A stretch of DNA of 64,000 nt from Paraburkholderia sp. PGU19 (GTDB taxonomy: Bacteria > Pseudomonadota > Gammaproteobacteria > Burkholderiales > Burkholderiaceae), in assembly GCF_013426915.1 (NCBI RefSeq), contig NZ_AP023180.1, positions 620,001 to 684,000 on the forward strand, given 5' to 3'. Of this stretch, positions 1 to 64,000 are shown piece after piece. How positions within the stretch are numbered: position 1 is the stretch's first letter; every line of letters begins with the position of its first letter. The notes beneath the pieces are model-generated. The model did not search any database. It was not told the DNA's origin and worked only from the letters and a program-made list of their open reading frames with translations. Both the position numbers and the translations under genes were made by a program.

Positions 1-212
1 CAGCCGCCCGCAAATCGCGCAGAACGGCCATCTGACAGGCTTGTCGCGTGGTCTGTCGCGCGTACTACATGGTTTTCCCTGGTATCCTACAGACGTTTGA
101 GTGATACGATGACCGATGATAAACGCTAAATGAATGTTCGAATTCGCGCATTCATCAGCGACACCACCGGGCAACCTCGGGCCCGGTCTGCACAAAGGAA
201 ATGGAGACAGAC
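1..212. other. Upstream region of the sugar cluster
   Basis: I see no credible gene here. The segment precedes the MFS permease and should hold the promoter of the permease-GH31 genes, but no convincing -35/-10 pair or palindrome stands out. A purine-rich stretch at about 195-207 supplies the ribosome binding site of the next gene. Confidence 0.4.
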
Positions 213-1503
213 TTGAGAACAATCATTGGCCTGCGCTGGTGGATCATCGCGCTCGTGTGCCTCGGGACCATCGTCAACTATCTGTCGCGCAACGCGCTCG
301 GCGTCATGGCGCCAGAGCTGAAGACGTTGCTGCACATGAACACGCAGCAGTACTCGTACGTCGTCGGCGCGTTCCAGATCGGCTACACGATCATGCAGCC
401 GGTCTGCGGGCTGATCATCGATCTGATCGGGCTGCGTCTGGGCTTCGCGCTGTTCGCCTGCCTTTGGTCGGCAACCGGCATGCTGCACGGTCTCGCGAGC
501 GGCTGGCTGTCGCTCGCTGCACTGCGCGGTCTGATGGGTTTGTCGGAAGCCGTCGCGATTCCTGCGGGCATGAAGGTGGTTGCCGAGTGGTTTCCGAATC
601 GCGAGAAGTCAGTGGCTGTCGGCTATTTCAACGCGGGCACGTCGCTGGGCTCGCTGTTCGCGCCGCCGCTGGTCGTGTTTCTGTCGCTGCGCTACGGCTG
701 GCAGAGCGCGTTTGCCGTGACGGGCGCGCTGGGATTCGTGTGGGCGGCGCTCTGGTACGTGTTCTATCGCGCGCCCGCCGACCACAAGCGGATCAGCGAG
801 AAAGAGCGCACGGCCATTGTCGAAGGGCAGACGCCGCCTGCTGCGGACGGCCAGGACAAGCGCCGCATCCGCGAAGTGCTCGGCACGCGCCGTTTTTGGG
901 CGATCGCGCAGGCGCGCTTCTTCGCCGAGCCGGCGTGGCAAACCTTCAGCTTCTGGATTCCCCTTTATCTCGCCACTGAGCGCCACATGGACCTGAAACA
1001 GATCGCGCTGTTCGCGTGGCTGCCGTTCCTCGCACCTCGGCGGTCTGTTCGGCGGTTATCTGTCGCCGTTCCTGATGAAGCGGCTGCGCGTGCCGCTCAT
1101 CTGGTCGCGCATCGTGGGCGTCGTGCTGGGCGCATTCATGATGATCGGTCCGGCGTGCATCGGGCTGGTCGCTTCGCCGTACGAGGCCATTGCGCTGTTC
1201 TGCGTCGGCGGCTTCGCGCACCAGATGATCTCCGCGCTCGTCAACACCCTGGCCGCCGACGTGTTCGAACCCGGCGAAGTCGGCACCGCCGCGGGCTTTG
1301 CGGGCATGGCGGCGTGGATCGGCGGGCTGGGTTTTTCGCTGATGGTGGGCGCGCTGGCCGACAAGATCGGCTACACGCCGCTGTTTGGCGCGCTCGGCGC
1401 GTTCGACCTGATCGGCGCGACGCTGCTGGTGATCCTGATGCGCGGCGTGTCGCGCGACGCCCGTCTGCAACGCGTCGAAAACGGCGCGGGCAGCGCGGCC
1501 TGA
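213..1503 (+). pseudogene. MFS permease (ExuT/ACS-like), frameshifted
   Basis: A 12-TM major facilitator related to hexuronate permeases, expected to import a sugar acid or sugar in the inner membrane. TTG at 213 is the likely start: GGAG lies 6 nt upstream and the product then begins (M)RTIIGLRWW, like E. coli ExuT (MRKIKGLRWY). ATG at 201 is an alternative. The reading frame breaks near 1036. Upstream runs to AWLPFLA; the rest (LGGLFGGYLSPFLM onward) lies in the +1 frame to the stop at 1501-1503. Family members usually read LPFLAADLG here, so 2 or 5 nt appear to be missing. Everything downstream still looks like intact transporter, so the lesion is recent or a sequence error. The GH31 gene follows after 23 nt, suggesting the permease feeds that glycosidase. 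Confidence 0.75.
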
Positions 1504-1526
1504 ACTGACTGACCTGGAAATACATC

Positions 1527-3968
1527 ATGGCTACGTTGAAGAATCGACCGCGGTTTTCCGTCTCCGAACCGCTCGCCGAAACCCCGACCGGGGAAGCCGG
1601 CAATCCGATCGTGTTGTCCGCTGCGGATGGCGCGCGGATCGAACTGTTCGTTCTCGCCGAGGACATCATCCGCGTGCTCGTGCTGCCGACGGGCGAGCTT
1701 CGCGGACCGCGCACCTGGTCGATTGCGCCCGGTCTGGAAGACGTGCCGCTCGATGGCCGCGACCGGCGCGACACGAGCGGCTTCGGCAAAACGGTATTCA
1801 GCGCGACGAGCGACGCGGAACGGCTGGTCGTCGAAACCGCGCAGGTCCGTCTGACGGTCGCGCTGGACGGCGGCTTCTGTTCGTGGGCCATCGCGCGCGA
1901 CGGCGCATGGCATGACGTGATGAACGACCGTAAGACACAGGCGTACAACTTCGGCTGGTGGGACGAGCGCGTCTATCACTATGTCGAGCGGCAGCGCGGT
2001 GAGATGTATGTGGGCCTCGGCGAGCGCGCCGGCACGCTGGACCGCGCGAACCAGCGCTACGAGATGCGCAACATCGACGCGATGGGCTATAGCGCACGCA
2101 GCACGGACCCGCTCTACAAGCACATCCCGTTCTACGTGACGTGGCAGCCGCAAACGTCGATGGGCTTTGGCCTGTTCTACGACACGCTCGCCGACTGCCG
2201 CTTCGACATGGGGCGCGAACTGGACAACTATCACGGCCACTACCGCCATTTCGTCGCCGAGCACGGCGATCTGGACTACTACTTCATTGCGTCGGCGGAT
2301 ACGCCGTTGCACGCGGTGCGGCGCTTCACCTGGCTCACGGGCCGGCCCGCGCTGATGCCGAAGTGGGGCCTGGGCTATTCCGGCTCGACGATGAGCTACA
2401 CCGACGCGCCCGACGCGCAACACAAGATGGGCGAGTTCATCGAGCGCTGCCGCGAGCATGACGTGCTGTGCGATTCGTTCCATTTGTCGTCGGGCTACAC
2501 GTCGATTGGCGCGAAGCGTTACGTGTTCAACTGGAATCACGAGAAATTTCCGGACATCGAAGGTTTCGTGCACGGCTATCTGCGCGAGGGTGTGAAGCTG
2601 TGCGCGAACATCAAGCCGTGCCTGTTGCAGGATCACCCGGCATTCGACGAAGCCGCGAAGGCGGGTCTGCTGATCGAATCCCGCGACGGCGAGCCCGCAT
2701 GGGTGCAGTTCTGGGACGAAGTGGGCGCGTATCTCGACTTCACCAATCCCGCCACGATCGACTGGTGGAAAGCGCGCGTGAAAGACAGTCTGCTGCGCTA
2801 CGGCATTGCATCGACGTGGAACGACAACAACGAGTTTGAAATCTGGACGCCCGACGCGATCGCGCAAGGCTTCGGCGAGCCGTTCCCCGCGCACCAGGCC
2901 AAGGTCCTGCAGACGCAGTTGATGATGCGCGCATCACGCGACGCGCAGCGCGAGCACGCGCCCCGCACGCGGCCATTTCTCGTGTCGCGTTCGGGCGGCG
3001 TCGGCATGCATCGTTATGTGCAGACGTGGTCCGGCGACAACTACACGTCGTGGGAAACGCTGCGCTACAACCTGAAAATGGGCCTCGGCCTCGCGATGTC
3101 GGGCGTGTCGAACAGCGGTCATGACATCGGCGGATTTTCCGGTCCGGCGCCCGAGCCGGAACTGCTGCTGCGCTGGGTCGGGTTCGGCATCTTCCTGCCG
3201 CGTTTCAGCATCCATTCGTGGAACGACGACGGCACCGTCAACGAACCCTGGATGTATCCCGAAGCGACCGAGCAGATCGCCGGCCTCATCAAGTTGCGGT
3301 ATCGGCTGATTCCGTACTTGTACGAACTGCTGTGGCAGTCGCATCGCTCGTACGAGCCGGTTCTGCGGCCGCTGTTCGCGGAGTTCCCCAACGATCCGCG
3401 CTGCCTCGCCGATGGCGACGACATGATGCTCGGTTCGTCGCTGCTCGTTGCGCCTGTCGTGGAGCAAGGGCAGAGCGAGCGCGAAGTGTATCTGCCTGTT
3501 GGCGCGCGCTGGGCGTCTTACTGGAGTGGCGAGGTGTTCGGGGGCGGGCAGGGCGTGACGCTGCCGGCGCCGTTCGAGCAACCCGTGATGCTGCTGCGCG
3601 AAGGCAGTGTCATTCCGTTGAACGTCGCGGATCAGCATTTCGCGCAACCTGCTGACGAGCGTGCGTTCATTGCGCTGCCATTCGAAGGAACCGGCACGGC
3701 GCAAGGCGGGTGCGTCGAGGACGATGGCGAAACGGAAGCATGGCGCGATGGCGTGCAAGGGCGCTGGAATGTCGCAATCGCAAGCGACGCCACCACGCTG
3801 CGTATCGCTATCGACCGTGAAGGGCAGATGCCGTTCGAGCAACACGACGTGCAAGTCAGCCTGCCTTCATCCGAGATCCGCGCCGCCATGTGCACGAACG
3901 GCGAAGTGACCAGTGATTCAATCGTGAACGGCTGGCGCCGACTGACGCTGCGACTCGCGCACTCATAA
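1527..3968 (+). CDS. Glycoside hydrolase family 31 alpha-glycosidase
   Basis: An 813-aa GH31 enzyme that hydrolyses alpha-glucosides or alpha-xylosides with retention. The order is N-terminal beta-sandwich (about 20-230), (beta/alpha)8 barrel (about 255-620), then C-terminal beta domains. The nucleophile motif is STWNDNNEFEIW, with D433 as the likely nucleophile. The acid/base motif is TWSGDNYTSWETL, with D504. There is no signal peptide, so it is cytoplasmic and acts on imported sugar. It sits between an MFS permease and a porin, giving outer-membrane entry, inner-membrane import and hydrolysis in one cluster. The exact substrate cannot be read from sequence. Length and motifs are normal for the family. 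Confidence 0.88.
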   Translation: MATLKNRPRFSVSEPLAETPTGEAGNPIVLSAADGARIELFVLAEDIIRVLVLPTGELRGPRTWSIAPGLEDVPLDGRDRRDTSGFGKTVFSATSDAERLVVETAQVRLTVALDGGFCSWAIARDGAWHDVMNDRKTQAYNFGWWDERVYHYVERQRGEMYVGLGERAGTLDRANQRYEMRNIDAMGYSARSTDPLYKHIPFYVTWQPQTSMGFGLFYDTLADCRFDMGRELDNYHGHYRHFVAEHGDLDYYFIASADTPLHAVRRFTWLTGRPALMPKWGLGYSGSTMSYTDAPDAQHKMGEFIERCREHDVLCDSFHLSSGYTSIGAKRYVFNWNHEKFPDIEGFVHGYLREGVKLCANIKPCLLQDHPAFDEAAKAGLLIESRDGEPAWVQFWDEVGAYLDFTNPATIDWWKARVKDSLLRYGIASTWNDNNEFEIWTPDAIAQGFGEPFPAHQAKVLQTQLMMRASRDAQREHAPRTRPFLVSRSGGVGMHRYVQTWSGDNYTSWETLRYNLKMGLGLAMSGVSNSGHDIGGFSGPAPEPELLLRWVGFGIFLPRFSIHSWNDDGTVNEPWMYPEATEQIAGLIKLRYRLIPYLYELLWQSHRSYEPVLRPLFAEFPNDPRCLADGDDMMLGSSLLVAPVVEQGQSEREVYLPVGARWASYWSGEVFGGGQGVTLPAPFEQPVMLLREGSVIPLNVADQHFAQPADERAFIALPFEGTGTAQGGCVEDDGETEAWRDGVQGRWNVAIASDATTLRIAIDREGQMPFEQHDVQVSLPSSEIRAAMCTNGEVTSDSIVNGWRRLTLRLAHS

Positions 3969-4078
3969 ATTCAACACACGACACCGCCAACAGTTCGCAT
4001 TTTCAATCCACCACCATGTTGCATGGGACGAGAGCAGGGCGTTGAAGCGCCTGCTCCGTCGCAAGGAGACTACAAGCA

Positions 4079-5263
4079 ATGAAGACTTTGAAATGCACGC
4101 GCACGCGTGCAATGGCCCTCTCATGCCTGCCGCTCGCGGGCGCCGTATTTTCGACAGGTGTTTTCGCGCAAAGCAGCGTCACGTTGTACGGCGTCGTCGA
4201 TAACGCATTCAGCTACGTCAGCAATCAGCGCGGCCATTCGAACTTCTACATGAGCCAGGGCAACCTGCAGGCGAGCAAGTTCGGCTTGCTAGGTGCAGAG
4301 GAACTCGGCGGCGGCACGAAAGCGATCTTCCGCCTGGAAAGCGGCTTCAATTCACTGACGGGCGCGCAAAGCAGCGCGGGCAACCTCTTCAACCGGCAGG
4401 CGTACGTCGGTTTGAGCAACGACAAGTACGGCACGGTGACGCTCGGCCGCCAGTACACGCCTTACTTCAACATGGTCGGCGCGCTCGGCCCGACAGGCGT
4501 GCTGACGGGCGCCACGGGCGCGCACCCGGGCGATCTCGACGCGCTCGATACGACGCTCCGTTTCAACAACTCGATCACCTACGCATCGCCGAATATCGCC
4601 GGTCTCACGTTCGCCGCGCAATACGGGCTCGGCGGCGTGCCTGGCAGCGTGACGAACGGCAGCAATCTGAGCGCGGCGTTGCGTTACGACTACCAGTCGT
4701 TCTCGGCCGCGGCGGGCTACGTGAAACTGAAGGACATCACGACGAGCCAGTCGCTCGGCAGCTTCGCGATCAATTCGCCCGTCAACAACGGCTACGCGAG
4801 CGCGAGCAGCACGCAGATGATTGCTGCCGCCGCCCGCTACAACATCAGCGACCTGATGGTCGGCGTGAACTACTCGAACGTGCAATACGCGCCGGGTTCG
4901 CACTCGCTGTTCGCGAGCGAGGCGGTGTTCAACACGTACGGTGCAATCGCGACTTACCGCTTCACGCCGTCGGTGATCGCGGGGATCGGCTATAGCTACA
5001 CGCGCGCAAGCAAGGCGAACGGTATCGATGATCCGGCGCAGTATCACCAGATTTCGCTGGAGCAGACCTACAGCCTGTCGAAGCGCACCACGTTCTACGC
5101 GCTGGAGGCGTATCAACTGGCGCGTGGCAAGTCGCTGATCGCGTCGGGTTCGGGCGTGGCGATCGCGGATGCGGTGGCGGTTGTTGGCGATTCGCAGAAC
5201 ACGACGCCGTCGTCGGGACCGTCGCAGTTCGTTGGCATGGTGGGCATTCGTCACTCGTTCTGA
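4079..5263 (+). CDS. Gram-negative porin (OmpC/Burkholderia type)
   Basis: A 394-aa outer-membrane beta-barrel porin. It has a signal peptide (basic start, hydrophobic core, cleavage after VFA before QSSVTLYG) and the signature SSVTLYGVVDNAF that opens beta-proteobacterial porins. It ends in a C-terminal Phe (VGIRHSF), the outer-membrane sorting signal. The stretch RQAYVGLSNDKYGTVTLGRQYTP (given only as its two ends RQAYVGLSN and VTLGRQY) is the usual conserved strand pair. A GGAG-type ribosome binding site precedes ATG 4079. It follows the GH31 gene in the same direction, separated by 110 nt, and is followed by a terminator. It probably admits the substrate of the GH31 enzyme, but general porins of this family are hard to assign. 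Confidence 0.9.
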   Translation: MKTLKCTRTRAMALSCLPLAGAVFSTGVFAQSSVTLYGVVDNAFSYVSNQRGHSNFYMSQGNLQASKFGLLGAEELGGGTKAIFRLESGFNSLTGAQSSAGNLFNRQAYVGLSNDKYGTVTLGRQYTPYFNMVGALGPTGVLTGATGAHPGDLDALDTTLRFNNSITYASPNIAGLTFAAQYGLGGVPGSVTNGSNLSAALRYDYQSFSAAAGYVKLKDITTSQSLGSFAINSPVNNGYASASSTQMIAAAARYNISDLMVGVNYSNVQYAPGSHSLFASEAVFNTYGAIATYRFTPSVIAGIGYSYTRASKANGIDDPAQYHQISLEQTYSLSKRTTFYALEAYQLARGKSLIASGSGVAIADAVAVVGDSQNTTPSSGPSQFVGMVGIRHSF

Positions 5264-5320
5264 CCACGTCGTCATTGAACACGGCAAGCGATTCGCGGCG
5301 ATTCGATTCATCACGACTTG

Positions 5321-5361
5321 ACGCCGGGCGTCGCGACATTGCGACGGCCCGGCGTTTCTTT
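5321..5361 (+). terminator. Rho-independent terminator of the porin gene
   Basis: ACGCCGGGC (5321-5329) pairs with GCCCGGCGT (5347-5355). An inner GTCGC/GCGAC extension lies between them, and TTTCTTT follows. It closes the sugar cluster 58 nt after the porin stop. Confidence 0.8.
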
Positions 5362-5533
5362 GTCCGCTGTGCGGACATGCGCGAAGGAATGTGCATGTTC
5401 GACAGCGTGAAGGGCGTCCACGTTTGCCGGGCGTCGGGCGGCAGCATTTCATCATCGGCGAGTCTCACGCGACCTGCCCAGTTCCCGGCAATTCCCTGTC
5501 TTAACGATTCACGCAACACCCCTTCATATCAAT

Positions 5534-5562
5534 TGCGCAAAAGCCTGTATGAATATACAGTA
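5534..5562 (+). promoter_or_regulatory. LexA (SOS) box over a promoter
   Basis: CTGT-ATGAATAT-ACAG at 5545-5560 is an exact CTGT-N8-ACAG LexA operator, and the flanking bases (GC before, TA after) extend the match to the enterobacterial consensus. A possible -35 TTGCGC (5534-5539) and -10 TACAGT (5556-5561) place the operator over the -10, the usual repressing position. The first downstream start is 5593, and dinB is the third gene. Confidence 0.85.
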
Positions 5563-5592
5563 TCGGCGTGCGATTCAAGAGGAGCGTGCGTC

Positions 5593-5862
5593 ATGGAAAT
5601 GCGTGTGCATCAACCCGCCGGTCATCCGATGCCGGAGATCGCGGCATTTGTTGCGGACCTGAAGCCGGCGTTCGGCGAGTGGGAAATCGACGAGGCGATC
5701 CGTCGCGGCAAGGCGGGCGAGCCGACGTTCTATGCATGCGAGAATGGCCGGTCGGTCGGCACGGCGCGCCCGGCAGTGACAGACGCTTTCGCGCACGATC
5801 CTGCGCACGTCCAGGCAAGCGAAGCCCGTCAGGAAATTCCAGGCAAGGAGAGTGAGCGATGA
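5593..5862 (+). CDS. SOS-cassette hypothetical protein, 89 aa
   Basis: I do not recognise a family. The product is cytoplasmic, acidic to neutral, and starts MEMRVHQPAGHPMPEIAAF. A central segment (FVADLKPAFGEWEIDEAIRR) looks like a compact helical fold, and the C-terminus is polar. ATG 5593 is chosen because it lies just downstream of the LexA box with AAGAGGAG before it. The open frame extends further upstream, but that start would lie before the operator. Its stop overlaps the next start by 4 nt (ATGA), so the two are translationally coupled. The position implies induction by DNA damage together with dinB. Confidence 0.7.
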   Translation: MEMRVHQPAGHPMPEIAAFVADLKPAFGEWEIDEAIRRGKAGEPTFYACENGRSVGTARPAVTDAFAHDPAHVQASEARQEIPGKESER

Positions 5863-6164
5863 AGGCAGGTCGTCTGTGCGTCGGGCTGATTGCGCTGGTT
5901 TTGACTTCTGCGGCGCACGCGGAAAAGTACGTCGAAATCTGGAATCCGCCGGAAGCGCGTGGTCATTCTGCCGCCCCGGCCGTGCAAAAGCCGCTGCGTC
6001 CGCATGCGCAAAAGCCGGCGGCGCCACGGCTTGCGAGGAAGGTCACCGAGCCGGGCAACGTACAGGCGGATCACGGCGCTTCGCCGGTGGTGGCGACAAA
6101 GCGCCCCGGCAACCGGAGCATTCCGCGCAAGATCGGTCCGGATGGCAACGTGTTTCGTGTCTAA
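5859..6164 (+). CDS. SOS-cassette secreted small protein, 101 aa
   Basis: Unrecognised family. A clear signal peptide (MKAGRLCVGLIALVLTSAAHA) would release a basic, proline- and alanine-rich periplasmic protein beginning EKYVEIWNPPEARG. The rest is low complexity (repeats of QKP and RP) and ends GPDGNVFRV. It overlaps the preceding gene by 4 nt. Being second in a LexA-controlled operon with a translesion polymerase is odd for an exported protein. It could be carried along by operon history or act in the envelope during DNA damage. No stop-restart or frameshift is visible. 160 nt separate it from dinB, so dinB may also have its own promoter. Confidence 0.68.
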   Translation: MKAGRLCVGLIALVLTSAAHAEKYVEIWNPPEARGHSAAPAVQKPLRPHAQKPAAPRLARKVTEPGNVQADHGASPVVATKRPGNRSIPRKIGPDGNVFRV

Positions 6165-6324
6165 CCGATGTGGGAAGGTGGCGGGTGCGTCAATCCTTGC
6201 GGCGCGGGCGACTTGCTAAACTGCTTGTCCTTGTCCGCTGCGGCTTAAGTGGGCGACGCCGGCAGAATAATTTGGCGTCGCGCACCCCAACCCCAGTCCT
6301 TCCTCGCAAACCGCATCACGCAAC

Positions 6325-7479
6325 ATGAGTGTCATCGTCCGCCGTATCGCGCATCTCGACATGGACGCGTTCTACGCATCCGTCGAATTGCTGCGCTATC
6401 CGGAGTTGCGTGGGAAACCGGTGGTGATCGGCGGCGGGCGCAACGCGATACCGGAGACCTTGCCTGACGGCACGCGCCGTTTTGCGAAGCTGAAGGACTA
6501 CGCGGGCCGCGGGGTCGTCACGACGTCGACCTACGAGGCGCGCGCATTCGGCGTGTTCTCGGCAATGGGCATGATGAAGGCCGCGCAACTCGCGCCGGAC
6601 GCGATCCTGCTGCCGACCGACTTCGATTCCTACCGCCACTACTCGCGTCTCTTCAAGGCGGAAGTGGCGAAGTTCACGACGCGTATCGAAGATCGTGGAA
6701 TCGACGAAATCTATATCGACCTCACGGACATACCGGGCGATGCCGCCGACATCGGCTCGCGCATCAAGCAAGCCGTGCATAGCGCAACGGGCCTGACGTG
6801 TTCGATCTGCGTCGCGCCGAACAAACTGCTCGCGAAGATCGGCTCCGAGCTGGACAAGCCGAACGGTCTCACCATCCTGACGCCCGAAGACATTCCCACG
6901 CGCATCTGGCCGCTCGCTGCGCGGAAGATCAACGGCATCGGACCGAAGGCGAGCGACCGGCTGGCTGCGCTCGGTATCAACACGGTCGGCGATCTGGCGC
7001 ATGCGGCGCCGGATCTGCTGCAGGCCAACTTCGGCCTCAAGTACGCCACGTGGCTCACGCACGTCGCGCAGGGCAGCGATGAGCGTCCTGTCGTCGTCGA
7101 ATCCGAGCCGAAGTCGATGAGCCGCGAGACGACGTTCGAACGCGACCTGCATCCGCGCCATGACCGGCCCGCGCTGTCGGAATCGTTCACGCGCCTGTGC
7201 GTGCGCGTCGCGGAAGACCTGCAGCGCAAGGGCTACGTCGGACACACGATCGGCATCAAGCTGCGCTTCGACGACTTCTCCACCGTCACGCGCGATCTGA
7301 CCATTCCCGCCGCGACGTCGGACGCAGCGGCGATCCGGCGTGCCGCGACCGAGTGCCTGAAACGCGTCGCACTGACACGCAAGCTGCGGCTGCTCGGCGT
7401 GCGTGTGAGCGGGCTCTCGCTGGCGAGCGAGCAGGCGCCGCCGCTGCCCATACAAGCCGAACTGCCATTCACGGCTTGA
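6325..7479 (+). CDS. dinB: DNA polymerase IV (Y-family)
   Basis: A 384-aa translesion DNA polymerase. The palm motif HLDMDAFYASVE carries the first catalytic Asp (D12), and RGIDEIYIDL carries the second acidic pair (D127/E128). Helix-hairpin-helix elements follow (KINGIGPKASDRLAALGI). The little-finger domain occupies about 235-345. The C-terminus QAELPFTA fits a beta-clamp binding peptide. Compared with E. coli Pol IV there is an insertion of roughly 18-20 residues between VVIGGG and RGVVTTSTYEAR (about residues 32-52), a feature of some DinB lineages. It lies downstream of a LexA box and two small genes, so SOS control is likely. It is convergent with the DUF2917 gene. Confidence 0.92.
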   Translation: MSVIVRRIAHLDMDAFYASVELLRYPELRGKPVVIGGGRNAIPETLPDGTRRFAKLKDYAGRGVVTTSTYEARAFGVFSAMGMMKAAQLAPDAILLPTDFDSYRHYSRLFKAEVAKFTTRIEDRGIDEIYIDLTDIPGDAADIGSRIKQAVHSATGLTCSICVAPNKLLAKIGSELDKPNGLTILTPEDIPTRIWPLAARKINGIGPKASDRLAALGINTVGDLAHAAPDLLQANFGLKYATWLTHVAQGSDERPVVVESEPKSMSRETTFERDLHPRHDRPALSESFTRLCVRVAEDLQRKGYVGHTIGIKLRFDDFSTVTRDLTIPAATSDAAAIRRAATECLKRVALTRKLRLLGVRVSGLSLASEQAPPLPIQAELPFTA

Positions 7480-7517
7480 GCGACGACACCCGCGCGCGCA
7501 TCCCCCACGCCACAGCT

Positions 7518-7859
7518 TCAGCTTCGCCGAAACCGCGCGCCGTTCAAGCGGCCAACCGAAACGAGCCAGCGCCCGATCGTCGCGACCATCGACCGTCCGC
7601 GCGGACCCGCGTCGATCTGCGCAATCGCGGCACGCTGCCCGGTTGCGAGGACTTCCACGAACGCTTCATACGGCAGCACATGGCGCTCGCCTTCGCAAAG
7701 GACGACCGACACCTTGGGCGCGTCGCCAAGCAGCCAATCCAGCGATGCATCGCGGTAGCTCACCCGCAGCGTGCCTTCCAGCGCGACGATCGCGCTGCCG
7801 CATTTGAACCAGCCGGCGTGAATCTGACCAGGGGCGTATCGGTATTCGAAGGGTTTCAT
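7518..7859 (-). CDS. DUF2917 domain protein
   Basis: 113 aa. It resembles the DUF2917 group of small beta-proteobacterial proteins with a cupin-like beta fold: an opening Y-x-PG turn, then GSAIVALEGTLRVSYRD and a later HVLPYEAFVEV. The function is unknown. I take the start at the internal Met MKPFEYRYAPG (7859). A longer form from 7946 is possible, but its extra residues have no family character and neither start has a strong ribosome binding site. It is divergent from the MocR gene, with a palindromic operator in the shared spacer, so the MocR protein may control it. Confidence 0.6.
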   Translation of the reverse strand: MKPFEYRYAPGQIHAGWFKCGSAIVALEGTLRVSYRDASLDWLLGDAPKVSVVLCEGERHVLPYEAFVEVLATGQRAAIAQIDAGPRGRSMVATIGRWLVSVGRLNGARFRRS

Positions 7860-7976
7860 CGAGAACTCGGTCCGAAAGCAGTCAACAGATCGACCCGGCG
7901 ATATCCGAATCGACGGGTCACATGTCGAAAGCGTAAAGACAGCCATCGGACCGCAACAGACTCACACGTTTAGAAT

Positions 7977-7990
7977 CTGTACCGATACAG
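7977..7990. promoter_or_regulatory. Palindromic operator candidate for MocR
   Basis: CTGTA-CCGA-TACAG is a perfect inverted repeat 85 nt before the MocR start. A further half-site CTGTATC occurs at 8032-8038. MocR proteins bind repeats next to their own genes, so autoregulation is likely. The spacer is shared with the divergent DUF2917 gene. Confidence 0.5.
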
Positions 7991-8074
7991 GAACTTTTTT
8001 GTTGCTCTGTTTCCGTCTGAATTTCCACGGTCTGTATCTGGCGATCTATCCACGTAGCAGGCACGATCCGAAGG

Positions 8075-9550
8075 ATGATCTTGCTGAACGACGAACCGCT
8101 TCTCGCGCCGCCCGACACGGGCGCGCCGTTGTACGAACGCCTCGCCGAGCACTATCGCCGGGTGATTGCATCGGGCACACTCGCGCCCGGCGACCGGATG
8201 CCGTCGGTGCGCGCGTTGATGAGCCAGCACCACGTGAGTCTGTCGACGGCGATTCAGGTCTTTCGTCGTCTCGAAGATGGCGGCTGGCTGCAGGCGCGGC
8301 CGCGTGCGGGTTACTTCGTGCGGCGCGCGCCTGCCTCGAAACTGGCGACCGTCGCCGAGCCGGACATTCCAGCGCTTGCCGAGCCGGCGCGCTACGTCGG
8401 CTTGCACGAGCGCATCTCGCGCGTGATCGAGCGGGCTCAGGCGTTTCCGGATGCGCTCAATCTCGGCGGCGCGACGGCCGATGCCGCGCTTTATCCGACC
8501 GAGCGGTTGCAGGCGCTCGCCTCGCGCATCCTGCGTCATCGGCCGACGCTGCTGACGGAGGTCGGCGAAGACGGCGGCGCGGCGGAACTGAGACAGGCCG
8601 TGGCGAAGCGTGCGTTGTCGACGGGCGTCACGGCCTCGCCCGACGAGGTGCTCGTGACGAGCGGCGGCGTCGAAGCCGTGAACCTGGCGTTGCGCGCGGT
8701 CGCGCAACCGGGCGATACGATTGCCGTCGAATCGCCGGCGTTTTTCGGGCTGTTGCAGATACTCGAAAGTCTCGGATTGCGCGCGCTCGAAATACCGACC
8801 AGCCCGACGACGGGCCTGTCGCTCGAAGCGCTCGATATTGCGTTGACCGCATGCCCGGACATCAAGGCGCTCGTCGTCGTGCCGAACTTGCAGAATCCGC
8901 TCGGCTGCGTGATGCCGGACACGCGCAAGGCCGAACTCGTGCGGCTGTGCGCGCGCCGTGGCATCGCGCTGATCGAGGACGAGCCGTATCGCGAGCTGAT
9001 CGAATCGACGGAACCCGCGCGGCCGCTGAAGGCCTGGGACCGCGACGGCGGCGTGATCTACTGCGCGTCGCTGAACAAGGTGCTTGCGCCGGGCATGCGG
9101 CTCGGCTGGATGTCGTCGGGGCGCTGGCATGCACGCGTGCGGCTGTTGAAATTCGCGCAAACGCGGAATAACGAGTCGCTGGCGCAGTTCGTCGCGGCCG
9201 ATTTCATCGGCTCGGGCGCGTATGACCGGCATCTGCACCGATTGCGCGAGAAGCTGCGCGTGCAGCGTGAGGCGAGCGCCGACGCGATTGGCCGATATTT
9301 TCCCACGGGCACGCGGCTGAGCTTGCCGCCTGGCGGGCTGCTGCTCTGGGTCGAGTTGCCCGATGGCAAGTCGTCGGATGCACTTTTTGAAGCTGCGTTG
9401 CCGCACGGTATACGGATTGCGCCGGGTTCGATCTTTTCGAACTCGGAGCGCTTCCGTTCTTTTATTCGCCTCAGTTGTCCGGGGCCGTTCGATGAGCGGA
9501 TGGACGCGGCGCTTCGACAACTCGGCCGTCTCGCGGGGGAAGTCGCCTGA
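8075..9550 (+). CDS. MocR-type GntR/aminotransferase regulator
   Basis: A 491-aa fusion of a GntR winged helix to a fold-type I aminotransferase. The N-terminal segment (about 14-80) reads LYERLAEHYRRVIASG...PSVRALMSQHHVS, the DNA-binding part. Residues about 110-480 are the PLP domain. The Schiff-base lysine is K335 in SLNKVLAPGMRLGW, and GGVEAVNLALRAV and VVPNLQNPLG are typical cofactor-pocket motifs. Such proteins sense PLP or amino-group substrates and control a neighbouring gene. The divergent DUF2917 gene is the nearest candidate target. Start ATG 8075 follows GAAGGATG. Confidence 0.85.
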   Translation: MILLNDEPLLAPPDTGAPLYERLAEHYRRVIASGTLAPGDRMPSVRALMSQHHVSLSTAIQVFRRLEDGGWLQARPRAGYFVRRAPASKLATVAEPDIPALAEPARYVGLHERISRVIERAQAFPDALNLGGATADAALYPTERLQALASRILRHRPTLLTEVGEDGGAAELRQAVAKRALSTGVTASPDEVLVTSGGVEAVNLALRAVAQPGDTIAVESPAFFGLLQILESLGLRALEIPTSPTTGLSLEALDIALTACPDIKALVVVPNLQNPLGCVMPDTRKAELVRLCARRGIALIEDEPYRELIESTEPARPLKAWDRDGGVIYCASLNKVLAPGMRLGWMSSGRWHARVRLLKFAQTRNNESLAQFVAADFIGSGAYDRHLHRLREKLRVQREASADAIGRYFPTGTRLSLPPGGLLLWVELPDGKSSDALFEAALPHGIRIAPGSIFSNSERFRSFIRLSCPGPFDERMDAALRQLGRLAGEVA

Positions 9551-9629
9551 CGGCCGGGAAGCGTTGCGAACGCGCGTCGGCCGTACGCGGATTTGTCTGT
9601 GCAATCTGCTCTTCTGAAGACTGCTGCAT

Positions 9630-9647
9630 CCGTCACCGCTTTGTCAT
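9630..9647 (+). promoter_or_regulatory. Pho box candidate upstream of pstS
   Basis: CCGTCAC-CGCT-TTGTCAT matches the PhoB direct-repeat layout (7 nt, 4-nt spacer, 7 nt; consensus CTGTCAT repeats). It lies about 210 nt before the pstS start, with the hairpin repeats in between. The gene's identity as a phosphate-binding protein supports PhoB control. Confidence 0.55.
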
Positions 9648-9756
9648 GAAGCGCGACTAACTTCGAAACGCACCCCATACAAAGCTTTCAGCAAGTCACT
9701 TGTGTGGGTTCGAGTCGGGTGTCATGGCGCTAACTCTGGTCGACTGCATTTTCGTG

Positions 9757-9844
9757 CATGGGACGGGCGTAAGCGCTAAAGCGCCAACGCCCGTCGACTC
9801 GCCGTGGGGCCGGTGTAGGCGCTAAAGCGCCAACTCCCGTCGAC
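9757..9844 (+). repeat. Two tandem 42-nt hairpin units in the pstS leader
   Basis: Units at 9757-9798 and 9803-9844 align without gaps and share a GCGCTAAAGCGCCAAC core and a CCCGTCGAC end. In unit 1, GACGGGCGT (9762-9770) pairs with ACGCCCGTC (9787-9795) around an inner GCGC-TAAA-GCGC stem. In unit 2, GGCGC-TAAA-GCGCC forms. A decayed third unit is visible at about 9718-9744. The second unit ends 4 nt before the pstS ribosome binding site. The interval 9551-9857 holds these units and the Pho box and no gene. They may be small RNAs or leader structures. Confidence 0.65.
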
Positions 9845-9857
9845 ATTGAGGAAAACC

Positions 9858-10889
9858 ATGAAAATCGCTCTGATTGCAGCCGCCAGCCTCATCGGCGCGC
9901 TGTCCTGTTCCTTCGCGCACGCAGCCGACGTCACAGGCGCAGGCAGTACCTTCGCAGCCCCGATCTACACCAAATGGGCCGACGCGTACCAAAAGACGGG
10001 CGGCGGCCGTATCAACTATCAGGGCATCGGCTCGTCGGGTGGCATCAAACAGGTGCTTGCCAAGACGGTCGACTTCGCCGGCTCCGACGCGCCGCTCAAG
10101 GACGATGAACTCGCGAAAGACGGCCTGTTCCAGTTTCCAACTGTGGTCGGCGGCGTGGTGCCCGTCGTCAACATGCCGGGGGTCAAGCCGGGTGCGCTGG
10201 TGCTCTCCGGCCCGGTGCTCGGCGACATTTTCCTAGGCAAGATCAAGAAGTGGAACGAGCCGGCCATCGCCGCGCTCAATCCCGGCGTGAAGCTGCCCGA
10301 TACCGACATCGCCGTCGTGCGTCGTGCGGACGGCTCGGGTACCAGCTTCATCTGGACGCACTATCTGGCGCAGGTGAACCCGGAGTGGAAGAGCAAGGTC
10401 GGTGAAGGCACGACGGTCAACTGGCCGACAGGCACGGGCGGCAAGGGCAACGACGGCGTCGCGGCGTTCGTGCAGCGGCTGCCGGGCGCGATCGGCTATG
10501 TCGAATGGGCGTACGCGAAGCAGAACAAGATGACGTACACGTCGCTGAAGAACGCGGCAGGTGCCGTCGTCGAGCCGAAGACGGACAGCTTCAAGGCGGC
10601 GGCAGCGGGTGCCGACTGGTCGAAGTCGTTCTATCAGATCCTCACCAACGAGCCGGGCAAGGATGCATGGCCCGTCGTCGGCGCGACGTTCGTGCTCGTG
10701 CATGCGTCGCAGGATAAGCCGGATCGCGGCAAGGAAACGCTCAAGTTCTTCGACTGGGCCTTCAAGAACGGCACCCAGACCGCGCAGGAACTCGACTACA
10801 TTCCGCTGCCGGATGGCGTCGTGTCGCAAATCCGCACGCAATGGAAGGCGAAGGTCAAGGACGCATCCGGCAAGCCGATCGCCGATTGA
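9858..10889 (+). CDS. pstS: Phosphate ABC transporter substrate-binding protein PstS
   Basis: 343-aa periplasmic phosphate-binding protein. A signal peptide ends AHA before [15 protein letters not shown]. The family motifs [24 protein letters not shown] and [11 protein letters not shown] contribute phosphate ligands. ATG 9858 has GAGG 6 nt upstream; an upstream TTG in frame is unlikely. pstC, pstA and pstB do not follow: the next gene is a 70-aa unknown. This is therefore an orphan pstS, perhaps an extra copy serving a Pst permease elsewhere or a phosphate sensor. A Pho box candidate lies upstream. Confidence 0.92.
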
Positions 10890-11063
10890 TCAGATTAAAA
10901 GGATAAAAGCGGGCCGGTGCGCGAAAACGCCGGCCGTCATTGAACAGTAACGGGGCATCGTGATAATGCGAATCCTGGCCTGAGAGCGATCGGGACGGGC
11001 ATGAAGCACGGCGTCGGCCGGGCCTAGCGCCAGCTATTCCGGTTGAAAGCCAGAGACGCACCC

Positions 11064-11276
11064 ATGACCATTCCCATGCTGACCACACACCGTGGCTATC
11101 GCCTGCAAGCCAGCGCCGCAATTCGCGACGATGGCCTGCATGCGGCCGATCTGATCATCGAAAAGCCGGGCCTGCCGGCTCGCATCTTCAACGCGCTCGA
11201 CTTCTTCTACGACGGCGAGCAGGCGCTCAGGTACGCGACCGCCTGGGGCCGCATCTGGGTCGATATGAAAGGTTGA
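11064..11276 (+). CDS. Small conserved-looking hypothetical protein, 70 aa
   Basis: The product (MTIPMLTTHRGYRLQASA at the N-terminus, then LIIEKPGLPARIF and ATAWGRIWVDMKG) has the alternating pattern of a small antiparallel beta fold with one helix. It resembles short Burkholderia hypothetical proteins, but I cannot name a family with confidence. ATG 11064 is preferred over an in-frame TTG at 11043. It stands 174 nt after pstS and could be cotranscribed with it, as no convincing terminator separates them. Confidence 0.6.
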   Translation: MTIPMLTTHRGYRLQASAAIRDDGLHAADLIIEKPGLPARIFNALDFFYDGEQALRYATAWGRIWVDMKG

Positions 11277-11389
11277 TCCCCCAACTCGCTTTGGGATGCC
11301 GCCTGCGCTCGACGCGCAGGCGTGCCGAGCGAACCGCCACGAGCCTACCCATCCGTTTCAGCCATCCCCATCCCGCAGCCCGATAAGTT

Positions 11390-11423
11390 CATACGATTAG
11401 CAGCGCGAACTGCTGAGTGTATG
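11390..11423. promoter_or_regulatory. Long imperfect inverted repeat upstream of the glycosyltransferase gene
   Basis: Arms 11390-11403 and 11410-11423 (CATACGATTAGCAG and CTGCTGAGTGTATG) match at 11 of 14 positions around a 6-nt centre. It could be an operator or an RNA hairpin. A TAATAT -10-like hexamer follows at 11475-11480. The rest of the 11277-11683 gap shows no gene. Confidence 0.4.
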
Positions 11424-11683
11424 ACTGCGCACACTGTCTATTTTGCGACGCTCGACCATCGCGTTCGTGCCCGATAATATGGCGCGTGACGCTACACGTC
11501 TATTTGCTGGCTGATTTTGCATCGGGCAAGCGGCCCGAAAGCCAAGACGAACGAGGCGCGGCAGGACCTGCCTGCAGGATGGACGCCTCGCTCCCGTCGC
11601 GCACCGCGCCGCAATGTGCCTGATTTCTTCGAACACAGACGGCTTGCCGGGAAGGGCTGCCCGGCGCATGAGAGGGACGTGGC

Positions 11684-12682
11684 ATGTTGAACAAGTTGAT
11701 TGACATCGCGAGACACATCCGACGTAGCGAACGCTTCAAACATTCGATCAGCACGCCGGGTCGCATCACGTTGCACGCGCAACAACGTCTGAACCGCGGC
11801 TACTTTGCGATCGAGATTCGCGCGCACTCCGGCTTCTTTTCTGTCATGCAGATGGTGCTGTTCATCCTGATGTATTGCGAAGAAAAGCGCCTCACGCCGC
11901 TCATTTCCGCGCGCGGCGGAATTTATGGCGACGCCGAAGGCAAGGTCGACTGGTTCTCCGAATACTTCGACACCATTGGCGCGGCGCCGCTGCCATCGTC
12001 GAGCGTGCGGGTGCGTACGTCGGTCGTGAGAGATCTGGGCGGGCTCGGGTTTCGTCGCCGGTATGAGCCGAGGCTCGATCTGCGGCACGCCAGCGCGCTG
12101 TTCCGTTCGCACTACCAGCCCGCCGCGCCGATCCGCGACGAAGTGGACGCGATCCGCAAGCGGCTCGGCATCGGCACGTCGACGCTCGGCGTGCATTTTC
12201 GCGGCACCGACAAGAAGGCCGAGGCGCATACGATTGCGTGGGAAGCGTTCTGCCGTCTCGTCGAGAGGACGCTTGCCGAAGAGCGGCAACTGACAAACAT
12301 TTTCGTGTCGAGCGACGAGCAGGCGTTCCTCGATTACTTCGTCCAATGGGACTTTCCCGTGCCCGTCAGCGTCGCGCCCGCAACGCTGCTTGCAACGGGC
12401 AGCACGCCCGTGCACTTCAGCGGTCATCCGGGACTGGCGATCGGACGCGAGGCGCTGGTCGCGAGTCTTCTGCTCGCAAGTTGCGGGTATCTGGTGAAGA
12501 CGCCGTCGTATCTGTCCGCCTGGTCGAAAATGTTCAATTTGTCACTACCGGTTAAACTCGCCGTGCCGCCGCGCGAAGGCGCGTTCTGGTTCCCGGACAG
12601 CCAGATCTGGAACGAGCAGCAAGAGCGCCGCGAAACCACGGCAGCAGCAGACGTCCGGTTGCAGGACCAGAAAACGGCCTGA
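11684..12682 (+). CDS. Fucosyltransferase-like (NodZ/GT23-type) glycosyltransferase
   Basis: 332 aa, cytoplasmic, no signal peptide. The strongest signal is TLGVHFRGTDKK (about 167-178), the H-x-R-x-x-D-K nucleotide-sugar motif of NodZ/FUT8-like fucosyltransferases. It is followed by IFVSSDE and a C-terminal LLLASCGYLVKTPSYLSAWSKMF segment (here cited by its ends LLLASCGYLV and SAWSKMF), which resembles their third conserved motif. The donor is probably GDP-fucose or a related sugar, with an envelope glycan or lipid as acceptor, but this is inference. GAGGGACGTGGC precedes ATG 11684. No other polysaccharide genes are nearby, so it is an isolated glycosyltransferase. Confidence 0.6.
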   Translation: MLNKLIDIARHIRRSERFKHSISTPGRITLHAQQRLNRGYFAIEIRAHSGFFSVMQMVLFILMYCEEKRLTPLISARGGIYGDAEGKVDWFSEYFDTIGAAPLPSSSVRVRTSVVRDLGGLGFRRRYEPRLDLRHASALFRSHYQPAAPIRDEVDAIRKRLGIGTSTLGVHFRGTDKKAEAHTIAWEAFCRLVERTLAEERQLTNIFVSSDEQAFLDYFVQWDFPVPVSVAPATLLATGSTPVHFSGHPGLAIGREALVASLLLASCGYLVKTPSYLSAWSKMFNLSLPVKLAVPPREGAFWFPDSQIWNEQQERRETTAAADVRLQDQKTA

Positions 12683-12850
12683 ACGGCGCGGCGCATGCCG
12701 CAACGCAATACGGCCGGGCGCTGCGCGAAATGCGGCCTGGCCCACAACGGCGATCGAAAAGCCGGTGGCCGGCCGCGTTCGCGAGCGGCCGGCGCGTCGG
12801 CGCTCGCGTAGAATCATCACAAAATACCAGCACGGCAATCGGGGAAGGGC

Positions 12851-13972
12851 GTGAAAATTCACAGCCACTACGACAATCTGAAAGTCTCGCGGGACGCGCC
12901 TCAAGAGGTGATCCGCGCGGCCTATAAGACTTTGAGTCAGAAATATCATCCTGACCGGCGGATCGACGATCCCGATGCCGAGCGGGTGATGAAGATCATC
13001 AACGCGTCTTACGCGGTTCTGAGCGACCCTGTGCAACGCAAGGAGCACGACGAATGGCTCGCGCGTAAAGAACGCGAAGCGGCTGCTGCGGCTGCGCCGC
13101 AAGCGCCGCCGCGTCAGTCGGCGCCGGCCTCCCAGCGGACGAACTGGCAGGCGGCAGCCGCGCAGACCCGGCGCGAGGTCCCGCCGCGTTCGAGCACATG
13201 GTCATCGCATGCCCATATCGATCCGCGCGCTGCAAAGAGAAAGCCGCGCGCGGCGTCCGGATTTTCGCTGCGCAAGATTTCGCTGCGAAGCTGGACGGTG
13301 ATCGGCGTCTGCGCATTCTTCGGTTACGTCGCGATTTCGGAATCGACGACGCCGTGGCCGTTCACGCGCAACACGTCTTCGCATAGCTCGTACTATGGCT
13401 CGCCATACGGTACGCGCAGTCACGCCGACGCCGATGACGCGACGCCCCCGGATGGCAAACGGCGCGGTCTTGCGGCGATGTCGTCGGCGCAGGCAGCAAC
13501 CTCGCCGTGGACCAGCGACGGGTCCGTCACTGGCGGCGCTTCAGCCTCGCATGCGCTGTTCGTGAGGCCCACGCTCGCGCCGAACGGCCTGCCTTGGCCG
13601 TCGACGGCGTCCTATCTCGACGGCATGCCTGTGGGCGCACCGGGCGGGCATTCCTCGGTGACGATCGACAACTCCGTCAACCGCTTCGACGTGTTCGGCA
13701 AACTCGTCTACAACGCGTCCGTGTTCGACCAGCCGGTGCGCCATTTCTTCGTGCCGGCCGGGCAGACTTTCACGCTGATCGGCGTCGCACCGGGCGCGTA
13801 CGACGTCCGCTATCAGAATCTCGACGACGGCGGCCTGTACAAGTCGCAAGGTTTCGAACTCAACGAACAGGCCGCCGGCAACAGCGTCGACGCGACCAAC
13901 GTGAGCATCACGCTATACGCGTTGCCGGGCAGCACCGTGCAGCCGACGACCATCGGCCGCGGCGACTTCTAG
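12851..13972 (+). CDS. Membrane-anchored DnaJ-domain protein
   Basis: 373 aa starting at GTG 12851 with GGGGAAGGG upstream. An N-terminal J-domain (about 5-72) has the HPD signature in QKYHPDRR, so it should stimulate an Hsp70. A basic, Ala/Pro-rich linker follows. One transmembrane helix lies at about 145-162 (WTVIGVCAFFGYVAI), then a Ser/Thr/Gly-rich stretch. A C-terminal domain (about 230-373) contains VRHFFVPAGQTFTLIGVAPG and AYDVRYQNLDDGGLYKS, a beta-rich fold I cannot name. The topology suggests a cytoplasmic J-domain and a periplasmic C-terminal domain. It may partner one of the Hsp70-like proteins at 28-33 kb, but nothing in the sequence proves this. Confidence 0.8.
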   Translation: MKIHSHYDNLKVSRDAPQEVIRAAYKTLSQKYHPDRRIDDPDAERVMKIINASYAVLSDPVQRKEHDEWLARKEREAAAAAAPQAPPRQSAPASQRTNWQAAAAQTRREVPPRSSTWSSHAHIDPRAAKRKPRAASGFSLRKISLRSWTVIGVCAFFGYVAISESTTPWPFTRNTSSHSSYYGSPYGTRSHADADDATPPDGKRRGLAAMSSAQAATSPWTSDGSVTGGASASHALFVRPTLAPNGLPWPSTASYLDGMPVGAPGGHSSVTIDNSVNRFDVFGKLVYNASVFDQPVRHFFVPAGQTFTLIGVAPGAYDVRYQNLDDGGLYKSQGFELNEQAAGNSVDATNVSITLYALPGSTVQPTTIGRGDF

Positions 13973-14001
13973 TCATCGAAGGTTGCCGGCAAGCGCGCCG
14001 C

Positions 14002-14961
14002 TCACTGCAGCGTCGCGCCCGCACCCCGCAGCACCACGCTCTGCCGCCCGTCGATGCTCACGGGCACATCGCCGTGCACCGTCGCGCGCCGCACGACGCG
14101 ATGCGCGTCGCCATAATCATTGATCGCGTAGTGCTGCGTCGCGCGGTTGTCCCAGATCGCGACGTCGCCTTGCGTCCAGTTCCAGCGCACCGTGTTCTCG
14201 AGCCGCGTGACGTGATCGTGGAAAGTCTGCAGCAGATGCGTCGAGTCGCCCGCCGACAGTCCCTTCAGGCGCTGCACGAAATGACCTAGCACGAGCGAGC
14301 GTTCGCCCGTCTCCGGGTGCACGCGCACGACGGGATGCTCGGTCGCGTAAACCGTCGACGTGAACACTTCGCGGTAGCGCTTGAGTTGCTCGGTGTCGGC
14401 GTTCACGTGCGACGACGCGTAGTCGTAGGCATTCGTATGCAGCGCCCAGAGCGTGTCGGCAAGACGGCGCAACGGTTCGGGCAGATTCTCGTAAGCGGCC
14501 GCCGTGTTGGCCCAGACGGTGTCGCCGCCATACGGCGGAATCACGACTGCGCGCAGGATCGATATCTTCGGATACGCGTCGACGAACGTGACGTCCGTAT
14601 GCCATGAGTTCGCGCGCGCGCCATGCTGCGAATCGAGTTCGAGCAGATGGCGGCTGCCGTCGACGGACGGCACGGTCGGATGCGCGACGGTCTCGCCGAA
14701 GCGCCGCGCGAACGCCTCCTGCTCGGTGTCGTCGAGATGCTGCTGGCCGCGAAAGAACAGCACCTTGTGCTTCAGCAGCGCGGCGTGGATCGCATCGAAG
14801 GTCTGCGCATCGATCGAGCCGGACAGCCTGACACCTCGAATCTCCGCGCCGATGCGGCCGGCGACGCGGCGCAGATCGAGCGTTTCGGGCGCAGCATGCG
14901 CGGCTTGCGTGACGATCGTGCTTGCGTTCGATGGGGCGAAACCCGCTTGCGTATTCGACAT
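14002..14961 (-). CDS. TauD/TfdA-family alpha-ketoglutarate dioxygenase
   Basis: A 319-aa Fe(II)/2-oxoglutarate dioxygenase. The metal triad is H121 and D123 (NSWHTDVTF) and H287 (GDAHRVVRRAT). The nearby Arg of RRAT should bind 2-oxoglutarate carboxylate. The start MSNTQAGFAP (14961) has GGAGACGTCAG before it; the frame stays open further upstream without family character. The family oxidises taurine, alkyl sulfonates, sulfate esters or aryloxyacetates. With no ssu/tau transporter beside it, the substrate remains open. It is convergent with the J-protein gene. Confidence 0.87.
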   Translation of the reverse strand: MSNTQAGFAPSNASTIVTQAAHAAPETLDLRRVAGRIGAEIRGVRLSGSIDAQTFDAIHAALLKHKVLFFRGQQHLDDTEQEAFARRFGETVAHPTVPSVDGSRHLLELDSQHGARANSWHTDVTFVDAYPKISILRAVVIPPYGGDTVWANTAAAYENLPEPLRRLADTLWALHTNAYDYASSHVNADTEQLKRYREVFTSTVYATEHPVVRVHPETGERSLVLGHFVQRLKGLSAGDSTHLLQTFHDHVTRLENTVRWNWTQGDVAIWDNRATQHYAINDYGDAHRVVRRATVHGDVPVSIDGRQSVVLRGAGATLQ

Positions 14962-15186
14962 CTGACGTCTCCGTGTAAGTGGGAACGTCCATTCAAGCAG
15001 CGCGCTCGCGCAAAGAGAACTGACATTTCGTGCGAAGGTGTCCAGGCGGCTTACGCTATCGATAGGCGGATTCGTGCTATGCGAGCGGCACGCAGGCTCG
15101 AAGGAACAGGGAAGCGTTGCTTTCCCACCTCGGCACATGATGCGTCGGCGGGAAAGCGCGGTGGATCGAGAGAAAGTGATGGACCC

Positions 15187-15642
15187 TCAGCCCGGCTGAA
15201 TCGGTACCAACTTCAGTTTGCGCCGCAGACTCCGCGTGTCGTGCATGTCGTACGCTTCGGGCATCTGCCACGCCGCACGCAACAATTGAATGAACGCCGC
15301 TTCGCCTTCGGACAGATGTCCGTCTGCGTGCGCGCCTTCGTTGCACAGCGCGATGACTTCGCGGCGCAGCCGCCAGTCCTTGACGTCCTGCGCAAGACAA
15401 AAAATCACGGCAGGGTCGAGGCGGCAGGTATCGCCCCAGTTCAGATAGGCCGTCGACGTCAGGTCCTCGCACATCTGCTGCATGACGGCGAGCAGTTGTC
15501 CGCGGTTCATCTTCAGGCGCGCTTCCATCCCGTAACGATCCAGTGCTTCGAGTTCGTCGACGCCGACGTGTCCGTCCGACAGCAGGCAGGCGGCCACGAT
15601 GCGGGCGGCTGCCTCGGGACTGTCGCTTCGATAGTGACGCAT
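15187..15642 (-). CDS. TerB-family (tellurite-resistance-like) protein
   Basis: 151 aa, all-helical, with the TerB-like pattern of acidic turns (LLSDGHVGVDELEALDRYGM and GAHADGHLSEGEAAFI) that resemble metal-binding helix-loop-helix repeats. TerB proteins are linked to envelope or membrane stress. AAGGAG lies just before ATG. It lies 42 nt downstream of the DUF3563 gene on the same strand, so both should share the minus-strand promoter at 16007-16038. No other ter genes adjoin, although a TerC-family gene occurs at 51 kb. Confidence 0.75.
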   Translation of the reverse strand: MRHYRSDSPEAAARIVAACLLSDGHVGVDELEALDRYGMEARLKMNRGQLLAVMQQMCEDLTSTAYLNWGDTCRLDPAVIFCLAQDVKDWRLRREVIALCNEGAHADGHLSEGEAAFIQLLRAAWQMPEAYDMHDTRSLRRKLKLVPIQPG

Positions 15643-15684
15643 TTCAGATCTCCTTTGCTTCGATTCGATTGACTGCGCGGTGCA

Positions 15685-15870
15685 TTACGCGATCCAGTCG
15701 CGCGGCGCGAGGTTCGAATTCACGTGAAACGGATAGCTGCTGTCGTCGAGCATGCGCTGGCGGCGTTCGAGATCGGCGAGGTCCGTCGACGATGCGAGCC
15801 ATGCTTCGCGTTCGCTGTCGCGCGAGGACGTGAACAGCGTGCCGAGACGGTGTGCGAGCTTGTTGAACAT
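15685..15870 (-). CDS. DUF3563 family protein, 61 aa
   Basis: A short protein matching the DUF3563 pattern: an N-terminal MFNKLAHRLGTLF helix, then EREAWLASSTDLADLERRQR and a C-terminal PFHVNSNLAPRDWIA. The function is unknown. AAGGAG precedes the ATG. It is the first gene of a minus-strand unit with TerB and lies downstream of a CTCATT-N5-CTAATT promoter shared in design with five others in this window. Confidence 0.8.
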   Translation of the reverse strand: MFNKLAHRLGTLFTSSRDSEREAWLASSTDLADLERRQRMLDDSSYPFHVNSNLAPRDWIA

Positions 15871-16006
15871 GATGTGCTCCTTCAGTAGTGCGATAAGGAA
15901 ACGCGCTGGCGAATGGGATTCGCACGGCTGCGTGACTGCGATGCGCGGGCTTTGTGCTGCTTGCCGTTTCGTCGCTTTCGACCATGACGCTGCATCGACG
16001 GGATGA

Positions 16007-16038
16007 ATCGTAGGCGCGGTGAATTAGCGGGAAATGAG
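16007..16038 (-). promoter_or_regulatory. PmrA/QseB-like box and -10, facing DUF3563-TerB
   Basis: Read on the minus strand: CTCATT-TCCCG-CTAATT (16038-16022), 9 nt, then TACGAT as -10 (16012-16007). This is the same architecture as five other promoters in the window. The direct repeat replaces the -35, as in promoters activated by OmpR/PmrA-type regulators. Confidence 0.65.
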
Positions 16039-16056
16039 TGCGTCAGGCGTGTGATC

Positions 16057-16087
16057 AATCGTTATGTCACGGTGTGCCATAACGATT
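16057..16087. promoter_or_regulatory. 31-bp near-perfect palindrome between divergent promoters
   Basis: AATCGTTATG (16057-16066) and CATAACGATT (16078-16087) are exact inverted repeats, and inner CAC/GTG extends the symmetry with a single mismatch. A T-run follows on the plus strand. The centre (16072) is midway between the two divergent direct-repeat boxes. A dimeric regulator site is more likely than a terminator here, because genes diverge on both sides. Confidence 0.55.
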
Positions 16088-16106
16088 TTTTGGCCTGATT
16101 CAGGGG

Positions 16107-16138
16107 CTAATTCTTTGCTCACTCTCGGCGCACAGAAT
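16107..16138 (+). promoter_or_regulatory. PmrA/QseB-like box and -10, facing the PY-rich gene
   Basis: CTAATT-CTTTG-CTCACT (16107-16123), 9 nt, then CAGAAT (16133-16138). The box ends 67 nt before ATG 16191. Same layout as the other five boxes. Confidence 0.65.
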
Positions 16139-16190
16139 GCGAACCAACCGATGCATCACTGACAGGGCATCGAATGTCGAGGAGAACAAC

Positions 16191-16466
16191 ATGAAAGGGA
16201 TTCGCCACATTGCAGTCGCCGCATTGCTCGGCTTGGGACTGGTGAGCGCCGCGCAGGCACACGTGTTCGTCGGCGTCGGGATTGGACCCGTTGCGCCTGT
16301 CGTGCCCGTCATGCCCGTCGTCTCCGTCGCGCCGTTGCCCGTGTATGCGCCGCCTGTGTATTACGCGCCGCCTCCGCCTGTGTACGCGCCGCCCGTCGTG
16401 GTCGGCTACTGGGGGCATCCGCACTATGCCTATCGCGGCTATTACGGCTATGGCTACTGGCGCTAG
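16191..16466 (+). CDS. Small exported Pro/Tyr/Val-rich protein, 91 aa
   Basis: A signal peptide (MKGIRHIAVAALLGLGLVSA, cleavage after AQA) is followed by a VGVGIGPVAP-VVPVMPV repeat and a PPVYYAPPPPVYAPP repeat, ending in HYAYRGYYGYGYWR. This composition is typical of surface or periplasmic low-complexity proteins of Burkholderia. The function is unknown. ATG 16191 has GGAG upstream; a longer frame begins before the promoter -10 and is rejected. It sits behind a two-component-type promoter box. Confidence 0.75.
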   Translation: MKGIRHIAVAALLGLGLVSAAQAHVFVGVGIGPVAPVVPVMPVVSVAPLPVYAPPVYYAPPPPVYAPPVVVGYWGHPHYAYRGYYGYGYWR

Positions 16467-16494
16467 GCAGACGGGGAGCGTGCCATAACGTGCG

Positions 16495-16526
16495 CTCATT
16501 TGTTTCTAATTTTCGATCTCTACGAT
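16495..16526 (+). promoter_or_regulatory. PmrA/QseB-like box and -10, facing the DUF4148 gene
   Basis: CTCATT-TGTTT-CTAATT (16495-16511), 9 nt, then TACGAT (16521-16526). The box ends 63 nt before ATG 16575. Confidence 0.65.
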
Positions 16527-16574
16527 GAACTTCATCGCAAGGCTCATCGAGCCAATAACCCGGAGGGAAACATC

Positions 16575-16883
16575 ATGAAAACGCTGATTCAGACGGCTGC
16601 AGTCGCTGTGTTGCTCGCACTGCCCATCGCCTCGTTTGCGCAAACCACGGCACCCGTCTCGCGTGCCGAAGTCGAAGCGCAACTCACACAACTGGAAAGC
16701 GCGGGCTACAACCCGATTGGCGACAAGGCGCACTATCCAGCGAACCTCGAAGCTGCGCAGGCGCGTCTCGACGCGCAGCACGCGGACGGATATGGCGGCG
16801 TCGCGGACGGCACGTCGCAAGACGGAGTGGCCTTCCATCCTCAATACGATGTCGGGATGAAGTCGATTTACGTCGGACATTGA
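16575..16883 (+). CDS. DUF4148 family exported protein, 102 aa
   Basis: A signal peptide (MKTLIQTAAVAVLLALPIAS, cleavage after SFA) and the DUF4148 pattern SRAEVEAQLTQLESAGYNP and HYPANLEAAQARL. Members are abundant small periplasmic proteins of Burkholderiales with unknown roles. GGAGGGAAACATC precedes the ATG. It is controlled by its own promoter with the shared direct-repeat box and is followed by a strong hairpin before the histidine kinase gene. Confidence 0.85.
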   Translation: MKTLIQTAAVAVLLALPIASFAQTTAPVSRAEVEAQLTQLESAGYNPIGDKAHYPANLEAAQARLDAQHADGYGGVADGTSQDGVAFHPQYDVGMKSIYVGH

Positions 16884-16942
16884 AGGGCCACTGAGGGCCA
16901 CTGAAGGGCCACCGACCCCGGCGACCAACCCGATATGAAACC

Positions 16943-16972
16943 GCGGGCGCGCAGAGAATTCTGCGCGCCCGC
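16943..16972 (+). terminator. Strong hairpin after the DUF4148 gene
   Basis: GCGGGCGCGCAGA pairs perfectly with TCTGCGCGCCCGC around GAAT. There is no U-run, so intrinsic termination may be weak. It separates the DUF4148 gene from the kinase gene. Short direct repeats of GGGCCACTGA precede it at about 16886-16912. Confidence 0.5.
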
Positions 16973-17136
16973 ATCATTGTCTCTACAACCAGAAGAGCGT
17001 GTAGTGCGGTGTAGAATCGGCTCGCCGAAAGGCTCGCCAATAAGGAAGCACCGCTGACCGCCAATGCAGTGTGGCACGTCAGCCCTGGCGTTCAATACCG
17101 TTAGCACAACTCTCACCGGACGGCACGCATCAGACC

Positions 17137-18465
17137 ATGTCCATGCCCAAGATCCGCTCCCTCAGAAATCAACTCGTGCTCGCCCTCTGTGTGCTGGTGA
17201 GCGTCGTCGGCGTGGTGCAGGGCATCAGCTCGTGGCAGCTTGCCAAAGCCGGCATGAGCGCGCTGCTCGATCTGCGTCTCGAACAGGTGGCCACGCGCCT
17301 GTATCACAGCGGCCTCGCCGATGCGCTGCCCACCACGCCCGCACGCGGCTCGCAGCCGGAGCGGGATGTCTATCTCACGGTCTGGAAGGACGGCATCGAT
17401 TCGCCTTACCGTTCGACCGACCCCTCACTCGCGTTGCCGCGCGAGGCCGAGCCGGGCTTCACGAATGCGATGGTGAACGGCGAAAACTGGCGTATCTACA
17501 CGCTGCGCGAGCCGTCGATGGTGGTCCAGGTCGCACAGCGTTCGCGCGTGCGCCAGGACCTCGCGGAAGCGCGCTCACTGAATACGCTGTGGCCGATGAT
17601 CGTGCTCGTGCCGCTGGTGTGGATCGCCGTGCTGCTCGTCGTGCGGCGCGCGCTGAGGCGCCTGACGCGGCTCGGCAGACAGGTACAGGCCATCGACATG
17701 GCGCATTTCGAGCAACTGTCGACCTCGGGCGTGCCGACGGAGATACGCCCGTTCATCCTGTCGATCAACACGATGATCGAACGGCTCGAACGGTCCATCG
17801 AGAGCGAGCGGAAGTTCATCGCCGACGCCGCGCATGAGCTGCGCACCCCGCTTACCGCGCTGCAGTTGCAGGCGGACAACCTGGCGCCGCATATCGCGCC
17901 CGGCAACCAGGAGCGCTTCCGCGAACTGCAAAGCGGCATCCGGCGCAGCGGCCGGATGATCGCGCAACTGCTGCGGCTCGCGCGCGCCGATGCGCCCATG
18001 AAGGCGGATACGCTGACGCGCGTCGACGTGTCGGAGGTGGTCGTCGATGCCGTGGCCGAAGTCCTGCCGATCGCGATGCAGCGCGGCATCGACATCGGCG
18101 CCGACGAGATGACGAGTGCGTTCGTGCGCGCGAACGACGCCGATATCGGCATTGCGCTGCGCAACCTGGTCAGCAACGCGATCCGCTACACGCCCGACGG
18201 CGGCAAGGTCGATCTGAGCATCCAGGTGCGCGACGGGAAGGTGTGGATCGAAGTGGTCGATAACGGGCCGGGCATCGACGAGGCGCTGCTGCCGCGCGTG
18301 TTCGACCGGTTTTTCCGGGCCAATGTGCAGATCGAGGGCAGCGGGCTCGGCTTGTCGATCGTGCAGGCCATCGTGAACCGGTATGGCGGGGAGGCGAGCC
18401 TGCGCAATCGTGCGGATGGGCAATCGGGGATCGTCGCGTCGATCGGTTTTCCGTCGGTGCCGTAA
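17137..18465 (+). CDS. Sensor histidine kinase (QseC/TctE-like)
   Basis: A 442-aa inner-membrane kinase. TM1 lies at about 10-30 and TM2 at about 150-172, with a roughly 120-residue periplasmic sensor of the 2CSK_N type between them. HAMP follows (about 175-220), then HisKA with H233 in AAHELRTPLTALQLQ. The HATPase domain has NLVSNAIRYTPDGG (N box), DNGPGI (G1) and GSGLGLSIV (G2). ATG 17137 is chosen because the membrane helix follows directly; in-frame upstream codons lack family character. Its likely partner is the response regulator at 18819, unusually placed downstream of the kinase and separated by a terminated transcript. Confidence 0.9.
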   Translation: MSMPKIRSLRNQLVLALCVLVSVVGVVQGISSWQLAKAGMSALLDLRLEQVATRLYHSGLADALPTTPARGSQPERDVYLTVWKDGIDSPYRSTDPSLALPREAEPGFTNAMVNGENWRIYTLREPSMVVQVAQRSRVRQDLAEARSLNTLWPMIVLVPLVWIAVLLVVRRALRRLTRLGRQVQAIDMAHFEQLSTSGVPTEIRPFILSINTMIERLERSIESERKFIADAAHELRTPLTALQLQADNLAPHIAPGNQERFRELQSGIRRSGRMIAQLLRLARADAPMKADTLTRVDVSEVVVDAVAEVLPIAMQRGIDIGADEMTSAFVRANDADIGIALRNLVSNAIRYTPDGGKVDLSIQVRDGKVWIEVVDNGPGIDEALLPRVFDRFFRANVQIEGSGLGLSIVQAIVNRYGGEASLRNRADGQSGIVASIGFPSVP

Positions 18466-18492
18466 GCAGTGCCATAAGCGATGCCATAAGCG
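18457..18492 (+). repeat. Three 12-nt direct repeats at the end of the kinase gene
   Basis: GTGCCGTAAGCA, GTGCCATAAGCG and ATGCCATAAGCG lie head to tail. The first copy contains the last two kinase codons and its TAA stop, and each later copy repeats an in-frame stop. It looks like local slippage duplication. Confidence 0.6.
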
Positions 18493-18500
18493 CGGTGTCG

Positions 18501-18532
18501 CTCATTCTTTGCTAATTCGCCGTGCCTAAGAT
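18501..18532 (+). promoter_or_regulatory. PmrA/QseB-like box and -10 in front of the candidate sRNA and response regulator
   Basis: CTCATT-CTTTG-CTAATT (18501-18517), 9 nt, then TAAGAT (18527-18532). This is the closest match of the set to a canonical -10. Transcription should start near 18539, just before a structured segment ending in an intrinsic terminator. This is a probable autoregulatory site of the two-component system. Confidence 0.68.
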
Positions 18533-18538
18533 GGGAAC

Positions 18539-18626
18539 TGTTGGAGCAGACCCCTCTGGTTCTGGCACGGCGATCGGTGCACGCCAGAATCCTTCGGCCG
18601 ACTGCGTAGGCAGTCGGCCTTTTTTT
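18539..18626 (+). ncRNA. Candidate ~88-nt small RNA or attenuator leader
   Basis: From the predicted start near 18539 to the terminator end at 18626. TTCTGGC (18560-18566) pairs with GCCAGAA (18583-18589), with possible inner GCAC/GTGC pairing. The intrinsic terminator follows at once. The unpaired 5' segment GGAGCAGACCCCTCT is a plausible seed. The size, terminal stem and U-run fit an Hfq-type sRNA driven by a response regulator. It could instead be a premature-termination leader for the regulator gene, which starts 192 nt further on. I recognise no Rfam family. Confidence 0.5.
18596..18626 (+). terminator. Intrinsic terminator before the response regulator gene
   Basis: GGCCGACTGC (18596-18605) pairs perfectly with GCAGTCGGCC (18610-18619), with loop GTAG, followed by seven T (18620-18626). 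It lies between kinase and regulator genes of the same direction, so it ends either the kinase transcript or a short RNA. The rest of the 18466-18818 gap shows no gene. Confidence 0.9.
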
Positions 18627-18818
18627 GTCGTCGATACCGAACGGTTTAGCCTGTGCGGGCTCGGTTATCATGCGATCTGGCTGGTGCGCGGGAGTGGGGC
18701 GCGCCGGCGGCCACGGCCCGGAATCGCAAACCGCCGCCCGCGTGCAGAGCGCCCCGCGGCTGATTGGTCCTTGCGCTGCGGCCAACGACAACGCTTCGTT
18801 TGCTGTGGACACGACATC

Positions 18819-19493
18819 ATGCGAGTGCTACTGGTTGAAGACGATCTGCAGATTGGCCAAAGTCTGATGCGCGCGCTGCAGGACGCTGACTACAGCGTCG
18901 ACTGGGTGCGCGACGGCAATGCGGGCAGCGCGGCCATCGCTGCCGCCGAATACACCGTCGTCCTGCTCGATCTCGGCTTGCCGGGCATGGGCGGCATCGA
19001 ATTGCTGAGGTCGGCCCGCGCGGCGGGCAACACCGTGCCCGTGCTGATCCTCACCGCGCGCGACGACCTTGAAGCGCGCGTGCAGGGCCTCGACGTCGGC
19101 GCCGACGACTACGTGCTCAAACCCTTCGACGTGCCCGAGCTGATGGCGCGCATGCGCGCCGTGTTGCGGCGCAAGGCGGGCTACGCATCGTCGCGTCTCG
19201 GCGACGACGCGCTGAACCTCGATCTCGACAAGCGCACGCTGTGCTGCAATGGGGTGTCGTCGGTATTGTCGGCGCGCGAGTTCGCGCTGATGCTCGCGTT
19301 TCTCGAACGGCCCGGCACGATCCTGTCGCGCGACCAGCTGGAGGACAAGCTGTATGGCTGGGGCAAGGAAGTCGAGAGCAATGCCGTCGACGTGCTCATT
19401 CACTCGGTGCGCAAGAAGTTCGGACAGTCGGTGATTCGCAATGTACGCGGGCTCGGCTGGACCGTCATGCTCGGCGAAGCGCCGAAAACCTGA
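18819..19493 (+). CDS. OmpR-family response regulator (PmrA/QseB-like)
   Basis: 224 aa. The receiver domain (1-115) has acidic pocket EDD at 7-9, phospho-acceptor D51 (VVLLDLGLPG), and conserved T/K in LILTAR and YVLKPF. A winged-helix output domain (about 125-220) has RDQLEDKLYGWGKEVESNAV, the recognition region of the PmrA/QseB group. That group typically binds CTTAAT-N5-CTTAAT-like direct repeats, matching the six boxes in this window. It is paired with the histidine kinase at 17137. ATG 18819 directly opens the receiver MRVLLVEDD. Confidence 0.92.
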   Translation: MRVLLVEDDLQIGQSLMRALQDADYSVDWVRDGNAGSAAIAAAEYTVVLLDLGLPGMGGIELLRSARAAGNTVPVLILTARDDLEARVQGLDVGADDYVLKPFDVPELMARMRAVLRRKAGYASSRLGDDALNLDLDKRTLCCNGVSSVLSAREFALMLAFLERPGTILSRDQLEDKLYGWGKEVESNAVDVLIHSVRKKFGQSVIRNVRGLGWTVMLGEAPKT

Positions 19494-19505
19494 GCGCCGC
19501 GCGTC

Positions 19506-19537
19506 CTCATTCTTCCCTCACTCTGCATCGACACAAT
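19506..19537 (+). promoter_or_regulatory. PmrA/QseB-like box and -10 facing the 91-aa gene
   Basis: CTCATT-CTTCC-CTCACT (19506-19522), 9 nt, then CACAAT (19532-19537). The box ends 65 nt before ATG 19588, the same distance as at the other small genes. Confidence 0.62.
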
Positions 19538-19587
19538 CTCCTCGACCGCACAGCAATCACGCTGAAACGCGCGGCGAGGAGAGAGCG

Positions 19588-19863
19588 ATGAAAGGTATTC
19601 CCGAAGTCAACGTAGTTGTCGAGCGCAACGATGTGTTCAACGACACGCCGGCCGCATTCGATAGGTACGATCCCAGCACCCGTACGCGGATCGCCGTGCA
19701 TATCGACTGCACGCCGCAAAACGCCGCGTGTGCGAACCTGCGCGCGCCCGTCTATGCCGCGCGCGCTTACCGCATGCAGCCCTCGCGGTGCCGCATCGGC
19801 GCGCGTGTGCGCTATCCGCGTTGCGCCGGCTGGGGCGACGGTTTTGGTTCGACGCAACGCTGA
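19588..19863 (+). CDS. Hypothetical protein, 91 aa, behind the shared promoter
   Basis: Unrecognised. The N-terminal half (MKGIPEVNVVVERNDVFND, then TRTRIAVHIDC) looks protein-like. The C-terminal half is Arg/Ala/Cys-rich and of low quality, so the gene could be decaying or rapidly evolving. GGAGAGAG lies before ATG 19588. The hydrolase gene starts 9 nt after its stop, implying cotranscription from the box at 19506. Confidence 0.5.
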   Translation: MKGIPEVNVVVERNDVFNDTPAAFDRYDPSTRTRIAVHIDCTPQNAACANLRAPVYAARAYRMQPSRCRIGARVRYPRCAGWGDGFGSTQR

Positions 19864-19872
19864 GGCGCGGCC

Positions 19873-20880
19873 ATGTCGAAGCATCCGGCTATCGAAGGCC
19901 TCGCGGATCGCATGACCGCAAGCTGGCAGGCGCGTGTCGTTCTCTGTGCGATGCCGCTGCTGGTCGGGCGGCGCGCTCCCGCACGTTGCGCACCGCCCGA
20001 TGTCACGCAGGTGCGCACGCGCTCGCGCCTGCTGTCGTTGCTGGGCGCGTGGCTCGCGGCGCTTCTCAATCCCCGTTCACGCAGGGTGCGCGATGGCGGT
20101 CTCGACGGGCTGTGGACTTTGCCGTCGACCCGACCCGGACCGATCGCGAACGCGATTCTGTACCTGCACGGCGGCGGCTATTACTTTGGATCGCCTGCGA
20201 CCCATCGCGCGGTGACGACGGCGCTCGCCGCGCATAGCGGCGCGCCCGTGTTCGCGCCCGACTACCGGCTCGCGCCCGAGCATCCGTTTCCCGCCGCGCT
20301 CGAAGATGCGTTGCACGCCTACCGCACGCTGATCGCGCGCGGCATCGCGGCGAACTCGATCGTCGTCGCGGGCGACTCGGCGGGCGGCGGGCTCGCGCTC
20401 GCGTTGCTGGCCGCGCTGCGCGACGCGGGCGACGCCTTGCCGGCGGGTGCCGTGCTGTTCTCGCCATGGTCCGATCTGACGACGACATGGCGCGCCGCGC
20501 GCGGCACAGGGCCAACGACACGGGTCGCGATGCAGCACGCCGCGCAGTTGTACATCGGCGACGCTAGCGCGTGGGACCCGTATGTGTCGCCGGCGCGCGG
20601 TGAACTACACGATCTGCCGCCCATCCATCTGCAGATCAGCGACAGCGAAGCGATGTACGAGGATGCGCTCTCGCTGGCGGCGCGCCTCAATCGCGCGGGC
20701 GTGACGGTGCAGGTTGCGCAATGGCATGCGATGCCGCACGCGCTGCCGTGTTTCGCGCCGTTTCTGCCGGAAGCGAATCAGGCATTGCGGCAGGCGGCGA
20801 TATTCGTCAGGCGCTGCTACGCGACGCGCAAACGCGAGGCTGCGGCTGCCGTCGTCGCGTGCGAGGGGGACGGCACATGA
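19873..20880 (+). CDS. Alpha/beta hydrolase (hormone-sensitive-lipase type)
   Basis: A 335-aa esterase of the HSL/GDXG group. The oxyanion motif is HGGG (99-102, in YLHGGGYYFGS). The nucleophile is S169 in AGDSAGGG. APDYRLAPEHPFPAALED is the conserved link between them. The acid is probably in SEAMYEDAL and the His in WHAMPHA. A hydrophobic N-terminal stretch (about 21-66) may associate with membrane. It probably acts on short acyl esters or lipids. It lies 9 nt after the 91-aa gene and so is likely under the same two-component promoter. Confidence 0.85.
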   Translation: MSKHPAIEGLADRMTASWQARVVLCAMPLLVGRRAPARCAPPDVTQVRTRSRLLSLLGAWLAALLNPRSRRVRDGGLDGLWTLPSTRPGPIANAILYLHGGGYYFGSPATHRAVTTALAAHSGAPVFAPDYRLAPEHPFPAALEDALHAYRTLIARGIAANSIVVAGDSAGGGLALALLAALRDAGDALPAGAVLFSPWSDLTTTWRAARGTGPTTRVAMQHAAQLYIGDASAWDPYVSPARGELHDLPPIHLQISDSEAMYEDALSLAARLNRAGVTVQVAQWHAMPHALPCFAPFLPEANQALRQAAIFVRRCYATRKREAAAAVVACEGDGT

Positions 20881-20881
20881 C

Positions 20882-20908
20882 AAAAAAACGGACGACCTGA
20901 GCCGTCCG
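20882..20908 (-). terminator. Minus-strand terminator of the MFS gene
   Basis: On the minus strand CGGACG (20908-20903) pairs with CGTCCG (20894-20889), followed by seven T (A-run at 20882-20888 on the plus strand). It lies just after the hydrolase stop on the other strand. Confidence 0.7.
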
Positions 20909-20957
20909 CGTCAATGGCCAATACTGAACACTGGCCTCTGGAAAGCCTCTGCGAAAC

Positions 20958-22211
20958 TCAGGCGCGCGCCGGTTCGACGGGTGCGTGGACCGTATCGTCG
21001 ATCGGGAAATGCAGCAGCGCGGCGAACAGTCCCGCCAGTGCCGTCGCGGCCCAGATCAGCGTGTACGAGCCCGTCGCGTCGAACACGTAGCCGCCGAGCC
21101 ACGCGCCGAGGAACGAACCTAACTGGTGGCTGAGAAACACGACGCCGAACAGCGTGCCGAGATGCCGCGTGCCGAACACCTTGGCGATCAGGCCGCTCGT
21201 GAGCGGCACGGTGCCGAGCCACGTCAGGCCCATCACGGCGGCGAACAGCACGACGGAAGCCGTCGACTTCGGCAGCAGGAAGAACACGGCAATCGTCGCC
21301 CCGCGAATCAGATACAGCCAGCCGAGCACATGCTGCTGACGGAAGCGCCCGCCAAGCCAGCCGCACGCCCAACTGCCCGCCATGTTGAACAGGCCGATCA
21401 GCGCGAGGGCGGTGGCACCGAGTCCCATCGGCATGTGGCACAAGCTCAGATAGCCGGGCAGGTGCGTGGCGATGAACGCAAGCTGGAAGCCGCAGGTGAA
21501 GAAGCCGAGCGTCAGCAGCCGGTAGCCGCGATGACGCATGGCGTGCGCGAGCGTCTCGCGCAGCGGCGGGACAGTGGTTGCTGCGGGTGATGCAGCCACA
21601 TGCGGCGCGCCGACTTCCCTGCGGCGGTCGAGCAGCATGCCGAAGGGCGCGGCGACCAGCATCAGGAAGGCGAGCGCGTAGAGCGAAGTCGATATGCCCG
21701 ACGTTTCGCGCACCAGTTGCGCGAACGGCACCATCAGCACCTGTCCCAGCGAGCCGCCCGCGCTCGCGATGCCCATCGCCATGCTGCGCTGTTCGGGCGT
21801 CGCGGCGCGCCCGACGGCCGTTAGCACGACGCCGAACGTCGTGCAGCTCACACCGATGCCGACCAGCAGCCCAAGCCCCGCAATCAACGCGATACCGGAC
21901 GGCGAACCGGCCGCGAGCGCGAGACCCGCAGCGAAGGTGGTGGCGCCGAACGCGACGACGGGCGCGGCGCCGTAGCGGTCGGCGGCGGCGCCTGCGAACG
22001 GCTGCGCGAAGCCCCACACGAGATTGTGCAGTGCGATCGCGAAGGCCACGAGCGTGACGGGCAGGCCGCGATCGTACGAAAATGGCCCGATGAAGAGACC
22101 GAAGGTCTGCCGGATGCCCATGGCCGCGCTGATGATCAGCGCGGCGGCGACGATCACGTAAAACGTCGGGTTTTTAAGGGGCGCTGCGTAAGCGGGTTTG
22201 ACCGTTGACAT
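20958..22211 (-). CDS. MFS transporter (oxalate/formate-like, monocarboxylate family)
   Basis: 417 aa, 12 predicted TM helices with a central loop at about 200-225. The opening (AALIISAAMGIRQTFGLFIGP) and PFAGAAADRYG between TM2 and TM3 fit the OFA/monocarboxylate-porter group. The substrate is unknown. AGGAGGAAACGAAAC precedes the ATG. The LysR gene lies upstream on the same strand, 116 nt away, and may control it. Confidence 0.82.
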   Translation of the reverse strand: MSTVKPAYAAPLKNPTFYVIVAAALIISAAMGIRQTFGLFIGPFSYDRGLPVTLVAFAIALHNLVWGFAQPFAGAAADRYGAAPVVAFGATTFAAGLALAAGSPSGIALIAGLGLLVGIGVSCTTFGVVLTAVGRAATPEQRSMAMGIASAGGSLGQVLMVPFAQLVRETSGISTSLYALAFLMLVAAPFGMLLDRRREVGAPHVAASPAATTVPPLRETLAHAMRHRGYRLLTLGFFTCGFQLAFIATHLPGYLSLCHMPMGLGATALALIGLFNMAGSWACGWLGGRFRQQHVLGWLYLIRGATIAVFFLLPKSTASVVLFAAVMGLTWLGTVPLTSGLIAKVFGTRHLGTLFGVVFLSHQLGSFLGAWLGGYVFDATGSYTLIWAATALAGLFAALLHFPIDDTVHAPVEPARA

Positions 22212-22327
22212 GTTTCGTTTCCTCCTGGCGGCATCCTCGCAGCAGCCAGCAGGCGCGACAAACGAAAAGTTTTCGGCGACAGATGAAGAAAATTCACTCG
22301 CAGGGGGAGCGGGGCGCTGGTGGGTTT

Positions 22328-23269
22328 CTAGCGGGTGGCCGCCGTGAAGTGCGCGGCTTCGCCCGTTGAAGCAGCGTCATCGAACGCATGCGCTTCGTGA
22401 AGCAGCCAGCGCTTGAATGCCTGCAGATCAGGCCGCTCGTCCGTGCCTTCCGCGCTGACCAGCCAGTACGCCGTCTTCGCATCGACGGTCGGCGTGCTGG
22501 CTTCGACGAGCGTGCCCGCGTCCAGCTCGCGGTTCACCAGCGGCCGTCTGCCGATCGCGACGCCCATGCCCGTCGTGGCCGCTTCGAGCGCCAGCTGGAT
22601 CGTGTCGAAACGCACGCCGCCCGACGCGTCGATATCGTGGACACTCGCACCGTCCAGCCACGCCTGCCAGTCTTCGCTCGCGGTGTCGACATGGATCAGC
22701 GTCGCGCGGCGCAAGTCGACGTTGCCATGTGTATCGCACAATGTGTCGCGATACGCGGGGCTGCAAACGGGCACGAGCCGCTCGCCGAACAGCCGGCTCC
22801 AGTCGCTGCCTGGCACGGGACCACGGCTCAGGCGGATGCCGAAGTCGAAGCCGTCGACGGGAAAGCCTACCTGGCGGCGCGAGGTATCGACGGAAACGTC
22901 GATGTTCGGCCACTGCGCGCGAAACTCGAACAGGCGCGGCACGAGCCAGCGCATCGCGAGCGTCGGCGCGCAGCTCACCGTCACCGTGCGATGCGTGCGG
23001 TTGTCGGGCAGCCGCTGCGTGCCAAGCGCGATCAGCGAAAACGCTTCGGCAATGTAGGGGAAATACTGCTCGCCGGCTGGCGTCAGCGACAGCTTGCGCG
23101 GCTCGCGCACGAACAGCGCGATCCCAAGCGATTCTTCGAGCGCGACGATGCCGTGGCTGATGGCGCTTGGCGTCACGTTCAGTTCGGCGGCGGCGAGCTT
23201 GAAGCTGCCGTGCCGCGCCGCTGCCTCGAAGAAGCGCAGCGAGTTCAGCGGGGGCAGGCGAAGCGGCAT
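22328..23269 (-). CDS. LysR-family regulator (GcvA-like)
   Basis: 313 aa. The N-terminal winged helix (LNSLRFFEAAARHGSFKLAA, then LNVTPSAISHGIVALEESLG) has the GcvA-type start PPLNSLRFFEAAAR. The effector domain (about 92-300) begins VTVSCAPTLAMRWLVPRLF. It is on the same strand as, and upstream of, the MFS gene, which is its most likely target. No divergent partner exists on the other side. Confidence 0.87.
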   Translation of the reverse strand: MPLRLPPLNSLRFFEAAARHGSFKLAAAELNVTPSAISHGIVALEESLGIALFVREPRKLSLTPAGEQYFPYIAEAFSLIALGTQRLPDNRTHRTVTVSCAPTLAMRWLVPRLFEFRAQWPNIDVSVDTSRRQVGFPVDGFDFGIRLSRGPVPGSDWSRLFGERLVPVCSPAYRDTLCDTHGNVDLRRATLIHVDTASEDWQAWLDGASVHDIDASGGVRFDTIQLALEAATTGMGVAIGRRPLVNRELDAGTLVEASTPTVDAKTAYWLVSAEGTDERPDLQAFKRWLLHEAHAFDDAASTGEAAHFTAATR

Positions 23270-23421
23270 GGCGCAACCTTTGGGCGTCGTGGGTGAAGGG
23301 AAGTGGTTTCGCGCGAGGAACTCGGCACAGCCCGCATGGCGCGGCTAGAGACTAGCGGCGCACCGTGCGTGCCGCAAGCCGCGAACGTTGCGCCAGGACA
23401 TGCCGCGCCGTTCGCGCGCGC

Positions 23422-23652
23422 TCAAGGGCAGCACGAGCAGCCGCGATGCCGCATGCCATATCCGCCTTCGCCTTCGGACGCGCCGCCCGACGAACCGCCC
23501 GACGCGCTGCCGAGCAACGCCGGCGCGCCGACCCGCACGCGTTCCGCGGACGTGCCGCAGCGAGGACAACTGGCCGGTTCGTCGCGTTCGGCGATGCGCC
23601 GCGCTGCTTCAAACGTGCCGCATTCGGCACACTCGTAGTCGTATACAGGCAT
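23422..23652 (-). CDS. FmdB-type zinc-ribbon protein, 76 aa
   Basis: MPVYDYECAECGTFEAARR followed by CPRCG gives two CxxC knuckles of the FmdB (CxxC_CXXC_SSSS) family. The C-terminus is Gly/Ser-rich and ends with a Cys pair. Members are annotated as putative regulators, with no proven role. The start at 23652 is set by the family N-terminus; the longer open frame upstream has no similarity. It lies downstream of the HNH gene on the same strand. Confidence 0.82.
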   Translation of the reverse strand: MPVYDYECAECGTFEAARRIAERDEPASCPRCGTSAERVRVGAPALLGSASGGSSGGASEGEGGYGMRHRGCSCCP

Positions 23653-23711
23653 GACTTGTTCCGTTGTTGTCGACACGACGGGCACCACGCGCCCGATGCG
23701 CGCGACACGTT

Positions 23712-24032
23712 TCAGCGCTTGCGCCGGCTGCTGCGCGTACGCTCGTGAAACCCATCGGGCTTCGTGCGTACCCAGTTCACGAAAGCTCTGACTTGTTCGT
23801 TTTCGAGCAGGCGATCGACGGATGCGTAGCTTGTCGCCAGTTCGCGCTCCGAAAAGAGCGCATGCAACTGCCGATGGCAGATCCGGTGCAGCGCGACCGT
23901 TTCGCGGCCGCCTTCGGCCTTCGGAACCAGATGATGCTCGTCGCGCTGATCGGCTGGAATCGCGCGGCCGCACAACGGACACGCTTCTTCCGCCGGCGGA
24001 CGATACCAGGACTCCACTTCGCGCTTTACCAT
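23712..24032 (-). CDS. HNH endonuclease domain protein
   Basis: A 106-aa small HNH-type protein. ACPLCGRAIP supplies a CxxC zinc pair, DEHHLVPKAEGG holds the catalytic His pair, and LHRICHRQLHALF the metal-binding His/Cys end. The C-terminus is basic (RTRSSRRKR). Start 24032 (MVKREVESW) is preferred; 24056 is an alternative. Free-standing HNH proteins can be nicking or restriction-type nucleases. It faces away from the SLATT gene, with 122 nt between them. Confidence 0.75.
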   Translation of the reverse strand: MVKREVESWYRPPAEEACPLCGRAIPADQRDEHHLVPKAEGGRETVALHRICHRQLHALFSERELATSYASVDRLLENEQVRAFVNWVRTKPDGFHERTRSSRRKR

Positions 24033-24154
24033 CGATGCCCCTGCGTATCCCGTCATCCTACCAACTTTCGCGGCGCTCACTCGTCGCCGCGTGCCGCCGC
24101 GTGCGCAAGCCGCGATGCTATGCTGGCCTCTCTTCGTCAAAGGAAGGCAAGGGC

Positions 24155-24748
24155 ATGACGATGGTCGATACGCATGCGGAACCGGGCGCCGGTGTGGGCT
24201 CGCGCCCCGATCCCGCTTTGAGCGGGCGCGCCGAATACCGGCCGCCCGTCAACGAGGACGAGTTGCTGTTGAAGTGGATTCGCCGCGCGCGCGAGTCGCA
24301 GAAGAGCCACTACGACATGGCCGATCTGCTTGCCGCGCGCAACCGGATGTTCGGCATCGGCGTGACGGTCGTGTCGGCCGTGGTGGGCACGACGGTGTTT
24401 CTGTCGCTGGTGGCGTCGGCGGATTCGCGATGGGTGCGGCTCGTCGTCGGGCTGGTGAGCATTGCGGCGGCCGTGTCGGCGGCGTTGCAGACGTTTCTGC
24501 GCTATGCGGAGCGTGCCGAGCAGCATCGCTCGGCGGGCGCGCGCTATGGCGCGGTGCGGCGCAGGCTGGAAGCGATTTACGCAGGCGACCCCGGCGCGCG
24601 TGACGGCCGCTACGTGAGTGAAGTGCGCGACATCCTCGACCGGCTCGCGGAAGACTCGCCAAGCGTGCCGCCGCGCGTGTTCCGGCGCACGCAGGAAACC
24701 TTGCGCGTCGCGGCGTTGCAAGGCCGCGACGAAGTCCGCTGGGAATGA
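24155..24748 (+). CDS. SLATT-domain two-TM membrane protein
   Basis: 197 aa. A disordered start is followed by LLLKWIRRARESQKSHYDMA, then two membrane helices (about 68-86 and 92-110: GIGVTVVSAVVGTTVFLSL and VRLVVGLVSIAAAVSAAL). After these comes the diagnostic LQTFLRYAERAEQHRSAGARY. This is the SLATT pattern (SMODS/SLOG-associated two-TM effector), proposed by comparative genomics to form membrane pores in anti-phage or nucleotide-signalled defence. No SMODS cyclase, SLOG or reverse transcriptase partner is adjacent, so this is an orphan effector. AAGGAAGGCAAGGG precedes the ATG. It is convergent with the PTS-type gene. Confidence 0.78.
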   Translation: MTMVDTHAEPGAGVGSRPDPALSGRAEYRPPVNEDELLLKWIRRARESQKSHYDMADLLAARNRMFGIGVTVVSAVVGTTVFLSLVASADSRWVRLVVGLVSIAAAVSAALQTFLRYAERAEQHRSAGARYGAVRRRLEAIYAGDPGARDGRYVSEVRDILDRLAEDSPSVPPRVFRRTQETLRVAALQGRDEVRWE

Positions 24749-24773
24749 ACGGGCAAGGTGACCGACGCGGGCG

Positions 24774-25724
24774 TCAAGCCCGCAGCCGCGCGCTGGACGC
24801 GTCGCCACGCGCAGCGGGATGAGGCATCAGGGAAGGGATGTCTGCAGGCTCGGCGGCGCTGCTGAACAGCCGGCACACTTCGCTTGCACTGTCGCACGCG
24901 TGCAGGCGGTCGCGAAAATGCTGGTCGCAAAAGCGCTGCGCGACATCCGCGAGCAGATTCAGATGCATCGTGTTCGCGCCTTCGGGCACCAGCAGCGCAA
25001 TCACGTCGCGCACAGGCTTCGCGTCCGGCGCGTCGAAGTCGAGCGGCACGCGCGGGCGCACGTACAGTACGACAGCCGTCAGCAAGCCCGCGATCTGGCT
25101 ATGTGGTACGGCGACGCCTTGTCCGAGCCCCGTCGAGCCGAGCGCTTCGCGCGTGTTCAATCCGTCGATCACCTGGCCGGCGGGCACGCCATAGTGTGTT
25201 TCGCAAAACACGCCGAGTTGCGCGAACAGCGCCGCGCGATCGGCGACGGCCGTGTCGAGCAGCACGTTGCCGGGGCTCAGCAGACGGTCGAGCGTGTCGG
25301 CGTCGTCGTCGCTGGTTTTGACGGGTGGCTTCGCGGGGCGCAGCGCGCTCGCCGCCTGCGCCCACGAGGTTGCGCGCAGCAGATCGCGCCAGCCGTCCGT
25401 CGGCGTGTCGGGAATCTCGAACAGATGACCGAACTGCGCGGCAGGCGCGATACGCGTCACCTGCTGGATCGCGCTGTTCACCGCGTCTTTCGGCAGATAC
25501 AAGGAAAGCTGCACGCGCTCGGTATGCGGCAGCGTTGCGATGCGGATGGTCCACGGCTGGCCCGCGCAATCGCGGGTCAGCGCACGGCGCAGCGGTGTAA
25601 CGTGTTGCGCGTCGAGCGTTACGCGCATCATCACGCTGCGGCCGGACGCGCGGCGCCGCGCAGTATCGTCGTGATGGTGGTGAACGCCGAAAATGGCGCG
25701 CAGAATGGCTCGGGTCTTCGTCAT
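24774..25724 (-). CDS. PTS EIIA (PtsN-like) domain protein with extra N-terminal domain
   Basis: 316 aa. Residues about 145-290 form an EIIA fructose/nitrogen-type domain with phosphorylatable H208 in GQGVAVPHSQ, preceded by NTREALGSTGLG. Residues about 30-115 are a separate domain (MMRVTLDAQHVTPL, then RVQLSLYLPKDAV) I cannot name. A short HHHHDD run lies at 15-20. No permease or EI/HPr gene adjoins, so a regulatory role is likelier than sugar transport. GGAGAAAAGGGC precedes the ATG. Confidence 0.78.
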   Translation of the reverse strand: MTKTRAILRAIFGVHHHHDDTARRRASGRSVMMRVTLDAQHVTPLRRALTRDCAGQPWTIRIATLPHTERVQLSLYLPKDAVNSAIQQVTRIAPAAQFGHLFEIPDTPTDGWRDLLRATSWAQAASALRPAKPPVKTSDDDADTLDRLLSPGNVLLDTAVADRAALFAQLGVFCETHYGVPAGQVIDGLNTREALGSTGLGQGVAVPHSQIAGLLTAVVLYVRPRVPLDFDAPDAKPVRDVIALLVPEGANTMHLNLLADVAQRFCDQHFRDRLHACDSASEVCRLFSSAAEPADIPSLMPHPAARGDASSARLRA

Positions 25725-25922
25725 GCCCTTTTCTCCAGACTGACAACGAAGCTAGCGTAGCGCGATTCGCATTAAAACCGAATAAAAAAACGGGGCGCCC
25801 GAATGTGGGGTGACGCACGCATTGCAGCGCGCAATGGTGTTAAAGACGTGCCTGTGGCGCCGCGCTTTGCCCATGAAGAATGCCCGCAGAATCGATACTC
25901 ACGAACCACGGAGACTTCATTC

Positions 25923-26618
25923 ATGTTGACGCTGTATTCGTACCCCGATCTGTTCGGCGTCGCCGACAACAACGCGTTCGGCCTGAAGGTCTACGCGTTC
26001 ATGCGGCTGTGCGGGCTCGATTTCGAGCACCGGCATATTCTCGATACGTCGCACGCGCCGCGCGGCCAGTTGCCGTATCTGTCCGACGATGGCGAGACGA
26101 TCGGCGACAGCGACGCGATCATCGCGTATCTGAAGGACAAGTACGATCTGCGGATCGACAGCGCGCTATCGCAGGGTCAGGCGAATCTCGACTTCCTTGT
26201 GCGCCGCACACTCGACGATCTCTATTGGCCGATGAGCTATTCGCGCTGGCGCGACGATCGTTATTGGCCGGCGTTTCGCGATGCCGTGCTGCGCGAGCAT
26301 GCCGACGTCACCGCGAACGATCTCGAAGCGGCGCGCGAGTACAACAGACAGCGCTATCACTATCAGGGCATCGGCCGTTACGAGCCGGATCAGGTGTACG
26401 CGCGGGGTATCGGCGATTTGCGGGTGGTGGCCGATCTGCTTGGCGACGACGGCTTCGTGTTCGGCCCCGATCCGGCGACCATCGACGCCGCGATCTACGG
26501 CTTTGTCGCGAACATTTATTTCTATGAAATCGACACGCCGCTGAAGGCGTATGTGATGTCGCGTCCCGAACTGGTACGCCATTGCCGCGCAATGCATGAG
26601 CGTATCGCGAGGGCTTGA
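25923..26618 (+). CDS. Glutathione S-transferase-like protein (FAX/metaxin type)
   Basis: 231 aa. A thioredoxin-fold N-terminus (MLTLYSYPDLFGVADNN) lacks the usual catalytic Ser/Cys-Pro pair. GETIGDSDAIIAYLKDKYD is the glutathione-site motif (Ser-Asp), and an all-helical C-terminal domain contains FVFGPDPATIDAAIYGF. This layout resembles failed-axon-connection/metaxin-like GSTs. ATG 25923 opens the domain. It is divergent from the EIIA gene. The substrate is unknown. Confidence 0.8.
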   Translation: MLTLYSYPDLFGVADNNAFGLKVYAFMRLCGLDFEHRHILDTSHAPRGQLPYLSDDGETIGDSDAIIAYLKDKYDLRIDSALSQGQANLDFLVRRTLDDLYWPMSYSRWRDDRYWPAFRDAVLREHADVTANDLEAAREYNRQRYHYQGIGRYEPDQVYARGIGDLRVVADLLGDDGFVFGPDPATIDAAIYGFVANIYFYEIDTPLKAYVMSRPELVRHCRAMHERIARA

Positions 26619-26766
26619 AACGCGGGCGGTAAGGAACTCGAACGCGGCATCGGCTGTCATCGGATAGGATTGACCTTCGTCAAAAGATCGAAGCGGAACG
26701 ATCGACATACACCCGCTACGGGATCAACCACGGGTATCCACCATGGCATCAAGCAAGGGAGCAACA

Positions 26767-27363
26767 ATGACAATGCAACGCCGCCGATTCATCGCCATGA
26801 CCACGACCGCGCTCGCTACGGGCGGACTGGCGCTTGCGGGCTGCACGACCACAGGGCCGTCGTCGGATGCGTCGCCTGAAGCGAACACGGGTAAGCGCAG
26901 GTCGATCGACGCGGACGTCGACGGAACACTCACGCGTCTGTTCAACACGATCGGCGGCTCGCGTGAGCTTGCCGACAAGTCGCGCGGCATCCTCGTCTTC
27001 CCTTCGGTGATCTCGGCGGGCTTCTGGTTCGGCGGGCAGTACGGACAGGGCGCACTGCGCGTCGGCGGGCAGACGTCGGGCTATTACAGCATCGCGGCGG
27101 CGTCGTTCGGCCTGCAGATCGGCGCGCAGTCGAAGGCGATCATCATGCTGTTCATGACGGACGACGCGCTTAACGAGTTCACGCGCAGCCAGGGGTGGTC
27201 GGCGGGCGTCGATGCGTCGGTTGCGCTCGTGAACGTCGGCGCGAACGGCAATGTCGATACGTCGACCGCGATGAGTCCCGTCGAAGCGTTCGTGCTCACG
27301 AACGCCGGGCTGATGGCGGGTGTATCGCTGGAAGGCTCGAAGATTTCCCGCCTGATCATCTGA
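26767..27363 (+). CDS. SYLF (Ysc84) domain lipoprotein
   Basis: 198 aa. MTMQRRRFIAMTTTALATGG and the lipobox LALAGC give a lipoprotein (Cys at about 25). The SYLF domain (about 55-198) has SRGILVFPSVISAGFWFGGQYG and ends GVSLEGSKISRLI, the lipid-binding fold seen in Burkholderia BPSL1445-type proteins. The likely location is the outer-membrane inner leaflet or the periplasm. AAGGGAGCAACA precedes ATG 26767. The universal stress protein gene follows after 179 nt with its own promoter. Confidence 0.87.
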   Translation: MTMQRRRFIAMTTTALATGGLALAGCTTTGPSSDASPEANTGKRRSIDADVDGTLTRLFNTIGGSRELADKSRGILVFPSVISAGFWFGGQYGQGALRVGGQTSGYYSIAAASFGLQIGAQSKAIIMLFMTDDALNEFTRSQGWSAGVDASVALVNVGANGNVDTSTAMSPVEAFVLTNAGLMAGVSLEGSKISRLII

Positions 27364-27472
27364 CCGCATTCGTCCGATTGCATGTCACGGATGGCGCGCC
27401 CGGCGCCATCCAGTTTCCCTCGAATCCTCAGTTCAATCGCGCTGCGCATCTGCCGCAGCGGGCCGTGCCTCG

Positions 27473-27504
27473 CTCATTTATCGCTAAGTCTCGCGTCGCA
27501 TCAT
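27473..27504 (+). promoter_or_regulatory. PmrA/QseB-like box and -10 facing the universal stress protein gene
   Basis: CTCATT-TATCG-CTAAGT (27473-27489), 9 nt, then CATCAT (27499-27504). Box end to ATG is 53 nt. Same architecture as the cluster at 16-19.5 kb, but 8 kb away. Confidence 0.55.
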
Positions 27505-27542
27505 GCATGACACGGAACAACGCAACGACGGAGGCACACGAA

Positions 27543-28073
27543 ATGATCAGGCACATTCTGGTAGCGGTCGGCACGAACCCGGACAACAGCGTATTGAAGA
27601 CCGCCATCGACAAGGCCCGCCACACAGGCGCACGGCTGACGGCCGTGTATGTCGTCGACACGATGCCCTGGTGGGCGATGGCGGGTGTCGAGTACGGCTG
27701 CTTCGACTCGATACAGATGGTCGAAGAACTGGAGCGCACGGTCGAGCGCCGCTGCAAGGAAGTGTTCGAACTCGACGCATGGGACATTCATACGCAGGCC
27801 GTCACGGTACCGCTCGAAGGCGGCAGCGTGGGCCGCAGAATCGCGCGGTTCGCCGATGAACTCGACGCGGACATGATCGTCGTCGGCGCGGGGCAGGGTT
27901 CGAGATGGCGTTTCTGGGAAGAGCGGATGAGCGACGTGGTCGCGCGCTGCACGCGTCGCGCGGTGCTGGTCGCAGCAACCGTCGATGCGCGCCGCGACGC
28001 GCCCGCAAGCCAGGACGATCATCGCCACCAGCAGCCACGGGCGAGCGCACCCGCTCGCGCTCAAACGCTTTGA
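27543..28073 (+). CDS. Universal stress protein (UspA family)
   Basis: 176 aa. MIRHILVAVGTNPDNSVLKTA opens a Usp fold. The C-terminal loop VVGAGQGSRWRFWEERMS replaces the classical G-2x-G-9x-G(S/T) ATP motif with a divergent version, so ATP binding is uncertain. The last 25 residues are a polar tail (DHRHQQPRASAPARAQ). GGAGGCACACGAA lies before ATG 27543. Its stop is 1 nt from the stop of the convergent Hsp70 gene. Confidence 0.85.
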   Translation: MIRHILVAVGTNPDNSVLKTAIDKARHTGARLTAVYVVDTMPWWAMAGVEYGCFDSIQMVEELERTVERRCKEVFELDAWDIHTQAVTVPLEGGSVGRRIARFADELDADMIVVGAGQGSRWRFWEERMSDVVARCTRRAVLVAATVDARRDAPASQDDHRHQQPRASAPARAQTL

Positions 28074-28074
28074 G

Positions 28075-30891
28075 CTACGCGCCGCCGATCAGCTTCAGGC
28101 CCGCCGGCAACGATTCGCCGAATACGCGGCCGGTGTCGGCTTCATCGAGCGCGACGGTCTCGCGGACCATCTGGACCCATGCGGGCGCCGCGCCGAGCGT
28201 TTCGAGCCGCTTTATCACCGTTTCGCGCGCTGCGTCGGGCAGGTCGCGCGAACGGTCGCCCGTCATGCGCGACAGTTGCACGGCGGCGAACGCGGCGGGC
28301 TCGACCTTTTTCCAGTCCAGCGCGAGCACGGCTTCGAGCCAGGGCAGCGCGACCTCGGGCGGCACGACACCATGGGCGCTGCCGTAGAACGGCAGCCGCG
28401 CGCCGATGCGCCCGATGGCCCACCACGTTTGATGATTCTCCGAAGGCTTGCGCAGCCGTTCGAGCAATTGCTGTGCGAGCGCGATCTTGCGCTCCACCGA
28501 AATGCGCTCCAGCGAAGCCTGCACGCGAATCATGTCCGCATAGCCGACCTTGGCGGGATCGAACGGCAGCTTCTGCTTTTTGATGCTCGCGGCTTGCAGG
28601 AACTCCATCGCGTCGAGCAACTGCAACTGCGCGTCCTCGCTCAGCCCGCCTGCCGCGCGACGCCATAGCGTCCACCATTCGGACCACACCCGGCTTTCGT
28701 GGATGTACTGGATGCCGTCGTCGAAGATCGACCACAGCTGTTCGACGCGCCATTCGTCGAGCGGATAGCCAAAGCCCGGCCGCAGACAATAGCCCACGAG
28801 ATTGAGCCACAGCCGCTCATGATCCGCCGAGCGGCGCCGGCGCTTTGCGCGGTCCCACAATGCGCCGAACAGTTCGCGCAAGAGCGCTACGTCCCAGTTC
28901 TCGCGCGGTCCGAGCGTGTGTTCGAGTTGCGCGCGCAGCCGCTTCACTTCGCTGGGCCCGACATTCGATGCACGCGCGCCAAACGCGCGCTCGATCAGTT
29001 CGATCGCATTGTCGAGCGATGGGTGGCGCGCGCTTTCGCCGTTCTCATGAGTCGTCGCCGAAGCCTCGTCGCGCCGCAGTTCGAATTGCAGCAGCCAGCG
29101 TTGCGAAGGGTCGTCCGTGGCGATGCAGTTCACTTCGAGCGTGCCGACTTCGGTGATCGACGTGGTGAGCTTCACGGGTCGCTCGTCGGCATCGGATGCC
29201 TGCTGGCGTTGCACGACGGTTGCGATGGGCGGCAGACGGATGAAATCGCCTTGCGAAAGATCGGTGAGTTCGCCGGGCTTGAAGCGCGTATCGGCGACCG
29301 TCGACATCAAATGAAAACGCACCGGCTGACCGAGCCGCAGCGCGAACACGCGGTCGTCGAGATGCACCTCGTGCGCTTCTTCCGTGCCGCGCGGCAACAG
29401 GCAGATGCCCTGATCGCCTTCAAGCACGAGGAAATAGCTGCGCGCCGAACCGCCGCCGATGCGCGGCGCGTTGCCCGCGCGCGCGAGCCCATAGGCGACG
29501 GCGCCGCGCGCGACGGCGACATCAGGATGATCGTTCTGCAGCACGTGCAGCGGCTGGTTGCGCCATCCGCCGAGCGTGTCGGCGAGTCGTTGCGTCAGCG
29601 CGTGTGCGCGGAACACGCCGCCGTTGAGCAGCAGTGTGTCGGGGACGGGCAGCGTGTCGTCTGCGCTGTTCCCGTCTGCCTCGCCGAGCGCCTCGCGCGA
29701 TTGCGCGGCGAGCCGCTTCAGAAACGCCGCGACGTGTCGCGTAACGGCGGCGTCACTGGCATACGGCAGGCCGAACTCGACGATCGCGGCGCGCGAGCGG
29801 CGCGGCATGTCGTCGGCGGAGACTTGCGGGAAGAATCCATCGACAACGATGCGGCCGATTTCATCGGGCGTCAGGTGCGTGGTGCGCGCGCCGCCAATCA
29901 GGCGCGAGCCCGAGCCTAGCAGCGTGATCGGGACCGACCCGGGCGCGTTCGCATCGAGCAACTGCTCTTTCGCGACGCGGCAGCGCTCGACCAGTTGCGA
30001 CAGACTCGCCGCCGATAGCCGCGCCTGACTGTCCTGCGACTGTGTAAGACGCGTTTCGGCGAGCCGCGCGAGCGCGAGGTCCATGTTGTCGCCGCCGAGC
30101 ATCAAATGATTGCCGACGCCGATACGCGTCAATTGCGGCTCGCCGCTCGCGTCGATGTGAACCTTGATCAGCGTGAGATCGGTCGTGCCGCCGCCGACGT
30201 CGCAGATCAGCACGAGCTTCGTGTCGCTTAACTCTTCTCGAAGATTGACCCGATGACGAAACAGCCAGTCGTAGAACGCGGCCTGCGGCTCTTCGAGCAG
30301 CCGCAGCGCGGGCAGCTTCGCGAGACGCGCGGCTTCGAGCGTCAACGCGCGGGCGCCTTCGTCGAACGATGCGGGCACGGTCAGCACGACGTTCTGCTGT
30401 TCGAGCGGCGCATCGGGAAAGCGCGTGTTCCAGGCGGCGCGCACGTGCGCGAGGTAGCTCGCGCTCGCGGCGACGGGCGAGACTTTCGCGACGTCGTCGG
30501 GCGCGCCCCACGGCAGGATCGGCGCGAGCCGGTCCACCGACGCATGCGACAGCCAGCTTTTCGCGCTCGTGACGAGGCGTCCCGGCACCTGCGCGCCGAG
30601 CGCGCGCGCAAGCTGGCCGATGACGGGCAGCGGCGCGTCGCCCGCCGGTTGAGCGGCTTGCGGCCAAGGCAGTTGCAGATCGCCCGGATTCAGCTCGCCC
30701 GCAGCCGGGTGGTAGCGCACGGACGGCAACAGCGGCCGCGCGGCCACTTCACCGGGCGCGACGAGCTGATCGACCTCGAACACGCGGATATCGTCGGAAC
30801 CTGCTTCGACGTACGCGACGACGGTGTTGCTCGTGCCGAGGTCGATGCCGACCGTGAAGCGCGCGGCCGTCTGCTTCTGCTTTTGCTTCAT
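28075..30891 (-). CDS. Hsp70-like protein with long C-terminal extension
   Basis: 938 aa. The actin-like ATPase (about 10-430) has phosphate loop GIDLGTSNTVVAYVE, ICDVGGGTTDLTLI and GGDNMDLALA. The segment LLEEPQAAFYDWL replaces the DnaK hinge region. Beyond about 600 there is a helical C-terminal region of some 300 residues (PRENWDVALLRELFGALWDR; LWLNLVGYCLRPGFGYPLDE) found in a special bacterial Hsp70 group, instead of a standard substrate-binding domain and lid. The frame is open further upstream, but translation starts MKQKQKQTAARFTVGIDLG at 30891. It is third in an operon with another Hsp70-like gene (14-nt gap) and a DUF2760 gene. Its client is unknown. Confidence 0.85.
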   Translation of the reverse strand: MKQKQKQTAARFTVGIDLGTSNTVVAYVEAGSDDIRVFEVDQLVAPGEVAARPLLPSVRYHPAAGELNPGDLQLPWPQAAQPAGDAPLPVIGQLARALGAQVPGRLVTSAKSWLSHASVDRLAPILPWGAPDDVAKVSPVAASASYLAHVRAAWNTRFPDAPLEQQNVVLTVPASFDEGARALTLEAARLAKLPALRLLEEPQAAFYDWLFRHRVNLREELSDTKLVLICDVGGGTTDLTLIKVHIDASGEPQLTRIGVGNHLMLGGDNMDLALARLAETRLTQSQDSQARLSAASLSQLVERCRVAKEQLLDANAPGSVPITLLGSGSRLIGGARTTHLTPDEIGRIVVDGFFPQVSADDMPRRSRAAIVEFGLPYASDAAVTRHVAAFLKRLAAQSREALGEADGNSADDTLPVPDTLLLNGGVFRAHALTQRLADTLGGWRNQPLHVLQNDHPDVAVARGAVAYGLARAGNAPRIGGGSARSYFLVLEGDQGICLLPRGTEEAHEVHLDDRVFALRLGQPVRFHLMSTVADTRFKPGELTDLSQGDFIRLPPIATVVQRQQASDADERPVKLTTSITEVGTLEVNCIATDDPSQRWLLQFELRRDEASATTHENGESARHPSLDNAIELIERAFGARASNVGPSEVKRLRAQLEHTLGPRENWDVALLRELFGALWDRAKRRRRSADHERLWLNLVGYCLRPGFGYPLDEWRVEQLWSIFDDGIQYIHESRVWSEWWTLWRRAAGGLSEDAQLQLLDAMEFLQAASIKKQKLPFDPAKVGYADMIRVQASLERISVERKIALAQQLLERLRKPSENHQTWWAIGRIGARLPFYGSAHGVVPPEVALPWLEAVLALDWKKVEPAAFAAVQLSRMTGDRSRDLPDAARETVIKRLETLGAAPAWVQMVRETVALDEADTGRVFGESLPAGLKLIGGA

Positions 30892-30905
30892 CGAAGCCTT
30901 GACGG

Positions 30906-32761
<1,856 letters not shown>

Positions 32762-32765
<4 letters not shown>

Positions 32766-33340
32766 AGTTCCACCTCGGCGGGGGCGAGCACGGTGGCGTC
32801 GTGGCTTTGCGTGAGCTTCGGCAGACGCACGTCGGCGACGCGCCAGCCGCGATGGCTGATGCTGCCCGAGAACGGCGCCTTTCCGACGACATTGCCCGTC
32901 AGGCGGATGGCCGTCGCGTCGAAGCCTTCGTTGATCGTCACGCGGCTGCCTTCGGCTTCGTCGCGCACCGGTTGAATCGTGAAGTGCTCGCGCAGCGTCG
33001 CGCGGCAGCCGTCGTGGACGAGGCGGGCGGCCGCGCCGATGTCGGCGTCCGAATACTTCGCGATGTCTTCTTCGACGAAATCGATGAAGCGTGCATCGCG
33101 CTGGAGCAGGCCGAGCAACTGGAGCGCGGCCTCGGGCGTGGCTTCCTTGATGACGACGGGCGCAGGCGCCGGGGCGGGTTTCGCTACGGGCGCTGCGGCC
33201 GGTGCCGGTGCCGGCGTGGGCGCAGCGCCGCTGCGCGCGCGCAGCACGCTGGCGGCGAAGTCGCGATCACCCAGAATGCTGAAAAATGTTCCGAAGGCAA
33301 GCGATAGCCTGCCCAGCAACGAAACGTTCGGTTCGGTCAT
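32762..33340 (-). CDS. DUF2760 domain protein
   Basis: 192 aa. An N-terminal amphipathic helix (LLGRLSLAFGTFFSILGD) is followed by an Ala/Pro repeat linker (about 37-65) and a folded domain ending FSGSISHRGWRVADVRLPKL, matching DUF2760. AGGAGCGATC precedes ATG 33340, the first start of the operon. Its conserved link to paired Hsp70 genes suggests a partner or adaptor for them, but no function has been shown as far as I know. Confidence 0.8.
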
Positions 33341-33745
33341 GAAAGATCGCTCCTGATTCTTGGGGATTCGGTCGCGCCGCGCGGCTGTCGCGCGGCGGCG
33401 TGGAATTCGGGGCGGACGGCGGCGGCCGCCGCACACGGGCGGACGCGCTCGATATGTCCGCGTCAAAACCCGTATTTTGCCTTGTTGTGAGCCGTCGCCG
33501 GTTCTAAGTCTGATTCCTGCGCAAGTTTGGCGGCCGGATTTTACGTCCTCGCGTAACAATAAGCGGCATCGTCCTGTCATTTTTTGCAGCGAGGATAGGG
33601 GGCGTCCAGGTACGTGCAATGCGGCCCGGACGTGCGTTCGTTGGCTATGTCGCCAGCGGTTCGCGTGTTGCCAGGATGCGGCGGGTCTTCGCGGCCACAT
33701 GGCCCGTGCGCGCTATTGCGTTCAACCGTTTTTCGGAGGCAAGCC
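33341..33745. other. Divergent intergenic region, Hsp70 operon and DUF3597 gene
   Basis: About 400 nt with no credible gene. It is very GC-rich near the Hsp70 side, with nested CCGCGCGGC-type palindromes at about 33378-33440. It turns AT-richer at 33460-33590. It must hold both promoters, yet I find neither a clear sigma-32 (heat shock) nor sigma-70 pair. Confidence 0.4.
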
Positions 33746-34144
33746 ATGAGCATTTTCAGCACCATCCTCAGCAAGATCTTCCCGTCGAGCCATCCGGCCG
33801 TGCAGGCTGCAGCGGCGCCGGACGCGGCGCCAGCGGCAGATGCCGCGCCTGCCGCAGATGCCGCACCCGCCGCCGCGCCGGCGGAACCCGTCGATGTCGA
33901 AGCGGTTCTCACCGCGCTCGCCGAGCAGAATTCGGAGCAGTTGAACTGGCGCACGTCGATCGTCGATCTAATGAAGCTGCTCGGGTTGGACAGCAGCCTC
34001 GGCGCGCGCAAGCAGCTCGCAGAGGAACTGGATTACAGCGGCGATACGAACGATTCGGCATCGATGAATATCTGGCTGCACAAGCAGGTGATGACGAAGC
34101 TCGCCGAAAACGGCGGCAAGGTGCCGGACGATCTGAAGAACTGA
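33746..34144 (+). CDS. DUF3597 domain protein
   Basis: 132 aa. MSIFSTILSKIFP, an Ala/Pro/Asp repeat linker (about 18-48, three copies of AAPAAD), then the DUF3597 core VDVEAVLTALAEQN, LNWRTSIVDLMKLLGLDSSL and ARKQLAEELDYSGD. The core resembles a small helical stress-associated domain. GGAGGCAAGCC lies before ATG 33746. The function is unknown. Confidence 0.82.
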   Translation: MSIFSTILSKIFPSSHPAVQAAAAPDAAPAADAAPAADAAPAAAPAEPVDVEAVLTALAEQNSEQLNWRTSIVDLMKLLGLDSSLGARKQLAEELDYSGDTNDSASMNIWLHKQVMTKLAENGGKVPDDLKN

Positions 34145-34212
34145 GGGGCGCGGGCGGGCGAAACGCGTGAGCGTTCTGTCATGGGTATGCGACTTGCGAC
34201 GGCGCGTGGATC

Positions 34213-35151
34213 ATGAAGCTCGCCACGTTCAACATCAACGGCATTCGCTCGCGTTTGCCCGCATTACTGGCCTGGCTGGAACGGGAAACGCCTGATGTCG
34301 TGTGCCTTCAGGAGTTGAAGGCGCCCGATGCGGGCTTCCCCGAGGCTGAGATCAATCGCGCCGGCTATGGTGCGATCTGGCATGGACAGATGTCGTGGAA
34401 CGGCGTCGCGATTCTTGCGAGGGACGCCCAGCCTGTCGAAACCCGTCGCGGTCTGCCCGGCGATCCCGACGATACGCATAGCCGTTATATCGAAGCCGCT
34501 GTCGATGGCTTGCTGATTGGCTGTCTGTATCTGCCGAACGGCAATCCGCAGCCGGGGCCGAAGTTCGACTACAAGCTCGCGTGGTTCGAGCGGCTGATCG
34601 TCTACGCGAACAAACTGCTCGATTCCGGCCATCCCGTCGTGCTGGCGGGCGACTACAACGTCGTGCCGACCGATTTCGATATCTACAACCCGCGCTCGTG
34701 GCTCAAGGACGCGCTGCTGCAACCGGAAACCCGCGAATGTTATGCGCGGCTGCTGAAGCAGGGATGGACGGACGCGTTGCGCACGCGTTTTCCCGATGAA
34801 CAGGTCTTCACGTTCTGGGATTACTTCCGGCAACACTGGCAACGCAATTCAGGCTTGCGCATCGATCATCTGCTGTTGAACAAGCCAGTCGCCGCGATGA
34901 TGCGCGATGCGGGCGTCGACCGCTGGGTGAGAGGCGAGCCGCATGCGAGCGATCATGCGCCGACGTGGGTTGTCCTCGATCTCGACGGGCGCGCGGTCAA
35001 TGTGAAGAAAACTGCAGTGAAGAAAACTGCAGTGAAGAAAACTGCAGTGAAGAAAACTGCAGTGAAGAAAACTGCAGTGAAGAAAACTGCTGCCAGACGA
35101 AGCGCTGCCGGAACGACACCAGCAGCCGCGTCAAAGAAAACCGGAAAATAA
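34213..35151 (+). CDS. xthA: Exodeoxyribonuclease III (AP endonuclease) with Lys-rich tail
   Basis: 312 aa. ExoIII fold with MKLATFNINGIRSRLPALL, CLQELKAPD (metal Glu), AGDYNVVPTDFDIY (catalytic Asp/Asn) and the C-terminal EPHASDHAPTWVVL (Asp-His pair). It should excise 3' blocks and cut abasic sites in base-excision repair. The catalytic core ends near residue 260. It is followed by six VKKTA repeats and an Ala/Lys/Ser tail, a positively charged, histone H1-like extension absent from E. coli ExoIII that may tether the enzyme to DNA. Confidence 0.9.
   Translation: MKLATFNINGIRSRLPALLAWLERETPDVVCLQELKAPDAGFPEAEINRAGYGAIWHGQMSWNGVAILARDAQPVETRRGLPGDPDDTHSRYIEAAVDGLLIGCLYLPNGNPQPGPKFDYKLAWFERLIVYANKLLDSGHPVVLAGDYNVVPTDFDIYNPRSWLKDALLQPETRECYARLLKQGWTDALRTRFPDEQVFTFWDYFRQHWQRNSGLRIDHLLLNKPVAAMMRDAGVDRWVRGEPHASDHAPTWVVLDLDGRAVNVKKTAVKKTAVKKTAVKKTAVKKTAVKKTAARRSAAGTTPAAASKKTGK
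35002..35091 (+). repeat. 15-bp minisatellite (6 copies) inside the ExoIII gene
   Basis: Six head-to-tail copies of GTGAAGAAAACTGCA, identical except for the last base of the final copy, encode VKKTA. The near-absence of synonymous change means recent expansion. Copy changes preserve the frame, so tail length should vary between strains. Confidence 0.95.
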
Positions 35152-35179
35152 CTTCACGCTGCCCGAATCGACAAACGCG

Positions 35180-36121
35180 TCACCCGTGAAACTTCGGCAA
35201 AACGTCCGCAGCCACTTCCTCCATCACGTCGCGCACAGGCCGGTCTGAACTCAGATTCAGCGTCACATGATGCGTGCCGTTCTCGCGCATCTCGTCCAGC
35301 ACAGCCAGCAGCGCATGCCGTCCCGCGCGATACCCCAGCGATAGCGGCGTCGCCGGCTCGTGCGGGTTATCGCTCAGATCGAGCCGCATCGCGACACCAA
35401 ACGCGCGAAACGCAGGCGCCGGCAGACGATCGACGGCCGCACGCCACATGCTGTGCCGTGCGCGCTGCTTCTCGGGCTCGCGGTGATAGGTCATCCATCC
35501 GATCGAATGCCGTGCGATCCAGTCGACGCTCTGTCCGCCCGCGCCCACCGCGAGCATCGGCACAGCCAACGGCGGCTGCGGCAGCAGCATGAATTCGGGT
35601 GCATTTTCCGGCCGCAAATCGGGTATCACGCGCTGCGTTTCGCCGAGTGCAGCCGCGACCGTGTCCCAGTGCGTCCGATACAGTTCACGCCGAGCTTCGG
35701 CATCGCGCCCGAACGCGGCGTACTCGGGTGGCCTGTCGCCTGAGCCGAGGCCGAGTACGAAGCGGCCATCCGACAGCGTCTGCACGGAGCCCGCGCCCTT
35801 CGCGATATGCAGCGGATGCCGCAATGTGAGCACGATCGCGCCGCTCGCGAGCGCGACGTGCGTTGTACGCGAGGCGAGCGCGCCGAGCAGTACCCACGGA
35901 TCGAGATGCCCGACGGGATCGGGATAGTCGGCGCTGTTCAACGGCACGTCGCGCACCCAGAGCGCGCGAAAACCGAGCGTGTCGGCCAGCGCCGCAAGCT
36001 CGATCTGCTCGCGAAAGTCCGCGACGATCTGGCCCGCGCGCAACAAGGGCAGCGTCAGCCCGATCGACAGATGGCCTTCTGAAAATACCCGGTGATCGAT
36101 TGTGGATCTGGCTGTGCTCAT
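35180..36121 (-). CDS. Luciferase-like (LLM class) flavin monooxygenase
   Basis: 313 aa. TIM-barrel bacterial luciferase-like protein: HLSIGLTLPLLRAGQ, ALWVRDVPLN, VALASGAIVLTLRHPLHIAK and DGRFVLGLGSGDRPPEY are family landmarks. It resembles the LLM group that uses FMN or F420-like flavin. The substrate is unknown. It is convergent with the ExoIII gene; the stop codons are 28 nt apart. Confidence 0.82.
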   Translation of the reverse strand: MSTARSTIDHRVFSEGHLSIGLTLPLLRAGQIVADFREQIELAALADTLGFRALWVRDVPLNSADYPDPVGHLDPWVLLGALASRTTHVALASGAIVLTLRHPLHIAKGAGSVQTLSDGRFVLGLGSGDRPPEYAAFGRDAEARRELYRTHWDTVAAALGETQRVIPDLRPENAPEFMLLPQPPLAVPMLAVGAGGQSVDWIARHSIGWMTYHREPEKQRARHSMWRAAVDRLPAPAFRAFGVAMRLDLSDNPHEPATPLSLGYRAGRHALLAVLDEMRENGTHHVTLNLSSDRPVRDVMEEVAADVLPKFHG

Positions 36122-36352
36122 CGGTAGTCGCCTGCTATTCCGCCTTCATCGGACGCCCCGCGATGGCGGCGATTCAACGGAAGCCGATCCTAGCATCGCG
36201 CCGCAAATCCCACCGGGCAATGGACAGCGACGGGACAACCCCGGACACAACAACCCTGAACACCGCATGGGCAAAGGCTTCCGCACGACCGTACGTGCCA
36301 TCCATTGTTCAGAATTTGGGAACTGTGATTTCAATCTATGAGCATAGAAATT

Positions 36353-36384
36353 CGATAGAGCTCGACTAAACTCACTCTCTATCG
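36353..36384. promoter_or_regulatory. Inverted repeat upstream of the small secreted protein gene
   Basis: CGATAGAG (36353-36360) and CTCTATCG (36377-36384) are exact inverted repeats 16 nt apart. A smaller CTATG-AG-CATAG lies just before. It could be an operator for the gene at 36448. The remaining part of the 36122-36447 gap shows no gene. Confidence 0.4.
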
Positions 36385-36447
36385 ACGCCGCGCCAAATAC
36401 ATCCGGTTGCGACGCCTCCCTGATTCAACATTCTCTGGAGTTACGTC

Positions 36448-36726
36448 ATGAAAACCCGCCTTATCGCAGCCTTGCTGGTCACCGTCTCCGCCGCTGTCGC
36501 CGCTCCCGCTTTTGCGTCGGGCTATGGTCCGGCGCCGTTTTATCGTCCGTCCGTTGGCGCACCCGCTTCGCAACGCGGCGTCAGCGCTCAGACTTTCGCC
36601 GCCGAACGCAACCAGGCGACGGCCGCAAACGACGCAGTTGGCGGTGTGACGGGCGCATCGTCGGAATCGGGCAGCCGTCAGCCGGCGCAAGCCGCTAACG
36701 ACGTCAACGTGTTCAAGGGTCAGTGA
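36448..36726 (+). CDS. Small exported protein, 92 aa
   Basis: A signal peptide (MKTRLIAALLVTVSAAVAAP, cleavage after AFA), then a polar, Ala/Gln/Asn-rich chain beginning SGYGPAPFYRPSVG. A Burkholderia-type hypothetical; I cannot name a family. CTGGAG precedes the ATG. It is followed after 57 nt by the superinfection-immunity-like gene; a terminator comes only after that gene, so the two may be cotranscribed. Confidence 0.7.
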   Translation: MKTRLIAALLVTVSAAVAAPAFASGYGPAPFYRPSVGAPASQRGVSAQTFAAERNQATAANDAVGGVTGASSESGSRQPAQAANDVNVFKGQ

Positions 36727-36783
36727 TTGCTGCGCGCGGCGGGCAGAAGCTTGCCGCGCAGAAGAGAAGCAGGAGGTGATTCC

Positions 36784-37092
36784 ATGAGAGCATTCTTCGA
36801 AGGACTGGTGTTGCTGGCGGCAGTCGTCGTATATTTTCTGCCTGCCATCGTCGCCGATGCGCGCGAACGTGAAGATGCATTCGCGCTAACGATCTTCAAC
36901 GTGCTGTTTGGCTGGACCGTGGTTGGCTGGATTGCGGCGTTCGTGTGGGCGCGTCATCGCGTGAGCGACAAGCGGCTCGCGAATCTCGCATCGAACACGC
37001 GTCGGTCGTTGGGCCGCGTGACGATCGCGAAGATCGTGGCGCGCTCACGCCGGGCGCGCGCGACGCGGCGTCAGTCGACGCTATCCGCGTAA
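36784..37092 (+). CDS. Superinfection-immunity-like membrane protein (Imm_superinfect)
   Basis: 102 aa, two TM helices (about 4-22 and 36-60). The motif VVYFLPAIVADAR...FNVLFGWTVVGWIAAFVWA matches the family named after the T4 Imm superinfection-exclusion protein, where YFLPA and LGWTxxGW-type residues are conserved. The C-terminus is strongly basic (RSRRARATRR). AGGAGGTGATTCC is a near-perfect ribosome binding site. On a chromosome its role is unproven; blocking phage DNA entry is the precedent. Confidence 0.78.
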   Translation: MRAFFEGLVLLAAVVVYFLPAIVADAREREDAFALTIFNVLFGWTVVGWIAAFVWARHRVSDKRLANLASNTRRSLGRVTIAKIVARSRRARATRRQSTLSA

Positions 37093-37110
37093 GAGGTTGA
37101 ATCGATGAAG

Positions 37111-37144
37111 CCGCCGGTCTATGTCAGACCGGCGGTTTTGTTTT
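37111..37144 (+). terminator. Rho-independent terminator
   Basis: CCGCCGGTCT (37111-37120) pairs perfectly with AGACCGGCGG (37126-37135), with loop ATGTC, then TTTTGTTTT. It ends the 36448-37092 transcript. Confidence 0.92.
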
Positions 37145-37209
37145 GATATGCCCGTGCGTATTTAATACGGAGGCCGAAATAAATTACAAAAGGCGCATTC
37201 AAGGCGGAC

Positions 37210-37683
37210 TTACCACAGCGCCGGCGTCCATCCTCGCAGTCGCACATCGTGCAGGGCCTCGCGCAGATTCTGCACGAACGCATCGGTGCGCTGATAGCGG
37301 CTTTGCACGCGTGGATCGTAAGTGCGGTTCAACGCTAGCACATCGACGATGCCGCGCGTCGAGACGCTCGTATCCAGATCGGAAATATCGGTGACCTTGG
37401 CCCATGTGCAGCGCATGATCTCGTTGCTGGGCACGGGGGTTTGACGTTCGTCGACGTGCGCGGCGAACACGTGATGACAGGTGCGCGCGCCCGCGAACTC
37501 GAACAGATATTGCATGCCCTTCGCCTGAAGGCACGTTTCTTCCATCAGTTCGCGCACGGCGGCGGCTTCGAACGTCTCGCCGGCGTCGGGTTTGCCGCCT
37601 GGCAGCGACCAGCGCGAGTTGGCCTTGCCGACCAGCAAAATGCGCGTGCCCGTCAGGCACACGACAGTCGCACGTTGCTTCAC
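37210..37683 (-). CDS. Nudix hydrolase
   Basis: 157 aa. The Nudix box runs from GKPDAGETFEAAAV to RELMEETCL (G-x5-E-x7-REL-x-EE), with the usual final Gly replaced. The start is GTG 37683 (VKQRATVVC) with GGAAGAGA upstream, matching the family N-terminus; the longer open frame upstream lacks similarity. It probably hydrolyses a nucleoside-diphosphate-linked compound. It is divergent from the large protease-nuclease gene. Confidence 0.83.
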   Translation of the reverse strand: MKQRATVVCLTGTRILLVGKANSRWSLPGGKPDAGETFEAAAVRELMEETCLQAKGMQYLFEFAGARTCHHVFAAHVDERQTPVPSNEIMRCTWAKVTDISDLDTSVSTRGIVDVLALNRTYDPRVQSRYQRTDAFVQNLREALHDVRLRGWTPALW

Positions 37684-37810
37684 AGTGTCTCTTCCATGTA
37701 GGGACGCGAAAGCAGGGCTAGCACGCCCCATGCCGCGCGATGCGATGGCGCTCTCAGTCGCCATTCGGCCATATTGTCCGCCGATCTTGAGTACGGGACG
37801 TGACATCTTG

Positions 37811-37966
37811 ATGACAGCGCTCACCAAAAATGACCCAACGCTGTCATATGCATCGGAGAACCTTGAACGTGACCACGCGCCGCCGCCGCCGCATGTCATG
37901 CACGCAGCATGCGTTGCACCGTGCGACACGGCGGCGTGCCTGCAACGGCCGGTCGATACGACCGGC
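37811..37966. promoter_or_regulatory. Palindromes in the leader of the protease-nuclease gene
   Basis: ATGACAGCG (37811-37819) and CGCTGTCAT (37839-37847) form an exact 9-bp inverted repeat with a 19-nt spacer, a candidate operator in the Nudix/protease divergent region. GCCGGTCG-ATA-CGACCGGC (37948-37966) is a tight hairpin just before the ribosome binding site of the gene at 37985 and could hinder its translation. No gene is seen in 37684-37984. Confidence 0.5.
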
Positions 37967-37984
37967 GAGCGTCGAGGTGAATCG

Positions 37985-40234
37985 ATGAATCCACTGTCCA
38001 CGCAGCACAATTTTCAGAGCCTGTCGTTGAAGGATCTGCTCGAAGCGCGAGATCTGTATCACTGGCATCTGTCGAACAAGCCCAATGTCGTCGGTACGGC
38101 CGTTGGCTTGTATCTGATTCGAAACGACGAACCGTGGCCGGATCAGCAGCACGGCACGAACGGGGACGCGGAATCACGCGTGAAAGCGAAGGGCATACGC
38201 ACGTTTGGCAACTCCGAAGTGCGTCCGTATTCGTGGCCTGCCGTGATCGTGCTGGTGCGCGATTGGGTCGACGCGACCGAGTTCGGTCATGGCAAGGTCG
38301 ACCCCGATCATATGGTGCCGCGCACGCTGTATATGCCCGACGGCCGCGCGGTGCCCGTCTGCGTGGTCGCCGTCGAGCCGACGGTGCCCGCCACCAGCGC
38401 GCCGGCAGATGCACGCTGGCCGTCGACGTATATCGGCGGCGGCTGTCCGTTGATCGCGGATGCGCAGGGCATCGAGCGCACGGCGAGCGTCGGTTGCCTC
38501 GTGACGGACGGCCATACGACCTACGCACTCACTAATCGTCATGTATGCGGCGAGCCCGGCTCGCCCGTGAAGGCGCTGTTGCGCGGCGCGGTAACGGAAG
38601 TCGGCATTGCGTCGGACCGGCAGCTCACACGTGAACCGTTCACCACGGTATTTCCCGAGTTTGCGGGCAGCCGCAGCTTCCTCACGCTCGATATCGGGCT
38701 CGTCGAAGTGCACGACGCGAATGACTGGTCGAGTCAACCGTTCGGCATCGAAGGTAGCATCGGCGATGTCGCGGATATCAACGAGCTGAGTCTGAGCCTG
38801 CAACTGATCGATCAGCCGGTGACGGCATTCGGCAGCGCATCGGGCGCGCTCGACGGCACGATCAAGGCGCTGTTCTACCGGCACAAGTCGCTGGCGGGCT
38901 ACGACTATGTCTCGCAGTTTCTGATCGCGCCCGCGAACGGCAGTCCGCAGACGCAGCCCGGCGACTCGGGGACGTTGTGGTATTTGACGTCGCCTGCGAG
39001 CCCAACCGGCGACGGCGAGCGCCGTCTCACTCCGCTCGCGATCGAATGGGGCGGACAGTCGCTTGCAAGCGACGACGGCGAACGTCTGAACTATGCGCTC
39101 GCGACAGGTCTCAGCACAGCGTGCCAGCTGCTCGACGTGGACCTCGTGCGCGCGCACAACGTCGGCGCGAATCCGTACTGGGGACAAACGGGCCATTACA
39201 GCATCGCGACAGCTGCAATCGAGTCGGTGAAGCCGGGCCCGCTGCACGATTTTCTCGACGCGAATGTCGAGCGGATCAGCTTTCGTCCGGACGAACTCAC
39301 GCCGGAGCAGATTCGCGACAAGCTCGCGCGCGGCGATTTCGTCGAACTCGCCGATGTGCCCGACCTCGTGTGGAAGAAGACGCCCAGCCGCGTGCCGGGC
39401 GGACGCGACTACGCGCAGAACGCAGGCCCCGAGCATCCGAATCACTACGCGGACATCGATCAGCCCGACGGCGACGGCAAGACGCTGCGCGACGTGACAC
39501 TCGGCAATATCGCCAACATGAGCGTCACGGTGTGGTCGAAGTGGTATGCGGATGAAGGCGAAACCGATACGCGCCACGAAGGTCTGCTGCCGTTTCGCGT
39601 GTGGCAGATTTTCGACGAGATGGTCATGCAGTTGAAGGCGCGTAACGACACGAAATTCCTTTGCGCGGCGGGCGTGCTTGCGCATTACGTCGGCGATGCG
39701 TGCCAGCCTTTGCATGGCTCATATCACTCGGACGGCTACAGCGACGCGCCCGGTGCGACACCGAAGAAGTGGCCGGGCAAGGGCGTGCACGCGACCTTCG
39801 AAGACAAGATGGTCGACCGTCATTCGGGCGAACTGTTGCCTAAGATCGGGCCTCAGGCGAAGGCGTTCGAGGGCGAGATTCCGAAGATCGACAATGGCCG
39901 CGACGCCGCGTTCGCAACGGTCACGCTGATGGCCGAGGCGGCGACGATTCTTCCGCCATCCACGCTGATCGACGAGTACATCCGGCTGGGCGGCGGCAGT
40001 TCGGCGCGTGTCGTCGATGGTCTGTGGGATGCGTTCGGCGACGACACGGCGAAACTGATGGGCGCAGGCGCGCGCTATCTCGCCGCGATGTGGGAAGCCG
40101 CGTATGCCGCTGCCGATACGTCGCTGCCGGCCGGGGCGCGGGATATCAGCGAGCCAGCGCTTGCGAAGGTGTATCAGGACAAGGCGTTCCTGCCTTCGTT
40201 GACGCTCGACAAGATCGGGCCGGTGATCGGCTGA
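37985..40234 (+). CDS. Trypsin-like protease fused to S1/P1-nuclease/phospholipase-C-like domain
   Basis: 749 aa without a signal peptide. Residues about 150-385 look like a chymotrypsin-fold protease: H186 in LTNRHVCG, D236 in TLDIGLVEV and S328 in QPGDSGTLWY complete the triad. Residues about 480-720 resemble the zinc-dependent S1/P1 nuclease-phospholipase C fold: GPEHPNHYADID, then AHYVGDACQPLHGSYH (H567, D571, H577, H581) and GVHATFED. The first 140 residues are unassigned. Both active sites seem intact. The GAGGTG ribosome binding site supports ATG 37985. It lies convergent to hipBA. A protease-hydrolase fusion of this kind suggests a cleavage-activated effector, by inference only. Confidence 0.75.
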   Translation: MNPLSTQHNFQSLSLKDLLEARDLYHWHLSNKPNVVGTAVGLYLIRNDEPWPDQQHGTNGDAESRVKAKGIRTFGNSEVRPYSWPAVIVLVRDWVDATEFGHGKVDPDHMVPRTLYMPDGRAVPVCVVAVEPTVPATSAPADARWPSTYIGGGCPLIADAQGIERTASVGCLVTDGHTTYALTNRHVCGEPGSPVKALLRGAVTEVGIASDRQLTREPFTTVFPEFAGSRSFLTLDIGLVEVHDANDWSSQPFGIEGSIGDVADINELSLSLQLIDQPVTAFGSASGALDGTIKALFYRHKSLAGYDYVSQFLIAPANGSPQTQPGDSGTLWYLTSPASPTGDGERRLTPLAIEWGGQSLASDDGERLNYALATGLSTACQLLDVDLVRAHNVGANPYWGQTGHYSIATAAIESVKPGPLHDFLDANVERISFRPDELTPEQIRDKLARGDFVELADVPDLVWKKTPSRVPGGRDYAQNAGPEHPNHYADIDQPDGDGKTLRDVTLGNIANMSVTVWSKWYADEGETDTRHEGLLPFRVWQIFDEMVMQLKARNDTKFLCAAGVLAHYVGDACQPLHGSYHSDGYSDAPGATPKKWPGKGVHATFEDKMVDRHSGELLPKIGPQAKAFEGEIPKIDNGRDAAFATVTLMAEAATILPPSTLIDEYIRLGGGSSARVVDGLWDAFGDDTAKLMGAGARYLAAMWEAAYAAADTSLPAGARDISEPALAKVYQDKAFLPSLTLDKIGPVIG

Positions 40235-40248
40235 CGGATTGGGCTCGG

Positions 40249-40280
40249 GCGGCGCGCGTTGATGTGGATGCGCGCGCCGC
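40249..40280. terminator. Bidirectional stem between convergent genes
   Basis: GCGGCGCGCG (40249-40258) and CGCGCGCCGC (40271-40280) pair perfectly over a 12-nt loop, without a U-run. It lies between the stops of the protease-nuclease gene and hipA. Confidence 0.45.
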
Positions 40281-40287
40281 TTCCGGA

Positions 40288-41619
40288 TCAGGCGGCCGCG
40301 AGCTTTTTGCTCTGCTTCAACATGCCCTCGAAGATCGCCGACGCCAGATCTTCCGGAAAACCCTCCGGAAGTTGCCCGGCGACCGTATCGATCACGTGCT
40401 GCGTGGCGTGCGTGACGGAGGTGATCATTTCGTCGACGGCGCCTGGCGGCAAGCCGACCTGCTGAGCTTGCGCGATCCAGTGCCGACGTAGTATCTGACC
40501 AATCAGATAATGATTGCTCGTGCCGCGCACGGCCATCGCCAGCTTCGCCTTCTGCATCGGAATGCGGTTCGCGCCGCGCCCGATGATGGGATGCGCGGAT
40601 AGCACGTCGTAGAGCGGCGTCGCACGATAACGGTTGCCCGGCAGGTGCGCGATGCTGAAGTTCTTCGCGTGGCCGTCGGTGGCAGCGAGCAGCCAGAAGA
40701 TCAGCTGCGTCGTGAAGAAGCGCGCGCCGTCTTCCGCGGCATCGTCCGAACCGGCGAGGATGTGCATCACGGCGTCGATGCCCGGTCCGCCGTCGGCCTG
40801 ATACTTGGCAATGGGCGGCGTGCCCGTCGCCTGACACATGTCCTCCTGCGGCAGACGCACGATCCACGTCGCGTCGCTCGACAACCTGCGGTCGAAGCGC
40901 TCAACGGCGAGCGCTTTCTGATCGCCGAACCGCGCGATCTCGCACGCGGCGATAGGCAGGCCGTAGGCGGCGACGATCTTCGAGCACAGCCATTCGTTCT
41001 CTACCGACGTGCGCATGTCGGCCTGCATATTGCCGACCAATCCCAACGGCAGCTTCAGGATATGCGTGGTCGGCGTGCTGCCCTTGGGCAGCACCCAGCG
41101 GCCTTTGTGCCATAGCAGAGCCGTCTTTTCCTGCGCGCCGGCGATGGAGAGGCGCAAGTCGGCTGCCTCGTCGCGCTGGCCGAGCGGCGCCGCCGCGGTC
41201 GTGTCGCGCAGCAGCCGCGCGATGTCGTCGCCCGTCAGCGTGTCGCCGCCGATGCGGTAGAGGTCGGTGGGCGTCTCATCCGGCGGCAGCATCTGGATCG
41301 CGCCGACGCAATCGCGACCGAGCGCGGCGAGCAGATCGAACGGCGCCGTGCTGCCCGTCCTGTAGCGCTGCGCCATTCTGCGCCGGATGGGTTCGCTGTC
41401 GGGCAGCAGGTTGTCGAAGAACGCCGACACGACAGCGCCGCGATACGGCTGATTGCCTGGCGTGAACGGCAGGGACAGCGACAGCGGTCGGCCCTGTTCA
41501 TCGGCGATCCAGTCGTCGAAGTAGACGAGACGCTCCCCGCCGCTGGACTTCTCCCAGTAGCCGACGGCGAGCCCGTTCATCCACAGGTCGAGGCGTTGAG
41601 TCTGTGAACGGCGCCCCAT
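40288..41619 (-). CDS. hipA: HipA-family serine/threonine kinase toxin
   Basis: 443 aa. HipA N-terminal domain (LDLWMNGLAVGYW, then LPFTPGNQPYRG) followed by the kinase core. GSTPTTHILKLP holds the autophosphorylated Ser region, and LAATDGHAKNFSI is the catalytic loop with the Asp and Asn, almost as in E. coli HipA. The E. coli enzyme phosphorylates GltX and causes dormancy. ATG 41619 follows the hipB stop by 2 nt and has GGGAG upstream; a GTG at 41628 overlapping hipB is an alternative. It forms an operon with hipB. Confidence 0.9.
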   Translation of the reverse strand: MGRRSQTQRLDLWMNGLAVGYWEKSSGGERLVYFDDWIADEQGRPLSLSLPFTPGNQPYRGAVVSAFFDNLLPDSEPIRRRMAQRYRTGSTAPFDLLAALGRDCVGAIQMLPPDETPTDLYRIGGDTLTGDDIARLLRDTTAAAPLGQRDEAADLRLSIAGAQEKTALLWHKGRWVLPKGSTPTTHILKLPLGLVGNMQADMRTSVENEWLCSKIVAAYGLPIAACEIARFGDQKALAVERFDRRLSSDATWIVRLPQEDMCQATGTPPIAKYQADGGPGIDAVMHILAGSDDAAEDGARFFTTQLIFWLLAATDGHAKNFSIAHLPGNRYRATPLYDVLSAHPIIGRGANRIPMQKAKLAMAVRGTSNHYLIGQILRRHWIAQAQQVGLPPGAVDEMITSVTHATQHVIDTVAGQLPEGFPEDLASAIFEGMLKQSKKLAAA

Positions 41620-41621
41620 GC

Positions 41622-42131
41622 TTACCACTGCTCCCGTTTCTTCGACGCGCTTGCCGTGCGCGGGGCTCCTGCCGCAGCACGCGTATCCGGCCTGGCAGCG
41701 GGCTTGCGTGGTGTTGTTCGGGCGCCTTGCGCGGCCACGCCTGACGGTGCGCGTTTTCCTGCTTTGACAGCGGGCGCGGTGCGCCCGGTTGCGGGCTTCG
41801 CTGCGGGCTTGCGCGGCGCTGTTTTCGGCGCTGTTTTCGGCGCGGTTCGGCGCGGTGCGGTCACATGGCTCGACGACGCCATCTTGGCGACGGGCGCCGC
41901 GTTTGCGGGCGACGGCGCGTCCTGACTGAGCGTGATTCCGGCGTTCAGCAGCCGCAAGACCTTGAAGAGCCGCTCGACCCCCGCGGCGGCAGGGTCTGCC
42001 TCGAACTGCGCATAGCTTTGCTGCGTGATGCCGAGCCGCTCGGCGAGCATGGCCTGCGTGAGTCCTGCGGCTTTGCGAAAGCCGCGCAGAACGGGGCGCA
42101 ACTGGCTGAGCGTCTTGACGGAATAGTCCAC
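41622..42131 (-). CDS. hipB: HipB-family antitoxin with long basic tail
   Basis: 169 aa. An HTH_3 domain (about 5-70: LRPVLRGFRKAAGLTQAMLA, then RLGITQQSYAQFE) represses the operon and neutralises HipA. Residues about 75-169 are an Ala/Pro/Lys/Arg/Thr-rich tail with repeated TAPKTAPK-type units, resembling histone H1/AlgP-like tails. E. coli HipB is about half this length. GTG 42131 has GAGG 6 nt upstream and is preferred over ATG 42191, which lies close to the predicted transcription start. The three palindromes upstream are its likely operators. Confidence 0.85.
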   Translation of the reverse strand: MDYSVKTLSQLRPVLRGFRKAAGLTQAMLAERLGITQQSYAQFEADPAAAGVERLFKVLRLLNAGITLSQDAPSPANAAPVAKMASSSHVTAPRRTAPKTAPKTAPRKPAAKPATGRTAPAVKAGKRAPSGVAAQGARTTPRKPAARPDTRAAAGAPRTASASKKREQW

Positions 42132-42209
42132 GGCTGGCCTCGAGAGACGGGTTGATGCGGGTGGAACTTCGACACGGCGCAGGCGCCGCACGCGCCGGCC
42201 GGTCGAGAC

Positions 42210-42238
42210 AGAATACAGATCAAAGCCTGTATTGACAA
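42210..42238 (-). promoter_or_regulatory. hipBA promoter
   Basis: On the minus strand, TTGTCA (42238-42233), 17-nt spacer, TATTCT (42215-42210). Operator 1 covers the spacer and edge of the -10. On the plus strand, TTGACA (42232-42237), 17 nt, TGTAAA (42255-42260) is a possible divergent promoter toward the phosphoesterase gene. Confidence 0.65.
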
Positions 42239-42285
42239 GATACAGTCTAAAAACTGTAAATTAAAAATACAGTCTAAAACCTGTA
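42214..42285. promoter_or_regulatory. Three HipB operators, 27 bp apart
   Basis: TACAG-N8-CTGTA occurs at 42214-42231, 42241-42258 and 42268-42285, each exactly 27 bp from the next. The second and third share the spacer TCTAAAA. The layout is like the E. coli hip operators (TATCC-N8-GGATA) but with a different sequence. The rest of the 42132-42531 region has no gene. Confidence 0.85.
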
Positions 42286-42531
42286 TATAGATAGGCCGAC
42301 AGGCACCCCGGTCGAGGATGGTTCGCAAGCTGGCCGCGCATCGCATCGGGTCGTCGCGTGACAGCGCCCAGGGATGGACGATAAGCGCTTACCCCGGTAT
42401 GCAATGCGCGCTGCGCCGCAGCGCAAGCATTCCGTTACGCGCGGGTACGTGAAGTGCTGACAGAGGCTGATCTCGCCGCGCGATCAGGCAACGGCGACCC
42501 GAACAATATTCACAACACCGGAGGTGAGGCC

Positions 42532-44001
42532 ATGAGCAGCGATTCACATACTTCGAATTCGCCCGATCCCACGCGCCGCAAGATCCTGGCGGCGCTCGCG
42601 GGCAGTGTCGCGTTGTCGGCTTGTGGCGGGGGAGGTGGCGGCGGATCGTCGGGCAGCACGGGTTCGACCAATGGCATTCCGCCCGATCGCGCGAGCCTTC
42701 CACGGCCTGCGCTGCCGGCGCCCGCCACGTCGGGCATCGATCACATCGTGCTCGTCACGATGGAGAACCGTTCGTTCGACCATTTATTGGGCTGGGTGCC
42801 GAACGCGGAGCATCAGCAGGCCCGCCAGTTCACCGACGCATTCGGTCAAACGCAATCGTCGTTCGCGCTGACGTCGAATGCCGCGTACGGGTTCCAGGCG
42901 TGCAGTTTCTCCGATCCGAATCATATGTACAGCGCAGGGCGCACCCATCTTGCCAACGGCGCGATGAACGGCTTTCTGCTCACGCCGGGCACGAGCCTGT
43001 TGCGCGGCGACCTGCTGCCCATCGGCTATTTTGGTGCGGCTGATCTCGACTTCTACCGCGGCGCCGTCACGCAGTACACGGTTTGCGACTACTACATGAG
43101 CGGTATTCTGTCGGCCACGTTTCCGAACCGCCTCTATCTGCATAGCGGCGAGACCGACCGACTCGATGACAGCGTCGATACGTCGTCGCTGCCGACCATC
43201 TGGGACCGGCTCGACGCAAAGAGCGTCTCATCGACGTATTACTACCACGACGTCCCGTTCACCGCGCTGTATGGCACACGCTATGTCGGCCGCTCGAAGC
43301 TGTTCGCGGAATTTCTCGCGGATGCGGCCACGGGCAATCTGCCGTCGTTCAGCATGGTCGATCCGAGTTTCGCGGGCGAGGCGCAAGGCACGTCGAACGA
43401 CGATCACCCGCACGCCGACGTGCGCAACGGTCAGGTTCTGCTCGGCCAGATCTACGACGCGCTGCGCACCAGTCCGAACTGGAGCACGACGCTGATGATT
43501 CTCGTGTATGACGAATGGGGTGGCTTCATGGAGCACGCGGTGCCGCCCATGAAGCCCGTATCAACGGCGGAGCAGGGTGTCGGCAACGATGGCCGGCTCG
43601 GATTCCGCGTGCCGTGCATGCTGTTCGGGCCGCGCGTGCGCGCGAACATGGTGTCGCGCTATCCGTTCGATCCCAGCTCGATTCATCAACTGATTGCGTG
43701 GCGCTTCGGTCTCGATCCGCTAGGCGTGCGTGCGAGCGATGCGAGCACCTTCAACATGGCGTACGCGCTCGACTTCACCGACGCCGCGCGAACCGACGCG
43801 CCCGCGATTGCGGTGACACAAGGCACGTTCGGCGTCGCGTGCTCGATAGCGGGAATCATTCCAGGGCTTGGCGGCGTCGATCACAGCCAGCAGGTGCCGT
43901 CGACCTCGGCATCTCAGCCCGCCGTAGCCAACGCGCCCGGCGGACGCTTTGCCGACTTGCGTGCCAAAGCGACCGCGCTAGGATTCCCTGGTGGCATGTA
44001 A
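42532..44001 (+). CDS. Phosphoesterase (phospholipase C/acid phosphatase family)
   Basis: 489 aa. The N-terminus has a twin Arg and lipobox-like end (TRRKILAALAGSVALSACGG), so export as a lipoprotein, perhaps by Tat, is likely, followed by a Gly/Ser linker. The phosphoesterase (PF04185-type) core starts GIDHIVLVTMENRSFDHLLG, with Glu/Asn metal and nucleophile region. YDEWGGFMEHAVPP and DDHPHADVRNGQ hold later metal ligands. Substrates in this family include phosphatidylcholine and phosphate monoesters. GGAGGTGAGGCC precedes the ATG. It is divergent from hipBA and shares its operator region. Confidence 0.87.
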   Translation: MSSDSHTSNSPDPTRRKILAALAGSVALSACGGGGGGGSSGSTGSTNGIPPDRASLPRPALPAPATSGIDHIVLVTMENRSFDHLLGWVPNAEHQQARQFTDAFGQTQSSFALTSNAAYGFQACSFSDPNHMYSAGRTHLANGAMNGFLLTPGTSLLRGDLLPIGYFGAADLDFYRGAVTQYTVCDYYMSGILSATFPNRLYLHSGETDRLDDSVDTSSLPTIWDRLDAKSVSSTYYYHDVPFTALYGTRYVGRSKLFAEFLADAATGNLPSFSMVDPSFAGEAQGTSNDDHPHADVRNGQVLLGQIYDALRTSPNWSTTLMILVYDEWGGFMEHAVPPMKPVSTAEQGVGNDGRLGFRVPCMLFGPRVRANMVSRYPFDPSSIHQLIAWRFGLDPLGVRASDASTFNMAYALDFTDAARTDAPAIAVTQGTFGVACSIAGIIPGLGGVDHSQQVPSTSASQPAVANAPGGRFADLRAKATALGFPGGM

Positions 44002-44033
44002 ATTCTGCGCGGCGTTTGCACGGCTCGATGGCA

Positions 44034-44067
44034 TTGCGGCTCTGCGATAGGTGTCGCAGAGCCGCAA
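44034..44067. terminator. Bidirectional terminator
   Basis: A 14-bp perfect stem: TTGCGGCTCTGCGA (44034-44047) with TCGCAGAGCCGCAA (44054-44067). It serves the convergent phosphoesterase and patatin genes. Confidence 0.75.
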
Positions 44068-44094
44068 ATCATGACACGCGCCGGGGCGCAGCGC

Positions 44095-45348
44095 TCAAGC
44101 TGCTGCCTTGCGTCGCTTGCCGAGTTCGGCTTCGACAGGCTGCTTGTCGGACTCGGGCACGGACCCAGCGGGGCGGTGCACGTCGTGCGTGACGAAACCC
44201 AGTTCGCGGCTCGGCACGTCGAACCACTCGCGATGCGAGAACGAGTCGCGGATATCGTCTAGGCCGCTTTGCCAGTGCTCGAGCATGGTGTCCACGCTGA
44301 ACTCGTAGTCCTTGTAGTGGCCTTCGTACGGCTTGTTCTTGTAGATCAGATGCACGACGTTGATCGCGCTGCCGTCCGCTGCCTGCTGGGCGAGACAGAA
44401 CAGCGGGTCGGCCTTCACCACCGACGTCGGTACATGTTCGAGCAGTTCCTTGATGAAGCGCGCGTGCTTTTGCCGCTCGGCGAGCATGTTGGTGATCGCG
44501 CGCGTGCGGCTCGAATACTGGATGTCCTTGGCTCGCTCGGAAATGTCGGGGAAGTCGCCCGGCGCATTGCCGCGCGCGCTCCACAAGTCGACCTGAAAGA
44601 CCAGCGTGTCCTTGTGATCCGAATCGCGCAGCACTTCTGTGAGCGGCGTATTCGAAACGAGACCGCCGTCCCAATAGTATTCGCCGTCGATCTCGACAGC
44701 CGGGAAGCCCGGCGGCAATGCACCCGACGCCATGAAATGCTCCGGCTCAAGGCGCATCTTGCGGTTGTCGAAGTACGTGAGATTACCCGTGCTCACATTC
44801 ACCGCGCCCACGGACACGCGAATGGCGCCATCGTTGATGCGGTCGAAATCCGCGTATTGCAGCAACGTTGCGCGCAGCGCCGCCGTGTCGTAATAGCTGA
44901 CGCGGCTCGGGTCCAGCTTGCCGAGGCCCGCCATCGGCAACGGAAAGCGCGGCGCGAAAAAGCCGGGTTGGCCTTCCGTCAGCGCACGGCCTGCTGCCCA
45001 CATGCTGGCCCACTTGCGCGACAGGTCATGCAAGCCCAGGCCAGGCAGCGTCCACGCGCTCACGCTGCCCACCCAGTCGAGCGGATGACAGATCGCATTC
45101 CAGAAACCGCGCAAGGCTTCCACGCGATTTTCCGGCGCATTGCCCGCGATGATCGCCGTATTGAGCGCGCCGATCGACACGCCTGCGATCCAGTTCGGCT
45201 CGACCTTCGCCTCGGCGAGTCCTTCGATGACACCCGCCTGATAGGAGCCGAGCGCACCGCCGCCTTGCAGCACGAGCGCGATTTCGTCGTAGCGCGGCAA
45301 CACAAACGGTTCCGGCTGCGGGATGATGTTCTTTGTGTTGCTGCGCAT
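44095..45348 (-). CDS. Patatin-like phospholipase (with DUF3734)
   Basis: 417 aa. The oxyanion motif is GGGALGSYQAG, the nucleophile is in GVSIGALNTA, and the dyad Asp is in WDGGLVSNTPL. The C-terminal third (PDISERAKDIQYSSRTRAIT, then VHLIYKNKPYEGHYKDYEFS) matches DUF3734. Cytoplasmic. It is the last gene of an adc-bdhA-patatin operon (9 nt after bdhA). Patatin-like PHB depolymerases exist, so a role in releasing polyhydroxybutyrate or its lipids is plausible but unproven. Confidence 0.87.
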   Translation of the reverse strand: MRSNTKNIIPQPEPFVLPRYDEIALVLQGGGALGSYQAGVIEGLAEAKVEPNWIAGVSIGALNTAIIAGNAPENRVEALRGFWNAICHPLDWVGSVSAWTLPGLGLHDLSRKWASMWAAGRALTEGQPGFFAPRFPLPMAGLGKLDPSRVSYYDTAALRATLLQYADFDRINDGAIRVSVGAVNVSTGNLTYFDNRKMRLEPEHFMASGALPPGFPAVEIDGEYYWDGGLVSNTPLTEVLRDSDHKDTLVFQVDLWSARGNAPGDFPDISERAKDIQYSSRTRAITNMLAERQKHARFIKELLEHVPTSVVKADPLFCLAQQAADGSAINVVHLIYKNKPYEGHYKDYEFSVDTMLEHWQSGLDDIRDSFSHREWFDVPSRELGFVTHDVHRPAGSVPESDKQPVEAELGKRRKAAA

Positions 45349-45357
45349 ACGTTCTCC

Positions 45358-46140
45358 TTATTTCATCGACCAGCCGTGGCTGACGATCACCGATTGCCCC
45401 GTCAGTGCCGACGATTCGAAGCCCGCGAGGAAGGCGACAGTATTGGCGACGTCTTCAACCGTCGTGAATTCGCCGTCGACCGTTTCCTTCAGCATCACGT
45501 TCTTCACGACTTCCTCTTCGCTGATGCCGAGCGCCTTGGCCTGCTCGGGAATCTGCTTGTCGACGAGCGGCGTGCGCACGAAGCCCGGGCACACCACGTT
45601 GGCACGCACGCCGCGCGGACCGCCTTCCTTCGCGACGACGCGCGCGAGGCCGAGCAGACCGTGCTTCGCGGTGACATAAGCCGACTTCAGCTTCGAGGCT
45701 TCATGCGAGTGCACCGAGCCCATATAGACGATCGAACCGCCGCGCTTGCTGTCGTACATGTGCTTGATGGCGGCTTTGGTCGTGAGGAACGCGCCGTCCA
45801 GATGAATGGCGAGCATCTTCTTCCAGTCAGAGAATGCGTATTCCTCGATCGGCGCAACGATCTGAATGCCCGCGTTCGACACGAGCACATCGATGCTGCC
45901 GAGTTCCTTCACCGCGCGCTCGATACCCGCGTTGACGGCTTCTTCATTCGTCACGTCCATCGATACGGCGATCGCCTTGCCGCCGCCTTCGACGATGCTC
46001 GACGCGACCTTTTGCGCATTCTCCAGATTCAGATCCGCAATCACGACGGCGGCGCCGAGGCTGGCGAGCTTGCGAGCGCATTGTTCGCCGATACCGCTTG
46101 CTGCACCCGTCACGAGCGCGACTTTGTTTTGCAGTGACAT
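45358..46140 (-). CDS. bdhA: 3-hydroxybutyrate dehydrogenase (SDR)
   Basis: 260 aa. NAD-binding TGAASGIG near the N-terminus, NAG in VLVSNAGIQ, and the catalytic Ser-Tyr-Lys ([22 protein letters not shown], cited by GSVHSHE and AYVTAKHG). [20 protein letters not shown] is characteristic of D-3-hydroxybutyrate dehydrogenase. It interconverts 3-hydroxybutyrate and acetoacetate, the substrate of the adjacent acetoacetate decarboxylase. The three genes form a ketone-body/PHB cluster. Confidence 0.9.
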
Positions 46141-46170
46141 TGTGTGTTCCCTTGAAAAATGTGGAGAGCG

Positions 46171-46980
46171 TTAAACCGCGAGTTCGAGCGCGTCGTCATT
46201 CGACTTCTTTGCGGTCTGCGTTTGAGCTTGCGCAGGCGCGAGATAGTCGAATGCGACTTCGCCGATATCGAGCGTGAGATTGGCGATCACATGCCGGGCG
46301 CCGACCACGCGCTTCACGGGCAGATCGGCAATCGGCGCGAGCGCATGCGGATGCAGTTCGAGCGCGGCCGGACCGCTCCATGCGCCGAGCACCGTGACGT
46401 CGCGCAGATAGAAGCGCACGAGTTCGCAGATGCGCGCCGTGCCGTCGACATGCGGAATCACCTTCAGCAGATAGTTGGGCGTGTCGGCGAGCTTGGCGCG
46501 CTCGGCTTCGATATCGATCATGCGATGCTTGTAGCCCATCGTGCCCGTCGCGATGCGTTGCGTGCCGTAATCGAGCGTGCCGAGCAGCGTGTCGTTACCG
46601 TCGACGCCCAATTTGGGGCGCGCGAGCTTCTTCGGGAAGCCCCAGATTTCGCGGCCGCCGGCAATCGGGCCTTCGTCGTCGAGGTACATCGAGTGCGTGT
46701 AGTTCGCAAGACGACCTTCCATGTCGCGCACCGAAATCACCTGGCCGCTTTCCGTGTAGTCGCCGAAGCCCGACGAATCAGGCATGCGAATGAACTCGTA
46801 ATGGACCAGCGCGTTTTCAGGCTTCAGCGGTTCCGGCACCACGGCGCGCAGCGCATCCATATCGGTTTCGTACGAAATGATGAAGTACTCACGATTGAGA
46901 AAGCGGAACGGCGGGCGAGGGTAGGCGGGATTGTGAACGGGCATCGCAAATGCGGATTGCCGGATCGATTTGATGTCCAT
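46171..46980 (-). CDS. adc: Acetoacetate decarboxylase
   Basis: 269 aa. The Schiff-base Lys lies in [17 protein letters not shown], and FNREYF-type and [11 protein letters not shown] segments fit the family. It converts acetoacetate to acetone and CO2. Start 46980 ([11 protein letters not shown]) follows AAGAGGAAGTTC; upstream in-frame Mets are rejected. It is the first gene of the adc-bdhA-patatin operon, whose promoter must lie in the long AT-rich region upstream. Confidence 0.92.
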
Positions 46981-47353
46981 GAACTTCCTCTTAAGCATTG
47001 GGCGTTGTTGGAGCACCGCGAATCTTAGAGCAAAAGTTTTTTCAGGATCACATTAATTTCTCCAATACACCGTTGGTCTGCACGCAACAGTGACGCGGCC
47101 TGGCAGGCACGGACGATAAACCGTCAATCATTGTGAAAATCGGCATAAGCTATTTTCGCGAGCGACATGTCGACGACGCGAAAATGAAATGCGGATGTCA
47201 TGCATTTGATTGCTGCAAAGTCAGATATGTCGGTAATCTGATGATTTGTGTTGTAGATAATCTGACGAGATTGATTAGTGAGCTAATCAACTGACTCGTA
47301 CGAAAGGGAGTTGGCGACCGCAACGCAACGTCTCAGAAAAGCTTTTGATTTTG
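46981..47353. promoter_or_regulatory. AT-rich regulatory region with several palindromes
   Basis: No gene. ATTTTCGCG (47152-47160) and CGCGAAAAT (47177-47185) are exact inverted repeats. TTGATTAG-TGAG-CTAATCAA (47271-47290) is a perfect palindrome. TAATCTGAYGA occurs twice, at about 47234 and 47258. The base composition contrasts with the GC-rich surroundings. It lies between adc (minus) and the 42-aa gene (plus), and may bind several regulators. Confidence 0.5.
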
Positions 47354-47406
47354 TTGCAGCGCGACATTCGCAGGGATATACTAGGGTTATTACCTAGGGT
47401 GTTACC
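47354..47406 (+). promoter_or_regulatory. Strong sigma-70 promoter with direct repeat
   Basis: TTGCAG (47354-47359), 17 nt, TATACT (47377-47382). The start region holds a 13-bp near-repeat, CTAGGGTTATTAC (47381-47393) and CTAGGGTGTTACC (47394-47406), a possible regulator site. Confidence 0.7.
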
Positions 47407-47423
47407 CGCAAAAGGAGTCCGCC

Positions 47424-47552
47424 ATGCAACAAGCTACGACCGCCGCTGTCCCGTCCACGAGCTGGCTTTCGCGTCTGCGCGAACTCGCTATCCGCGCCGT
47501 CGATCTGCACCTGCAGCACTGCGCGGTTCTCGCTGAAGCGTATCGCCGCTAA
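47424..47552 (+). CDS. Small protein, 42 aa
   Basis: Begins MQQATTAAVPSTSWLSRLRE and ends HCAVLAEAYRR. It is a basic amphipathic helix, loosely like the short DUF1127-type proteins. AAAGGAGTCC lies 5 nt before ATG 47424. A near-consensus promoter in front and a strong terminator 15 nt after the stop make a complete, compact, probably highly transcribed unit. The family and function are unknown. Confidence 0.7.
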   Translation: MQQATTAAVPSTSWLSRLRELAIRAVDLHLQHCAVLAEAYRR

Positions 47553-47566
47553 GCATTTCGCATGAA

Positions 47567-47598
47567 AAAGGGGAGTTCGATCTGAACTCCCCTTTGTT
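47567..47598 (+). terminator. Intrinsic terminator of the 42-aa gene
   Basis: AAAGGGGAGTTC (47567-47578) and GAACTCCCCTTT (47584-47595) form a perfect 12-bp stem with loop GATCT. It can work in both directions. Confidence 0.9.
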
Positions 47599-47653
47599 CA
47601 TCAGCGGTTCGCCGCGTCATCGAGCGTAGCGGCGTTGGTGACGTTGTCGCCAG

Positions 47654-48292
47654 TCAGATACCGGCTTTCCGGGCCGCGAAGATCAGCCGCAGTCCAAGCG
47701 CCGCGATGGCGCCTGCGGCGATCCGGTCAATCCACGTTTTCGCGCGCAGATAAATCTCGCGCGGGCCCCGGCTCGAAAAGCACAGCGCGACGACCGTGTA
47801 CCAGCCGAACTCCACCGCGAACACCAGCGGCGGCAGCACCACATAGCACCAGACGGGCGGATGCTGAGGCAACAGCGCGGCAAAGATACTGCCGTACCAG
47901 ATCGCCGTCTTCGGATTGCTGAGCTGCGTCGTCAATCCAATCCAGAACGACTTCTTCGCGCTACGGCCGTGCGCTGCGCCGGCGTTGTCCATCGCAATCG
48001 GGCGGGCTGCGCCGCGCCAGATTTTCGACGCGATGTAGATCAGATACAAACCGCCCGCCACTTTCAATCCGATATACAGCCATTCGACGGCGACCAGCAG
48101 CGTATAGAGACCGGCGAGCGCAAGGCCGCCAAAGAAAATCCCGCCGATGCCCATGCCCAGCGCGGTCGACAATCCATCGCCGCGAGACAGGCTGATCGAA
48201 TTTCGCGCGACGAGAACGAAACTCGGGCCGGGAATCATCGCGCCCAGCAGCAACGCGACGAGAATGGCGAATACAGCGGCGGATGCGGACAT
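47654..48292 (-). CDS. LysE/RhtB-family amino-acid exporter
   Basis: 212 aa, about six TM helices. GAMIPGPSFVLVARNSISLSR is the family signature and LSNPKTAIWYGSIFAALLP the second. Start 48292 has GGAG upstream; further upstream codons lack character. It exports amino acids or homoserine-lactone-like compounds. It is divergent from the Sir2 gene. Confidence 0.87.
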   Translation of the reverse strand: MSASAAVFAILVALLLGAMIPGPSFVLVARNSISLSRGDGLSTALGMGIGGIFFGGLALAGLYTLLVAVEWLYIGLKVAGGLYLIYIASKIWRGAARPIAMDNAGAAHGRSAKKSFWIGLTTQLSNPKTAIWYGSIFAALLPQHPPVWCYVVLPPLVFAVEFGWYTVVALCFSSRGPREIYLRAKTWIDRIAAGAIAALGLRLIFAARKAGI

Positions 48293-48632
48293 CGAGGGGT
48301 CTCCTTGAGCGGGGGCGTTCGGCGCGAATAGCAGGTCATGAAAGTGTGCGTGCCGAAAGAATAGAGGCAACACGCAACCTCTGCAACGCGCCTGCCAGAC
48401 GCGCGCGCCGTTCAGTTCGGCCCGAGCGACTGGGACAGCGCGTGAGCGTCGCGGCACGCACGATGTTGAAGTCGTCGCGGATGTCGTCGGCGAGCTTGCG
48501 CGACACGGCGGCCGGCAAAACGGAAGGGAACGGCTAACACGTGGGTGCATGAACGCGCCATCGCGACGCTACTGTCTGATAGTGCCGCATCGCTCACAAG
48601 ACGATCGTCGGGCGAATTGCTAGAGTGGTGCG
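48293..48632. other. Intergenic region between lysE-like and Sir2 genes
   Basis: No convincing gene. A minus-strand stretch at 48336-48518 could encode RKLADDIRDDFNIVRAAT, which looks partly protein-like, and may be a gene remnant; no start or homology supports it. Confidence 0.3.
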
Positions 48633-49454
48633 ATGGACGAGAACGAACGAATCAGGCGCGCCGTGTCGTGGCTGCGCGAGGCCGATGGCATGCTGGTGAC
48701 GGCCGGGGCGGGAATGGGCGTCGATTCAGGGCTGCCCGATTATCGCGGCGCAGAGGGTTTCTGGCGCGCGTATCCCGCGTTGAAGCGGCATCGGCTGACC
48801 TTTCAGGACATGGCCAATCCGCGCGTGATGGCGCTGCATCCGCGGCTTTGCTGGGGCTTCTATGGACACCGGCTCGATCTGTATCGGCGCACGGTGCCGC
48901 ATCGTGGTTTCGATATTCTGCTTCGTTGGGCAGAAGCGCTGCCGCGCGGACTTGCCGTGTTCACCAGCAATGTCGACGGTCAATTTCAGGCGGCGGGTTT
49001 CGATGCTGCGGCCATTGCCGAGTGTCACGGTTCCATTCACGTACTGCAATGCTCGGAAGTCTGCCACGACGGGCTGTGGCCGGCCGCCGACGTGCAGCCC
49101 GTGGTCGACGTATCAGCTTGCGAACTCGTGAGCGACCTGCCGCGCTGTCCGAAGTGCGGCGCGGTGGCGCGGCCCAACATTCTGATGTTCGGCGACTACG
49201 ACTGGATCGCATTGCGCACCGAGCAGCAGGAGGCGCGGCTACAGGCGTGGTTGTCGAAGGTCGAGCGTCCCGTCGTGATCGAAATCGGTGCGGGCAAGGC
49301 GATACCCACCGTGCGTGACTTCAGCGAGCAAAACGGACCGCGCGTGATCCGTATCAATCCGCGCGATTTCGGCATCGCGCCGCATCACGGGATTGGGCTT
49401 GCGCGAGGCGCAATCGACGGCCTCGAATTGCTCGACCGGTCAATGAAGGCATAG
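48633..49454 (+). CDS. Sir2-family NAD-dependent deacylase
   Basis: 273 aa. Sirtuin motifs in order: GAGMGVDSGLPDYRG (NAD), TSNVDGQF, the catalytic His in AECHGSIH, zinc Cys pairs in CSEVCHDG and CPKCGA, then IEIGAGKAIPT. Residue choices differ from CobB (for example GVDSGLPDYRG), as in a distinct bacterial sirtuin subgroup. It probably removes acyl groups or binds NAD; defence-type Sir2 domains differ in context. It stands alone and is convergent with the HPF gene. Confidence 0.87.
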   Translation: MDENERIRRAVSWLREADGMLVTAGAGMGVDSGLPDYRGAEGFWRAYPALKRHRLTFQDMANPRVMALHPRLCWGFYGHRLDLYRRTVPHRGFDILLRWAEALPRGLAVFTSNVDGQFQAAGFDAAAIAECHGSIHVLQCSEVCHDGLWPAADVQPVVDVSACELVSDLPRCPKCGAVARPNILMFGDYDWIALRTEQQEARLQAWLSKVERPVVIEIGAGKAIPTVRDFSEQNGPRVIRINPRDFGIAPHHGIGLARGAIDGLELLDRSMKA

Positions 49455-49505
49455 CGGACGGCGTCGTCCGCTATAGCCGCCACATACAGCTACATACCGC
49501 ATGGC

Positions 49506-49865
49506 TTACACGGCATCAGGTTGTGCGGCGACCCACGCGGGTTCGCGCCGACTGATGCGCCGCGTCGCGATGCGCGCCTGCTGCCTGCGGATGATCGAAC
49601 GCGCCGCGCGGGCCAGCGCGAGATCGAGCGCGCCGCGCCAGTCTCTTGCGATCGACGTCACGACGACGGGCGTCGCATCGGGCGTCTGCACCTGCACCTG
49701 GCAACGCTTGTCGAGTCCGCCGCGCGGGCCGTTGATGTCGGACATGCTGACGGTCGCCTTCGAAATCAGCCAGTCCATGCGGCGAAACACGAACCGGATG
49801 CGTTGGCGCGCGAAGCTGCGCAGACGGACGGCTTCAAGGTCGCGGGACTTGAACAGGACTTGCAT
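49506..49865 (-). CDS. HPF/RaiA-family ribosome-associated protein
   Basis: 119 aa. MQVLFKSRDLEAVRLRSFAR and VSMSDINGPRGGLDKRCQVQV show the beta-alpha-beta-beta-beta-alpha pattern of ribosome hibernation/stress factors, with a basic helix (AARSIIRRQQARIATRR). The C-terminus is short, unlike long HPF. AAGGAGGTGTCTC precedes the start at 49865. A TTCGGAAAAACCGAACC element 81 nt upstream is identical to the one at the nhaR-terC promoter, suggesting NhaR control. Confidence 0.78.
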   Translation of the reverse strand: MQVLFKSRDLEAVRLRSFARQRIRFVFRRMDWLISKATVSMSDINGPRGGLDKRCQVQVQTPDATPVVVTSIARDWRGALDLALARAARSIIRRQQARIATRRISRREPAWVAAQPDAV

Positions 49866-49945
49866 GAGACACCTCCTTCGTGGGTACGGCTCAAGAGTAC
49901 GGTGAAGAGGCGTCGCGGAAAAAGCAGAAATAACGGAACGACAGT

Positions 49946-49960
49946 TTCGGAAAAACCGAA
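49946..49960. promoter_or_regulatory. NhaR-type site upstream of the HPF gene
   Basis: TTCGG-AAAAA-CCGAA, a palindrome containing T-N11-A (LysR box). The same 17 bp including the following CC recur at 50885-50901, on the other side of nhaR. Confidence 0.6.
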
Positions 49961-49987
49961 CCTTCGTTTTCGTAATCACGAACGCGC

Positions 49988-50872
49988 TCACGCACGCGCC
50001 GCGCTCAACACCTTTTGCGTCAAAGGATGATGCCGCCCGCGCCGCGACACGATTGCGTGTATTTCCTCCTTCACTTCCGGCGAGCGGCCGAGCCAGCGCA
50101 AGCCGCGATGCATGGGATCGTTGCGCTCGGCGCCGAAGGCCGCGAGCGGAAACACGCCCATGCCGCGCGACGCGAACAGCGCCATCAACGCGCTGTCCTC
50201 GAACTCGCCCGCGATGCGTGGCCGGATGCCTTGCGCTTCGAACCAGCGGTCGAGGCGCGAACGCAGCGACGAGTGCCCCGTCGGCAGCAGCACTGGCAGC
50301 GACGCGAGACATTGCGGAAAATGATCGACATGCGTTTTTCGCACCACGGCGGCCGGCCCGTACCAGTCGATCGGCGAAGCGATCAGGCGCTCGCTGGATA
50401 GACGGAGGTTCGAGTTGTGCGGCGCGGGCTGGCTGGACAGCACGAGATCCAGATGGTGATGCGCCAGTTCCGCCAGCAGATCCTCCGCTTCGCCTTCGTG
50501 GCTGAGCAGCCGCAGCGAAGGCGTGTCCAGCACGCCCGCAAGAATGGCATGGACGGCCAGCTTCGAAATCCCATCCGTCAAGCCGACCGCAAAGCGCGCG
50601 ACCGTCCCGCTCGCCGCTTCGCGCACTTCGTCGTGCAACGCGCGCCCGATCTGAAAGATTTCTTCTGCGCGCGCGTAGGCCGCCTGTCCCGCTTCCGTCA
50701 TCGCGACGCCGCGCCCTGCGGGCTTCAACAGTTGATGTCCGAGCGATTTTTCCAGCTCGCGCACCTGCGCGCTGATGGTTTGCACCGCCATGTCGAGCCG
50801 TTCGGCGGCACGCGCGAACCCGCCTTCCTTCACGACGACCCAGAAATAGTGCAAATGCCGGTAATTGAGCAT
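49988..50872 (-). CDS. nhaR: LysR-family regulator NhaR
   Basis: 294 aa. MLNYRHLHYFWVVVKEGGFA and SAQVRELEKSLGHQLLKPAG are nearly diagnostic for NhaR, the Na+-responsive activator. An effector domain follows (FAVGLTDGISKLAVHAIL). Start 50872 opens the winged helix. It is divergent from the terC-type gene, with a matching palindrome between them. Here it probably controls TerC and perhaps the HPF gene, not an nhaA antiporter, which is absent from this window. Confidence 0.87.
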   Translation of the reverse strand: MLNYRHLHYFWVVVKEGGFARAAERLDMAVQTISAQVRELEKSLGHQLLKPAGRGVAMTEAGQAAYARAEEIFQIGRALHDEVREAASGTVARFAVGLTDGISKLAVHAILAGVLDTPSLRLLSHEGEAEDLLAELAHHHLDLVLSSQPAPHNSNLRLSSERLIASPIDWYGPAAVVRKTHVDHFPQCLASLPVLLPTGHSSLRSRLDRWFEAQGIRPRIAGEFEDSALMALFASRGMGVFPLAAFGAERNDPMHRGLRWLGRSPEVKEEIHAIVSRRGRHHPLTQKVLSAARA

Positions 50873-50884
50873 GCGTGGCCTCAC

Positions 50885-50899
50885 TTCGGAAAAACCGAA
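50885..50899. promoter_or_regulatory. NhaR-type site between nhaR and terC
   Basis: TTCGG-AAAAA-CCGAA, identical to 49946-49960. A degenerate GGTTTTTTCGA lies at about 50930. Its position next to the nhaR start fits autoregulation plus activation of the divergent gene. Confidence 0.62.
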
Positions 50900-51015
50900 C
50901 CAATCATCAGCTTATCACTGGTTTTTTCGATTGCGGGGCCAGGCGATCATGCGTTCCACAGGCTGTGACCCAGTAATCAGCCGTTTTCTTCCCAACCGGA
51001 CAACGACGCTCGCAA

Positions 51016-51837
51016 ATGGAATCCTTACTGACCCTGGCCGCCGATCCCGCTGCATGGGCTGCACTCGTGACGCTCGTCGTGATGGAGATCGTGCTTGGCA
51101 TCGACAACCTGATCTTCATTTCGATTCTGAGCAACAAGCTCCCCGAAGCGCAACGCGCGCGCACGCAGCGTATCGGCATCATGCTGGCGCTGGTGATGCG
51201 GCTTGGCCTGCTGGGTACCGTCGCGTGGATCGCGCGTCTCACCGAGCCGGTGTTTTCCGTGTTCGATCACGCGTTTTCGTGGCGCGACCTGATCCTGCTC
51301 GCGGGCGGTCTGTTCCTGGTGTGGAAGGCCACGCGTGAAATGCACCATCACGTGAGCCGCGACGCCGAGGCACACAGCAATCCTGCGATGGGCGTCGCCG
51401 GCGTGACGGTGACGGCTGCCATCGGCCAGATCCTGCTGCTCGACCTGGTGTTTTCCATCGACAGCATCATCACCGCGGTCGGCATGACGGATCACCTGCC
51501 CATCATGTTCATCGCCGTAATCGCTGCTGTCACGGCGATGCTGTTCGCGGCACGCCCGCTGTCGAAGTTCATCGAGCGTAATCCGACCATCGTCACGCTT
51601 GCGCTGAGCTTCCTGCTGGTGATCGCGATGACGCTGATTGCAGAAGGTTTTGGTTCGCACGTGCCGAAGGGCTACATCTACACGGCCATGGCGTTCGCAG
51701 GCTTCGTCGAAGGCATGAACATGCTGGCGCGCCGCAGGAAGGACAAGCGTGAACACAAGGCGGCAGTCGCAGAAGCGGAGCGTGCAGCCAGCTCCGAAAC
51801 AGGGACGCAGACGAAAGGTTCGGCTTTCTCGAACTGA
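51016..51837 (+). CDS. TerC-family membrane protein (metal exporter)
   Basis: 273 aa, about seven TM helices. [17 protein letters not shown] and [18 protein letters not shown] carry the paired Asp residues of the TerC family, several of which export Mn2+ or secure metalation of exported proteins. A polar C-terminal tail follows. It is divergent from nhaR. Confidence 0.88.
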
Positions 51838-51937
51838 ACGACGCGGACCGAAGCGGACTGACAGAAGTATCGGGGCGGTTGAACGCCGCCCCGAACGGCA
51901 GCACACAAAGGTTGAACGTTACGAAAGGAGCAACGCA

Positions 51938-52237
51938 ATGAAGTGCCCCGTTTGCAAGACCCCCGATCTGCTGATGACCGAGCGTCAGAACATCGAGATC
52001 GACTATTGCCCGACGTGCCGTGGCGTATGGCTCGATCGCGGCGAGCTGGACAAGCTGGTGGCAAACCAGATGCAGGACACGCCCGAACCGGAAGGCAGAA
52101 GCAATCAGGTCGAGCGCGACGGTCACCATGACCAGCAGTGGGGACGGCGCAACGATTCTTACCACGGCGATCAGCGCAAGCACTACGATCCGCGCCGCAA
52201 GAAGAAGTCACTGTTCGATATGTTCGACTTCGATTGA
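51938..52237 (+). CDS. zf-TFIIB-type zinc-ribbon protein, 99 aa
   Basis: MKCPVCKTPDLLMTER and IDYCPTCRGVWLDRGELDKL match the zf-TFIIB family (two CxxC pairs). The rest is a charged, His/Arg/Asp-rich tail (RRKKKSLFDMFDFD). AAAGGAG precedes the ATG. It lies 100 nt after the TerC gene and is probably cotranscribed. The function is unknown. Confidence 0.82.
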   Translation: MKCPVCKTPDLLMTERQNIEIDYCPTCRGVWLDRGELDKLVANQMQDTPEPEGRSNQVERDGHHDQQWGRRNDSYHGDQRKHYDPRRKKKSLFDMFDFD

Positions 52238-52330
52238 CCTGCCTGCATCCTGAACGCGCGCCGCGCGGGCTAGGACTGACGACACGATGCCCGAGCGGCT
52301 GCGCCGCGATTCAGACGTCGATGGACGCTT

Positions 52331-52345
52331 TATAGTATTACTATA
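52331..52345. promoter_or_regulatory. TATAG palindrome 1 upstream of ytf operon
   Basis: TATAGTA-T-TACTATA, a perfect 15-bp palindrome fitting the FadR-type GntR pattern TNGT-N3-ACNA. Its centre is 210 bp from the second copy. The 52238-52794 gap contains no gene that I can support. Confidence 0.5.
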
Positions 52346-52540
52346 ATAGAAAGCGATCCGATCGATACCCATCATCGCACCGCGTAAGCAAGCGGCTCGC
52401 GACACCCCGGTCCGTTTTTTCATATCTGCCTAAAACGTGGGACAGCATGGGATCGGCGCGATGATTCCGTCGCCGGCAGCCTTGCATTTATCGGCACGAT
52501 GGTCGGGAAAACGCTAATCGAAAGCGCGCGGCGTCAAACA

Positions 52541-52555
52541 TATAGTTTGGCTATA
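52541..52555. promoter_or_regulatory. TATAG palindrome 2 upstream of ytf operon
   Basis: TATAG-TTTGG-CTATA, a related 15-bp palindrome 240 nt before ytfQ. With copy 1 it could form a repression loop. Confidence 0.45.
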
Positions 52556-52794
52556 AGTAAAAGTCAGACGCGCGAAATGCGACCCCGCCGATGCTCCGGG
52601 GCATGCGCGGCGCGCAGGATGTTCGCCACGAGCGCGCATCCGTGCCGGAAGCCGTCCGGACTGTGATTTCCAGATTGACTGTCAGTTGCAGGTTTGCAGC
52701 AAGAGTTGGCGCTAAGCGTTCGTCGTCGCGTCATGGCTGTCGTCGCGCACACGAAAAAGCAGCGTCTGGAAAACAACCACATCGGAGACAACAC

Positions 52795-53763
52795 ATGAAA
52801 GTCGCCACGCGTCTGATCGCCGGCATGCTTGTTGGAGCGGCGCTCACCGTTGCAGCGAGCGTCAACAGCTTCGCCGGGGACAAGCAGATCACCTTGGGCT
52901 TTTCGCAGGTCGGCGCCGAAAGCGCCTGGCGCACTGCGAATACCGTGTCCGTGAAATCGTCCGCCAAGGACGCCGGCATCAACCTGAAGTTTTCCGATGC
53001 GCAGCAAAAGCAGGAGAACCAGATCAAGGCGATCCGCTCGTTCATCGCGCAGAAAGTGGACGTGATCGCGTTCTCGCCCGTAGTCGAGTCCGGCTGGGAA
53101 CCCGTACTAACGGAAGCGAAGAACGCCAAGATTCCCGTGATTCTCACCGACCGTTCGATCGACGTGAAAGACACGTCGCTGTACGTGACGATGATCGGAT
53201 CGGACTTCCTCGAAGAAGGCCGCCGCGCGGGTAAATGGCTCGAAGAGCGTTACAAGAACGATGCCGGCCCGATCAACATCGCCGAACTGCAAGGCACGGT
53301 CGGCTCCGCGCCCGCGAACGACCGGCACGCGGGCCTGATCGAAGTGATCAAGAACGATCCGAAGTTCAAGATCATCGCGTCGCAAAGCGGCGACTTCACG
53401 CTCGCGGGCGGCAAGCAGGTGATGGAAGCGTTCGCCAAGACCTACGGCAAGCAGATCAACGTGGTCTACGCGCATAACGACGACATGGCGCTCGGCGCGA
53501 TCCAGGCCATGGAAGAAGCAGGCATCAAGCCCGGCAAGGACGTAAGCGTGGTGTCGTTCGACGCGACCAAGGGCGGCTTCGAAGCGATGATCGCGGGCAA
53601 GATCAATGTCGACGTCGAATGCAGCCCGCTGCTCGGACCGCAACTGATGACGGCCGTGAAGGACGTGGTCGCTGGCAAGCCGTTGCCCAAGCGCATCGTG
53701 ACCAACGAGACCGTGTTCCCGATGAACGTCGCCGCGCAGATTCTGCCGCAGCGCAAGTATTGA
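52795..53763 (+). CDS. ytfQ: Sugar ABC transporter substrate-binding protein (YtfQ-like)
   Basis: 322 aa. A signal peptide ends SFA before GDKQITLGFSQVG. The periplasmic-binding fold (Peripla_BP_4) includes AESAWRTANTVS, RSIDVKDTSLYVTMIGSDF and YAHNDDMALGAIQAME, closest to the galactofuranose-binding YtfQ group. ATG 52795 follows CGGAGACAACAC. It is the first gene of a four-gene transporter operon; the hairpin after it may keep it more abundant than the rest. Confidence 0.9.
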   Translation: MKVATRLIAGMLVGAALTVAASVNSFAGDKQITLGFSQVGAESAWRTANTVSVKSSAKDAGINLKFSDAQQKQENQIKAIRSFIAQKVDVIAFSPVVESGWEPVLTEAKNAKIPVILTDRSIDVKDTSLYVTMIGSDFLEEGRRAGKWLEERYKNDAGPINIAELQGTVGSAPANDRHAGLIEVIKNDPKFKIIASQSGDFTLAGGKQVMEAFAKTYGKQINVVYAHNDDMALGAIQAMEEAGIKPGKDVSVVSFDATKGGFEAMIAGKINVDVECSPLLGPQLMTAVKDVVAGKPLPKRIVTNETVFPMNVAAQILPQRKY

Positions 53764-53784
53764 GCGGCTGAGTCGCTGCATACG

Positions 53785-53819
53785 TCCGGCGCGCTTTGCA
53801 TCCAGGCGCGCCGGATTTT
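53785..53819 (+). terminator. Intra-operon attenuating hairpin
   Basis: TCCGGCGCGC (53785-53794) and GCGCGCCGGA (53806-53815) pair perfectly, followed by TTTT. It lies between the binding-protein and ATPase genes, a common position for partial termination. Confidence 0.7.
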
Positions 53820-53858
53820 CATGAAACGTCACCGCCTCACGCTGCTTGTGTCACTCAT

Positions 53859-55372
53859 ATGGCCGCACAACCGCTATTCGAAACCATCGGCATCAGCAAG
53901 ACGTTTCCCGGCGTGAAGGCGTTGTCGGGCGTCGACTTTCGGCTTTTCCCCGGCGAAATCCATTCGTTGATGGGCCAGAACGGCGCGGGCAAATCCACGC
54001 TCATCAATGTGCTTACGGGCGTGCACGAGCAGGACGCGGGTGAAATCCGCCTCGCGGGCGAAACCGTGCGTTTCGCGACGCCGCTCGAAGCCGAAGCCGC
54101 GGGCATCCAGACGCTGTATCAGGAAATCAATCTCTGCCCGAATCTCTCCGTGGCGGAGAACATCTTCGCGGGGCGGCAACCGAAGCGGCGCGGCGCGATC
54201 GACTGGAAAGCGATCCACCTGCGCGCCGAGGAGGCGCTTGCCGAACTGAACGTATCGCTCGATGTCACCAAGTCGCTCGATGCGTATCCGATCGCCGTGC
54301 AGCAGATGGTTGCGATTGCGCGCGCGATGTCGGTCAAGGCGCGCGTGCTGATTCTCGACGAACCGACTTCGAGTCTCGATGACGGCGAAGTCGCGCGGCT
54401 CTTCGACGTACTACGCAACATCCGGCAGGCGGGCATCGCGATCCTGTTCGTCACGCACTTTCTCGAACAGACGTACGCGATTTCCGACCGCATTACCGTG
54501 ATGCGCAACGGCGAACGCGAGGGCGAATATCTCGCGAAAGATCTGCCCGTCGAACAGCTCGTCGCGAAGATGGTCGGCCATAACCGGATGACGGAGCGCC
54601 TCAAAGGCGGCGCGCCCGATACGCAGCAGCAGCGCACGGGTGCGGCGCCGTTTCTGTCGATGCAGGGTGTCGCGCGGCGTGGCGTGATGAATCCCATCGA
54701 TCTCGACGTGCAGCCTGGGCAAATACTCGGTCTCGCGGGATTGCTCGGGTCGGGCCGCACTGAAACCGCGCGGTTGGTGTTCGGCGTCGACAAGGCGGAC
54801 GCGGGCACGATCAACGTCGACGGCAAAAACGTGAAGCTCAGCTCGCCGCACGATGCAGTGCGGCACGGCATCGGCTATTGCCCGGAAGACCGCAAGAAGG
54901 AGGGCATCGTCGCCGCGCTGTCGATCCGCGAGAACATCATCCTCGCGCTACAGGCACGGCGTGGCTGGCTGCGCATGATTAGCCGCAAGAAGCAGCGCGA
55001 GATCGCCGACACGTATATCGAACGCCTCGGCATCAAGGCGCACGACGCCGAGCAGCCTATCGGCCTGCTATCGGGCGGCAATCAGCAAAAGGTCGTGCTC
55101 GCGCGCTGGCTCGCCACCGAACCGAAGATGCTGATTCTCGACGAACCCACACGCGGCATCGACGTCGCCGCGAAGTTCGAAATCATGGACCGCGTGCTCG
55201 CGCTGTGCGCAAGAGGTCTCGCGATCCTGTTCATTTCGTCCGAAGTGGGCGAGGTGGTACGCGTGAGCCATCGCATCGCGGTGTTGCGCGACCGGCGCAA
55301 GATCGCCGACGTGACGGGCAGCGCGGTATCGGAAGATCAGGTCTACCGGCTGATCGCAGGGGGAGCGAATGA
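53859..55372 (+). CDS. ytfR: Sugar ABC transporter ATPase (YtfR-like), stop codon lost
   Basis: About 500 aa with two ABC domains: Walker A GQNGAGKST and Walker B LILDEPTSSLD in the first; LLSGGNQQKVVLARWLA and LILDEPTRGID in the second. Sequence similarity should end near YRLIAGG at about 55360, but the frame runs on without a stop through the permease gene and into the frame of yjfF, ending at 57500. One extra G in the five-G run at about 55358-55362 would give IAGGSE and a TGA at 55370-55372, overlapping the next ATG by 4 nt exactly as ytfT and yjfF overlap. I therefore set the natural end at 55372 and treat the loss as a 1-nt deletion or sequence error. Confidence 0.8.
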
Positions 55373-56406
55373 AGCAGATTCAGGCGATGCTCAGGCATCA
55401 GCTGGTGTGGCCCGCGTTGACGCTGATCGCGCTGTTCGCGATCGACGTCGCGCACCGCGCGAATTTCCTATCGATTGCGCTGCTCGACGGCCATCTGTTC
55501 GGTGCGCCCATCGACATTCTCAATCGCGCCGCGCCGCTCGTGATCGTCTCGCTCGGCATGACGCTGGTGATCGCGACGCGCGGCATCGACATTTCCGTCG
55601 GCGCGATTGTCGCGATTGCGGGCGCGGCGGCCGCCGTCGTGCTCGCCGACGATCCGACGCGGGTCGGCACCGCGCTCGGCGCGGCGCTCGCCGTGGGCTT
55701 GCTGGCGGGCATCTGGAACGGCATGCTGGTCGCGTTCGTCGGCATGCAGCCGATCATCGCCACGCTAATCCTGATGGTAGCGGGGCGCGGCGTCGCGCAA
55801 TTGCTGACGGGTGGGCAGATCATCCCGATCGGCGCGCCGGGTTATCTGGTGTTCGGCGGCGGCTATCTGGCGACCGTGCCTTGCTCGGTATGGATCGCGC
55901 TCGGCGTGACGGCCGCGACGGCGCTGCTCGTCAATCGCACGGCGCTCGGCCTCTTTATCCGCGCGATCGGCGTCAATCCCGTCGCGACGCGGTTGGTCGG
56001 CCTGCGCTCGGGCGCGATCGTGTTCAGCGTGTACGTGTTCTCGGGCTTGACGGCGGCGATCGCCGGCATTCTCGCCAGTTCGAACGTGCGCAGCGCGGAC
56101 GGCAACAACGCGGGCCTGCTGCTCGAACTCGACGCGATTCTGGCCGTGACGCTCGGCGGTACGTCGCTGCTCGGCGGGCGGTTCAGTCTCGCGGGCACGG
56201 TGCTCGGCGCGCTCATCATCCAGACGCTCACGTACACCACGTACTCGATTGGCGTGCCGCCCGAAGCGACGCTCGTCGTGAAGGCTATCGTCGTGCTGTT
56301 CGTCAGCGTGATCCAGTCGAGCGTCGCGCGCGCGATGCTCGTTCGACAGTTGCTGCGCGCATTCGCATTCGTGAAGACGAAACCGCTTACGGGAACGCCC
56401 CAATGA
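55369..56406 (+). CDS. ytfT: Sugar ABC transporter permease (YtfT-like)
   Basis: 345 aa, about ten hydrophobic segments. ISVGAIVAIAGAAAAV and the late ALGVTAATALLVNRTALGLF region fit the BPD_transp_2 family. GGGGGAGCGA precedes ATG 55369. Its stop overlaps the yjfF start by 4 nt (56403-56406). It forms a permease heterodimer with the next protein. Confidence 0.9.
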   Translation: MKQIQAMLRHQLVWPALTLIALFAIDVAHRANFLSIALLDGHLFGAPIDILNRAAPLVIVSLGMTLVIATRGIDISVGAIVAIAGAAAAVVLADDPTRVGTALGAALAVGLLAGIWNGMLVAFVGMQPIIATLILMVAGRGVAQLLTGGQIIPIGAPGYLVFGGGYLATVPCSVWIALGVTAATALLVNRTALGLFIRAIGVNPVATRLVGLRSGAIVFSVYVFSGLTAAIAGILASSNVRSADGNNAGLLLELDAILAVTLGGTSLLGGRFSLAGTVLGALIIQTLTYTTYSIGVPPEATLVVKAIVVLFVSVIQSSVARAMLVRQLLRAFAFVKTKPLTGTPQ

Positions 56407-57500
56407 ACAACATGCCCGGCCGTCTGCTCGATCCGCGCACGCTGCCTATCGTCGTCACCGTCGTGCTGTTTGCCGTGCTGTTCGGCTTCGGCTCGGTGAT
56501 GTACACGGGTTTTTTCTCGTTGCAGGTGCTGCTCGGGCTGCTCGTCGACAACGCGTTTCTGCTGATCGTCGCGATCGGCATGACCTTCGTGATCGTGTCG
56601 GGCGGCATCGATCTGTCCGTCGGCTCTGTCGTCGCGCTGACGACCATTCTCTGCGCGATCTGCGCGGAGCGCCTGCACTGGCCCGTGTGGGTCATTGCGC
56701 CGCTGGTGCTCGCGTTCGGCGCGCTGTATGGCGCGGCGATGGGCGCGCTGATCCACTTCTTCCGTCTGCAGCCGTTCATCGTCACGCTGGCGGGCATGTT
56801 CCTCGCGCGCGGCGCGTGCTTTCTGATCACCACGCAGTCGATCACGATCAACGAGTCGACCTTTCACGCGATGGCGGGCTTCAGCGTGCCCATCGGCGGT
56901 GGCTCGCTGACGTCGGGCGCGCTGATCGCGCTGCTGACGCTGGCCGTGGCGATCTTCGTCGCGCACTTCACGCGCTTTGGACGCAACGTGTACGCGCTCG
57001 GCGGCAACGAACGCTCGACGCTGCTGATGGGCCTGCCCGTCGCGCGCACGCGCATCGGCGTGTATGCGTTGAGCGGCTTTTGCTCGGCGCTCGGCGGCTT
57101 CGTGTTCACGCTGTACGTGCTGTCGGGTTACGGCTTGCAGGCGCAGGGCATGGAACTCGACGCGATTGCCGCGACCGTGATCGGCGGAACGCTGTTGACG
57201 GGCGGCGTCGGTTACGTGATCGGCTCGGTGTTCGGCGTCGGCATTCTGGGCACGATCCAGACGCTGATTACCTTCGACGGCACGCTCAGTTCATGGTGGA
57301 CGCGCATCGTGATCGGCGCGCTGCTGTGCGCGTTCTGCCTGCTTCAACGCATCATCGAGCGGCATGCGGCGCGGCGCAAATCGGACGGCACGGGGCTCGG
57401 CGCCAACGTAACGAAGTCCACCGACAAGACCGCGCCGACACACGGCACGAACACGATCGATCTGGCGAAGATGACTCCGACGACGTTGAAACAATCGTGA
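56403..57500 (+). CDS. yjfF: Sugar ABC transporter permease (YjfF-like)
   Basis: 365 aa. GGIDLSVGSVVALTT and RFGRNVYALGGNERSTLLMG are typical of this permease family. The C-terminal 40 residues are polar (DKTAPTHGTNTIDLAKM), longer than usual. It is the last gene of the operon; the convergent AraC gene stops 5 nt away. By homology to E. coli Ytf/YjfF the substrate may be galactofuranose, but other furanoses or pentoses are possible. Confidence 0.9.
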   Translation: MNNMPGRLLDPRTLPIVVTVVLFAVLFGFGSVMYTGFFSLQVLLGLLVDNAFLLIVAIGMTFVIVSGGIDLSVGSVVALTTILCAICAERLHWPVWVIAPLVLAFGALYGAAMGALIHFFRLQPFIVTLAGMFLARGACFLITTQSITINESTFHAMAGFSVPIGGGSLTSGALIALLTLAVAIFVAHFTRFGRNVYALGGNERSTLLMGLPVARTRIGVYALSGFCSALGGFVFTLYVLSGYGLQAQGMELDAIAATVIGGTLLTGGVGYVIGSVFGVGILGTIQTLITFDGTLSSWWTRIVIGALLCAFCLLQRIIERHAARRKSDGTGLGANVTKSTDKTAPTHGTNTIDLAKMTPTTLKQS

Positions 57501-57505
57501 GCGTG

Positions 57506-58486
57506 TCAGGTGGCTGACGGCAAGGTCGCCCCGTCGTTCTGCACGCGCGCATGGCGTCGCGCCGCGCCGGGCGTCACGCCGACGATGCGCTTGAACGCGC
57601 GGCTGAACGCGGCATCGGAGTCGTAGCCGAGGCGCAGCGCAAGCTCCAGCAGCGACGCGTCCGTTTCCTGCAACTGTGTGAGCGCTGCCTGCATTTTCCA
57701 GCGCACGGCATAGCGCATCGCGGGTTCGCCGACCAGTTGCGTGAAGCGCGCGGAAAACGCCGAGCGCGACATGCCGACGCTGTCGGCCAGTGCCGCCACC
57801 GTCCAGTTGCTCGACGGATCGCCATGAATCATCGCGATCGCGCGGCCGATCTGCCGGTCGCGCAACGCGCCGAGCCAGCCCGTCTGCGCGGCGGGCGCAT
57901 GCGCGATCCACGCGCGCACGGCCTGAATCACGAGGATATCGGCGAGCCGCGTGATGACCGTTTCGCCGCCCGCGTTCAATTGTTGCGCTTCGGCTGCGAT
58001 GAAACGCAACGTGCTCTGTATCCATTCCATCTCAGGCGACTGCCATGTGTCGACGCGAATCAGCGCCGGCAGCAGGCCGATCAGCCGTTGCGCGGCCGGG
58101 TGATCGAAGCGCACGAGCGCGCAGATCATCGTGGTCGGCGCGCCGCCTTCACCATGACGAAGAATTTCGTAGCGGTTGCTGACGGCTTCGCGTGGCAGAT
58201 CGAACAGCTTGCCGGCGGGGACGCCCGCTGCACTCATCAGCCGATGCCCCGCGCCATGCGGCACGAGCGCGAGATCGCCGGGGCGCAGCACGCAACGCTC
58301 GGCGCCGTCCACCTCAAGCAGACATTCGCCCGACGTCACCACATGGAACATCATCGAGCGCTCGAACGGCGGCAGTTCGAGCGCCCAGGGCGCGGTGAAC
58401 TCCGAGCGGCAATAGAAGGTGCCGCTCATGCGCAGAAAGTGCAGCGCTTCGCCGAGCGGATCACCGGATTCGGGCAGTTCGTTCAT
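57506..58486 (-). CDS. AraC-family regulator with cupin_6 domain
   Basis: 326 aa. A cupin-type sensing domain (about 8-190: FHVVTSGECLLEVDG, VLRPGDLALVPHGAGH) precedes a two-HTH AraC domain (about 215-310: GRAIAMIHGDPSSNWTVAAL, SMSRSAFSARFTQL, LGYDSDAAFSRAF). It is divergent from the NmrA-type gene, which it probably controls through the palindrome at 58513-58534. Confidence 0.88.
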   Translation of the reverse strand: MNELPESGDPLGEALHFLRMSGTFYCRSEFTAPWALELPPFERSMMFHVVTSGECLLEVDGAERCVLRPGDLALVPHGAGHRLMSAAGVPAGKLFDLPREAVSNRYEILRHGEGGAPTTMICALVRFDHPAAQRLIGLLPALIRVDTWQSPEMEWIQSTLRFIAAEAQQLNAGGETVITRLADILVIQAVRAWIAHAPAAQTGWLGALRDRQIGRAIAMIHGDPSSNWTVAALADSVGMSRSAFSARFTQLVGEPAMRYAVRWKMQAALTQLQETDASLLELALRLGYDSDAAFSRAFKRIVGVTPGAARRHARVQNDGATLPSAT

Positions 58487-58512
58487 GCAGGCAGTGTAGG
58501 CGGCAGGCGATG

Positions 58513-58534
58513 TTCGTCCAAGTATCTGGACGAA
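58513..58534. promoter_or_regulatory. Operator between AraC and NmrA-type genes
   Basis: TTCGTCCA-AGTATC-TGGACGAA is a perfect 8-6-8 inverted repeat. A further half-site CGTCCA lies at 58569-58574. It is the best candidate for the AraC protein's site. Confidence 0.55.
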
Positions 58535-58636
58535 TGATCAAGAAATGCAGACATTGAGACATTGTCCGTCCAAAGTGACGTCGCTATTCTGGATTCACGG
58601 TCGCCGCACGCTGCGGCCTTCAGACGGAGGTGATCC

Positions 58637-59488
58637 ATGAAAGCAGACGCGATTCTCGTGCTAGGCAGCACGGGCAAGACAGGCCGCCGCGTGGCGGAAA
58701 GGCTCACGGCGCTCGGCGCCGACGTACGGTACGGCTCGCGCTCGGGCACGCCGCCTTTCGACTGGGCGGATCGCGCGACCTGGGGGCCGTCGCTGAAAGG
58801 CGTGAAGGCCGTCTATATCAGCTACTTCCCGGACCTGGCAGTCGACGGCGCCGCCGACGATATCCAGGCGTTCACCCGTCTCGCCGTGCAAAGCGGCGTG
58901 GGCCGCCTCGTGCTGCTGTCGGGGCGCGGCGAGACGGAAGCGCAACGCTGCGAAGCGATCGTGCGTGAGTCCGGCGTCGAGTGGACGTTGCTGCGCGCAA
59001 GCTGGTTCGCGCAGAACTTCAGCGAGGCGCATTTTCTGGAGCCGATTCTCGCGGGTGAACTCGCGTTGCCGGTTGGCGATATCGGCGAACCGTTCGTGGA
59101 TGCCGACGATATCGCCGACGTAGCCGTCGCCGCGCTCACCGACGACGGCCACGCGGGCCAGCTCTACGAGTTGACGGGCTCGCGCCTGTGGACTTTCGCC
59201 GATGCCGTCGCACAGATCGCCAGCGCCACCGGACGGCCGGTCCGCTTCACGCGTGTGACGATGTCCGAGTACGTCGCCGCGCTCGAAGCTGCGCAACTGC
59301 CGCCCGACGTGATCGGCCTGATCCGCTACCTGTTCACGGAAGTGCTCGACGGGCGGAATGCTTCCGTGCAGGACGGCGTGCTTCGCGCGCTAGGGCGGCG
59401 TCCGCGCGAGTTCGGCGATTACGTGCGTGCGACCGCGGCGACGGGCGTGTGGACGCCGGGAGTCGACGACAGCGCGGCTAGCTTTTGA
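58637..59488 (+). CDS. NAD(P)-binding NmrA/SDR-like protein
   Basis: 283 aa. ILVLGSTGKTGRRVAERLTA is the Rossmann nucleotide site. LLSGRGETEAQRCEAIVRES and EWTLLRASWFAQNFSE follow, as in NmrA-type atypical SDRs. The catalytic Tyr-x3-Lys is not evident, so it may sense or reduce quinones without classical SDR chemistry. GGAGGTGATCC is a near-perfect ribosome binding site. It is divergent from the AraC regulator. Confidence 0.85.
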   Translation: MKADAILVLGSTGKTGRRVAERLTALGADVRYGSRSGTPPFDWADRATWGPSLKGVKAVYISYFPDLAVDGAADDIQAFTRLAVQSGVGRLVLLSGRGETEAQRCEAIVRESGVEWTLLRASWFAQNFSEAHFLEPILAGELALPVGDIGEPFVDADDIADVAVAALTDDGHAGQLYELTGSRLWTFADAVAQIASATGRPVRFTRVTMSEYVAALEAAQLPPDVIGLIRYLFTEVLDGRNASVQDGVLRALGRRPREFGDYVRATAATGVWTPGVDDSAASF

Positions 59489-59699
59489 TTGAGCCAGTAG
59501 GCGTACGACACCTCGATGTTTTCCTGAAGCGCGATCAGGTTGAACTTGCTCGACCAGTTTGGTCGTTGTGTCGGCGCCGCGGATGCGGGGTGGGTGGTTT
59601 GGTTTGCCCCTTCGCGGCGCGGGCGGTGCTGTTATGTGCTTGCCTCGGTGCTGGCATCCGCGCTTTGCTTTCGTGCTTCACGCGTCGCCGTTCGGTGTG

Positions 59700-60380
59700 T
59701 TTGGGTTTGCGCTGGCATCCGCGATTTGTTAGCGTGCTTCACCCGTTGCCCCTGTGCGGGGCGGCACCTACTTTTCTTTGCCCCCGCAAAGAAAAGTAGG
59801 CAAAAGAAAGCGGCTCACACCGCCAGGTCTAGTTTCTGCCTGAGGGCCCCCAACCGGTCTTACGCTTCACACGGCAATCACGTGACCCATGTTCGTTGCC
59901 AACGCTCTTGCGGTGCGCATCACCCGCTTCACGCACCCGCGTTGCGGCACACCGTGCCAGATAGTCCACTGCCGCCCAGGTGGCAAACTGTGTGTAGGCT
60001 TTCGCGCCCTACGCGCATCACTCCGGACTGTGAAGCAAGGCTGGTGTTTTTGGTAAGAGCACTAACCTGTGCGGTAGGACAACCTACACACAGTTTGCCA
60101 CCTGGGCGGCACAAACCATTCGCTGCCGCCAGCCCTTGTGCGGGTATGTGAAGCGGGTGAGGCATCGGTTCGAAGCGTTGGCAACGCACGCGAACAGAAG
60201 TGTCGCCGTGTGAAGCGTAAGACCGGTTGGGGGCCCTCAGGCAAGAACTAGCGCTGGCGGTGTGAGCCGCTTTCTTTTGCCTACTTTTCTTTGCGGCGGC
60301 AAAGAAAAGTAGGTGCTGCCCCGCACAGGGGCGACGCGTGAAGCATGAAGGCAAATCGCGGATGCCAGCGCAAACCCAAA
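59700..60380. repeat. Long imperfect inverted repeat, about 299-bp arms
   Basis: The left arm 59700-59998 and right arm 60083-60380 are near reverse complements. The innermost 28 bp (59971-59998 against 60083-60110) are exact. Each arm also carries its own hairpin of CCTACTTTTCTTTGC with GCAAAGAAAAGTAGG (59767-59800; 60280-60313). A direct duplicate of a 39-nt segment lies at 59651-59689 and 59712-59750. The arms encode the same short peptide strings in opposite directions, a sign that the open frames here are not genes. The gap 59489-60753 has no other feature I can support. I see no transposase; it resembles the dispersed intergenic repeats I associate with Burkholderiaceae genomes. Confidence 0.85.
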
Positions 60381-60753
60381 CCCACCAGCCGCGCGTTGTC
60401 GAATGTGAAGAATTGATGTCGGCGAGTGGCATTGCCGTGCATCTGATTGCAGGTCGGCGGTGTGCGTGATGCAAATTGAATCCGCCTATCGCAAACCCGT
60501 ATGCAGGTTCGATCTGCGGCAGTTGACAATGGTCAGAGGAGAGCAGGGTCGCGGTGGAGGAACGGGTGCCGTGCGTTCACGCGCCTCGATGTTTTCAGGC
60601 AGATTGCGGACAGCGGTCGCGTTACGGCGCGGCTCCCCGCGTCCGTTCGCCGCGTCAGGCTCAAGGCGTTCACGCAGCGGATTTTTCATGCGGTATGCTT
60701 CTTTGCGATCAACGATGCGTTGACCTGTGCGTCATTTCCCGGAGATTGCGGCA
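60381..60753. other. Intergenic region after the inverted repeat
   Basis: About 370 nt with no credible gene. It should hold the promoter of the gene at 60754; I see only weak hexamers. GGAGATTGCGGCA at its end is the ribosome binding site. Confidence 0.35.
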
Positions 60754-61767
60754 ATGGGCTTACTGAGCCGGCTGTTTCATCGTGATCGCTCATCCGTGCC
60801 GCCGATGGCAGCCGCGCGCATCGACGAGGCGATCGGGCGCATTCTCGCGATTCATCCGCGCATCGCCGTCGCGAGCCGCTATCGGCATCGGCTCAAAGAA
60901 CCGATTGCCGTCACGCTCGACTATGCGGACGAACTGATGGCGTCGCTGCCCGCCACGCTCGATGCGAGCGCCGACGCGTGGGCCGGCAATCCGAGCCTGC
61001 GCGCATTCTTCGCGACCCCCGACGATATCGCCGATACCTTCGGCCGCTCGCAAGAGGTGCGTGCTTTCTTCGAGTCGAATCCCGGCGCCGTCGATGTGCA
61101 TGGCACGCTCGGCATGGCGTTGACCGAGCGGCACGTGCTGGGCGTCGCGATGGACGGCGACACGCTGCATCACGACGTCGCGCAAACCACACTGAGTTTC
61201 AGCGACCACCGCGTAAGGGTCTGCGGGAGCACGGAAACATCGCTTCGCGAAGAAATCGGGCGCAGACTGATCGATCAGCTGGCGCTCGAAGGACTGTCGA
61301 TGCTCGCGGCCACGCGCGCCGCGCGGCTCTCGCGCGGGCGCGAGCTGATGCAGGAGCGCGTTGCGCTGCTGCATCGCGGCGGCACGGGGCTGGCTTCCGT
61401 CGCGGGCGGCGGCGACGCTGTCGAGGCGAGCGAACTCGCGCATGTGCAGACGCAGATCGCGCAGAACGCCGAGAGCCTTGCCGCGCTCAGAGTGCCGACC
61501 GATGTCATCGAACACGAACTCGAAGGCATTTGCGAGGTGTTCGGCAAGCCGGCGGATTACGTCTACATCAAAAACCGGCATATCCGCATCGATATGATGA
61601 ACGTGGTTCAGGAAGGCGCGACGAAAGGGGGCAACGATATCGAGTTTCACTTCGTCCGTGTTCCCGGCGTCACGCCGCAGATGCGCGCCTTCGCGCTGGT
61701 TCGCTTTCGCCGCTTCGAGCTGCCGCCGGGTGGATTGCAGATCGACGCCGCCATGCGCGCGCTTTAA
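60754..61767 (+). CDS. Conserved-looking hypothetical protein, 337 aa
   Basis: Unrecognised, cytoplasmic, mostly helical with a beta-rich end. MGLLSRLFHRDRSSVPP opens it. The body has charged helices (ARIDEAIGRILAIHPRIAVA, cited as its ends ARIDEAIGRI and HPRIAVASRY). The C-terminus VYIKNRHIRIDMMNVVQEG and DIEFHFVRVPGVTP looks well folded. Regular codon use and a proper ribosome binding site support it as real. The frame is open 9 codons upstream, but ATG 60754 fits the Shine-Dalgarno. Confidence 0.7.
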   Translation: MGLLSRLFHRDRSSVPPMAAARIDEAIGRILAIHPRIAVASRYRHRLKEPIAVTLDYADELMASLPATLDASADAWAGNPSLRAFFATPDDIADTFGRSQEVRAFFESNPGAVDVHGTLGMALTERHVLGVAMDGDTLHHDVAQTTLSFSDHRVRVCGSTETSLREEIGRRLIDQLALEGLSMLAATRAARLSRGRELMQERVALLHRGGTGLASVAGGGDAVEASELAHVQTQIAQNAESLAALRVPTDVIEHELEGICEVFGKPADYVYIKNRHIRIDMMNVVQEGATKGGNDIEFHFVRVPGVTPQMRAFALVRFRRFELPPGGLQIDAAMRAL

Positions 61768-61820
61768 GATCGAAAGGGTGTCGAGATCTTTAGCGGTCTT
61801 TAGCGTAGCGGAGGAATCAA

Positions 61821-62045
61821 ATGATGAAGGGCTATCTGGTTTCATTGGCCGCAGCCGCATGCGTTTCTGTTTCTCTGGCGCCGTTGCAACAGGCCGTCGC
61901 GCAACCGTCCGCCTTGAAGCCGATGCAGGACGCGCAACGCAAGGCGGAGCAAAAGGCGCGCGAGGCGAAGAAGGAGGACGAACGGGCGGAAGCGCCTGAC
62001 AAACCGCAAACGCCGGAAAGCGCGAAGCCGGCATCATCGCCTTGA
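61821..62045 (+). CDS. Small exported Lys/Glu/Ala-rich protein, 74 aa
   Basis: A signal peptide (MMKGYLVSLAAAACVSVSLA, cleavage after AVA) then a highly charged helix (RKAEQKAREAKKEDERAEA) and a Pro/Ser end. Likely periplasmic and disordered or coiled. CGGAGGAATCAA precedes the ATG. The function is unknown. A 10-bp near-repeat (TCTTTAGCG twice) lies just upstream. Confidence 0.65.
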   Translation: MMKGYLVSLAAAACVSVSLAPLQQAVAQPSALKPMQDAQRKAEQKAREAKKEDERAEAPDKPQTPESAKPASSP

Positions 62046-62258
62046 GAGGCGCCGTTTCGGTTTTTGCGGTAGTCACGTTCAGCGTTGTGCAATTCGTATC
62101 GTTGAGCGGCTTGCGGAAACCCGACAACGCGCGTGGAAAGTCATAGACTGTTTGCATACACCCAACTGCTTGTGAAGGACCCGCAGAAGCTGTCGCCGGC
62201 TTTTTCAACCTTGTGTGCTTTGTTCGATGGGCTGACTTTCAATGAGGAGAACGTCGTT

Positions 62259-62516
62259 ATGGCTGAGCTTTGGGTTGCCAATATCGAAGACAACACGACC
62301 GACGAGGAAATCAAGACCTTCCTGTGTCACTACGGGTTTCCGCCGTTCGATTCGATCCGGCGCGTAGAGGGAACGGGCGAACGTCCCGCAGTCGTGCTTG
62401 AGTTCAATGACGTCGGCGCGCATGTGTTGCAGAGTCTGCAGCCTCGCGTTCATAACATGTTCTGGAAAAGCCGCACGCTGACGGTCCAGGTCGTGCCCAC
62501 GCGGGACGAGTCCTGA
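62259..62516 (+). CDS. RRM-type RNA-binding protein, 85 aa
   Basis: MAELWVANIEDNTTDEEIKT carries an RNP2-like strand (LWVANI) and helix 1, and PAVVLEFND corresponds to the RNP1 region though its aromatic residues are reduced. TLTVQVVP is the last strand. A single minimal RRM, as in bacterial Rbp proteins. ATG 62259 with GGAG 10 nt upstream is preferred; the upstream open frame lacks RRM similarity. It is followed by PPK2. Confidence 0.78.
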   Translation: MAELWVANIEDNTTDEEIKTFLCHYGFPPFDSIRRVEGTGERPAVVLEFNDVGAHVLQSLQPRVHNMFWKSRTLTVQVVPTRDES

Positions 62517-62584
62517 AGCCGGTACGGTCCATGCGCGGCATGGGCCGCTAGCCGAACCGACACGACGGTCACAGGAGACAAGCG

Positions 62585-63436
62585 ATGCCTGAATTGAAGA
62601 ACGAAAAGAACAGCGTACGCAGCGGACAGTCGAATGACGCGCGTGAGCGTACTAAAGCGCCGGGACAATTGAAGAACAAGGAGTATGAAAAAGAGCTCAA
62701 GTCGCTTCATATCGAACTGGTGAAACTGCAGGAATGGGTCGTGCAAACGGGCGCGAAGGTCTGCGTGATCTTCGAAGGACGCGATGGCGCAGGCAAGGGC
62801 GGCACGATCAAGGCAATCACGGAACGCGTCAGTCCACGCGTTTTTCGCGTCGTCGCGCTGCCCGCGCCGACGGAACGCGAGAAATCGCAGATGTACATCC
62901 AGCGCTATCTTCCGCATCTGCCTGCCGCAGGCGAGATCATTCTGTTCGACAGAAGCTGGTATAACCGCGCGGGCGTCGAACGGGTGATGGGATTCTGTAC
63001 GGAAGAGCAGGTGGAGAATTTTTTCAAGGCCGTGCCGCTGATCGAGCACGCCATCATTCAGTCGGGCATCATTCTGCTGAAGTACTGGCTCGAAGTCAGC
63101 GAGGAAGAGCAGACTCGCCGTCTCGAAGCGCGCATTACCGACGAGCGGAAGATCTGGAAACTGTCGCCGATGGATCTGCTGTCGTATAGCCGCTGGTACG
63201 ACTACTCACGCGCGCGGGACGACATGTTCGCGGCGACCGATTCCGACCAGACGCCTTGGCACGTGGTGCGCTCCGACGACAAGAAACGCGCGCGTCTGAA
63301 CCTGATCACGCATCTGCTCGACAGCATTCCGTACGAGACGATGCCGCGCCCGAAGATCAAGCTGCCGAAGCGGAAAAAGGCGGAGGGATATCACCCGAGC
63401 GACCGGCCAATCCGTTATGTGCGGGAGAAGTTCTAA
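62585..63436 (+). CDS. ppk2: Polyphosphate kinase 2
   Basis: 283 aa. Walker A FEGRDGAGKGG, lid Arg region, Walker B-type FDRSWYNRAGVE, and KIWKLSPMDLLSYSRWYDYS. PPK2 transfers phosphate between polyphosphate and nucleoside diphosphates. A basic, Lys-rich N-terminus (about 1-40) precedes the core. AGGAGACAAGCG lies before the ATG. It ends at a strong terminator. Confidence 0.92.
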   Translation: MPELKNEKNSVRSGQSNDARERTKAPGQLKNKEYEKELKSLHIELVKLQEWVVQTGAKVCVIFEGRDGAGKGGTIKAITERVSPRVFRVVALPAPTEREKSQMYIQRYLPHLPAAGEIILFDRSWYNRAGVERVMGFCTEEQVENFFKAVPLIEHAIIQSGIILLKYWLEVSEEEQTRRLEARITDERKIWKLSPMDLLSYSRWYDYSRARDDMFAATDSDQTPWHVVRSDDKKRARLNLITHLLDSIPYETMPRPKIKLPKRKKAEGYHPSDRPIRYVREKF

Positions 63437-63469
63437 AGGCTATCGACGCATCGTGTAGCGCACGCATTC

Positions 63470-63507
63470 GTCGCGCGAGAGCAACCGGCTCTCGCGCGAC
63501 TTTATTT
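63470..63507 (+). terminator. Terminator of ppk2
   Basis: GTCGCGCGAGAGC (63470-63482) and GCTCTCGCGCGAC (63488-63500) form a perfect 13-bp stem, then TTTATTT. Its U-tract overlaps the stop of the convergent pqiB gene. Confidence 0.9.
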
Positions 63508-64000
63508 CGCGTCCTGGGCTTTGCCGCGCAGCAGCGCTTCAGGGTGTCGCTGCAAATAGTCCGACAGCGCGCGGAAGGACGCCGCCGTGCGCGCAAGCTC
63601 GCGAACCGCGTCGCTCGTGTCCTGCTGCAAGGCCGAATCGGGCTGCAGCGCGGTGTTCGCGGAATCGAGCGTCGCCTGCGCTGCCGTCAGCGCGCTCTTT
63701 GCCTGCGGCACCACTTGCGTGTTGAGATTGCGCATCAGCTGCGCGGTGCTGGCGAGCGTCTGTTGCGCGTTCTTGCCGATCTGTTCGAGCGGCAGGCTGT
63801 CGAGACGCGCGACGATCCGGTTGAGCGACTCCTGCAGCGATTGCAGGCCGCTCGGCGTGGTCGGCAGTTCGGGTGGCGTGCGGCTCCAGTCGATAGAGGC
63901 TTTGGGCGCGCTCGGGAAGAAGTCGAGCGCGATATACAGCTGGCCCGTGATCAGGCTGCCCGTCTTGAGTTGCCCGCGCAGACCGCGTTCGACGAGGAAA
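63502..64000 (-). CDS. pqiB: PqiB-like MCE protein, C-terminal part (cut by window end)
   Basis: 166 codons visible, ending at TAA 63502-63504. The visible part reads FLVERGLRGQLKTGSLITGQ and YIALDFFPSAPKASIDW, the conserved end of an MCE domain repeat in PqiB, followed by a long helical segment (SLQESLNRIVARLDSLPLEQ). PqiB forms a syringe-like intermembrane lipid-transport channel with PqiA. The N-terminus lies beyond 64000. Confidence 0.85.
   Translation of the reverse strand, partial: FLVERGLRGQLKTGSLITGQLYIALDFFPSAPKASIDWSRTPPELPTTPSGLQSLQESLNRIVARLDSLPLEQIGKNAQQTLASTAQLMRNLNTQVVPQAKSALTAAQATLDSANTALQPDSALQQDTSDAVRELARTAASFRALSDYLQRHPEALLRGKAQDAK

Follow-up and report, generated by a model that had tools for sequence, protein, structure and literature searches.

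Six copies of a 32-nt promoter element were observed in the window, by which we mean the whole 64,000-nt stretch of DNA that was analysed. On sequence grounds we hold with good confidence that these elements are class II promoters, lacking a -35 hexamer, of one two-component regulon with the response regulator encoded at 18819..19493 (plus strand) as its activator.

Promoter elements and target genes

The coordinates and strands that a preliminary description had given for the six elements were all confirmed, as were the 5-nt gap between the half-sites and the 9 nt that separate the box from a -10 of the form (T/C)ANNAT. Each of the six was also found in orthologous loci. Element 1 (16007..16038, minus strand; CTCATT-N5-CTAATT, 9 nt, TACGAT) faces a gene for a 61-aa DUF3563 protein (15685..15870, minus; PF12086 72.8 bits, cut-off 26.9) and, 3' of it, a gene for a 151-aa protein (15187..15642, minus) with relatives encoded close to the regulator gene in many of the orthologous loci. 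The latter product had been labelled TerB, a label that we dropped because it gave no Pfam match at E 0.001. Element 2 (16107..16138, plus; CTAATT-N5-CTCACT, 9 nt, CAGAAT) faces a small Pro/Tyr-rich (PY-rich) exported protein of 91 aa (16191..16466, plus) with a signal-like N-terminus, as judged by eye, and no Pfam match, while element 3 (16495..16526, plus; CTCATT-N5-CTAATT, 9 nt, TACGAT) faces a 102-aa DUF4148 protein (16575..16883, plus; PF13663 52.6 bits, cut-off 27). Downstream of element 5 (19506..19537, plus; CTCATT-N5-CTCACT, 9 nt, CACAAT) are a 91-aa protein with no Pfam match (19588..19863, plus) and an alpha/beta hydrolase of the hormone-sensitive-lipase (HSL) type (19873..20880, plus; PF07859 179.2 bits), which also matched the NCBIfam HSL models at scores under their cut-offs. 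Element 6 (27473..27504, plus; CTCATT-N5-CTAAGT, 9 nt, CATCAT) faces a universal stress protein (27543..28073, plus; start codon read from the sequence), which scored 61.6 bits against PF00582 in a domain search that, like the comparison of orthologous loci, used slightly shifted starts for this protein. Element 4 (18501..18532, plus; CTCATT-N5-CTAATT, 9 nt, TAAGAT) had been described as facing both an sRNA and the regulator gene. It does face the sRNA, but the sRNA terminator ends about 190 nt before the regulator start, so that control of the regulator itself by this promoter cannot be claimed.

The half-sites of the window elements are tandem and 11 bp apart, and the stricter pattern CTMAYT-N5-CTMAYT was present in five of the six, the universal stress protein element deviating in one half-site (CTAAGT). 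Scanning the whole window for a box with up to two mismatches and YANNAT at 9 nt returned the same six elements and nothing else. The claim that they have no -35 also held, as the best match to TTGACA at spacers of 15-19 shared only 2-3 of six letters across the six elements. A box over the -35 position, a fixed distance to the -10 and the lack of a -35 match the layout of class II activator-dependent promoters.

Regulator and kinase

The domain content agreed with the earlier placement of an OmpR-family regulator and its kinase in the middle of the window. The 224-aa product of 18819..19493, which has relatives in the genus, contained Response_reg (PF00072, 89.8 bits, cut-off 30.2) and Trans_reg_C (PF00486, 61.6 bits, cut-off 26.2), placing it in the OmpR/PhoB family, and the 442-aa sensor histidine kinase (17137..18465, plus) contained 2CSK_N, HisKA and HATPase_c. 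The term PmrA/QseB-like was appropriate as a resemblance, with PmrA (213 bits) and QseB (208 bits) the top NCBIfam models for the regulator and BasR (PmrA) its top PDB sequence match, but not as family membership. The regulator scored under the cut-offs of the PmrA equivalog (NF007928, 330 bits) and of QseB (345 bits), as did the kinase for PmrB (164.3 against 314 bits) and QseC (219.6 against 475 bits); the QseB and QseC scores were among the best family scores yet far under their cut-offs.

In the mechanism that we propose, the kinase would phosphorylate the regulator, a regulator dimer would occupy both CTMAYT half-sites in head-to-tail orientation over the place of the missing -35, and the bound regulator would recruit sigma70 RNA polymerase. 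Activation rather than repression is proposed because the promoters lack a -35.

Occurrence of the box in the genome

The strict box was found in 12 places in the 11.25 Mb genome, compared to 5 for the reversed pattern, and five of the 12 were within this window, inside 3.5 kb. YANNAT was present at offset 9 in 9 of the 12 perfect boxes and in none at any other offset from 0 to 35, against a background of 0.30% as measured in the window (3.1% for NANNNT), which supports the earlier view that such a match in spacing is hard to get by chance. Seven perfect boxes were outside the window and had no part in defining the rule; four of these had YANNAT at offset 9. Two perfect boxes (C2:1382487 and C3:1272795) were without a -10, and the third exception (C1:1886320) had TAATCT. 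We rejected the idea that the box is enriched on its own at one mismatch, with 95 matches in the whole genome compared to 164 for the reversed pattern; a looser pattern gave 19 compared to 39. We likewise rejected the 83 one-mismatch matches as mostly real sites, since YANNAT at 9 nt was observed in only 4 of 80 distinct contexts (identical ones counted once, C5:845226 left out), one of these being the universal stress protein site.

The six elements first described are all confirmed, but six was too low a number, as about 11 promoters were annotated in this genome. The one-mismatch matches add another three places where a -10 stands 9 nt from the box. The annotated protein genes with an element included two DUF3563 genes (the second at PF12086 42.1 bits, gathering score 26.9), the Pro/Tyr-rich protein, the DUF4148 protein, the 91-aa protein with its hydrolase and the universal stress protein, together with a glycine-zipper lipoprotein, a DUF6622 protein, a 59-aa protein followed by a second hydrolase, and an AMP-binding enzyme; the sRNA promoter (element 4) belongs to the set as well. 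Small exported or envelope proteins are numerous among these targets, which suggests an envelope-stress response.

The DUF3563 genes were surveyed in 24 regulator-bearing genomes, where 104 matches were obtained and 30 loci plus 20 of the other 74 were examined. Six regulator-linked copies in the 30 loci had the element, while all 24 core copies were without it. The 20 extra copies away from the regulator were picked by hand, leaving out regulator-adjacent copies and a common 53-aa copy, and 8 of them had the element. With 12 of the 20 extra copies and 24 of the 24 core copies lacking it, the possibility that every DUF3563 gene is in the regulon was rejected. No box with 0 or 1 mismatch was observed at the 30 of 51 DUF3563 matches examined in 24 regulator-less genomes; one of these loci had a 2-mismatch box without a -10.

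The proposed regulon across related genomes

Scanning this genome and its relatives for the box and the -10 favoured a regulon of this regulator, in line with the earlier assignment. Across 144 genomes, which as kin are phylogenetically non-independent, raw box counts averaged 10.2 (reversed control 4.7) in the 37 genomes with a regulator of at least 78% identity and 2.9 (reversed control 4.0) in the 80 genomes lacking a match at 1e-78. Where a 61-67% homolog was all that was present (27 genomes), the raw counts equalled the reversed control (6.3 for both), making this test uninformative for that group. We also examined 20 orthologous loci (374 kb) chosen from the 37 genomes, and all 57 perfect boxes had NANNNT at 9 nt, 48 of these being YANNAT. 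Gene order was reshuffled between orthologous loci, with the sites staying with the DUF3563, PY, DUF4148 and universal stress protein genes. Among the named-genome loci listed, a set that overlaps the other genome set, a -10 was present at 38 of 38 perfect boxes (15 of 15 loci) for regulators of at least 79% identity and at 9 of 11 boxes, in 7 of 64 loci, for homologs of at most 62%. Loci L087 and L094 contained no perfect box. In eight loci around 62-66% homologs all 14 perfect boxes had NANNNT at 9 nt, only 3 being YANNAT; as the 9-nt geometry also occurs beside distant homologs, it is not unique to this regulator. In genome G147 (locus L105) a site resembling the one at the AMP-binding enzyme was observed roughly 3 kb away from a paralog of 71% identity, and regulator paralogs may thus have sites in common. 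Because the box counts follow the regulator while the reversed control barely differs, and because the boxes keep the -10 at 9 nt, the protein acting at these promoters is very probably the OmpR-family product of 18819-19493, as a class II activator.

Instead, a different paralogous OmpR-family regulator could bind the boxes, with the 18819 neighbourhood being a coincidence. Searching the genome with the regulator gave at least 95 matches at E 0.001, the box geometry is common to PmrA/QseB-like regulators, and two paralogs (C3, C4) have CTAAGT-N5-CTAAGT, 9 nt and TAGTAT just upstream. This reading is nevertheless unlikely, as the boxes follow the regulator of at least 78% identity over the 144 genomes and surround it in 19 of the 20 loci, and the closest own-genome paralogs among the matches listed are 53-54% identical and have a different box.

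The manner of control can be questioned as well. In all six elements the box lies across the -35 position, as it would if the regulator were a repressor and its phosphorylation either switched the genes off or, by release, switched them on. We regard repression as quite unlikely, since promoters with no recognisable -35 (2-3 of six letters at best) look activator-dependent and the fixed 9-nt spacing, which repression does not need, is expected of contact with polymerase. Rigid spacing between two conserved blocks could also mark the 32-nt element as a promoter recognised by an alternative sigma factor, without the help of any DNA-binding regulator. That the upstream block repeats in tandem with a period of 11 bp, like the PmrA boxes in the part of PMC3973317 available to us, that the -10 is sigma70-like and that occurrence follows the OmpR-family regulator make this very improbable.

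Relation to known systems

The PmrA (BasR) system of enterobacteria also uses an OmpR/PhoB-family regulator, and its boxes, in the same part of PMC3973317, are tandem head-to-tail 6-bp half-sites with 5 bp between them, identical in spacing and orientation to those observed here. The PmrA half-site is of the CTTAAT/CTTAAG type, whereas CTMAYT differs from it at positions 3 and 5, and no lipid A modification gene was recognised among the approximately 11 annotated targets. Unlike in QseBC, the kinase gene here precedes the regulator gene, and the sRNA gene lies between them. A literature search on DUF3563 returned no paper, and a search of titles and abstract starts, with most subscription journals outside its reach, returned nothing describing this regulon, nor did the accessible portion of PMC13037405. 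The two-component system of the Paraburkholderia group is apparently uncharacterised so far; its promoter layout is of a known kind, while the target gene set and the sRNA look new. The promoter rule is exact and can be scanned in any genome, giving the system a defined regulon and placing three families of unknown function (DUF3563, DUF4148, DUF6622) in a shared regulatory setting. One specific regulator is also linked in this way with an sRNA related to an orphan Burkholderia family.

The sRNA between kinase and regulator

The sRNA has a length of about 88 nt (18539..18626, plus; 5' end placed from the -10) and a predicted fold with z -2.97, comprising an unpaired seed CCCCUCU (18551-18557), a hairpin (18558-18591) and a terminator hairpin (18596-18619) plus a T-run, all on the plus strand. 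It matched RF02871 (ncS54) at 33.2 bits (E 2e-4), under the Rfam gathering score of 43, and judged by its sequence it is related to Burkholderia ncS54 but has diverged from it and has a different seed. The ncS54 RNA of Burkholderia cenocepacia has the same layout of a CU-rich 5' stretch, a GGUUCUGGC-type hairpin and a terminator; its seed is CUCUCAGG, compared to CCCCUCUG in the window sRNA. The S17 RNA of Bordetella pertussis, as described in the part of PMC11722255 available to us, has a C/U-rich 5' site, stem-loops and a terminator, is predicted to pair with ribosome-binding regions, gives rise to S17S by RNase E processing, and is encoded between BP3151 and coq7. The window sRNA resembles S17 and the RF02278 double-hairpin RNAs in its 5' site, stem-loops and terminator, but its gene is inside a two-component locus while that of S17, on the same partial account, is outside any. 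No RF02278 match was obtained up to E 1 in window positions 15000-29000.

Conservation of the sRNA was observed in a 16-sequence alignment, whose input was gathered by the pattern CCCCT(C/T)TG (17 distinct sequences, one incomplete left out), so that the constancy of the seed is partly built in. A model search from the regulator-linked sRNAs found one regulator-linked copy with a different seed (G084, decayed) and also detected ncS54-like relatives, 11 of which were examined and scored 52-63 bits. Within the best 30 matches of this search, with more than 100 weaker ones beyond, 18 copies shared a contig with the regulator, and the box was upstream of 17 of these and of one copy at a contig end, in contrast to none of the 11 lower-scoring relatives. 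Ribosome-binding sites are the probable pairing partners of the CCCCUCU seed of the sRNA.

A tentative and rather doubtful extension is that a core ncS54-like sRNA was duplicated into the two-component locus, gained a new promoter and the seed CCCCUCUG, and tunes its own regulon as an incoherent feed-forward loop. The regulator would then switch on both the sRNA and a second copy of the glycine-zipper lipoprotein gene, to whose AGAGGGG ribosome-binding site the sRNA seed is complementary. The duplicated sRNA seems to have acquired a promoter and a seed that are both new, which makes this origin of sRNA control testable. Predicted pairing did not stand out from mononucleotide shuffles, which were as good in 37 of 300 cases for the lipoprotein and 10 of 300 for DUF4148, with 14 starts tried and that of the universal stress protein placed 21 nt too far downstream. 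Ribosome-binding sites rich in purines are common. Among 30 genomes searched, an extra lipoprotein copy was found in all 16 with the box-bearing sRNA, and the other 14 were single-copy. The genomes sharing the box-bearing sRNA and the extra lipoprotein copy are related by descent. The box was present at 15 of 16 lipoprotein copies examined from those 16 genomes (other core copies there left out) and at 0 of 14 from the single-copy genomes. Of the 13 closest lipoprotein copies, 12 retained AGAGGGG, and the two copies at 63-64% identity had CAAGGGG.

Box and -10 spacing in the window and across the genome

All six promoter elements of the preliminary description were confirmed in the window, at 16038-16007 (minus strand), 16107-16138, 16495-16526, 18501-18532, 19506-19537 and 27473-27504, each with a CTMAYT-like half-site, 5 nt, a second half-site, 9 nt and a (T/C)ANNAT hexamer. 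Scanned with up to two box mismatches, the whole window yielded these six and no others. As had been described, none has a -35 (best match 2-3 of 6 letters, spacers of 15-19). Downstream of them lie, in turn, genes for DUF3563 and then a 151-aa product, for a small protein rich in Pro and Tyr (PY), for a DUF4148 protein, for an sRNA, for a 91-aa protein plus a hydrolase, and for a universal stress protein (USP). Stretches of GTGCCATAA or TGCCATAA were observed upstream of three boxes (16107, 16495, 18501), at 16074-16083, 16480-16489, 18469-18478 and 18482-18489, and represent a possible second conserved element.

Across the genome (11.25 Mb, five contigs, C1 to C5; the window is C2:620001-684000) the strict box, CTMAYT-N5-CTMAYT, occurred 12 times versus 5 for the reversed pattern. 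Five of the 12 fall inside the window, where the sixth site carries one mismatch. The spacing had been judged hard to obtain by chance, and the scan bears this out, with YANNAT 9 nt from the box in 9 of the 12 perfect boxes versus a 0.30% background, and at none of the other offsets from 0 to 35. Outside the window 4 of 7 perfect boxes had YANNAT at this offset, and one more had TAATCT. Among one-mismatch boxes (80 distinct contexts) YANNAT was observed at offset 9 in four and at any other offset in at most two. The one-mismatch box showed no excess over the reversed pattern in the genome (95 versus 164), and the signal therefore lies in clustering and the fixed -10 distance.

Outside the window, one predicted target lies on C1, another DUF3563 gene (C1:1886320). 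On C2 the predicted targets are genes for an AMP-binding enzyme (C2:1115794), for a 59-aa protein with an alpha/beta hydrolase gene behind it (C2:1461925) and for a glycine-zipper lipoprotein (C2:1887394), and on C3 a gene for a DUF6622 protein (C3:1634345). Three places where a one-mismatch box has YANNAT at 9 nt (C2:1114035, C1:3119025, C4:622793) are further candidate sites. A tandem array at C2:1382487-1382525 (locus L004), where four CT(C/T)ATT units repeat with an exact 11-bp period and no -10 stands at 9 nt, resembles the box, possibly through chance or coding.

Conservation with the regulator

Among 144 genomes from the genus, 64 had a match at E 1e-78 to the OmpR/PhoB-family regulator (18819-19493); identity was at least 78% in 37 of these and only 61-67% in the other 27. 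Scanning relatives upheld the fixed spacing: in ~20 kb around 20 regulators of at least 78% (two loci clipped at contig ends), NANNNT stood at 9 nt in 57 of 57 perfect boxes, 48 times as YANNAT; no other offset had more than 7, and 19 of the 20 loci had a perfect box. We also compared eight loci around 62-66% homologs, where NANNNT followed at 9 nt in 14 of 14 perfect boxes (3 YANNAT) spread over seven loci, and three paralog loci. The DUF3563, PY, DUF4148 and USP genes keep their upstream sites despite differing gene order.

Among the matches listed from named genomes (mainly Paraburkholderia), a set overlapping the 144-genome sample, regulators of at least 79% had sites in 15 of 15 loci and the -10 in 38 of 38 boxes; homologs of 62% or less had sites in 7 of 64 and the -10 in 9 of 11. 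One of the 15 is from Dyella monticola, a gammaproteobacterium (L356; regulator 83% identical), and may reflect horizontal transfer of the regulon core.

Perfect boxes per genome averaged 10.2 with a regulator of at least 78%, 6.3 with a 61-67% homolog only and 2.9 in the other 80, versus 4.7, 6.3 and 4.0 for the reversed pattern. Between the first and last groups the box counts differed at P 5e-14 and the control at P 0.24 (one-sided Mann-Whitney on raw counts per genome, the genomes being related by descent and the counts not independent). Since boxes equal the control in the 61-67% group, this test provides no evidence there.

DUF3563 copies averaged 4.3 in 24 regulator-bearing genomes versus 2.1 in 24 others. 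At 30 DUF3563 loci of bearing genomes the element was present at 6 of 6 regulator-linked copies and 0 of 24 core copies, and 30 loci (of 51 matches) from genomes without the regulator had no box at 0 or 1 mismatch. A further 20 of the 74 copies left in bearing genomes included eight with the element (seven perfect), one of which (L207) lies ~6 kb from a 68% paralog.

Identity of the regulator

The proposed PmrA/QseB likeness held in part: PmrA and QseB were the best named relatives, but the regulator scored below both family cut-offs. The kinase (gene at 17137) was below those for QseC and PmrB. The best PDB sequence match of the regulator was BasR, i.e. PmrA, whose box likewise consists of two tandem 6-bp half-sites 5 bp apart (PMC3973317, PMC4660055).

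A CTAATT-N5-CTAATT box, or one with CTAACT, also stands 9 nt before a -10 beside ~50-60% homologs in several metagenome bins as well as in Actinobacillus and Bergeriella (loci L414, L396, L374, L383, L389 and L372, including a Herbaspirillum bin). Two paralogs in the studied genome, 53-54% identical (L102, C3:1809303; L103, C4:11659), are preceded by CTAAGTCAAATCTAAGT, 9 nt and TAGTAT, with unchanged geometry and a different half-site (CTAAGT); each is divergent from genes that, by eye, resemble an RND efflux operon. A wider group of regulators thus shares the geometry, and what looks new here, judging from sequence, is the regulon, the half-site it uses and the sRNA linked to it. Binding of the regulator to the boxes is predicted, and activation, the stimulus and the sRNA targets we likewise infer.

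The sRNA between kinase and regulator

A transcript-like unit, closed by a strong terminator at 18626, follows the 18501 promoter. This sRNA matched Rfam ncS54 (RF02871) at 33.2 bits (E 2e-4), under the gathering score of 43, and folded more strongly than shuffles (z -2.97). Sixteen distinct copies kept CCCCTCTG, partly as a result of how they were gathered, and their alignment showed compensatory changes at two pairs of the terminator stem.

A model built from these copies was searched over the 144 genomes and the best 30 hits were examined. All 18 hits of 86-107 bits kept CCCCTCTG and had a box (13 perfect, 5 one-mismatch) with a -10-like hexamer at 9 nt; 17 share a contig with the regulator, and one (genome G123) is at a contig end. 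Another copy (G084, 64.6 bits), on the regulator's contig, has decayed along with its promoter. In the 11 other hits (52-63 bits) CTCAGG replaces the seed's end; none is boxed, and none lies on a contig with a listed regulator match (E 1e-78). All 144 genomes had RF02871 matches at E 0.001, often more than one. Thus the sRNA in the window appears to have arisen by duplication of a core sRNA and to have diverged, with a new promoter and seed. ncS54 was found in B. cenocepacia and was 3.1-fold up in biofilm (PMC5688073). Two genomes (G004, G017) had up to 10-11 ncS54-like matches at E 0.001.

In the regulon, the lipoprotein gene has the ribosome-binding site AGAGGGG, to which the seed is complementary, and this motif was retained in 12 of the 13 closest lipoprotein copies. 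Duplex energies of the sRNA and lipoprotein gene showed no separation from shuffles. An extra lipoprotein copy was observed in 16 of 16 genomes with a box-bearing sRNA versus 0 of 14 others searched.
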